From NCBI GenBank assembly GCA_947040595.1, contig CAMRBZ010000008.1, positions 1-33,858 on the forward strand: a stretch of DNA of 33,858 bases. Reading direction: 5' to 3'. Shown here piece by piece: positions 1 through 33,858 of this stretch. How positions within the stretch are numbered: position 1 is the first letter of the stretch; each line of letters opens with the position of its first letter. This DNA comes from an uncultured Enterovibrio sp. (lineage in GTDB: Bacteria; Pseudomonadota; Gammaproteobacteria; Enterobacterales; Vibrionaceae). The notes below the pieces were generated by a model that saw nothing but the letters and a program-made list of their open reading frames with translations, had not been told where the DNA came from and did not search any database. The position numbers and the translations under genes are program-made.

Positions 1-358
1 CTGTGTCGTTTATTGTAGAGGTCAAGTGAGTCAAAATACGTGAAGATGCAGCTAGAGCGCGAGTGAGTGGCACTGCAAAGTCAGGAAGGGTCTTTTCATT
101 GTGCATCAAGCCCCTTGAAAAACCACGCATCTTCAGCTTGTTTGGAATAAGCGAAGAGTCAGGAGTTTATACCCAAGACACTTGAAGATGTGCGCCTGCG
201 GCAAAGGAGTAAAGGGCAGCGCATCGATGGACGATGTGATTGCCCTGAGCGAGAGCTGCCAACACCCAGGCAGTTTCAAAGGCGACGGGTATCTCTTTTA
301 TTTTTGAATGCTCTCAATCTGGGATCATGCGCATTGTAAAGGCCCCTGTAGAGGAATT
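1..358. other. Non-coding, repeat-containing left edge
   Basis: I see no convincing gene before the ion channel. Bases 170-291 are a clear MITE copy. Bases about 40-150 contain weak echoes of the same element (GAAGATGC near 43, CACGCATCTTCA near 124) and may be an older, decayed copy. Confidence 0.5.
170..291 (+). repeat. MITE copy 1 (~123-bp TACCC...GGGTA element)
   Basis: This copy begins TACCCAAGACACTTGAAGATG and ends AAAGGCGACGGGTA. It has imperfect terminal inverted repeats of about 30 bp and TA at its left flank. Orientation + is defined as starting TACCCAAG. It is 122 bp long and lies upstream of the ion channel gene. Confidence 0.85.
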
Positions 359-715
359 ATGATCAGTTTTTGCTTTAATTTTTATCAGTTATTTAATGCC
401 GTGATTGTTGGAATAAAAAAGGATCAAGAATTCAGAATTTTATTCTTCTTATTGCTCACAATACTGGTAGGCTCAACGACTTTCTACTCAAATGTGGAAA
501 ATTGGAGCATCATTGACGCTTTGTATTTTTCAGTTATGACGATGTCAACCATTGGTTACGGCGATTTCGTACCGACGACAGATAACTCTAAAATATTTAC
601 CATCATTTTTACTTTTTTGAGTGTCGGTCTTTTTGTTGCATTAAATACAAAAATAGTCCTCATTACGCTGGAGCAGAGAAAAGCAAAATTGCTAAAACAA
701 AAAGAGAAGCACTAA
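359..715 (+). CDS. Small two-TM potassium channel (Ion_trans_2 family)
   Basis: This is a short pore-loop channel of 118 residues. A first TM helix (ILFFLLLTILVGSTTFY) is followed by a pore helix with the potassium selectivity filter TIGYGD, then a second TM helix and a Lys/Arg-rich cytoplasmic tail. That is the minimal KcsA-like layout, so it should form a tetramer passing K+ through the inner membrane. I chose ATG 359 because GAGGA lies just upstream at 351-355. An in-frame ATG at 308 would add 17 residues but lacks a ribosome-binding site. No RCK/TrkA-N regulatory domain follows, so gating cannot be read from the sequence. The function as an ion channel is firm; the exact ion is inferred from the filter. 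Confidence 0.85.
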   Translation: MISFCFNFYQLFNAVIVGIKKDQEFRILFFLLLTILVGSTTFYSNVENWSIIDALYFSVMTMSTIGYGDFVPTTDNSKIFTIIFTFLSVGLFVALNTKIVLITLEQRKAKLLKQKEKH

Positions 716-1115
716 AGTCTAAAACCCTTATGCATTGTGTCATATTTTTTTTATAATGCTCTGGTTTACCTGTGAAAACGATCTGCCAATAAAGAAAATT
801 GCATTTTATTTTTAAGTTTTTTCTTGCTTATAAATAATGCAACTTTCATCCTCCATTTTTTCAAAATCTCATAAAAAAACCTTGCGAATGATATGATCCT
901 TTAAAATATCATTTCTTTTTATTGTTTTTAAAGGCTTTATTTTCGGCTCTTTTTTCTGAGCTTGAATTTTATAGGTTTTATTTCTGGTTTTTTTCTGCTT
1001 TTTTTCTGCTTAGGCTTTTGAGGCTCCAAGAATTTCTCATGGGATCCTTGTAGAGGGCTTCCCCTGTTAAGGAATGTCCCCGATAGAATTAAAAAGAGTT
1101 GAAAATAAAATCGGC
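716..1115. other. Intergenic, no gene seen
   Basis: AT-rich DNA between the channel gene and the valS terminator. A reverse-strand reading frame (937-1182) runs through here, but it overlaps the valS stop and the terminator and becomes a low-complexity Lys/Arg/Pro tail, so I do not accept it. Confidence 0.5.
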
Positions 1116-1146
1116 GATAAAAAAACGGACCCATAGAGGTCCGTTT
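1116..1146 (-). terminator. valS terminator
   Basis: AACGGACC (1124-1131) pairs with GGTCCGTT (1138-1145) around a six-base loop. On the minus strand the stem is followed by a T run (the A run at 1119-1125). It lies 23 bases beyond the valS stop. Confidence 0.85.
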
Positions 1147-1168
1147 GATAGAGATGACGCAAGTTAAT

Positions 1169-4042
1169 TTACAATGCAGCAATCGTTATTTTTTGTGACT
1201 GCAGTTTTTCACGTGTTTCTTTGCATGTTTCAAGTCGCTCTCGTTCCGCGTTGACGACGGCTTCGGGGGCTTTTGCAACAAATCCTTCGTTGCTTAATTT
1301 GGCCGAAATACGTTCAATTTCACCCTCTATTTTTGTCACTTCTTTGTCTAATCGCGCAAGCTCTGCCTCTTTGTCGATTAAACCGGCCATAGGGATCATC
1401 AGGGTTGATTTATGCACTATCGCTGTGGCACACGCGGGGAGGATGTCGCTTTCTTGAAGGAGCTTGATGCTTTCTAGCTTGCCTAAAGAGATTAATACTT
1501 TTTTGTTTTCTTCTAAACGGTTAGCATCTTTTTCATCAGCGGCTTTTAGGATCACATTCAAGGGTTTGCTTGGAATGATGTCATATTGAGCGCGCAGATT
1601 TCGGATAGAGGTAATGAAGGTTTTTACCCAATCCATGTCTGCAATGATTTTTGCATCGAATCGGGTTTCATCAAACTGTGGTAAAGCTTGCAGCATAATG
1701 GTTTCTCCTTCGATGCCCGTCATCTGTGCTTTTACGCTTTGCCAGATTGATTCGGTGATGAAAGGAAGGACAGGATGCGCCAGGCGCAGTGTTTTTTCAA
1801 GCACGCTGAGCAAGGTATAACGGGTTGCTTTTTGTTGGTTTTCATCGCCTTTCCAAAGAACAGGTTTGGTCAGCTCAAGATACCAGTCACAAAATTGATT
1901 CCAAATAAATTCATATAAGGTATTGGCCGCCATATCTAAACGGAAATTATCGATGTGGGTGTTGAATTCTTTGGCTGCGAGCTGAAATTGAGATTCAATC
2001 CATTGGTCCGCCAATGAAAATGGCAGTTGGGCGACCTCTTCTTTTGGTAAAGAGAAAGCGCAGTCTTTTTCTTCTGTGTTCATTAAGACGTAACGGCTTG
2101 CATTCCAAAGCTTATTACAAAAATTGCGGTAGCCTTCAAGGCGTTTCATGTCCCAATTGATATCACGTCCAGTGGAAGCCATCGCCGCTAATGTGAAGCG
2201 CAAGGCATCGGTGCCATAGGGTTCAATTCCACCTTCAAAGGCTTTGCGGGTGTTCTTTTCAATTTTTGCGGCAAGCTGAGGTTGCATCATGTTTCCACAG
2301 CGTTTTTCAACTAAATCTTCAAGAGCAATCCCATCAATCATGTCTATGGGGTCAAGAACATTCCCTTTGGATTTTGACATTTTATCGCCGTTTTCATCAC
2401 GAATAAGTCCTGTGACATACACGGTTTTAAAAGGAACTTGGGCCTTCCCATTTTCATCTTTACAAAAGTGCAAGGTCATCATGATCATCCGTGCGACCCA
2501 GAAGAAAATGATATCAAAACCTGTAACCAGCACATCTGAAGGGTGAAATGTTTTTAGATCCGGAGTATTTTCCGGCCAGCCTTGAGTGCCAAATGTCCAA
2601 AGTGCTGAGGAGAACCAAGTGTCTAATACATCATTGTCTTGGCGTAAAACGACAACTGGCGCGAGCTTGTGTTTTTCACGTACTTCAGCTTCGTTACGAC
2701 CCACGTAAACCTGACCGTCGTTATCGTACCAAGCTGGAATGCGGTGACCCCACCATAATTGACGCGAAATACACCAATCTTGGATATCACGCATCCAAGA
2801 AAAATACATATTTTCATATTGTTTAGGTACAAACGCGATATCGCCATTTTCAACAGCTTCAATGGCAGGTTTTGCCAGAGACGCCGCGCGAACATACCAT
2901 TGAGCGGTGAGCATGGGTTCGATAACAACACCACCACGATCCCCATAAGGAATGGTAAGATCGTGATCTTTAATTTCTTCGAGCAAACCGAGCGCGTCCA
3001 GTTCAGCAACGATGGCTTTACGGGCAGCAAAGCGCTCCATACCTTGATATTTTTCTGGGATGTCTGTGCTGTAAACATCACTTTCTTCACCGTGTGTGGT
3101 GAAGACTTCTGCTGAATTACGAATATCCGCGTTGAAGGTAAGGATGTTGATCATGGGCAGGTTATGACGTTTACCGACTTCATAGTCATTAAAATCGTGT
3201 GCAGGAGTGATTTTTACGCACCCAGTGCCTTTTTCCATGTCTGCATGTTCATCTCCTAAAATAGGAATGCGTCGACCGAGAATAGGCAAAATGATCTCTT
3301 TTCCTATCAAATCTTTATAGCGCGGATCTTCAGGATTTACGGCAACACCGGTATCGCCCAACATGGTTTCAGGACGGGTCGTTGCAACAACAATGTGGTC
3401 TTTACCCTCTGCGCTTTTAATGCCATCAGCAAGCGGATAACGGAAATGCCACATGTGCCCTTTAACATCTTTGTTTTCAACTTCGATGTCAGAGATGGCC
3501 GTGTGCAGTTTAGGATCCCAGTTCACCAAACGTTTACCACGGTAAAGAAGGTCTTCTTGATAGAGACGAACAAAGACTTCTTGAACCGCGTTTGATAGAC
3601 CCTCATCCATCGTAAATCGTTCACGATCCCAGTCAACCGAAGCACCTAATCGGCGAAGCTGCTTTGTGATGGTGCCACCCGATTCGGTTTTCCATTCCCA
3701 AATTTTATCAATAAAAGCATCACGGCCGTAGTCGTGTTTCGTTTTGTTTTCTTCTGCTGCTATTTTACGTTCCACAACCATTTGGGTCGCAATGCCTGCG
3801 TGGTCTGTTCCTACCTGCCATAAGGTATTTTTGCCTTTCATTCTTTCACAGCGAATCAAGGTATCCATGATGGTATCTTGGAAGGCATGCCCCATATGCA
3901 GACTGCCGGTGACATTGGGTGGCGGGATCATAATGCTATAAGCGGGTTTAGATGTATCGCCGTGGGGTTTGAAATATCCAGCTTCTTCCCAGAGTTGATA
4001 TTGTGCTTTTTCAATTGATGTCGGGTTGTATGTCTTTTCCAT
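1169..4042 (-). CDS. valS: Valyl-tRNA synthetase
   Basis: Cytoplasmic class Ia aminoacyl-tRNA synthetase that charges tRNA-Val with valine using ATP. At 957 residues it has the usual full length. The HIGH motif is HMGH at residues 49-52 after PPPNVTGSL. The KMSKS motif is exact at 554-558 ([14 protein letters not shown]). The central insert carries the editing (CP1) domain with [12 protein letters not shown]. The last 60 residues form the valine-type coiled coil ([18 protein letters not shown]) that contacts tRNA. It lies 19 bases downstream of holC in the same leftward unit, the usual gammaproteobacterial pairing. A hairpin terminator follows. Nothing looks damaged. Confidence 0.98.
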
Positions 4043-4061
4043 AGGGCTCTTGATGGGCTAA

Positions 4062-4523
4062 TTAATCGATAATGTGGGAGATCGCATCGAGGGGCAAGGT
4101 GTGCATTTTGTAACCCGCCATGCGATAAATTTTGTAGCGTTCTCGTGCGCTTTTTTTGCACGTTTCTTCGCAAGGTACGAAGTCTACCACTTGTGCAAAG
4201 GTTGGCGCAAAAACTGACGTACTTTGTGTCAAATTAATCAAAACATGCCGCTGTCCAAATTTTCGCGTATCCGTCCAGCCGATTTCTACTTGAGCCCCTC
4301 CTGGAGGGCCTTCACCCACTAAATTATGAGGAACAAAAACAGCGGGAGAGGCTTGCCACAATGTTTCATCTATTGCTTGGGCTTGGGCTTTATCATGTGC
4401 TGCGATGTAAACCCGTAGTCCTTTTTGAATAAAAAGGTAAGAAAGCAGGCAGACCTTATTCAATGTGCATTCGAGGGGATTTTGAGAAGATTCATTTTCT
4501 AAATAAAAGGTGGCATTGGCCAT
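4062..4523 (-). CDS. holC: DNA polymerase III chi subunit
   Basis: Chi subunit of the replicative clamp loader. With psi it links the complex to single-stranded-DNA-binding protein. The protein starts MANATFYLEN and runs 153 residues, matching the family length. Typical features are the N-terminal strand followed by CLLSYLFIQKGLRVYIAAHD, then DETLWQ and FVPHNLVGEG, and a C-terminal YKIYRMAGYKMH segment. I chose ATG 4523 because AAGGAG lies eight bases upstream; an upstream in-frame start at 4559 would add 12 residues without support. It is co-directional with valS. In many gammaproteobacteria pepA lies immediately upstream of holC; here the autotransporter gene separates them. Confidence 0.93.
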   Translation of the reverse strand: MANATFYLENESSQNPLECTLNKVCLLSYLFIQKGLRVYIAAHDKAQAQAIDETLWQASPAVFVPHNLVGEGPPGGAQVEIGWTDTRKFGQRHVLINLTQSTSVFAPTFAQVVDFVPCEETCKKSARERYKIYRMAGYKMHTLPLDAISHIID

Positions 4524-4679
4524 CTTGGCTGCTCCTTGGGGCGGGCATTGGGTTTTCAATATGATATACCAAATAAAGGGGCATTTTTGAGCGCTTGTTT
4601 GAGATCAGGGTGAGGCCTTTTTTATGCAAAGGAAGAGGATGACATTGATGATCGCATTTTGTGGCTTGCAAGAAAATGA

Positions 4680-4710
4680 TAAAAAAATCCCCGAAAAATT
4701 TTCGGGGATT
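4680..4710 (-). terminator. Terminator of the inverse autotransporter gene
   Basis: AATCCCCGAAAA pairs with TTTTCGGGGATT across 4686-4710, and the minus strand continues into TTTTTTTA. It sits about 35 bases past the autotransporter stop, separating it from holC. Confidence 0.9.
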
Positions 4711-4744
4711 GGCGTGAACTAAAAAGCGGGATTGCGCTTAAGCG

Positions 4745-7700
4745 TTACATTAATTCTAGCGTGGTTGATGCTTCGAACAATTTGACGCCGCGCACTCTTG
4801 CTTTGACGGTGACAGGCCCGACAATGGTGCCTTTTAATATCGCATTGTAGCTTCCATTTTTTCCTTCGCTGTATTGGCTTATAGTGACTCCGGAAAGAAC
4901 TTGCGCATCATGAATATACACACTAAAGATGACGTTTTCTCCTGAAATTGGATTTCCAACTTCATCTTTTAAGAGGAGTGTAATGACACTTGAATCTATA
5001 TTATCGGCTTTAATTCTCTGATTTGATGTGAGAAGTTTGGATGTTTTTGCCCATGGTTGGGCCGTACTCGGTTCATTTTCTTCTTCAAGGTATCCTTGAT
5101 TTTGTCTCGTTTGGTGATCTTGTATGATCTTATAAGGCGTGCTGAATTTATTTTTAGCTGTGATTGTTCCTTGAAAGTTAAAGGGACCCGGTAAGGTGCC
5201 TTTTTCTGCGAATGCTTCTTTTTCTTTTTTCTTATTGCTTGTTTGGTATTGATAAGCTGTATGCGCAGGTTGGACTGCAGGAATCGAGGGGGTAACAACG
5301 ACTGGAAAATCTTTTGTGAAAGACCCTCCTAAAAAGCTGGCCCTGACTTTTAAGGCCGCAGCTTGGTGGGCTTTTAAGCTCATCCTGTATTCTCCAGGAT
5401 TAACCCCATTGCTTAAAGGCCTAAAAGAGAATGCAGGATTCTCGGTATAATCATTTTCATCGGGACCTTGCAAAAGTACAAATTTGACAGTTTTCCCAGA
5501 CAAGCCATTTTCGAACTGATCTTTTATAGTAAATGTAAAGATATTTTCGTCGACTCCGTTACCAAGCATTATGTTTTTCGTACCAGTCAATGTTGTTTTT
5601 TCTTCGCTTACCGGCATGCCCTCACTTGAAACTGTCAGCGTTTTCGTGGGCCCGAAGACCGAGTCTGCAATGCCCTCAACATTTGCTTTTATGGTGTATG
5701 TCCCGGCTTTTTGTCCTTTTACTGTTCCGACGTAGATGCTGTTTGATCCCGGTGGCGCATGGGTGAAAGTCAGGCCTGTTGCTGGAGTCGCTGTGCCTTG
5801 AATGACTGCGCTAAATTTAACGTTTTGGTTTGGCATAGGATTCCCATGCTTGTCTTTCAACGTCAGGGTGAGGACGCTTGTCTCTCTGTCATCTGCCGGG
5901 ATGGTTGATTTATTTGAGTCAAATATTGAACGTTCGGGAGAAGGGATATTGTCAGAAACAAAGTCAAGTGCGCTCTCCATTGAAAAATTGCTGACACCCA
6001 CTATGCTCGCTTTGGCAACGATCCGTCCTGCAGCGACACCTTTGATTTTCACTGTGTAGACCCCGTTAGCTTCTGGGGTTATATCGTACAATTCAATGCC
6101 TGTCGTCAGTGGAACATTGTCGCGAAAAGCGGTAAAGCTTGCCTGTTTATTTGAAAGTGGATTTCCATGTTGGTCTTTTAGTGTCAAAGTTAAGAGGCTG
6201 AAATCCGTGTTGTCAGCAATGACCAGCGTTTTTTCGGGAGTAAATGTGGACACCCTGCGATCAGGGACTGCATTATTTGTCGTTAACGTAAGGTATGCTG
6301 GCAGTACAATGTTGCTGTTTCCATTCACCGTGGCTTTAACTGTGATCTCACCTGCGCGCGTTCCTTTTATTCTTGCTATGTAGCTTCCCGTTGTAGATTC
6401 TTCCGGTATGATAGTGATCCCCGAATCTCCTGTTATTGCTTGACCCGCACTGTCTAATATTTCATACCCGAGTGTTTTGCCAGGGAGGGGGTTTTTGAAT
6501 TTATCGAATAAATTCACAGTCATAGTGGCCGATTCTGTGCCGTTTGCTTCAATGCTTATTTTATCCATAACCGCATTAGAGTTGCCTTGATCAGGTTGAG
6601 CACTGACATTGGTTAAGTTCATCTCTGCCGTTTTTTCAAATCCACTTACCCCTAAAACCACGGCTTTTATAACCAAAGGACCTGGAGATGTTCCTTTGAT
6701 GGACATCAAGTAAGTTCCCTCGAGGCTCTCTTCGACCGTACTCAGTGTAATGCCCATTCCATTGCTAAAATCGATTCCATCTCGATAGGCCTTAAAAAGG
6801 ACTTCTCTTTTTAGCAGTGGGTTTCTATTTTTATCTTTTAAAGCAAGAGTAAACAGGCTTGCTGCCTGGTTATCTGCTTCAATGCTGGAACTGGGTGCGC
6901 TTAAAGTAGATGTCGCAATCGAAGGCAATAATCCGTCAGTTGTTAAGGTGATCGTGCTTTTTAGGTTGAGTGGTATATTTTTTATGACCGGTTTTATGTC
7001 TATTATTCCCGCACTCGTTCCACGCAAGCTTGCAAAATAATATCCGTCTTTATGCACCGTTATGGGGCCCAATGTTATTCCCAGGCTTGTCGTGACGTCG
7101 TTTGATCCTTGAAAGGCTTTAAAGGCAATGTCTTTTTCTAGACCTGATAAGGTATTTCCAAACTCATCTTTTAATTGCAATATGAGGGTTGTTGAATCAG
7201 AACCATTGGCGCTGAGGGTGTCTTTCAGTGTGCGAAGAGTTGATTTTTGATCTGATGGTGTGATGCTTTCAGGGATAGTCAATTCAAAAGACAATGGCAC
7301 TTCAAACGCCCCGATCCCAACGAGATTAGGTTTGATGGTCACTTTTCCTGCCCTTGTTCCTTTTATGGTTGCTGTGTATGTCCCTTCTTGTTCCACTGTC
7401 GGCCCGAAGGTGATCCCTTCACTTAAAATGGCGCCACCATTGTATGCCAAGAAATGTATATTTCGGTCTTTTAATTTGTTTTGAAATTGATCCCTTAAAT
7501 CTAACGTCACAATGGCTTCGTCTGTGCCGTTGGTCGATATAGAGGGGACGCTGGACTTTATTTTGGAATAAACCGTTGATGGAATTGCAGTGGCTGCACT
7601 AAACGTGATATCCGATGCAATCACGACGTCTGGAAAATCTGCGACCTTTGCTTTTATGACGAATCGACCTGTCGCTGTGCCTCTTAATTTGCTTGTGTAA

Positions 7701-9586
7701 GCGCCATTGGCTTGTTCAAATGTTTCTCCGATGCTGATCCCTATTGACGGGGCAACAGGCATATTTCCGGAATAAAGTTCAAAGACCACTGTTTTGTTAA
7801 ACAAAGGATTTCGATATTGATCTTTGAGTTCGACAGTGACTGAGGTTTCAGTAATGCCATCTGCCGCAATCACGCTATTAAAAGGTCTTAGGGTTGACTC
7901 GATCTCTGATGGGGGGGCTTTAAGTGCGTCGAAGGACGCATCTTCTTGGTAAGGTTCTTCGTCAAGTAGAACGGTAAAAGGAACCGTTCCTGTTTTTGTT
8001 GAATAGAGGGTGGTTATGGCTTTTCCTTCTTGAGAAGTAAGGATGTCTGTAGCTGAAAAATGTGCAGAGGACGTTTTGGTTAAAAAGTTGACCTTTTTAC
8101 CTGAGAGAGGACGACCACTGGTGTTTCGAACGATAACGGAAATAAGGACACCGACATTTTCGGCGCCTTCTACTCCGACTTGCCCTGTTTTATTGTTGAT
8201 GTCCCCGACAGAATGAATGCTAATGTCTCTATCATTGATTGAGGACGAAACTCTGTTTTCTTTTATCTGAATATTGATTGGCGCTGGGACCGTTTTTATC
8301 TCGCCATTTTTTAAATGTATAACAGCATTAAGTGGGTAAGAATTTGGTCCTGCCTGGATAAATTCAGGGGCAATAAAATGGGTGTTATTTTGGATGTAAT
8401 TTTGAGCTTCACCAGAAAACAAAATATTTCTTACTTGAGACTGATCGCCTGTAATCTCAAGCCATTCGCTTAATGCTGCCGTGCTGAGTTCTTCTATTTC
8501 TACGCTATTTGTTTTGAAACTGATCTCGACCGGTGTGGTGGCTTGTCGGTATTCTAAACGGATATTGTGGTCTCTTTCGACAAGGCTGAGCAATTGAAAC
8601 TCTAAGGCTTTCGTGTCCGCAACGTTCGACATGCTGAGTTGCTTATTCAGAGGAATACCCAAGTGATAGGATAAACCGAGTCCGATGGTTGCTTCTTCTT
8701 TTCCGCCTTTTTCAATCGTGTAACCCGTTTTTAATGAAAGCAAGGAAATGGGCTGGAAGTTTAAAGCACCGCTTACGACGAAGGGGTTTGCCATCGGGGT
8801 ATTGCCGTTGCTCATTTCAACGTTTTCACCAAAGAATTGCTGATATGTGGTTTCAAGCGATATCCAGGGTACTTGGGGTAAGTAACCCGTGAAATTGAAA
8901 TCAATGCCTTGTGCTGGGCGTTCATCCAATAAAACCCCGCTTCCTATGGAATTAAATCTGTTGGGACTTTCTTTCCATCCATTTAAGGGGAAGTAGTAGT
9001 TTGAGGTGAGTTTGAAATATTGGCGTCCATATTCTCCCCCTAAGCTGCCCCGTTGGTGTTCGCGGGTTAAGTCGTAATCATAAAATGCATTCATTCCAAA
9101 AAACGAATCAACATCTTTCTTTCTATAACCAAGGCCGATGTGAACAAAGTCGCGTCCATCGAAATTAGAGGCTTGATTGAATAACATACCGGGTTGTATA
9201 AACCAGGTGGATGAAATTTTTCCGTTTCCTTTACTGAAAAAGGGGACGAGTAAATCTATCTCACCGGATTTTAATGTCAGAAACTGGTCCATTTCGACAT
9301 CTATATTAACGGTGCCATATTGAGATAACCAACGTTCTGTTTCTTTTGTTATGTACTTTTCTGCGTTTGAATTAATGATATTAACGGCTTCTTGCTTAAT
9401 TATTTCGCTTATTTCTCCTTCATTTCCACTTGATGAAAGGGTTTTCGCAATATGCTCCATTGTTTCGCTGCTCTCAAAGTGAGGCTGCGGTTCATTTTCA
9501 TTACTGGAAGCATAAGAATAAGGAATAAATATAGTCTGAAGTATATGTATATAGATAAAAGAATATGAAACAACTTTTTTATTCAT
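4745..9586 (-). CDS. Intimin/invasin-like inverse autotransporter with about ten Ig-like domains
   Basis: Large outer-membrane adhesin of 1613 residues. The signal peptide (MNKKVVSYSFIYIHILQ..., probable cleavage after YSYA) is followed by an inverse autotransporter beta-barrel of roughly 250 residues (DGRDFVHIGLGYRKK, MNAFYDYDL, LGGEYGRQYFKLTSNYYFPL). The exposed passenger follows. The first Ig-like domain is divergent. Eight close Big_1-type repeats of about 100 residues follow, with the pattern ADG...TLxLKDxxGNPL...YxxxIKGTxAGxxxIKA. A low-complexity Lys/Gln-rich linker then leads to one last repeat. No lectin domain caps the end. I prefer the start at 9586 because it gives a canonical signal peptide; an in-frame start at 9682 would add 32 very basic residues, as in extended signal peptides. 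Likely role: adhesion to cells or biofilm. Confidence 0.93.
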   Translation of the reverse strand: MNKKVVSYSFIYIHILQTIFIPYSYASSNENEPQPHFESSETMEHIAKTLSSSGNEGEISEIIKQEAVNIINSNAEKYITKETERWLSQYGTVNIDVEMDQFLTLKSGEIDLLVPFFSKGNGKISSTWFIQPGMLFNQASNFDGRDFVHIGLGYRKKDVDSFFGMNAFYDYDLTREHQRGSLGGEYGRQYFKLTSNYYFPLNGWKESPNRFNSIGSGVLLDERPAQGIDFNFTGYLPQVPWISLETTYQQFFGENVEMSNGNTPMANPFVVSGALNFQPISLLSLKTGYTIEKGGKEEATIGLGLSYHLGIPLNKQLSMSNVADTKALEFQLLSLVERDHNIRLEYRQATTPVEISFKTNSVEIEELSTAALSEWLEITGDQSQVRNILFSGEAQNYIQNNTHFIAPEFIQAGPNSYPLNAVIHLKNGEIKTVPAPINIQIKENRVSSSINDRDISIHSVGDINNKTGQVGVEGAENVGVLISVIVRNTSGRPLSGKKVNFLTKTSSAHFSATDILTSQEGKAITTLYSTKTGTVPFTVLLDEEPYQEDASFDALKAPPSEIESTLRPFNSVIAADGITETSVTVELKDQYRNPLFNKTVVFELYSGNMPVAPSIGISIGETFEQANGAYTSKLRGTATGRFVIKAKVADFPDVVIASDITFSAATAIPSTVYSKIKSSVPSISTNGTDEAIVTLDLRDQFQNKLKDRNIHFLAYNGGAILSEGITFGPTVEQEGTYTATIKGTRAGKVTIKPNLVGIGAFEVPLSFELTIPESITPSDQKSTLRTLKDTLSANGSDSTTLILQLKDEFGNTLSGLEKDIAFKAFQGSNDVTTSLGITLGPITVHKDGYYFASLRGTSAGIIDIKPVIKNIPLNLKSTITLTTDGLLPSIATSTLSAPSSSIEADNQAASLFTLALKDKNRNPLLKREVLFKAYRDGIDFSNGMGITLSTVEESLEGTYLMSIKGTSPGPLVIKAVVLGVSGFEKTAEMNLTNVSAQPDQGNSNAVMDKISIEANGTESATMTVNLFDKFKNPLPGKTLGYEILDSAGQAITGDSGITIIPEESTTGSYIARIKGTRAGEITVKATVNGNSNIVLPAYLTLTTNNAVPDRRVSTFTPEKTLVIADNTDFSLLTLTLKDQHGNPLSNKQASFTAFRDNVPLTTGIELYDITPEANGVYTVKIKGVAAGRIVAKASIVGVSNFSMESALDFVSDNIPSPERSIFDSNKSTIPADDRETSVLTLTLKDKHGNPMPNQNVKFSAVIQGTATPATGLTFTHAPPGSNSIYVGTVKGQKAGTYTIKANVEGIADSVFGPTKTLTVSSEGMPVSEEKTTLTGTKNIMLGNGVDENIFTFTIKDQFENGLSGKTVKFVLLQGPDENDYTENPAFSFRPLSNGVNPGEYRMSLKAHQAAALKVRASFLGGSFTKDFPVVVTPSIPAVQPAHTAYQYQTSNKKKEKEAFAEKGTLPGPFNFQGTITAKNKFSTPYKIIQDHQTRQNQGYLEEENEPSTAQPWAKTSKLLTSNQRIKADNIDSSVITLLLKDEVGNPISGENVIFSVYIHDAQVLSGVTISQYSEGKNGSYNAILKGTIVGPVTVKARVRGVKLFEASTTLELM

Positions 9587-10086
9587 GTGATATTTCTTAT
9601 TATTTATGGATGATTCTAGAAAAGAAAGCGCCAGAGGTTTGGCATATTGCTTGCGTTTTTTAGTATATGTACGGCGGTGCATTGAAATTAAAGATGTCGA
9701 TTTTATTTTAAATTAAAGCTCGACTATACCTGAGAATGAACTAATGTATCAGATTTATTTATAAAAGCGGTAATGAATAAACATATAATGACATGCTGGA
9801 ATTGTTTTTTTTTGTGTCATTATCTAAATGAATAGACATTGAAAGAAAGTGCTGCTTTGGTTTATTTTTAGATAGATAAATAAACCAAAGCTTGATTGAA
9901 TGTTTTATATGCGATTAGTTCAATGCTTGGGTTAATATGTATATGTAATTTGAATAATAATTAAAGTTAATTTTACCTGTTTTATTGTATCAAGGTTTTA
10001 TGCGGTTTTATTTAGATAGGAATTCTTTTTTAAGGTTTTAATTGAAGGCAAAAGAATACAAGGTGTTATTTTATAATGTATTTATT
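9587..10086. other. AT-rich intergenic region upstream of the autotransporter
   Basis: About 500 bases, very AT-rich, without a supported gene. It should hold the autotransporter promoter, and it contains the perfect inverted repeat at 9854-9891. Confidence 0.5.
9854..9891. repeat. Perfect 14-bp inverted repeat
   Basis: GCTTTGGTTTATTT (9854-9867) is exactly complementary to AAATAAACCAAAGC (9878-9891), with a ten-base loop. No T run follows on either strand, so it is not a standard terminator. It lies about 270 bases upstream of the chosen adhesin start. It could be a regulator site, an RNA hairpin or a mobile-element remnant. Confidence 0.6.
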
Positions 10087-10117
10087 TAAAAACCCCCTAA
10101 GTATTGGGGGTTTTTTA
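10087..10117 (-). terminator. pepA terminator
   Basis: AAAAACCCCC (10088-10097) pairs with GGGGGTTTTT (10106-10115) across an eight-base loop, and T runs flank the stem on both strands. It lies some 20 bases after the pepA stop and can work in both directions. Confidence 0.9.
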
Positions 10118-10134
10118 TGCAGCTAAAAGCGTTT

Positions 10135-11646
10135 TTAATTTTCGAGGGTTTCAGGCTCGGTTTGATTGAGAAGATATTGCAGAAGTAGCGGAACGGGGCG
10201 CCCTGTGGCCCCTTTTGCTGTGCCACCTTTAAAGGCGGTTCCCGCTATATCAAGGTGTGCCCAATGGTATTTTTTAGCAAAGCGTGACAAGAAACAGCCT
10301 GCTGTAATACTCCCACCACCAGGCCCGCCAATGTTTGCCATGTCTGCAAAGGGGCTTTTTAGTTGGTCTTGATATTCTTCGGTCATCGGTAATCGCCAGG
10401 CTCTGTCACTGGCTTGTTCTGAGGCGTTGATGATCTCGTTTGCTAAAGGATTGTGGTTTGAAATTAAAGCGCTGATGTGGTGACTCAATGCCACAATGCA
10501 AGCCCCTGTGAGGGTCGCGACATCAATGACCGCTTCAGGCTCTAAACGCTCAACATAGGTCAAGACATCGCACAAGACCATGCGACCTTCTGCGTCGGTA
10601 TTCAGAATTTCAACGGTTTTACCTGACATGGTGGTGATGATGTCGCCGGGGCGATAGGCTCCGCCATCTGGCATGTTTTCGCACCCTGCTAAAATCCCCA
10701 CGACATTAAGACGCAGATCCAGCTTTGCAAGGGCTTTCATCGTACCAAAAACAGACGCGGCGCCACACATGTCGTATTTCATTTCATCCATATTGCCAGC
10801 GGGTTTTAAAGAAATCCCTCCGGCGTCAAAGGTTAAACCTTTCCCGATAAGAACAATGGGCTTTGTGGATGGGTCTGGGTGGCCTTTGTATTCGATGATG
10901 GACATCTTGGATTCATTGCGTGAACCTTGGCCGACGGCAAGGTAGGAGGTCATCCCCAGCGCTTTCATTTCTTCTTCGCCAAGGATGGTTGTTGTGATTT
11001 TTTCAAAATCATCGGCAAGTGAACAAGCTTGTGCAGCTAAATATGCGGGATTTGCGATATTGGGTGGCATATTGCCAAGATCTTTGCAGGCCTTAACACC
11101 AGAAGCAAGGGCAAGCCCATGTAAAATAGCTTGTTCACCAAGATGAAGCTCGCTACGTGTGGGGACATTAAAAACCAATTTACGCAGTGGACGGCGTGTT
11201 TCGGGTTTGACCGTTTTAAATTTATCAAATGAATACAGGCTGTCTTTGGTGCATTCTACGGCTTGGCGGACCTTCCAATAAATGTCTCTGCCTTTTACGT
11301 GTAATTGCGTTAAAAAGCAAACCGCCTCCATGGATCCTGTTTCATTTAAGGTATTAATGGTGTTTTTGATGATGTCTTTATATTGACGCTCGCCCAGCTC
11401 ACGTTCTTTTCCGCACCCAACCAGCAAAATACGCTCTGATAATACGTTAGGAACATGATGTAAAAGCAGCATTTGTCCCGATTTTCCTTCAAGATCTCCT
11501 CTGCGTAAAAGGCTGCTGATATAGCCATCACTTATTTTATCGAGTTGTTCGCCCACGCCTGATAAGCGACGTGGTTCAAAAACACCCACGACAATACAGG
11601 CACTACGTTGTTTTTCAGGGCTACCGTTCTTAACACTGAACTCCAT
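10135..11646 (-). CDS. pepA: Leucyl aminopeptidase (M17)
   Basis: Cytoplasmic hexameric metallo-exopeptidase that removes N-terminal residues from peptides. At 503 residues it is full length. The two-metal active site is intact: [16 protein letters not shown] (Lys and Asp ligands), [10 protein letters not shown] (Asp ligand) and the signature NTDAEGRM at residues 349-356 (Asp, Glu and the catalytic Arg). The N-terminal macrodomain-like region is present. ATG 11646 is preceded by TAGGAG at good spacing. It is transcribed away from lptF, as in other gammaproteobacteria, but is now cut off from holC by the adhesin gene and two terminators. E. coli PepA also binds DNA; I cannot judge that here. 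Confidence 0.97.
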
Positions 11647-12126
11647 GCTGACTCCTACATCTTAAAGACAATTGAGGTGAAATGTTGGATAATGGCGGTA
11701 TATTACAATCCGAATTTATACTCCTCGCTTTGAAGATGCTGGGTTGTTGGTTATGCTCTCGAAGGCAGGTCACAGACTCCCTCTGCGGTTAGGCGCTTCG
11801 TTTACTTGCCGTCCACTTGCATCTTAATTTCTTTGGGTATTGCTTCGAAAAACCGTTGATAAGACCTGCCAATATACATTTTGAAGACAAAGATGCGGTA
11901 CGGTTAAGGGCGCTTCTTCCTATAATGGGACCTTCGATTTTTTCAAAAAGATCGAGGGCTGTAATTTAGGGCGAATGGCCGACAACCTAAATGCAAATTT
12001 AATTTATTTGAGTATGATTTTTGGCTAATAGGTTAAAAAATATCTAATTAACTGAAAACTTATTGCTTTAACCGAAAAGCTATAGGGATTCCCATAAAAA
12101 AACAAGTTTTCTAAAGGTAAAACGCC
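11647..12126. other. Divergent pepA/lptF intergenic region
   Basis: 480 bases separating divergent genes, so it must carry both promoters, but I see no convincing -35/-10 pair. It holds a diverged MITE copy (11719-11839) and an imperfect hairpin at about 11931-11957 (CCTTCGATTTTT/AAAAAGATCGAGG). Confidence 0.5.
11719..11839 (-). repeat. MITE copy, diverged
   Basis: It starts TACTCCTCGCTTTGAAGATG and ends ATTTCTTTGGGTA, with TA before it. Length is 121 bp. It is the only copy between 300 and 26,000, and it sits in the pepA/lptF promoter region. Confidence 0.75.
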
Positions 12127-13227
12127 GTGATTATTGTTCGGTATTTGATCCGAGAGACAGTAAAAACCCAATTAGCGGTACTGTTTGTATTGTTTTTGAT
12201 CTTTTTTAGTCAAAAATTTATTCGTGTTTTAGCGAATGCCACGGAGGGATCGATTCCAGGAAGTGAAGTTTTAACATTGGTGGCCTTGTACATGCCATCC
12301 ATGGCCATGCTGATGTTACCATTAAGTCTCTTTATTGCCATCTTGATAACATTTGGTCGTCTTTACGCTGAAAGTGAAATCACGGTGATGAATGCGACAG
12401 GAATAGGAAATTCCTTTCTTATTCGTGCAGTGCTTTATTTGGCATTAATCACGGGGGCAATTGCGGCCTTTAATGCTTTTTGGTTGACGCCTTTTTCGAA
12501 CAACAAAGAATTGAAAGTGATGGAAAAGCTGGAGGCAGACACTGGGCTTGAACTCTTGGTGCAAGGGCAAATGCAATCGACGCCGGATGGGGAGGCGGTG
12601 GTGTTTGTTGATAAAATAACGAATCAAGGACAAGATCTTCATCGTATTTTTGTGGCTCAACCTGTGCCCGTTGGAAGCATGCGGCCCAATGTTGTGGTGG
12701 CTGAAAAAGGCTTTATCATAGAACAAGCGGACGGCAAACAGCTTCTTAAGCTGAATGATGGAACCCGCTATGAAGGCATGCAAGGTCAACTTGATTACGG
12801 TGTGACAGAATATGAGAGTTATAACGTGTTTATCGGTCAACGAGAAGTTGAAGAAAAACACCGAGATTGGGATGCGGTGCCGACGTTGGATTTATGGGAT
12901 GAAACTGCATTCAGAGGCCGAGCAGAATTGCAATGGCGTATTTCAATGGTGCTCTGTATTCCCTTGATGACCATGATTGTACTTCCTCTTTCAGAGGTTA
13001 ACCCACGCCAAGGTCGCTTTGCAAAACTCTTTCCTGCTATTTTGATTTATTTAGCTTATTTTCTTGCTTTAAGTGCGGCGAAATCTTCCATAGAAGAAGG
13101 CACTTTGTCTCCTGAAATCGGTCTATGGTCAGTCAATATGGTGGCTTTGGTGGTGGCTGTCGTCTTGATGAGCTGGGACAGCTTGTTTGTGCGCAAAATC
13201 AAATACCGTCTGCGGAAATTAGCTTGA
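12127..13227 (+). CDS. lptF: LPS export permease LptF
   Basis: One of the two inner-membrane halves of the LptB2FG ABC transporter, which extracts lipopolysaccharide and passes it to the LptC-A-D bridge. At 366 residues it has the family length. N-terminal TM segments (TQLAVLFVLFLIFFSQKF, then two more by residue 110) are followed by a periplasmic beta-jellyroll of about 150 residues and three C-terminal TM helices. The start is GTG 12127, with AAGGTAA upstream. Its TGA stop shares a base with the lptG ATG, so the two subunits are translationally coupled. Confidence 0.95.
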   Translation: MIIVRYLIRETVKTQLAVLFVLFLIFFSQKFIRVLANATEGSIPGSEVLTLVALYMPSMAMLMLPLSLFIAILITFGRLYAESEITVMNATGIGNSFLIRAVLYLALITGAIAAFNAFWLTPFSNNKELKVMEKLEADTGLELLVQGQMQSTPDGEAVVFVDKITNQGQDLHRIFVAQPVPVGSMRPNVVVAEKGFIIEQADGKQLLKLNDGTRYEGMQGQLDYGVTEYESYNVFIGQREVEEKHRDWDAVPTLDLWDETAFRGRAELQWRISMVLCIPLMTMIVLPLSEVNPRQGRFAKLFPAILIYLAYFLALSAAKSSIEEGTLSPEIGLWSVNMVALVVAVVLMSWDSLFVRKIKYRLRKLA

Positions 13228-14300
13228 TGTTTAAGATATTAGATCTCTATATTGGTCGAACTATTTTAGGAACGACCGCCCTTTGTTTGGCCATCTTGGT
13301 GGGCTTATCTGCCATCATCAAGTTTGTGGAGCAACTTCGTTCCGTTGGCGAAGGGGCTTTTTCTTTGTTCACGGCAATGCAATATGTTTTGTTGAGCATT
13401 CCACGAGACATTGAAATGTTTTTTCCTATGGGGGTTTTGCTTGGGGCCTTGATTGGTTTAGGCATGTTGGCGGCGAGCTCTGAGCTGGTGGTGATGCAAG
13501 CGGCGGGGTTTTCTAAGCTTGACATCGGATTGTCCGTATTAAAAACAGCAATGCCCTTGATGTTGTTGCTTTTATTTTTAGGTCAATGGGGGGCGCCTGA
13601 AGCGCAGAAAATCGCAAGGGAGTTGCGGGCCGTTGCAAAGTCCAATGGTAATGTGATGTCGATTCGGCGTGCTGTGTGGGCGAAAGATGAAAATAGGTTT
13701 ATTTACATTGCAAGCAGTGAACAAAAGGACAAAATGACGGGAATTAGCATTTGGTCTTTTAACGAAAATCAACAGCTTCGTGAGCAAATCTTTGCTGAGC
13801 GAGCGCATCATTTTGAAGGAAACAGTTGGGTCTTAGAAAACGTGACGATCACCCATTTTAATGAGCCTCTTCGTTTGACTCAAACCAAACAAGATAATCT
13901 GATTTGGAAAAGCAGCTTAACCCCTGAAAAACTTTCGATTGTCATGGTGAAACCCGAAGAGCTTTCATTGAGTGGTGTTTATCAGTATGTCGATTACTTG
14001 AAAATGTCCGGGCAAGATGAGACGCGGTATGAATTGGCTTTTTGGCGTAAAGTGCTTCAACCTGTTTCCGTTGGGGTGATGATGTTATTGGCTTTGAGTT
14101 TTGTTTTTGGCCCTCTTCGTTCTGTGACAATGGGGGAGCGTGTATTATCGGGTGTGATATTTGGTTTTGGTTTTTATCTTTCTAATGAAGTCTTTGGTCC
14201 TATGACCTTGATATACAATTTTCCTCCCTTTTTTGGGGCGATAGCACCGAGCTTGTTCTTTCTTGGCTTGACGATTTATCTTTTGAAGCGAAAATTGTAA
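13227..14300 (+). CDS. lptG: LPS export permease LptG
   Basis: Partner permease of LptF, 357 residues, with the same arrangement: TM helices, periplasmic jellyroll, TM helices. The protein begins MFKILDLYIGRTILG. The ATG overlaps the lptF stop as TGATG, which fixes the start; an in-frame ATG at 13125 lies inside lptF and gives a non-homologous extension. The conserved helix-loop SELVVMQAAGFSKLDI corresponds to the coupling region that contacts the LptB ATPase. A bidirectional hairpin terminator follows. lptB is not in this window, as is usual. Confidence 0.95.
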   Translation: MFKILDLYIGRTILGTTALCLAILVGLSAIIKFVEQLRSVGEGAFSLFTAMQYVLLSIPRDIEMFFPMGVLLGALIGLGMLAASSELVVMQAAGFSKLDIGLSVLKTAMPLMLLLLFLGQWGAPEAQKIARELRAVAKSNGNVMSIRRAVWAKDENRFIYIASSEQKDKMTGISIWSFNENQQLREQIFAERAHHFEGNSWVLENVTITHFNEPLRLTQTKQDNLIWKSSLTPEKLSIVMVKPEELSLSGVYQYVDYLKMSGQDETRYELAFWRKVLQPVSVGVMMLLALSFVFGPLRSVTMGERVLSGVIFGFGFYLSNEVFGPMTLIYNFPPFFGAIAPSLFFLGLTIYLLKRKL

Positions 14301-14312
14301 AGATTGAAACCA

Positions 14313-14344
14313 TAAAAAAAGAGGGCGATGGCCCTCTTTTTTTA
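14313..14344. terminator. Bidirectional terminator between lptG and the RDD gene
   Basis: AAAAAAAGAGGGC pairs with GCCCTCTTTTTTT around GATG. The T tract on each strand allows termination of both convergent genes. Confidence 0.92.
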
Positions 14345-14352
14345 TGGCGAGA

Positions 14353-14865
14353 TCAGCGGGTTTTTATCAATTGGGTATCAGACATATAATCTTGAAAGGC
14401 CCGATTTTTTTCATCGAATAAAACAAGCACATTGCCAAGACCAAAGCCTGCGGTTGCGGCTCGTATCAAGGCTTGAGTGAATGTGATTTTGCCTCCAGTA
14501 TGGTTTACGACCTTGATCTTCCAAGTCTTCATTCCAATGGTTTGTCCTGTTGAATTACTCCAAAAATACGCGTAAAACCCCATCCCGACGCAAAAGAGAT
14601 ACAAACTGAAAAAAGGACTTAGGAAAGGGTGCCTTGAAAGGTAATCTCCAGCGTCCTGGTAGCCCTCAATAGAAAATCCGATTTGCATGGCAAGGGAAAG
14701 CAGGGCAATAAAGAGTCCTGCCGCAAGGATCTCAATGGCAAGAAGAATGATGAAATCATACAACCATGCGCCGAGCCGTTGAGAGAACGAGGCGCCATTA
14801 GGAAGAACGTTTACAGCAAGAATGGGAGACATGCTTTTTCCGATTAAAGAAGAAAATGAGGGCAT
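14353..14865 (-). CDS. RDD-family membrane protein
   Basis: 170-residue inner-membrane protein. The RDD signature is visible: the first helix region SQRLGAWLYDFIILLAIEIL (Arg...Asp), a second TM hairpin (SPFFSLYLFCVGMGFYAYFW), then TGQTIGMKTWKIKVV and a third hydrophobic stretch. RDD proteins are small membrane proteins with varied or unknown roles, some linked to ion transport. It converges on lptG and shares its terminator. The start is uncertain: an in-frame ATG at 14832 would shorten it by 11 residues, and neither start has a strong ribosome-binding site. Confidence 0.82.
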   Translation of the reverse strand: MPSFSSLIGKSMSPILAVNVLPNGASFSQRLGAWLYDFIILLAIEILAAGLFIALLSLAMQIGFSIEGYQDAGDYLSRHPFLSPFFSLYLFCVGMGFYAYFWSNSTGQTIGMKTWKIKVVNHTGGKITFTQALIRAATAGFGLGNVLVLFDEKNRAFQDYMSDTQLIKTR

Positions 14866-14972
14866 TTAAGCCGAAGAATAATAAGAAAATATCATATTTA
14901 TTGTGAACTTGCGTAAAATGATATCGGTTCGATTAAAAAACAAGCAAACGAACCTCTTTGCGTATTTAAGGC

Positions 14973-15000
14973 TTGTGTTCATCTTTAGGTTACGTATAAT
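14973..15000 (+). promoter_or_regulatory. Promoter of tRNA-Leu
   Basis: TTGTGT at 14973-14978 and a perfect TATAAT at 14995-15000, spaced by 16 bases, end 11 bases before the tRNA 5' end. Confidence 0.75.
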
Positions 15001-15011
15001 TGGCCTCACTT

Positions 15012-15096
15012 GCCCGGGTGGCGAAATCGGTAGACGCAGCGGATTCAAAATCCGCCGGAGAAATCTGTGTCGGTTCAAGTCCGACCCCGGGCACCA
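15012..15096 (+). tRNA. tRNA-Leu(CAA)
   Basis: The 85 bases form a complete class II cloverleaf. The acceptor stem GCCCGGG pairs with CCCGGGC. A D-arm is present. Anticodon stem GCGGA/TCCGC encloses loop TTCAAAA, giving anticodon CAA for UUG codons. A variable arm and a T-arm GGTTCAAGTCC follow, and CCA is encoded. The 3' part from 15041 lies in the 99-bp repeat shared with 26062-26160, so the prophage integrated here and restored the tRNA. Confidence 0.96.
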
Positions 15097-15139
15097 AATT
15101 AGAAAAAAGCCTCAATCGAAAGATTGAGGCTTTTTTTAT
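15041..15139 (+). repeat. attL: 99-bp direct repeat
   Basis: It starts at GGATTCAAAATCC (the anticodon stem-loop), runs through the tRNA 3' end and covers the whole downstream terminator. It is identical to 26062-26160 except for A at 15105 (G at 26126). The offset of 11,021 bases is the element length. Confidence 0.95.
15103..15137. terminator. Bidirectional terminator of tRNA-Leu and the phage late operon
   Basis: AAGCCTCAATC, GAAA, GATTGAGGCTT, with T runs on both strands. On + it ends the tRNA transcript. On - it lies directly after the last phage gene (stop at 15141). The attR copy (26124-26158) has G at 26126, which breaks the minus-strand T run. Confidence 0.88.
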
Positions 15140-15140
15140 T

Positions 15141-15254
15141 TTATTTTTTTTTGGTTTTACGTTTTGTTGTTGGCACTTTGACAACGCCGCCGCCTTTCTT
15201 AAATTTGTATCCTTTTTTTAATTTACCACTAGCAGTTAATCCGATTTTAGCCAT
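15141..15254 (-). CDS. Tiny very basic protein (37 aa), possible DNA-condensing virion peptide
   Basis: The protein begins MAKIGLTASGKLKKGYKFKK, continues through GGGVV and ends KRKTKKK. It has about 14 Lys plus one Arg, no acidic residues and no TM segment. GGAG lies ten bases upstream of the ATG. The start overlaps the stop of the upstream 57-aa gene by eight bases (ATGGCTAA). It is the last gene of the late operon, ending two bases inside the prophage from attL. The composition suggests nucleic-acid binding; that is inference only. I recognise no family. Confidence 0.7.
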   Translation of the reverse strand: MAKIGLTASGKLKKGYKFKKGGGVVKVPTTKRKTKKK

Positions 15255-15420
15255 TTTTCTTTATCTCCAAAACTGTAATTCGCTTATCATGCGAAATTAA
15301 TAATTCGCTGAAATGTTTATTTTGTTTAAAAATCTGATAACCGAGAAATGCAATTGCTGCAGATTCAATTGTAAAACCAAAATCTAAGGCATACTTAATA
15401 ATCGCTAACTCTGCTATCAT
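15247..15420 (-). CDS. Small phage membrane protein (57 aa)
   Basis: The protein starts MIAELAIIKYALDFGFTIES, with a hydrophobic stretch (AAIAFLGYQIF) near residues 21-31 and a charged C-terminal half (SHDKRITVLEIKKNG). The ATG follows the stop of the 38-aa gene after one base and the end overlaps the next start, so translation is coupled on both sides. Its own ribosome-binding site is weak. Probably an internal-membrane or lysis-related phage protein such as a holin or spanin partner; the family is not recognised. Confidence 0.65.
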   Translation of the reverse strand: MIAELAIIKYALDFGFTIESAAIAFLGYQIFKQNKHFSELLISHDKRITVLEIKKNG

Positions 15421-15421
15421 T

Positions 15422-15538
15422 TTATTTTTTCACGTTCGCATTGTCGCTTGTAGCGCTTATTTTCGATACAAAATAAGCAGACAATACAGCTGTTACAACG
15501 CTTAAAGTAACCGACATCAAAACCGTTTTTGTATTCAT
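15422..15538 (-). CDS. Small single-TM phage protein (38 aa)
   Basis: The protein starts MNTKTVLMSVTLSVVTAVLS and ends DNANVKK. One clear TM helix covers residues 5-24, followed by a short polar tail. The ATG overlaps the stop of the peptidoglycan hydrolase as ATGA, with AGGA eight bases upstream, which supports a real gene. Its position right after the hydrolase fits a holin or a virion-membrane peptide. No family recognised. Confidence 0.65.
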   Translation of the reverse strand: MNTKTVLMSVTLSVVTAVLSAYFVSKISATSDNANVKK

Positions 15539-15999
15539 GTTTTTATTCCTGCGAGTTCACAACCCTCGATAATTGAAGCGTGGCTATATACTTGCGCCCC
15601 GTTCTCAAATTTAATCATTGCCTTAACCAAAGAGGGTATATTTTTTTTGTTTAAATTATTATCGAGCGCGTTAACATTTAAATATTTAGAAACAAAATCA
15701 ATATATGAATTTGTTGGGTTTTCAGACCCTGGTGCCCATTTCTTAATTATCCCAGAAACGGAAGTTAACCCACTATCCATATAATTTTTAATAAGCTTAG
15801 CGCCTGCTCTAATTCCATATTTACTAGATGAGAACACACAAAAGCCTTTATTCTCTCCGCTTTGGCCTTCCCAGTCATTCGCTTTATTATAACGAATGTT
15901 TAACGGGTTATTGTTTCGAATACCTAGCGGCATTGAAGATCTAAGCATGAAGAAACAAACACCTGAAACAACAAAAAAAATAGAAACTTTTTTAATCAT
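15535..15999 (-). CDS. Phage peptidoglycan hydrolase (membrane-anchored, 'structural protein P5'-like)
   Basis: 154 residues. An N-terminal TM anchor (KVSIFFVVSGVCFFML) is followed by a domain with GIRNNNPLNIRYNKANDWEG, GFCVFSSSKYGIRAGAKLI, IIKKWAPGSENPTNSYIDFV and a C-terminal helix AMIKFENG. This pattern is common in phage virion muralytic proteins annotated as structural protein P5 and is thought to open the cell wall during entry or lysis. PM2 also carries a virion-associated lytic activity. The start overlaps the spike gene by eight bases and the stop overlaps the 38-aa gene, so it belongs to the late operon. Catalysis is inferred from the family. Confidence 0.82.
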   Translation of the reverse strand: MIKKVSIFFVVSGVCFFMLRSSMPLGIRNNNPLNIRYNKANDWEGQSGENKGFCVFSSSKYGIRAGAKLIKNYMDSGLTSVSGIIKKWAPGSENPTNSYIDFVSKYLNVNALDNNLNKKNIPSLVKAMIKFENGAQVYSHASIIEGCELAGIKT

Positions 16000-17338
16000 A
16001 GCTATTTTCTTTAAATTCTAAAATTAAACCATTCTTTTCCAAATCGTCAATACCTTTACATATCCAAAAGTCATGATTTCTTGGTATAAACTCTTTATAG
16101 TCAGATGAAAATACACCTTTTCTCAACTCATCAGAATAAATATATGTATCGTTATTGATTTTCTTTTTTAAAACGCTAGTGTCATATATTTCAGCATCAA
16201 GTATATAATCAGCGCCGAGAGCCGCAACACCTTGCAATCGTCTATTAATCAGACAAAAACCTTTTTCATTTAAAAGATAGTTGTGCAATGACGTGCCTCT
16301 TGCTGACTCTGTGAATATTAGATTCTCTTTAACTTCAACGCTCGGTATTGAATGCATCATATTATTAACTCTTAAATAAGCCAGAGCGCTCACAGCGGGA
16401 AATAACACAGTATCTTGGAAATAATACATTGAGCACATTTTAACGTCATTTAAATAATCATAATCATAATTATAATTAAAATCCACATTTAGATCTTCTC
16501 CCTCTTCCAAAAATGCGTAATTTGATAATAATGGAATATCTAAATCAGAATTATCCCAGTTTCCAGAGGACGGTGAAATAATTATTTTTGGTGCTCTATG
16601 AGTACAGAATATAACATGTGCTTTGTCATTCGTATAATTTCCCTCCAAAATCGGCTGTCTCATATACTCTAAACTTGATCGTCGCCAGCGATCAAAACCA
16701 TAGAGCCCGACGTCAACAGAACCCGTTCCTCTTCCGTCGCGCTTAAGTCGCATTTTTGAATTAAGAAAAAGATTCCTTCTTTTTTCTTTTTTTAGAACAG
16801 TCGTAGGAGGCGGCGCATCGGGGTTAATCACTTGAACTTTTAAAATATCATTTACAATAAAAGATTTAATTGTGTCTGGAATTACAACGTCTGGAATTAC
16901 AATTTCTGGAATTACAATTTCTGGAATTACAATTTCTGGAATTATAATTTCTGGAATCACAATATCTGGAATTATAATTTCATTTTCAAGAATGACCTTC
17001 ACAGGAGTTTGAATTGATGAGATTATAACTGGTGTTAATATTTCATCAACAACAACATCACCGCCGCCGCCTTCTTTTTGTTCTTTTATTCGGATGTCAA
17101 CTTCTGATAATTGCAATTCCCCGTAGATATCTGTTCCTGACTTATTTAATATCCTAAGCTCTTCATTTTTATATTTTGAAATGTCAATAGTATCAGAGCG
17201 TCTTAACTCAACATTTGAAAAGTCATCAGATTCTAAATAAACAGAATGAGATAACTCACGCATTATTAAAAATATATCTTTCTGACCAACAACAAATCTG
17301 TATTTCTCACCATCTTTCAATCTTAATATTCTTGCCAT
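15992..17338 (-). CDS. Candidate receptor-binding spike with IPE-repeat shaft
   Basis: 448 residues, no TM. An N-terminal beta-rich domain (1-90) is followed by a Gly hinge, then seven tandem five-residue units (IIPDI, VIPEI, IIPEI...) at about 121-155, a PPP linker, and a large C-terminal domain. That domain opens with NLFLNSKMRLKRDGRG and GLYGFDRWRR (190-220). This resembles the N-x-x-F-x-I-x-Q-R-G...Y-x-x-D-R-W start of receptor-binding modules in tailed-phage fibres. The ATG at 17338 overlaps the upstream stop as TAATG. PM2 has a separate vertex spike, P1; this gene is the best counterpart. Function is inferred from layout. Confidence 0.7.
   Translation of the reverse strand: MARILRLKDGEKYRFVVGQKDIFLIMRELSHSVYLESDDFSNVELRRSDTIDISKYKNEELRILNKSGTDIYGELQLSEVDIRIKEQKEGGGGDVVVDEILTPVIISSIQTPVKVILENEIIIPDIVIPEIIIPEIVIPEIVIPEIVIPDVVIPDTIKSFIVNDILKVQVINPDAPPPTTVLKKEKRRNLFLNSKMRLKRDGRGTGSVDVGLYGFDRWRRSSLEYMRQPILEGNYTNDKAHVIFCTHRAPKIIISPSSGNWDNSDLDIPLLSNYAFLEEGEDLNVDFNYNYDYDYLNDVKMCSMYYFQDTVLFPAVSALAYLRVNNMMHSIPSVEVKENLIFTESARGTSLHNYLLNEKGFCLINRRLQGVAALGADYILDAEIYDTSVLKKKINNDTYIYSDELRKGVFSSDYKEFIPRNHDFWICKGIDDLEKNGLILEFKENSYD
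16873..16980 (-). repeat. 15-bp tandem repeat in the spike gene
   Basis: Seven copies of CTGGAATTACAATTT-like units with exact 15-base spacing (CTGGA at 16876, 16891, 16906, 16921, 16936, 16951 and 16966). Each encodes one five-residue unit, so slippage would lengthen or shorten the shaft in frame. Confidence 0.9.
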
Positions 17339-17781
17339 TATTTCTTTTTCCAAAATTTCACAATAAGAACGAGGCCAACAATTGATGAAATGCCTAAAAC
17401 AATTTTTATCATTTGCTGATTTGTTTCTGATTGATTATCAGTCATTGCAGATTTAGCGAGTTCACTTGCAAATGATAATGTATCTTTTGCATTTGAAGCT
17501 GCTTGTCCTGCCCCAACATTAACAGAATCCAGCGCATTTTCGAATATATTCGAATTATTCTCTAATGCGCCCCCGACCACAGTTGTCATGCTTTCGATGA
17601 CATCACCAGCAAGATCTAAACTCCCTTCAACAGCGCCATGGTCTGTTGTTGTTGAGTTTATCGTTGAATTATTAACGCCTGAAATCATGGACCCAAGATT
17701 ATCACCTTGCGCCGCATTTGAACCGCTGGTATTTGTATTTGTCGTTACGTTCGTATTTGAACTTGCAGAATCGCCGCCCAT
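17338..17781 (-). CDS. Phage membrane protein with C-terminal TM and Lys tail (147 aa)
   Basis: Starts MGGDSASSNTNVTTNTNT. About 115 polar residues rich in Asn, Ser, Thr, Gly and Ala are followed by one TM helix (MIKIVLGISSIVGLVLIVKF) and the tail WKKK. Two neighbours (18156-18383 and 18598-18885) have the same design. The ATG at 17781 begins one base after the previous stop; an upstream TTG at 17793 is less likely. Probably inserted in the virion's internal membrane or linking it to the capsid. No sequence family recognised. Confidence 0.72.
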   Translation of the reverse strand: MGGDSASSNTNVTTNTNTSGSNAAQGDNLGSMISGVNNSTINSTTTDHGAVEGSLDLAGDVIESMTTVVGGALENNSNIFENALDSVNVGAGQAASNAKDTLSFASELAKSAMTDNQSETNQQMIKIVLGISSIVGLVLIVKFWKKK

Positions 17782-17782
17782 A

Positions 17783-18178
17783 TTACAATTCAACTCTTAT
17801 AACAAATTCTTGGCAATTAAGAGATTTGCATTCTCTAGATTCAACAAATTTATACTTCAAACCTAAAGAATTTAATTTTCTCAAAATAGAGCGCCTTGAA
17901 ATGTGTGCTCTAATTGTTTTAAATCCTCGTGACTTCGCTTGCGCTGAAATTAAATGCGCGCACTCTTCTAAATCACCAGAAAAAGCGCAAACAACAAGCT
18001 CAAAGCCTTCTGCTCTAAACATTACAATAGAATACTCATTTATATAAAAAACGCGTTCTTGACCTTTTAAAACCCTTTTTTCGGCTTCATTAAAATGAAG
18101 CCCGAGAATTGGTTTTAATGTATTTTTAACGCGCCCCCATGGCGCGATTTTAAAATTACTTCTTTTTTTTGAATGCAT
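17783..18178 (-). CDS. Soluble phage protein of unknown function, possible GNAT-like fold
   Basis: 131 residues, basic N-terminus (MHSKKRSNFKIAPWGRVKN), no TM. The C-terminal half alternates strands and helices: FELVVCAFSGD, then LISAQAKSRGFKTIRAHI, RRSILRKLNSLGLKYKFVE and QEFVIRVEL. That order is reminiscent of the second half of GNAT acetyltransferase folds, but I see no acetyl-CoA loop, so this is a weak hint. ATG 18178 has AGGTG seven bases upstream and overlaps the preceding gene by 23 bases. It is the only clearly soluble protein between the capsid and spike candidates; a minor capsid or vertex role is possible. Confidence 0.65.
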   Translation of the reverse strand: MHSKKRSNFKIAPWGRVKNTLKPILGLHFNEAEKRVLKGQERVFYINEYSIVMFRAEGFELVVCAFSGDLEECAHLISAQAKSRGFKTIRAHISRRSILRKLNSLGLKYKFVESRECKSLNCQEFVIRVEL

Positions 18179-18383
18179 AAAAAGCACCTACAACAACAAC
18201 ACCGACAATTAACCATGTCGGGATTGTAAAATTATTACCAAATTGAATTGAGCCGCCATTGAAGCCGCTCGAATTATTTGTTGTCGAGGTTGCAGTAGAA
18301 GGCCCGCCGCCGCCCATATCCAAGCCGCCAGCGCCGCCGCTAATTCCGCCGCCTCCAAGCGCACCCATCGCCGCCCCAATCAT
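18156..18383 (-). CDS. Gly-rich phage membrane protein with C-terminal TM (75 aa)
   Basis: A Gly-rich first half (MGALGGGGISGGAGG) and an Asn/Ser/Thr linker precede a single TM helix (WLIVGVVVVGAFYAF) and the tail KKKK. GGAG lies seven bases before the ATG, and the start overlaps the previous stop. Same architecture as its neighbours, consistent with a virion-membrane protein. The family is not recognised. Confidence 0.7.
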   Translation of the reverse strand: MIGAAMGALGGGGISGGAGGLDMGGGGPSTATSTTNNSSGFNGGSIQFGNNFTIPTWLIVGVVVVGAFYAFKKKK

Positions 18384-18592
18384 TTTACGACTCCAATAGT
18401 AATTGATGAAATATAAAGAGCGCCGCCAATTACTGATAGGATAATGACTCTATCAAGAAAGGACTCTGATTTTTGCGCAGCGTTCCCAGCGTTTTCTATT
18501 GCATCACCTGTGCTTTTCATTAAATCAGAAATGGATAAAACACCAGAAACGACAAACGCCCCCGCGATAATGGGGATAAATGGAAAAGGCAA
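18380..18592 (-). CDS. Phage membrane protein with two TM helices (70 aa, TTG start)
   Basis: Reads PFPFIPIIAGAFVVSGVLSI (TM1), a polar stretch (KSTGDAIENAGNAAQKSE), then VIILSVIGGALYISSITIGV (TM2). The best start is TTG 18592, five bases after the previous stop, with AAGGGG upstream. Longer readings to 18661 run inside the upstream gene and give a Cys/Trp-rich, non-membrane N-terminus. The stop overlaps the next ATG. Likely an internal-membrane protein. Confidence 0.62.
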   Translation of the reverse strand: MPFPFIPIIAGAFVVSGVLSISDLMKSTGDAIENAGNAAQKSESFLDRVIILSVIGGALYISSITIGVVK

Positions 18593-18597
18593 AACAA

Positions 18598-18885
18598 TTA
18601 CCCCTTTTTCTTTATTATCAAAGCGGCACCAATAATCACAATCACACCGCCAATCAACCAAGGAAAAACAGAGGCTTTATCTTTATTCGCATTAACTTTG
18701 TCTTTTATATCATCAGTGCTTTGCACTGCATCACTGACCTGTTGACCCGCGCCTGCCACAGATTCTGCAGTTCCTCCAAGCGAATCTGCAATATCGCCGA
18801 CAGCTTCAATTCCAGACTGCACTCCATCAACTACAGACCCAACAACAGACCCAACAGTATCGACGATTGAATCGAACCAGCTCAT
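18598..18885 (-). CDS. Phage membrane protein with C-terminal TM (95 aa)
   Basis: An amphipathic N-terminal half (MSWFDSIVDTVGSVVGSVVD) leads to a polar Asp/Ala/Gln stretch, then one TM helix (FPWLIGGVIVIIGAALII) and the tail KKKG. The ATG directly follows the capsid gene stop, with AAGGTAG upstream. Being next to the capsid gene suggests an abundant virion-membrane protein, comparable in place and size to the small membrane proteins of PM2. I see no sequence signature to confirm homology. Confidence 0.72.
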   Translation of the reverse strand: MSWFDSIVDTVGSVVGSVVDGVQSGIEAVGDIADSLGGTAESVAGAGQQVSDAVQSTDDIKDKVNANKDKASVFPWLIGGVIVIIGAALIIKKKG

Positions 18886-19683
18886 TTACGCTACCTTTTC
18901 AAGCCCTTCAATCAAGATTTCTATGCTTTGCACAACTTCTGTTGTATTTACACGAAAATAAAATTCAGAATTATGTTGCGTTGGTAAAACAAAATCGCGC
19001 ATAAATCCGTATTTCAACGGATCGAAATGAAAATAAACTGATTGCGGATTTTTACCTGCTCGAACGAGTTGAAAGTCAACAATATCTCGGTGATATTCTC
19101 CCTCTTCCCGTCCATCTCGTTTAATTTCAATCTTATCAATCTTGTCTGATTTGAAATGCATTCTTCGAATAAAACGATTCGGGCTTGACAATAAACCATG
19201 AAAATCGTTATCACCTGAAGCCGTTGCGGTCATTGTCTGCGTATATAGGCGGGGCAATAATTGACGAACAGCAACGGAAGGTGAAATTGTCGCAAATGTA
19301 TCAATTTGAATTGCTTTTCCGTCTGCAATTTTTGAAGACAACGTCACATCAAGTGTAATGTGATCGTTCATCATTGTAACAAGCGCAGTGGCCTGCACTG
19401 AGCCACGCTCTATATTTGAAAAATCCGAGAAAGGAATAACAAAATACCCTTCTTCAGGTTTGTTGCCCTGAAAACCTTCGAGCATGACTAAATGCCCTGA
19501 TGTGACATTATATATTTTGTCGTCATTGAGCGTAATTTCTACACGCTCCAACTCTTCTACACTTAAATTCGTTTTAAGTATAATTTGTTCATATGTGGCC
19601 CCCGTTGGCAATTTCAGTGTTGCTTTACCACCTTTTACCACACCAGAGAATGCACTTAATTTTCTTTCGATACAATTTTGCAT
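18886..19683 (-). CDS. Candidate double-jelly-roll major capsid protein
   Basis: 265 residues, no TM or signal peptide. The sequence alternates short beta-like segments and turns from end to end (TLKLPTGATYEQIILKTNL, VEITLNDDKIYNV, FYFRVNTTEVVQSIEILIEG). PM2's capsid protein P2 has 269 residues and two jelly rolls. The gene order ATPase, tiny TM protein, this gene, membrane proteins matches a tailless membrane phage. The ATG overlaps the upstream stop as TAATG. The KRDGR stretch is also found in the spike candidate, which may mean a shared strand or an old duplication. The capsid role is inferred from size, predicted strand content and context. Confidence 0.72.
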   Translation of the reverse strand: MQNCIERKLSAFSGVVKGGKATLKLPTGATYEQIILKTNLSVEELERVEITLNDDKIYNVTSGHLVMLEGFQGNKPEEGYFVIPFSDFSNIERGSVQATALVTMMNDHITLDVTLSSKIADGKAIQIDTFATISPSVAVRQLLPRLYTQTMTATASGDNDFHGLLSSPNRFIRRMHFKSDKIDKIEIKRDGREEGEYHRDIVDFQLVRAGKNPQSVYFHFDPLKYGFMRDFVLPTQHNSEFYFRVNTTEVVQSIEILIEGLEKVA

Positions 19684-19811
19684 TAGTCATTAAGTCCTAA
19701 GGTTTTATCAAGATCAAACGGCTGAAAATGATGAATCAAACCCATCAATACGAATGTAATAACTACAGTTCCTGCAATAATTTTTGCACTGCTTTGGCTT
19801 TTTTTATTCAA
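19683..19811 (-). CDS. Tiny single-TM protein upstream of the capsid gene (42 aa, TTG start)
   Basis: Reads NKKSQSSAKIIAGTVVITF, then VLMGLIHHFQPFDLDKTLGL and ND. One TM helix covers residues 10-26, between a basic N-terminus and an acidic tail. It starts at TTG 19811 with AAGGG six bases upstream, and its TAA overlaps the capsid ATG by one base (TAATG). That coupling is strong evidence for translation. It is the first gene of the structural operon after the terminator at 19900-19942. Probably a virion-membrane peptide. Confidence 0.68.
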   Translation of the reverse strand: MNKKSQSSAKIIAGTVVITFVLMGLIHHFQPFDLDKTLGLND

Positions 19812-19843
19812 ACCTGACCCTTTTTGTTTTTATTTAATAAGTG

Positions 19844-19885
19844 AAACCACCTTCATATAAAATTTATTTTAAATAAAGGTGGTTT
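19844..19885. repeat. 10-bp inverted repeat upstream of the structural operon
   Basis: AAACCACCTT (19844-19853) and AAGGTGGTTT (19876-19885) are perfectly complementary around a 22-base AT-only spacer. It lies in the short promoter space between the internal terminator and the capsid operon, so it may be an operator or an RNA hairpin in the late leader. Confidence 0.55.
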
Positions 19886-19899
19886 CTGAGTTCGAATAT

Positions 19900-19942
19900 T
19901 AAAAATAAAAAAACGGTTTTCGAGCAACCCCGAAAACCGTTT
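19900..19942 (-). terminator. Internal terminator between packaging and capsid operons
   Basis: AAACGGTTTTCG (19911-19922) pairs with CGAAAACCGTTT (19931-19942). The minus strand continues into TTTTTTTATTTTT. It separates the early/packaging genes from the structural genes and implies a second leftward promoter near 19815-19900. Confidence 0.85.
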
Positions 19943-19950
19943 CTTTTTTC

Positions 19951-19970
19951 AAATAACCTTTAGGTTATTT
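19951..19970. repeat. Palindrome AAATAACC-TTTA-GGTTATTT
   Basis: Perfect 8-bp arms. The core GGTTATT is the same motif that recurs at 21335-21411, 24590-24640 and 25991-26010 in this prophage, so it may be a binding site for a phage protein. Confidence 0.6.
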
Positions 19971-19991
19971 GTCTTTATTTTGTGAAGCTTG

Positions 19992-20054
19992 TCACACTTG
20001 CAAAAGTAAAACCATAAATAAAATAACACAAAAACACAGTTGCAATATATTCAT
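19992..20054 (-). CDS. Possible 20-residue hydrophobic peptide
   Basis: The frame starts ATG AAT ATA and encodes MNILQLCFCVILFMVLLLQV, hydrophobic throughout. It begins seven bases after the ATPase stop, with AAAGG upstream at loose spacing, and ends before the internal terminator. It could be a membrane peptide or a chance frame. Confidence 0.3.
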   Translation of the reverse strand: MNILQLCFCVILFMVLLLQV

Positions 20055-20060
20055 TAAAAA

Positions 20061-20747
20061 TCAGCCTTTAAACGTAAATTTACCATAATCAAACTCTCCG
20101 CGCTTATGAGCATCTGTTTTTATTATGTACTCCAGCTTTTCAAGCTTTGCTATAGCTTCAGCGTCTAATCCGAGTTCTTTTGATAAATAAATTGCGTCGT
20201 TCTCACGCTCCTGATATCCAATCCATTTAACTGCACAATTTCCTATGACCGTCTTACCGACTTCTTGCCCTCTTTGAAAAACACAATGAGTGCGCAACCC
20301 AAACTTACGGCCGATTCGAATTAGATCACTAACATAACCGTCCATTTTTCCTGACGTGTCGCAATACTTCGCTAATTCCTCAAGCACAACATTTAAAGGC
20401 TGTTTAGTTGCATCGCCGCATGACCATGCAAGTCCACAGAACAATTCAAAGTCGCCTTTTTCAACGCGGCCATTAAAACCACGAGCAATCTTGAATGGTT
20501 TTCCTAAAGTTCTAGCTTTAAATAGATTTTCTGCGAAATCTTCCCAGCTATAATATGTAAAAACTTTTTCTCCTTTAAAGTTGTCGGCGTAGTCACCAAA
20601 AGGATCAAAGAATACTGCGCAATCATCAGAAGCTATATTCAATTGTTTGACAGCTGTTGTCTTACCGCTGCCAGAAGAGCCAACATACATAGCATTTAAA
20701 CAACTTAATGCATTATTATTTTTTTCTGGATCAACAATATCTATCAT
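20061..20747 (-). CDS. Genome-packaging ATPase (P9/FtsK-HerA type)
   Basis: 228 residues, close to the length of PRD1 and PM2 P9. Walker A is VGSSGSGKTT (residues 22-31). FFDPFGDYADN follows the next strand. Walker B is NVVLEELAKY (119-128), a hydrophobic strand with two Glu. FQRGQEVGKT (157-166) fits the conserved Gln/Arg sensor region of packaging ATPases. Known: this family pumps DNA into capsids of tailless, membrane-containing double-jelly-roll viruses. The start overlaps the upstream stop as ATGA. It is too short and lacks the membrane and translocation domains of FtsK. Zot-like inovirus assembly ATPases are an alternative, but there is no C-terminal TM here. Confidence 0.85.
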   Translation of the reverse strand: MIDIVDPEKNNNALSCLNAMYVGSSGSGKTTAVKQLNIASDDCAVFFDPFGDYADNFKGEKVFTYYSWEDFAENLFKARTLGKPFKIARGFNGRVEKGDFELFCGLAWSCGDATKQPLNVVLEELAKYCDTSGKMDGYVSDLIRIGRKFGLRTHCVFQRGQEVGKTVIGNCAVKWIGYQERENDAIYLSKELGLDAEAIAKLEKLEYIIKTDAHKRGEFDYGKFTFKG

Positions 20748-21178
20748 GCTGCTTCCTTATTCAGATCTTGTAGTGCTAAATCTTCTTCTTTATACAGCTT
20801 AACCTGTGCAATCGCGCTCATCCCCAAAGTACCAGCGGATTTAATTGCCATGATTTCCTCTTGATATTGAGATAAGAAAGATGGCAATAGAATTCCATAT
20901 TTCATCAAAAGCGGCGCGAAATCCTTAACTGCCTCATTTTTCAATGCTTCATCAAAAGTAATTCGTTTATCGATAAATGTTTGTAATGCTTTCTCGATAG
21001 CCCAGACAGCCGCTTTCGCTTCGTTTTCAACACATACAGTATCAAACTCTGCTTTCTTGGTGTCTGCTTGCTCTCGTTCGCTTTCTGTTAAACCTGAGTT
21101 GTTTGCAGCATTTTTCAAGGCACTTAGCATAGGTAAAAAATGAGCATCTATTTCAGTATCGGCCCATGGTTCAACCAC
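20744..21178 (-). CDS. Helical soluble phage protein, unknown function
   Basis: 144 residues, mostly helical and acidic, no TM: SALKNAANNSGLTESEREQ, AAVWAIEKALQTFIDKRI and LALQDLNKEAA. GTG start at 21178 with GGGGGTGAG upstream, overlapping the previous stop by eight bases. Its own stop overlaps the ATPase ATG (ATGA). Direct coupling to the ATPase suggests a packaging or assembly partner. I do not recognise a family. Confidence 0.7.
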   Translation of the reverse strand: MVEPWADTEIDAHFLPMLSALKNAANNSGLTESEREQADTKKAEFDTVCVENEAKAAVWAIEKALQTFIDKRITFDEALKNEAVKDFAPLLMKYGILLPSFLSQYQEEIMAIKSAGTLGMSAIAQVKLYKEEDLALQDLNKEAA

Positions 21179-21614
21179 GTCTCACCCCCACAGAATGCCC
21201 GATCAACAAGCCCGCAGCAGCAGAGAGTCCACAACACATAGCCCAAAACCCTGTAGAAAAGGGTTTTTCAAACGGTTCTTCAATCTCAATATCCATTCGT
21301 AACTTACTGATTTTATTGTCAGTAACCGATTCTGGGTTATTTTGTACTTCCAAAGGGTTTTCAATAACCAAATCTTGGTTATTTTGTATTTCTAAAGTGT
21401 TTTCAATAACCGTTTTCTCTAAATTCATCTTGCATTTCTCGATTGAAATAACCATGTTATTTTTAATAAATTGTTGTCGTTTAAGTCCGCCACCTTGGGT
21501 CTTCCCGCAAATACACGATGTGTAGAAATTCCCAACTTTTTGGCCGCCGCACTCAAGAACTGTCGCGATACTTTCACAAGCAGCACAGTATAAAAAACCG
21601 ACTTCTTTAGCCAT
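21171..21614 (-). CDS. Zinc-ribbon phage protein with C-terminal TM
   Basis: 147 residues starting MAKEVGFLYCAACES. A Cys cluster (CAAC at 10-13, then C22, C34 and C36 in TSCICGK) looks like a zinc ribbon or binuclear Cys site. A duplicated segment follows (VIENTLEIQNN, then VIENPLEVQNN), coded by two 42-bp DNA repeats, and then a TM helix near the end (WAMCCGLSAAAGLLIG). I set the start at ATG 21614, which overlaps the upstream stop by eight bases; a TTG at 21677 would overlap that gene by 71 bases. The combination suggests a DNA- or protein-binding factor tethered to the membrane, perhaps in assembly. Confidence 0.72.
   Translation of the reverse strand: MAKEVGFLYCAACESIATVLECGGQKVGNFYTSCICGKTQGGGLKRQQFIKNNMVISIEKCKMNLEKTVIENTLEIQNNQDLVIENPLEVQNNPESVTDNKISKLRMDIEIEEPFEKPFSTGFWAMCCGLSAAAGLLIGHSVGVRRG
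21331..21414 (-). repeat. Two 42-bp direct repeats carrying GGTTATT...AATAACC
   Basis: Units at 21331-21372 and 21373-21414 are near-identical. Each contains GGTTATT and AATAACC as an inverted pair about 21 bases apart. They lie inside the zinc-ribbon gene but share the motif of the operator-like repeats elsewhere in the prophage. Confidence 0.75.
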
Positions 21615-21885
21615 TTTCCCCACACATACTTTCTTTAAGTTCCTTAATTTCTTTTTTCTGATTATGGTTGTCTTCAAATAAATACATAATTATCGATTTT
21701 GAATAATCAAGTTCTTCGCTCGCAATATCGAGCATTTTTACCAATGGCTTCATTTCTTTTGCCGCTGACTTAGTTAAAGGATTCATTGATGAGGACATTT
21801 CATTATGAATACGTTTCAATTCCCGCTGTTGCAATTCTCTACTACGACATTTTTTTTCAAAAAGCTTAATCAACTCACTTTTCAT
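21607..21885 (-). CDS. Small helical phage protein (92 aa)
   Basis: A charged, coiled-coil-like protein: KLFEKKCRSRELQQRELKRI at the N-terminus and NHNQKKEIKELKESMCGENG at the C-terminus. No TM. The ATG lies inside the end of the upstream gene (11-base overlap) and the stop overlaps the zinc-ribbon gene start. No family recognised; an accessory role in replication or assembly is possible from position only. Confidence 0.65.
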   Translation of the reverse strand: MKSELIKLFEKKCRSRELQQRELKRIHNEMSSSMNPLTKSAAKEMKPLVKMLDIASEELDYSKSIIMYLFEDNHNQKKEIKELKESMCGENG

Positions 21886-22111
21886 TTTTCAATTCACTTA
21901 AAATAAAAGCAGTTTCACTTAAGAAAAGAATTGTGTATTTTTGATTTATTAATTCTTTGGCTTCATTTTCTTCTATTTGTAAATGCCCCATACTTTTTAG
22001 GCCTTCTATTCCATCAACTTCATGTTCACAAAAACCCTCAGGAGCAACAAGAAGCTCTTTCCTAAAATCATTTTTAAAAAAACGTGAACATGGTGCGCTT
22101 GTAATAATCAT
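21875..22111 (-). CDS. Hypothetical phage protein (78 aa)
   Basis: Starts MIITSAPCSRFFKNDFRKEL. Mixed charge, with no clear TM and no motif I recognise. It has the strongest ribosome-binding site of the element (GGAGG seven bases before the ATG), which suggests it opens a new translational block after the 215-base gap that follows rep. Confidence 0.65.
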   Translation of the reverse strand: MIITSAPCSRFFKNDFRKELLVAPEGFCEHEVDGIEGLKSMGHLQIEENEAKELINQKYTILFLSETAFILSELKNEK

Positions 22112-22326
22112 TTAAATCCTCCAAAAATTAAAAATCGTGTTTTGTTTCTGTCTTTTAATGTTATCGGCCTTCGCGTTGCTTCACTCTCAATTCACCAGAT
22201 ACAAGCTCTCTGACCTGACAACAACGGACCAATTAAGCACTGGACCCCTTTCGCCGACCAACCCGACAACTTCATAAGAGCAGACTCCAGAGCTTGGTTA
22301 CAGTTATTTTCAGTGCTCCAAGTTTT
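22112..22326. other. Gap downstream of rep; candidate replication or promoter region
   Basis: 215 bases without a gene, higher in GC than its flanks (for example GGCCTTCGCG and the ACCCC stretch). It is the only sizeable gap in the early operon, placed between rep and the next block. It may hold a promoter for the packaging block or a rolling-circle origin. I see no decisive nick-site hairpin. Confidence 0.35.
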
Positions 22327-23964
22327 TTAAATTAACAATGTGTCAAAAAATGATTTTCGAGCACTTTTGTATTCATTAATTGCAACTTCTCTAATATCTG
22401 AATAGTCAATATTATTTTTAGAATGCAAATTAAAGCCACGAGCACCTGATGCCCACGCCAAAAAGCCAAAACATTTGTCTTCAGCATTTGCACCATCAAA
22501 ATGCAAGAGCGGATGATCTTTGCTTGCGCTAATACCAATTGCTTTTATTTCTTCTTTTGCTGATTTGATATCAGCATCTTGTTGTGATAACAGGCCGCGA
22601 AGCTTAAACACTTTTTTTTCAATAAATGCAGGGTTTGCAGATTTGTTGTTTTTAGTTATCGCCAAAGCTTTTGCGTATTCTTTTGTTTTGATTTTGGCTC
22701 TAATCAATTTAGATACCAGCGGCGCTTTGTTTTTATCAAGTCTTCGTTTCAATTCTGCAATGATTGCTCCCATATGCTCTGCTTCGAAAGAAGCGATGCA
22801 TTCCCAGGGTAATGCACGACTACATTTAGCTATGTTATATCTATTTCCACGTATCAAGCCTTGATCTGCATTTTTGCCTTTAGCTGCATACCCAACAGCT
22901 TTGATAATATATTTTCCCGCTGCATCCTTGTGCTTAATTCGTTCAAGTGTTGCAAAGCCATTTCCCCAAAGTTTCTCAAGCCGCGCAGCCCACGCTCTAA
23001 AAAGAGGGCGTGGAACATTCCACCTTAGCAATATATGTACGTGTGGATTTGGCTCACCGTCTTTGTTTGGGGGACATTCAGCAACCCATATATAATCAAA
23101 CTCATCTGAATTTGCTTGTATATCGATTGGCTCCAACAACTCAAGAACTTGACCCTTGTTATCTGTTTGATAACAATTTTTCATTCCTCTTTGGTGCACT
23201 TTTTTTGCACTGTCTAAAAACCTGGAAACTTCTTTACCAATTATTGTTTCTGGTACCTCCCCATTCGCACAAAATAATTTTTCACGTTGTTCTTTGGTAA
23301 ACGTGAGCGTTAAAAATGTTGTAAATCCATTGCGTACAGCCGCGACATATGCAGCGCTTTCAAATATTTTTGATACTGCTCTTTTTGTTAACGATTCACT
23401 AAAACGTTCACCAACATTTGATTCTGGTGCATCGCAAACACTTGGTTGAACAAAAACACCGACTCGAAATTGTTTTGACCATTCGCGATGCATTACACGA
23501 ACAGCTCTTGATCTTGAATGCGACTTTTGAAAGCGCAATTGTGCTTTGTAATCAAGCTTTTCAGGCGTATCAAAAACATCATCATACCCACAGCCGAGCT
23601 TACCCCCATCATCCTTGTGTGCTCGAACCGCGTCCATTTTCGAAGACAATCTAAGTGCATCCAGTTTCTTATTTATCTTTTTAATCTGTGTCGGACTTTT
23701 GCACCCATAGACAAGCCTAGTCTCTCCGGCGCTTTGCGCCGCCGCTGCGCGGGCTGAGTCCGCTGAAATCTTTGTGTATTTCTTATGGTAATAATCGGCT
23801 CTAATAAATGAATGCTCTTCATTTCTAAACCAAGATTTAGGCGTTTCACCGGCGGGCGGATTTTTTAAGCGATGTGCTAAAACATCGCCAGCGACGACTG
23901 CGCTGGCGATGTGGGTTATTTCAAGATCGCTTAATGGCGTAAAACCATTATCGTATGTTTTCAT
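22327..23964 (-). CDS. Rolling-circle replication initiator (HUH endonuclease)
   Basis: 545 residues. The three Rep motifs are in order: motif 1 TTFLTLTFTKEQR (about 215-228), motif 2 NPHVHILLRW with the His pair at 308 and 310, and motif 3 GKYIIKAVGYAAKGK with Tyr352, Lys355 and Tyr359. Two tyrosines at this spacing fit superfamily I Reps, as in phiX174 gpA, P2 gpA and PM2 P12, which nick and religate the origin. A Lys-rich C-terminal region of about 150 residues has no domain I recognise, and no helicase domain is visible. The ATG follows the previous stop after one base. It is the largest gene of the element. Confidence 0.9.
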   Translation of the reverse strand: MKTYDNGFTPLSDLEITHIASAVVAGDVLAHRLKNPPAGETPKSWFRNEEHSFIRADYYHKKYTKISADSARAAAAQSAGETRLVYGCKSPTQIKKINKKLDALRLSSKMDAVRAHKDDGGKLGCGYDDVFDTPEKLDYKAQLRFQKSHSRSRAVRVMHREWSKQFRVGVFVQPSVCDAPESNVGERFSESLTKRAVSKIFESAAYVAAVRNGFTTFLTLTFTKEQREKLFCANGEVPETIIGKEVSRFLDSAKKVHQRGMKNCYQTDNKGQVLELLEPIDIQANSDEFDYIWVAECPPNKDGEPNPHVHILLRWNVPRPLFRAWAARLEKLWGNGFATLERIKHKDAAGKYIIKAVGYAAKGKNADQGLIRGNRYNIAKCSRALPWECIASFEAEHMGAIIAELKRRLDKNKAPLVSKLIRAKIKTKEYAKALAITKNNKSANPAFIEKKVFKLRGLLSQQDADIKSAKEEIKAIGISASKDHPLLHFDGANAEDKCFGFLAWASGARGFNLHSKNNIDYSDIREVAINEYKSARKSFFDTLLI

Positions 23965-23965
23965 T

Positions 23966-24217
23966 TTAAATTTTGTTCAATACGCGTGCAGTTACCATTA
24001 GCTCATCAATTGTTATCCCTAGTTCATAAGCAATTAGCTCTATCAACTTAACATCAAAAGTCACACAGAATGCCAAGGCTTTTTCGAGACTTTTACCGCT
24101 AAGATCATAAACTTTTGATGCAACATAACCCGTGTTTGTTGGGAATCTTTGCTCAAGTGCTCTAACGATTGCTTTTGAAACTCGATTATCTATACCTTTC
24201 TTATCAATGCTTTTCAT
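23966..24217 (-). CDS. Small phage protein upstream of rep (83 aa)
   Basis: Starts MKSIDKKGIDNRVSKAIVRA. Helical. The region ASKVYDLSGKSLEKALAF and the C-terminal YELGITIDELMVTA segment look like phage DNA-binding or regulatory proteins but match no motif firmly. AAGAGA lies upstream, the start overlaps the previous stop as ATGA, and the stop is two bases from rep. Possibly a replication regulator. Confidence 0.65.
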   Translation of the reverse strand: MKSIDKKGIDNRVSKAIVRALEQRFPTNTGYVASKVYDLSGKSLEKALAFCVTFDVKLIELIAYELGITIDELMVTARVLNKI

Positions 24218-24354
24218 TTTTTTATTCTCTTGGCTTTGAATTCAATTTCATTTCTTCGGCGTTCTGTTTTTGCGCTTTTATATTGAGAGCGAAGAACGGC
24301 CACCTTTAGATCTTTGATTTTTTCAATGTTGAAAAAAAAATCATCAGATTTCAT
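24214..24354 (-). CDS. Tiny basic phage protein (46 aa)
   Basis: Starts MKSDDFFFNIEKIKDLKVAV and ends ERRRNEIEFK plus AKRIKK, a charged helix. It overlaps the upstream gene by 11 bases and the downstream ATG by four (ATGA). The unbroken frame between two coupled genes supports it despite a weak ribosome-binding site. Confidence 0.55.
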   Translation of the reverse strand: MKSDDFFFNIEKIKDLKVAVLRSQYKSAKTERRRNEIEFKAKRIKK

Positions 24355-24571
24355 TTGTTTTAAACTCATTGGATTGTTTAACTAAATCACCAAAACAAAC
24401 CTGATTGCTTTTTAACCGCTCCTCTAATTCAACAAGATTTATAATACGCGTACCCTTATCATTTTCTCTTGGCACTTCAGGTATCGTTCCTTCGTCCATT
24501 CGCAATCGTACGAATTTCGCGCTTAGTCCGGTTTCATCACAAAACCGTTTGATAGTTTGCATTAATGGCAT
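24344..24571 (-). CDS. Small DNA-binding protein, first gene of the leftward operon
   Basis: 75 residues starting MPLMQTIKRFCDETGLSAKF. A winged-helix/MerR-like pattern is visible: KRFCDETGLSAKFVRLRMDEG, then GTRIINLVELEERL. Such small proteins in temperate phages act as excisionase or Cro/Cox-type switches. AGGA lies eight bases before the ATG. It faces the XRE repressor across the repeat-rich control region, the classic place for the lytic-side regulator. Confidence 0.72.
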   Translation of the reverse strand: MPLMQTIKRFCDETGLSAKFVRLRMDEGTIPEVPRENDKGTRIINLVELEERLKSNQVCFGDLVKQSNEFKTNEI

Positions 24572-24589
24572 TGTGCTATCCTGTAGGGT

Positions 24590-24640
24590 CGAATAACTGG
24601 CGGTTATTCGTGGTTATTTCTGGTTATTTCTGGTTATTTC
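24590..24640. promoter_or_regulatory. Control-region repeats: palindrome plus four 10-bp GGTTATTTC units
   Basis: CGAATAAC-TGGC-GGTTATTCG (24590-24610) merges into a tandem of CGGTTATTCG and three TGGTTATTTC units in exact 10-base phase (24601-24640). One helical turn per unit is typical of cooperative protein binding. Two more units lie at 25991-26010 next to attR, in inverted orientation. Candidates are integrase arm sites, excisionase sites or an operator. Confidence 0.75.
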
Positions 24641-24651
24641 TAGATTGTAGT

Positions 24652-24684
24652 GCGTTAGCACGACGCGCATGGTAATGCTAACGC
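24652..24684. promoter_or_regulatory. Inverted repeat operator before the repressor gene
   Basis: GCGTTAGCA (24652-24660) and TGCTAACGC (24676-24684) are perfect 9-bp arms with a 15-base spacer. It lies 20 bases before the XRE gene in the divergent region. Minus-strand TACAAT at 24644-24649 could be the -10 of the leftward promoter, though I see no good -35. Confidence 0.7.
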
Positions 24685-24703
24685 GCGACAGGAGTCAATA
24701 AAA

Positions 24704-24994
24704 TTGTTAGGAAAAAGAATTAAATCCATAAGGCTTGCTGAAGATATGACTCAGACAGAATTCTCTCAACTTGTTGATATTTCAATACATTCTCTCAGGT
24801 GTTACGAGCAAGGCACACGCTCATTAAATGAAGAAAATTTATTAAAAGTCACATGTAGCGAGCAATTAGGGAAATATGCATATTGGTTGACAACAGGTAA
24901 GGTTTTACCGTCATCGGGACAGATTTGTCCTGATTTTTCAATTCAAGAGCTATGCGGAATTATAAGCAAAATACAAACAGCAAAGAGAGCATGA
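24704..24994 (+). CDS. XRE-family phage repressor
   Basis: 96 residues. The N-terminal helix-turn-helix is typical: LGKRIKSIRLAEDMTQTEFS, then QLVDISIHSLRCYEQGTRSL. The YWLTTGKVLP segment resembles other short phage repressors. Start TTG 24704, with AGGAG nine bases upstream. It diverges from the leftward lytic operon across two repeat systems, so it probably holds the lysogenic state and regulates itself. There is no RecA-cleavage peptidase domain, so induction may not follow the lambda model. Confidence 0.85.
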   Translation: MLGKRIKSIRLAEDMTQTEFSQLVDISIHSLRCYEQGTRSLNEENLLKVTCSEQLGKYAYWLTTGKVLPSSGQICPDFSIQELCGIISKIQTAKRA

Positions 24995-25031
24995 AAACGT
25001 ACATCAGAAAATTTTATGCGTGGGGGGTTTT

Positions 25032-25997
25032 GTGATTAAACAATGCACTGAAGGTTATTATTCAGATCTTGACGCATCAATGATCTTTAAAAAAGAAAGG
25101 GATGCCCAAAAACACGAAATAACAGTGACTTTTCGTAAACAACGAGAAAACCCTCACCTTAAAGACAATCGAACCTTACATAACATCATTGACATATGGT
25201 ACACCATGCATGGCAAGACATTACGTGATCACGTTAGGTTGCGCTCTTTGCTTTATCGTATGAGTGAACGAATGAATAACCCTATTTCAAGTGAGCTTAC
25301 AGGTGAATGTTTTGCAGCGTATAGGGAAGAGCGAACAAGGGAGGTCAGTACGACAACAGCAAACAGAGAACACGCTTACCTTCGAGCAATGTTTAATGAA
25401 CTGCGTCGCTTAGGTGTCATAAAATATGATAACCCAGTAAAAGATATTCGTAAATTTAAGGAAAGAGAGGGCGAGTTAAGATACTTGACTCATAACGAAA
25501 TTAGCACTTTGCTTTTTGCATGCAATCAATCGCCAAATCAGTCACTAAAGCACATAGTCCATGTTTGCCTTGCAACTGGATCAAGATGGAGTGAAGCAGA
25601 GTCACTCAAAGGCAGCCAAATTGCAGCAGGCCGCATTACTTTTCTTAATACTAAGTCAGGTAGAAATCGCAGTGTTCCAATATGCTCAAAACTGTTTGAC
25701 GATTTAAAACTTTTCGGAAAAGGCAAATCGTCAATATTCACGGCATCAATGAGCGCATTTAGGCGTGTAATTTATGAAACAAAAATATTTTTACCACGGG
25801 GCCAGCTTAGCCACGTATTGCGTCATACCTTTGCAAGTCACTTCGTCATGCAAGGCGGTAACGTCGTTGTACTACGGGATATTTTAGGACATAGCGAAAT
25901 AACAACCACTATGCGATATGCCCACTTATCTCCAGAGCATCTGAGTGATGCGGTCAGATTAAACCCTTTAAACGCGCACATACACGGTGAGAAATAA
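25032..25997 (+). CDS. int: Tyrosine integrase
   Basis: 321 residues. The core-binding domain (about 45-125) and catalytic domain carry all expected residues: Arg185 (ATGSRWSEAESL), Lys208 (NTKSGRNRSVPI), His261 and Arg264 (SHVLRHTFASHF), His287 (LGHSEITT) and Tyr296 (TMRYAHLS). It catalyses recombination between attP and the tRNA-Leu site. I prefer GTG 25032, which follows a GGGGGG run; in-frame GTG 25020 would add four residues. A 14-codon frame (24991-25035) links the repressor stop (ATGA) to this start (GTGA), so the three may be translationally coupled. It lies 65 bases from attR. Confidence 0.93.
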   Translation: MIKQCTEGYYSDLDASMIFKKERDAQKHEITVTFRKQRENPHLKDNRTLHNIIDIWYTMHGKTLRDHVRLRSLLYRMSERMNNPISSELTGECFAAYREERTREVSTTTANREHAYLRAMFNELRRLGVIKYDNPVKDIRKFKEREGELRYLTHNEISTLLFACNQSPNQSLKHIVHVCLATGSRWSEAESLKGSQIAAGRITFLNTKSGRNRSVPICSKLFDDLKLFGKGKSSIFTASMSAFRRVIYETKIFLPRGQLSHVLRHTFASHFVMQGGNVVVLRDILGHSEITTTMRYAHLSPEHLSDAVRLNPLNAHIHGEK

Positions 25998-26010
25998 CCA
26001 GAAATAACCA
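25991..26010. promoter_or_regulatory. Two GAAATAACCA units beside attR
   Basis: Two exact 10-base units (inverse complement of TGGTTATTTC) overlap the end of int and stop about 50 bases before attR. They match the cluster at 24601-24640. Position near the crossover site suggests arm-type recombination sites. Confidence 0.65.
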
Positions 26011-26061
26011 GAAACGGCACAATTAAAAGTTATAAGCCATTGATTTAACTCCCTCTGTTGT

Positions 26062-26160
26062 GGATTCAAAATCCGCCGGAGAAATCTGTGTCGGTTCAAG
26101 TCCGACCCCGGGCACCAAATTAGAAGAAAGCCTCAATCGAAAGATTGAGGCTTTTTTTAT
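26062..26160 (+). repeat. attR: 99-bp direct repeat with tRNA-Leu 3' fragment
   Basis: Duplicate of 15041-15139: anticodon stem-loop, tRNA 3' half with CCA, and terminator hairpin. One mismatch (G at 26126). The preceding bases do not continue the tRNA, so this copy is not a functional tRNA gene. Confidence 0.95.
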
Positions 26161-26394
26161 GTGTTTTCATGGGACCAATCAAATTACAAGCTGCAGGGGT
26201 AACATATCGGCTTGATTCCAACGATCTTGAATATCCTGAATTTTACTTTTAATTCAAGATCTTAACTATCATTTCGGGTTGGCGGAGAATTTTATTAATT
26301 GTAACTCCTGTTTGATGGGTTCCGTTTTCATTGCTAAATATTTAATTTATTTGATTTGTGCAGCCTAACTTCTTGCATGCATTATTCATGACTA

Positions 26395-26517
26395 TACCCA
26401 AGACACTTGAAGTTGCGCGCCTGCAGCAAGTGAGTGAAAGCTCTGAGCATAGATGGACGATGTGATTGGGCTGAGCGAGAGCAGTCAACACCCACGCACC
26501 TTCAAAGGCGACGGGGA
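26395..26517 (+). repeat. MITE copy
   Basis: 123 bp from TACCCAAGACACTTGAAG to AAAGGCGACGGGGA, with TA on the left. It is close to copy 1. Confidence 0.85.
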
Positions 26518-27040
26518 TGTATCCATGCTTTCTGATTTGCCTTTAATAGGCTCAAATTAAAAGATTAAAGAGGGAAAATGCTTATTTGAATCCGTTGCTG
26601 GGAATGGGCAAAATCGAATCAAAGTGTGATGAGGTGACGCTTTAGTGGGTTTGAATCATTCTTGAAGGATGAAAAAGTTTGGGATATCGATCTTCAGTGC
26701 GCTTTATTCAATATAAGCGATGAGTGGATAAAAGTGTCTTCACTGTCGAACAGCGCAAGAAAGTGAGCTGCATCACAAGGCTTGAATAAAATCAAAACTT
26801 CATCTCTAAATGGGATCTATATCGTAAAGATAAAATTACCTGTCTTTGTTTTGTCAATTAATTCTGGGAGAAATAGAAATAACTCGGTATTATTATTTGG
26901 ACGAAATAATTTTATTTTTGTTAATTTATTTTTTCATTATTGATACCTTGTATTTTATTTTTGTTGGTTTATCCGTTAGATAAACGGCCTCTTAATACCT
27001 TTTCAAAAATAAGCGGATATAAATGCTTTTTTTTGTGTTT

Positions 27041-27069
27041 TCCGACTCCAATGAGTCGGATTTTTTTTA
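27041..27069 (+). terminator. Orphan intrinsic terminator
   Basis: CCGACTC-CAAT-GAGTCGG followed by ATTTTTTTT. The stem and T run are well formed, yet no coding gene precedes it for several hundred bases, so it may end a small RNA or be left from a lost gene. Confidence 0.75.
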
Positions 27070-27337
27070 TTTAAATCCCATTCAACATATCCAAGATATT
27101 TTGCAACTTTACTCTCATTAAACGATCATTTTATTCAAATCCGTCTTTGTGTATATGCATTCGATTCGATTCTATTCGAGCGGAAATGCTGTATGTTTAA
27201 GCTTGATCTGGCAGGGGTTTTCTTTAAGTTATTGTTTTTCAAATCTTATTACGATGAGACGTGGATTGTTTTTTAAATCGGAATAGGTTTTTTGAATGCT
27301 CTGTTTTACTTTTTCATCAAGTGTGCTTTAAGATATT

Positions 27338-27930
27338 TTAAATCATTAAGCCTGAAGAGGTTATCGCTTCAGATATTTCAGTTAAAGAACAACAGATAGA
27401 ATGTGACAGAGAGCACAAATCCAATGGTATCCCATTCTTCTTCAATCGACTCGCCTTCAAAATAATGACCAGATTGCGACTATTTAAAATCTGAAAATGG
27501 GTGATGCATAGAAAAAGCTATAAATCGACCGGGTTTTAATACTCGATATACCGATTCAAAGCCAGGTTTTAAATTTTCAATATAAAGCAGGAGTAAAGGA
27601 GAAAGGATGACATCTGCACTCTTGTTATTTTCAATTGCTCTACCCAAGACATTTTAAGATGCGCGCCTGCGGCAAACGAGTGAAGGCCCTGAGCATAGAT
27701 AGACGATGTGATTGGCCTGAACGAGAGCAGCCAACACCCACGCACCTTCAAAGGCGACGGGTGTAGATATCAGAGCCACATACCATATCAAAAGTATCTT
27801 TTCATTTAACATTATCCAACAGCGATAAAGAGGATGGACGCTCAAAAAGAGCATTATAAATGTTCTCTTTTACGGCTTCAGCATACCGAATTGAATGCCT
27901 TGTATACATTTCATACCCATTTCTGATTAA
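27338..27930 (-). pseudogene. SAM-dependent methyltransferase, decayed and split by a MITE
   Basis: Reading the minus strand from about 27930 gives YTRHSIRYAEAVKENIYNAL, FERPSSLSLLDNVK, a stop, then DTFDMVCGSDI. A MITE follows (27641-27763). The frame resumes as AIENNKSADVILSPLLLLYI, then ENLKPGFESVYRVLKPGRF and SMHHPFSDFK, a stop, and SGHYFEGESIEEEWDTIGF. A frameshifted end reads TEISEAITSSGLM. This is the layout of a class I methyltransferase (VLKPGG-type motif and FSxHHPF). Two in-frame stops, a frameshift and loss of about 60 central residues at the MITE show it is dead. Confidence 0.8.
27641..27763 (+). repeat. MITE copy inside the methyltransferase pseudogene
   Basis: 123 bp from TACCCAAGACATTTTAAGATG to AAAGGCGACGGGTG. 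It separates the N- and C-terminal parts of the pseudogene. Confidence 0.88.
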
Positions 27931-28093
27931 CGAGTGAGTGGAATGGGTATGACTGAGGAAGATCTTGAAAACAGGTTAATTTTTAACGCAATGGAGACGA
28001 GAATCTGGTCTCTTTGGTGTGATTTTTATATAATGATCTTTTTTAAAATGGGATGCTTGATTTGACTTCACAAAAGGAATGCATTCTCTTTTA

Positions 28094-28341
28094 TACCCCT
28101 CGCCTTTGACGCTGCGTGGGTGTTGGCTAGGCTCGCTGCACAGAATCACAGAGTTTATCTATGCCCAAAGGAATTGAAGATGCGTGTAGGCGGCAAGTGA
28201 ACGAAGCCTCTGAGCATAGAGATACTATGTGATTGGGCTGAGAGAGCGTCGCCAACAACCACGCAAATTCAAAGGTGACAGGTATATGCTTAATGGCTTC
28301 ACTTGCTTGCCGCAGGCGCGGATCTTCAATTACTTTGGGTA
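28094..28341 (-). repeat. MITE copy interrupted by a second MITE
   Basis: The outer copy starts TACCCCTCGCCTTTGACGCTG and ends TTACTTTGGGTA, with TA on both sides. It is 248 bp because a 123-bp copy plus a duplicated TA lies within it at 28162-28284. Removing that insert leaves exactly 123 bp. Confidence 0.9.
28162..28284 (+). repeat. MITE copy nested in another MITE
   Basis: Starts TGCCCAAAGGAATTGAAGATG and ends AAGGTGACAGGTA, flanked on both sides by TA. The flanks rejoin to TATCTATGCTTAATGG, matching the intact element's TATCTATGCTCAGAGG. Confidence 0.9.
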
Positions 28342-28342
28342 T

Positions 28343-28544
28343 AAACAGGAAAGGGACAATTCATCAATTTTTTTATTCATTCTCGCAAATTCTTCTCTAA
28401 TCGTATGATCACAATTAGCATTGGATTTTTTTTTTTATTATAAATTACAATTTTCTTCTCGTTTTAAAGGTATTTTATCAGCAACATCAGGTGATGTATT
28501 ACTGAGTGATTGCTACAGGGCAATATTTGTAATTTGGAGAGACC
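28343..28544. other. Upstream region of the DedA gene
   Basis: 200 AT-rich bases. The minus strand contains a short open stretch (DHTIREEFARMNKKIDEL) running into the MITE, which may be the remnant of another gene. The DedA promoter should be here, but I see no clear boxes. Confidence 0.35.
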
Positions 28545-29222
28545 ATGCTTGATTCTATTCAATCGGTACTGATGTCACTTTGGGAACAGGACTTTGCGGC
28601 TTTGCTTGCACTTAACAGCGCGGGCATTATATATTTTGTGATTGTTTCTTTGATCTGTTTAGAAAGTGCTTTCTTACCCGCGGCCCCTTTGCCTTGCGAT
28701 AGCGTGGTGGTGCTCGCTGGAACCTTGTCGGCTGTGGGTGTCCTTAATCCTGCTTTTACTTTTCCTTTGCTTATCGCGGCTGCGGCAACAGGAAGCTGGC
28801 TTGCCTATATTCAGGGGCGTTGGCTTAATCGCTTGCCACGGGTTCAGTCTTGGGTTGACAAAGTTCCTGCCCATCATTTGCGAACGGTAGACTCACTTTT
28901 AACACGCCATGGGTTATTTGCTTTATTTGCAGCCCGATTTATTCCTGTCGTGCGTTGCTTGTTACCGACGATGATGGGAATACGTCTTCATAAAGCCCAA
29001 CGTTTTCATTATTTTACTTGGTTTAGTGCTTTCATGTGGGTCGGCTTGCTTGCTGGGATGGGGTATTTTTTACCCCAATTGCCAGAACCCATTAGCCGCG
29101 TTATCACCATGGGATTAATGGCCGCACCCGTTATCACCTTGGCTTTGGCTATAACGACCGCACTTTACTGGAAAATTAAAAAAACAATTTTGGGTGTGAA
29201 CGTGATAGATAAAGACCTTTGA
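28545..29222 (+). CDS. DedA/SNARE-associated family membrane protein
   Basis: 225-residue inner-membrane protein. The DedA core motif is clear: FALFAARFIPVVRCLLPTMM, followed by GIRLHKAQRF, where bacterial DedA proteins have F-x-x-R-F-x-P-x-x-R-x-x-x-P-x-x-x-G. TM helices surround it (AGIIYFVIVSLICLESAF, FTWFSAFMWVGLLAGMGYFL, VITLALAITTALYW). Known: family members act as lipid scramblases/flippases needed for envelope stability, some recycling undecaprenyl phosphate. GGAGAG lies just before ATG 28545. It is monocistronic, with MITEs on both sides. The specific substrate cannot be read from the sequence. Confidence 0.9.
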   Translation: MLDSIQSVLMSLWEQDFAALLALNSAGIIYFVIVSLICLESAFLPAAPLPCDSVVVLAGTLSAVGVLNPAFTFPLLIAAAATGSWLAYIQGRWLNRLPRVQSWVDKVPAHHLRTVDSLLTRHGLFALFAARFIPVVRCLLPTMMGIRLHKAQRFHYFTWFSAFMWVGLLAGMGYFLPQLPEPISRVITMGLMAAPVITLALAITTALYWKIKKTILGVNVIDKDL

Positions 29223-29287
29223 TTGGATCTTTAAAAGGCCTCAAATAGCATCCGGTCTTTACTTTCCAAGAAACAAAAATATTTTTA

Positions 29288-29410
29288 TACTCGTCCCCTT
29301 TGAAGGTGCGTGGGTGTTGGCTAGGTTCGTTCAGCCCAATCACAGAGTAGATCTATGCTCAGGGGCTTCACTCTCTTGCCGCAGGCACGCATCTTCAATT
29401 ACCTTGGGTA
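29288..29410 (-). repeat. MITE copy
   Basis: 123 bp, TACTCGTCCCCTTTGAAGGTG to ATTACCTTGGGTA, with TA on both sides. It begins 65 bases after the DedA stop. Confidence 0.9.
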
Positions 29411-29600
29411 TATAAAATAGAAATAAAGTGACAAAAGGCATGAAAATCAATTGGTTGGCGTGCTTTTTCTGCTTTGTGCCCCGCTATTTCATGTCCTTTT
29501 TAATTCTTGCCTCAAACATTTTTTATTTTCTAAGCTTGCCTTCGCTCAGAATATCTTGTAAATACCCGAACCATTATTTTTGATTGAGTTGAGATCGCAC

Positions 29601-29996
29601 GTGGATTATGAATTTAGATGCAATACATTAGAAGGACGTTTTCATGCTGAATTTTCAATGGGGCATGAAGCGATTGGGCGCTGGCTTTTAGATGAGTTGG
29701 GGACCTTGGATGCAGACATTGCTTTTCTTTTAGAAAAGGTGAATCGGGTAATGAAAGAAGGCGGTGAATGGGGACGTACTGGCAAGGTGTTTCATTTACA
29801 AATCAATCAAGAAGAAGCTTTAATTAAGGCCAATGTCTTGTTTGAAGAAACTGACCATCTCCTGATTGAGAGCGATTTTCATGTCTATGATGAGGAAAAT
29901 CATTCTCTTTGTGGGCTGGAAGATTTTTTACTGGTGATTGAGGCTTGGCAGGATTTTCTTTGTCGTTATGGGCGCTTTAGAAGCAAACTGAAATGA
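29601..29996 (+). CDS. yacL: YacL family protein (UPF0231)
   Basis: 131 residues. It aligns by eye with E. coli YacL: MDYEF at the start, SMGHEAIGRWLLDEL, a central W-x-R-x-G-x-x-(F/Y) region (WGRTGKVFHLQINQEEALIK) and the strongly conserved YDEENHSLCGLEDFLLVIEA near the end. I start it at GTG 29601 because E. coli YacL also begins MDYEF; an in-frame TTG at 29580 would add seven residues. The function of UPF0231 is unknown. It converges on the deaminase gene, with a MITE between their 3' ends. Confidence 0.85.
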   Translation: MDYEFRCNTLEGRFHAEFSMGHEAIGRWLLDELGTLDADIAFLLEKVNRVMKEGGEWGRTGKVFHLQINQEEALIKANVLFEETDHLLIESDFHVYDEENHSLCGLEDFLLVIEAWQDFLCRYGRFRSKLK

Positions 29997-30059
29997 TTTT
30001 ACGTGTGAATGTGATGCGCTTTTATCTCTGCTTTGCGTGATAACGAAGAGTAAAACAAA

Positions 30060-30183
30060 TACCCTCGTCGCTTTTGAAGATGCAGGTGGTTGGTTTCGTT
30101 TTCAAAGCCCAATCACATAGAGTACCTATGCTCAGAGGCTTTTCTTTCTTAGCGCCGACCCGCATCTTCAAATATTTTGGGTA
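30060..30183 (-). repeat. MITE copy between convergent genes
   Basis: 124 bp, TACCCTCGTCGCTTTTGAAG to ATATTTTGGGTA. It fills the space between the yacL stop (63 bases away) and the deaminase stop (10 bases away), and may serve as their 3' hairpin. Confidence 0.87.
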
Positions 30184-30193
30184 TATTTTAAAT

Positions 30194-30676
30194 TTAATAA
30201 CTTGTTTTTGATTTAGAGTTTTCCCAAATTTCAAATGCTTTTAAACATTGCGTTTTATCTACACTTTCAAGCTCTAAAATGCTTGGATCATTACATCCAT
30301 TATTTAAGAAATTTAAAATGTGTTCATCTCGAAAGCCGATGCGATTGGCATCTTGTACGGTACATCCGTAATACACTTTCTTGATATTGGCCCAGATGAT
30401 GGCAGACATACACATGGGGCAAGGTTGAGATGTTGTGTAAAGTTCACAACCACTTAAATCAAATGTTTTTAAGGTGTCGCATGCAGCTCGGATCGCGACC
30501 ATTTCGCCGTGAGCTGTGGGATCGTTCGTTGATATAACCATGTTATGGCCTATGGAGATCATTTGGCCGTCTTTGACAATGGCTGCGCCAAACGGCCCGC
30601 CATGGTTGTTCTTCATTCCGTCAATACAGCTATCAACGCACAAATCCATGATTTTATTTTTATTCATATTTATCAT
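30194..30676 (-). CDS. Guanine/nucleoside deaminase (CDA superfamily)
   Basis: 160-residue zinc deaminase. Motifs: GGPFGAAIVKDG (27-37), NDPTAHGEMVAIRAA with His56 as zinc ligand and Glu58 as proton shuttle, and PCPMCMSAIIWA with ligands Cys86 and Cys89. The length, the GGPFG start and the C-terminal FEIW region fit the short guanine deaminases of the B. subtilis GuaD type, which convert guanine to xanthine. tRNA adenosine deaminase (TadA) is less likely because the tail differs. The start is ATG 30676 (AAGG very close) or ATG 30667. A MITE lies 10 bases after its stop. Confidence 0.87.
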   Translation of the reverse strand: MINMNKNKIMDLCVDSCIDGMKNNHGGPFGAAIVKDGQMISIGHNMVISTNDPTAHGEMVAIRAACDTLKTFDLSGCELYTTSQPCPMCMSAIIWANIKKVYYGCTVQDANRIGFRDEHILNFLNNGCNDPSILELESVDKTQCLKAFEIWENSKSKTSY

Positions 30677-30754
30677 TGCCTTGTAAAATTTAATAAGGGT
30701 TCATGTTACAACAAAAAGAGCGGGTCTGTTAAGGTCTGTTTTTTTGATGTCGAG

Positions 30755-30870
30755 TAAGCCCCGTCGCCTTTAAAAGGAGGGTTGCGGGAGAGTCTCTCAA
30801 AGCCTAATCAGATCGTCTTTTTTGCTCAGGGAGTTGGCTTATTAGCCGCCCAACAGCATCTTAAATTGAT
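30755..30870 (-). repeat. Degenerate MITE copy
   Basis: Recognisable from CCCGTCGCCTTTAAAAGG, AATCAGATCGTC, TGCTCAGG and CAGCATCTTAAATTGATTTT in the expected order. Both termini are eroded. Confidence 0.55.
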
Positions 30871-31106
30871 TTTAATCGAGAAGCAAAAGGGATTTTTTGA
30901 AGCTGATATTTCAGCATTGTTACATTTAAATTAATGATGTATCACAATTTAATTATTGCCTGTGCAGAATGCACGATTTTATTTGAATTTAAAATCGAGA
31001 TCCCAACCTCACTGAATGCGAAGAGGAAAATAACAATGAAAGGGGATTAGAGTGCTTGCTTTTAAAGTGACTGGCTTCTTGGCGACATTCGTTTAACCCT
31101 GCCACA

Positions 31107-31290
31107 TAGATTCCTCGTCTTTAAAAGATGAAGGCTTGATTTTGCTCTTAAAACCTCATCACAGAATCCCTTTATATCCAAAGTAATGGAAGATGCGCGC
31201 CTGCGGCAAGGGAGTGAAGCCCCTGAGCATAAATGGACTTATGTGATTGGACGCAGCGAGTTTAGCCAATAGAGACTTTTGAATTTATGG
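31107..31290. repeat. Degenerate, probably nested MITEs
   Basis: A minus-type left half (CCTCGTCTTTAAAAGATGAAGG... CATCACAGAATCCC) runs straight into a plus-type copy starting TATCCAAAGTAATGGAAGATG at 31175 after TA. The right ends are eroded. Confidence 0.5.
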
Positions 31291-31438
31291 TTTAATTTTT
31301 TGTTTTTCTAACGAGTGAAATGAAAAGTAAATGAGAATTCCTTTTATTTAATTGAAAATGGTATTTAAATAATATCAAATGCACTTACACTTATTTTCTT
31401 TACTGTTCTGATTTGTTGCATTATAGGAGTGATAAGTT

Positions 31439-33337
31439 GTGGTAAAAAAGATCAATTTGATATTTTTGTCTGTTATTTTTTTGATGCTAGGTCTTTCATA
31501 TTTAATATCAAATGCATTTTTGAATAACTTTAAAGAGACCAATGTAACGCTTGATGATGCGCTTGCTCAGAAAGTTATAAAATCGAGTTTTGAACATTAT
31601 ATTAACAGAATAAGAGACTCTGCGAAAACAATAGGTTACACATTAGATATTGATCCAAACAAGCCATTCAATGAACAAAAAACATTGAAAATATTGAAAG
31701 ACATTGTAAAGGAAAATAACTCTTATGATGACGTCATCATTGCGACATTAGATGGACGAACTTTTAATTCTTCAACAAACGGTTGGTTATATAATTTCAA
31801 TGCAAAAACAAGCAATAGAATATGGTTTAATAATATCATTCAAGATAATAAAAAAATAAGCATAACGAATCCGTATTTAAATTCTAACAATAAATATGTT
31901 ATTACCGTCAGTGCGCCAATACTGCAAGATGGAAAAACAACAGGTGTTTTAGCATTAGATATCAATTTAATGAAAATTATTCCTAAAGTCGGTATTAATT
32001 TTACCATCACAAATAAAGAAGGAATGATTATTGCTGTTGATGATGCATATGTAAAACAAATTGGCAGTAATATCTTTGAAACGCGCCCTATGTTCAGAGA
32101 TATAAAAGGAAAGCCATTATTGATTAATGAGGTGAACAATGAAGGAGTAAATGACGCGTACAGTATTTCGAGAATCGATCTTGATAATGATCTCATTGCA
32201 TTTATTTTCACAGATCAAAATAGAACGATGGACAATGCGCGTGATATTAAAAGTGGTTTGTTTTCTATTTTAGGGATGCTGAGCTTATTCTTAACATGCA
32301 CTGTTTATATTGTTGTTAAATTAGAGTTAGCAAATATTCCTAAGTTGGTTAGTACAATCAGTGAAATGTCAAAAGGTAATTTTACAAGTATTTCTCTTTC
32401 AAAATCAGGCAATGAACTTGATTCCATTACATCTTCTTTAATTTTGCTGCAAGAAAGAATAAACAGCGTGATTAACACCGCAAACATTACCACTGAGACA
32501 TTATTCAAAAACCAAGAAGATGTATTAAATGTATCTGAAACAAATATAAAAAGTTCAAAATCAGAATTACATCATATAGAGCATATTTCAACAGCAATGA
32601 CCGAAATGTCAGCAACAGCAAACGAAATAGCGTCGAATGCACAAATGGCTGAATTAGAAACCGCAATAATGTTAACCTTGTCAAAAAATAGTTTAGAAAC
32701 GATTAAGCAATCGACAGGTATAACGGATCAAGTCATAACCTCGATGAGGGAAGCTGCGGGTATTTTTACTGAACTAAAATCCTTATCGGATAATATAAGC
32801 TCTGTTGTTGATATGATTTGTAATATATCGGATCAAACAAATTTACTTGCATTAAATGCAGCGATTGAAGCGGCTCGTGCAGGACAATTCGGCCGTGGTT
32901 TTGCTGTTGTTGCTGACGAAGTTCGTGCCTTAGCCGTTAAAACCCAACAATCAACGTTAGAAATACAAAAGATCATTACAACCTTACAAGAAGGTACGAT
33001 GCGTTCTGTGAGTTCAATGAACAGTAATTTGCAATTGGCAACCAGTTTGTCGAGTATTTCTGAAGAAATAGGAAAAGCATTTAATGATATATCGAATAAA
33101 ATTAATCTTTTATCTGATATTAATTCAAGTGTTGCCACCGCTTCAGAGGAGCAATCTATCGTGAACAAAGAAATAGCGAATAAGGTTGAAGACATTAAAA
33201 TGATGGTGGACACGAACCTTAGCGGAATAAATGATTCGATAAGCTCAAATTATGATATGGGTTCTATGCTCGGTAAATTACAAAGTGAACTTCTTTTCTT
33301 CAAATTAACGCATCATGGTAAAAAGAACACGAAATGA
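31439..33337 (+). CDS. Methyl-accepting chemotaxis protein with extracytoplasmic Cache-like sensor
   Basis: 632 residues. TM1 is at about 7-27 ([18 protein letters not shown]). A periplasmic dCache-like domain (about 30-270) contains [17 protein letters not shown] and [20 protein letters not shown], typical of small-molecule sensors. TM2 is near 275-297. A HAMP domain follows ([16 protein letters not shown]), then the coiled-coil signalling domain with the invariant tip [20 protein letters not shown] (463-482). It should signal through CheA/CheW, but no che genes are in this window. GTG start with AGGAG nine bases upstream. It is visibly more AT-rich than the housekeeping genes here, so acquisition by transfer is possible. 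A MITE begins two bases after the stop. Confidence 0.93.
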
Positions 33338-33339
33338 TA

Positions 33340-33590
33340 TACGCGTCGCCTTTGAAGCTGCGTGGGTGTTGGCTTACGGGGCTCAGCCTAATAACATGAT
33401 CTATACCCGTCGCCTTTGAAACTGTCTGGGTGTTGGCTGATTTCGCTCAGGCCAATCACAGAGTCCATCTATGCACTGGCCCTTCACTCGTTTGCCACAG
33501 GCGCGCATTTTCAGGTGTCTTGGGTATTATGTCTATGCTCAGAGGCTTCACTTGCTTGCCGCAGGCACGCATCATCAATTTCTCTGGGTA
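33340..33590 (-). repeat. MITE copy interrupted by a second MITE
   Basis: The outer copy starts TACGCGTCGCCTTTGAAGCTG and ends TTTCTCTGGGTA, with TA on both sides. Its middle is split by a full 123-bp copy at 33404-33526. The left TA follows the chemoreceptor stop directly. Confidence 0.88.
33404..33526 (-). repeat. MITE copy nested in another MITE, same orientation
   Basis: TACCCGTCGCCTTTGAAACTG to CAGGTGTCTTGGGTA, 123 bp, preceded by TA and followed by TT. Confidence 0.88.
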
Positions 33591-33622
33591 TAGAACTTCA
33601 TTTTTATTGATGCGTGTTTTGA

Positions 33623-33822
33623 TATCCCTTTCTCCTCTGAAAATGCAGGCTTGCTGAGTGCGTTTTACCGCTCAATCACAAGGTTTTTTTATAAAGGCTC
33701 CTCTTTGACCTTTCTGGGATTTTGACTGCAACGTCTAAGTCAAAGCCCAATCACAGAGTGCATCTATGTTTCGGTTTTTTTTTGCTTTTGTTGCCTGTCT
33801 GCATCTTCTCATTCCTTGGGTA
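33623..33822 (-). repeat. Degenerate MITE pair
   Basis: A left half (TATCCCTTTCTCCTCTGAAAATG... GCTCAATCACAAGG) is followed by a more complete diverged copy from about 33691 (CTCCTCTTTGACC... AATCACAGAGTGCATCTATG... CCTTGGGTA). It shares a TA with the next copy. Confidence 0.55.
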
Positions 33823-33824
33823 TA

Positions 33825-33858
33825 TACCCGTCCCCTTTGACGCTGCGTGGGTGTTGGT
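33825..33858 (-). repeat. MITE copy cut by the window end
   Basis: TACCCGTCCCCTTTGACGCTG then CGTGGGTGTTGGT: the first 34 bases of a minus-type copy, preceded by TA shared with the copy before it. Confidence 0.85.

Follow-up and report, generated by a model that had tools for sequence, protein, structure and literature searches.

A divergent major capsid protein of the PM2 family in a provirus at a tRNA-Leu gene of an uncultured Enterovibrio

The window, a 33,858-nucleotide stretch of DNA from an uncultured Enterovibrio sp. (contig CAMRBZ010000008.1), carries an integrated element flanked by two 106-bp direct repeats that are 96% identical. These flanking repeats, together with the integrase gene and the tRNA site, define a provirus of 11,021 bp (Table 1). 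When the provirus is removed, the joined flanks align without a break over about 145 bases to 14 further genomes from the same genus, an alignment that is consistent with an empty integration site. Decamer repeats of GGTTATTTCT are found at 24602-24641, upstream of the repressor gene, and an inverted copy lies just past the integrase gene (25990-26014); they are possible candidates for recombination-directionality or repressor binding sites. NO16, a cultured temperate relative placed in 'Asemoviridae', integrates at dif via XerCD (PMC9966536). Integration at dif by the host XerCD, a trait of the NO16 group, is absent here, and the provirus has its own tyrosine integrase and att repeats at tRNA-Leu.

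The structural and packaging genes follow the order of PM2, namely P9, P7, P2, P3, P4, P8, gp j, P1, and P5. Sequence homologues of PM2 proteins (AF155037) occupy the matching places for P9 (4e-11), P8 (3e-8), gp j (6e-12), and P5 (4e-25, with a PM2 ORF that overlaps the P5 gene), and the counterparts of P7, P3, P4, and P1 are assigned solely by position and size. In PM2-like prophages, the P2 and P9 genes form a block with a short P7-type ORF and a late promoter region between them, and in PM2-like elements this promoter region lies in the ATPase-P7 gap (PMC1950889). The same split block, a feature of PM2-like prophages (Vinavirales), is present in the window; a strong intrinsic terminator-like hairpin is found in the gap, the putative place of the late promoter. 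The packaging ATPase is about 41% identical to those of Vibrio tailless phages.

The 453-aa protein at the P1 position is a candidate vertex spike. Its residues 5-120 match the spike-position genes of Vibrio phages and of the loci L024/L019, and its gene contains a 15-bp tandem repeat (16875-16981, about 7 copies) that encodes an Ile-Pro-rich five-residue repeat. Predicted alone, the protein gave a meaningless model (pLDDT 29). The conserved N-terminus and the pentapeptide repeat are accompanied by a distinct C-terminal part, and the gene, at 81.7% versus the sister provirus described below, is among the more divergent ones. From its sequence, the protein looks like a spike with a conserved N-terminal anchor, a pentapeptide-repeat stalk, and a receptor-binding head. 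The 57-aa protein that closes the late block sits in the position of a lysis protein, and its putative role is read from that position only.

Table 1. Features of the provirus and its integration site (positions in the window; KD, Kyte-Doolittle mean)
Feature	Position	Strand	Evidence or remark
tRNA-Leu(CAA) gene	15012-15096	+	ARAGORN
att repeat, host side	15041-15146		overlaps tRNA-Leu(CAA) gene; 96% identical to 26062-26167
57-aa small protein, late-block end	15247-15420	-	conserved in sister provirus L033
PM2 P5-like protein, endolysin/transglycosylase-type family matches	15535-15999	-	phrog_873 3e-46
453-aa protein, PM2 P1 (spike) position	15992-17353	-	gene order; candidate vertex spike
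PM2 gp j-like protein, C-terminal TM segment	17338-17793	-	gp j 6e-12; KD 2.28 at 129
134-aa conserved structural-block protein	17783-18187	-	NO16-like phage ORF 6e-15
PM2 P8-like membrane protein	18156-18383	-	PM2 P8 3e-8; NO16-like 1e-14
Small membrane protein, PM2 P4 position	18380-18661	-	position; KD 2.37
Small membrane protein, PM2 P3 position	18598-18885	-	position; KD 2.63; L023 homologue 3.5e-5
Major capsid protein, PM2 P2 family	18886-19683	-	PF18628, PF25513, phrog_8536; PM2 P2 1e-14; 2vvf Z 25.4
42-aa single-TM protein, PM2 P7 position	19683-19811	-	TTG start; KD 2.08; TAATG-coupled to capsid gene
Intrinsic terminator-like hairpin, 18 pairs	19907-19946	-	ATPase-P7 gap
FtsK/HerA-type packaging ATPase, PM2 P9 counterpart	20061-20747	-	phrog_2666 9e-30; PM2 P9 4e-11
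HUH rolling-circle replication initiator, NO16-type	22327-23964	-	PF23343 1e-7; phrog_38601 3e-112
Helix-turn-helix repressor	24704-24994	+	PF01381/PF12844
Tyrosine integrase	25020-25997	+	PF00589 2e-19, PF24624
Second att repeat, provirus far end	26062-26167		106-bp direct repeat

The capsid ORF begins with ATG and encodes 265 amino acids. A first reading of this stretch, made from the sequence only, had proposed a major capsid protein here on the basis of its length, close to the 269 amino acids of PM2 P2, the lack of a TM segment, the location between the packaging ATPase and membrane-protein genes, and TAATG coupling to a tiny TM gene, and each of these observations was borne out. The coordinates and length are as given; the best 19-residue Kyte-Doolittle mean is 0.86, so that a TM segment is not apparent; the gene has the ATPase gene upstream and small TM-type genes downstream; and at the TAATG junction the stop of the 42-aa ORF overlaps the capsid ATG. 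Moreover, the capsid gene differs from that of the sister provirus by 10 nucleotides; all 10 lie at the third position of a codon, and the protein sequence is unaltered. This wholly silent divergence shows that the ORF encodes a protein and is under strong selection.

By sequence, the protein is a member of the PM2 P2 coat protein family, since both Pfam domain profiles exceed their curated cut-offs. The pair P2_N and P2_C (ids PF18628 and PF25513) represents the two domains of PM2 coat protein P2; P2_N covers residues 7-120 (8.1e-30, 103.6 bits) and P2_C residues 144-263 (7.7e-36, 123.1 bits), against a cut-off of 25 in each case. P2_C also weakly matches the N-terminal half (22.5 bits), as expected because the two barrels are related. 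Residues 7-265 match PHROG 8536, 'major head protein' (6e-55), and no NCBIfam model for the capsid protein was found. Family matches of 1e-30 to 1e-55 are well beyond what chance would give. The sequence-only reading had seen no obvious identity to named capsid families; the profiles, in fact, match P2_N, P2_C, and PHROG 8536 clearly. Identity to PM2 P2 itself is about 19%. A single-sequence phmmer search of the PDB gave PM2 P2 at E 0.045, which is below significance and merely suggestive; therefore, a family profile built from an alignment of 13 relatives was used. This profile matches, over nearly the full length, PM2 P2 (1.1e-14) and 9t9v, 'Double jelly roll capsid protein' (8.7e-12). The matched segment of 9t9v is identical in the NO16-like phage capsid, and 9t9v is thus probably the NO16 capsid. 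Scanned against viral_contigs as a single protein, the window capsid had 0 matches, and its closest phage homologue gave one locus; further scans, started from relatives, yielded 15 usable and distinct loci, most of them from one sub-branch, which served as the alignment source for the fold model.

The AlphaFold2 monomer, with eight sequences in its alignment, is a strand-rich model (pLDDT 83.6, pTM 0.82) whose two jelly-roll barrels superpose on those of PM2 P2. In the first barrel, residues 88-96 have a pLDDT below 50, and the second barrel has weaker stretches (residues 221-240, about 58-72). The top Foldseek match is PM2 P2 (E 1.2e-18, TM 0.81), followed by the capsid proteins of PRD1, STIV, PR772, and PBCV-1. 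Alignment with VIA-align gives Z 25.4 to PM2 P2 (2vvf; 2.9 A over 256 residues), Z 20.6 to STIV, Z about 19 to PRD1-type proteins, and Z about 12 to cellular double-jelly-roll enzymes of the DUF2961/GH172 type; the best structure matches are all double-jelly-roll proteins. The fold check of the monomer proposed with the sequence-only reading therefore gave the double-jelly-roll major capsid protein that it had expected, closest to PM2 P2. A single jelly roll, an HK97 fold, and a helical protein, named there as refuting outcomes, were looked for in the model and not found; these folds are excluded by the model together with the family and structure matches.

The first list of PM2-like prophages dates from 2007 (PMC1950889), and the PM2 group was extended in 2018 (PMC5894146). 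Among 296 sampled Vibrionaceae genomes, 87 carry P2_C above its cut-off. The closest deposited phage capsids are those of tailless Vibrio cyclitrophicus prophages, with 40-42% identity over 96-97% of the protein; a note in the deposited records calls their genes PM2 'Major capsid protein P2', and these prophages are among those reported in PMC11630473. On the tree, 100/100 support unites the window capsid with the capsids of tailless Vibrio prophages in one clade. The tip branch of the window capsid is long (1.37), few forks are starred, and no sister group is fixed within the clade.

The provirus shares different features with each of the known systems. PM2 (Corticovirus; P2 is PDB 2vvf/2w0c) resembles it in capsid fold and length, in the order of the genes flanking the capsid gene, and in the homologous ATPase, P8, gp j, and P5, but differs in capsid sequence and has an unrelated replication initiator. 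In contrast to the integrated element in the window, PM2 has been described as strictly lytic (PMC1950889). The V. cyclitrophicus prophages (PQ189304, PQ189331, and others) have a syntenic structural block and a similar ATPase but are larger, at 13-15 kb, with accessory genes; few integration hotspots, dif among them, are reported for such prophages (PMC11630473), whereas the window provirus uses tRNA-Leu. NO16 and NO16-like phages share the Rep type, a similar genome size, and the structural block. However, the window capsid does not group with that of NO16: the two are about 18% identical and fall in opposite starred halves of the midpoint-rooted tree. The genomes of PM2 and an NO16-like phage measure 10,079 and 10,593 bp, respectively, compared with the 11,021 bp of the provirus.

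A sister provirus is found in another uncultured Enterovibrio MAG of the same genus (CAMRDW010000020.1; L033/L018). It occupies the same tRNA-Leu site and encodes an identical capsid protein, yet the two elements carry different replication initiators. The window Rep has the motifs HVHILL at 308 and YAAK at 359 and is 40% identical to that of NO16-like phages; no significant match to PM2 P12, the Corticovirus-type initiator, was found. In contrast, the sister Rep (L033 6102-7892) is of the Phage_GPA type and matches PM2 P12 at 3e-77, and direct comparison of the two Reps found no significant similarity. DNA identity between the proviruses is 91% over 14336-22123 and about 82% over 23966-26160, with the differing Rep gene in between; flanking the swap it is 95% on one side and 80% on the other. 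Uncoupling of virion and replication modules is a known feature of the PM2 group (PMC1950889), and the swap between two proviruses with a shared site and the same capsid protein is a clean natural example of it in a close pair. Divergence is also uneven elsewhere. Identity reaches 95-99% in the capsid gene and the early genes, compared with 73-82% for the spike candidate, the P5-type gene, and the 134-aa gene (within 15535-18187); such a pattern suggests that the host-contact part has undergone recombination or diversifying selection. Vibrio records of 36-37 kb, e.g., ValB1MD-2 (MT662115) at 24772-26436, also contain a Rep of the window type (43% identity). These records far exceed the size of a tailless phage, and they may be composites with a tailless prophage, or this Rep may be common to other phages.

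Taken together, these results make it almost certain that the ORF encodes the major capsid protein of a PM2-group virus (order Vinavirales) that is tailless, temperate, and integrated; the link of the protein to PM2 P2 rests on profiles, fold, and synteny. By analogy with PM2, three capsid copies would form a pseudo-hexagonal capsomer with its two barrels upright on the shell, and many capsomers would tile an icosahedral shell above an inner membrane that the small TM proteins in the P3, P4, P7, and P8 positions would hold. The P9-type ATPase would load the genome, the 453-aa protein would serve as the vertex spike, and the P5-type enzyme would open the peptidoglycan. Once excised, the circle would be copied by the HUH Rep in rolling-circle mode; the tyrosine integrase would move the provirus in and out of the tRNA-Leu site and thereby provide for lysogeny.

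The sequence-only reading had gone further and suggested that the protein might define a new branch of double-jelly-roll capsids. That it founds such a branch, unrelated by sequence to the named families, is very improbable, even though the closest capsid homologue outside the sister species is just about 41-42% identical, the tree leaves its exact place inside the clade loose at the end of a long tip branch, and the viral_contigs scans with it and with its closest phage homologue were nearly empty. As a new family, the capsid is refuted by the strong Pfam and PHROG matches, by the deposited Vibrio phage relatives of about 40% identity noted as PM2 P2, and by its fully supported grouping with tailless Vibrio prophage capsids. 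The call of function was right and the claim of novelty wrong: the capsid is a divergent, fairly deep, unnamed member of the known PM2 family, and judged from its sequence it would at most form an unnamed branch within the PM2 group. The chance that it is a double-jelly-roll protein with another role, i.e., a minor capsid or vertex protein or a DUF2961/GH172-type enzyme, cellular or viral, is smaller still. The cellular enzymes do share the fold, but PM2 P2 scores double their Z; in addition, the gene adjoins the packaging ATPase within a virus block, and Pfam/PHROG-type family matching recognised no second capsid-type protein in the provirus.

A further possibility, that the provirus is a defective remnant whose capsid protein is out of use, is unlikely, though not negligibly so. 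The element is known from two assemblies only; however, its gene set is full, its att repeats are intact, its frames are open throughout, and the capsid gene changes relative to the sister provirus are purely silent. The provirus is likely still active. It probably represents, with somewhat better than even confidence, an unnamed PM2-group lineage of genus level or deeper in Enterovibrio-like hosts, marked by capsid identity of at most about 42% outside the sister species, tRNA-Leu integration, and the exchange of replication modules between otherwise near-identical proviruses. The window capsid leaves the picture of capsid evolution unchanged. With this provirus, the tailless membrane phages, a group that tools made for tailed phages often overlook, gain a small, temperate, complete member and are extended to an Enterovibrio-like host.

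The host chromosome on either side of the provirus has features of its own. At 4745-9682, it encodes a 1645-aa inverse autotransporter with invasin-type and Big_1 repeats, which is adhesin-like. The other flank (26393-33596), like L033 1-2300, contains many short repeats of about 60-140 bp with 75-90% identity, probably a dispersed intergenic repeat of the host genome.
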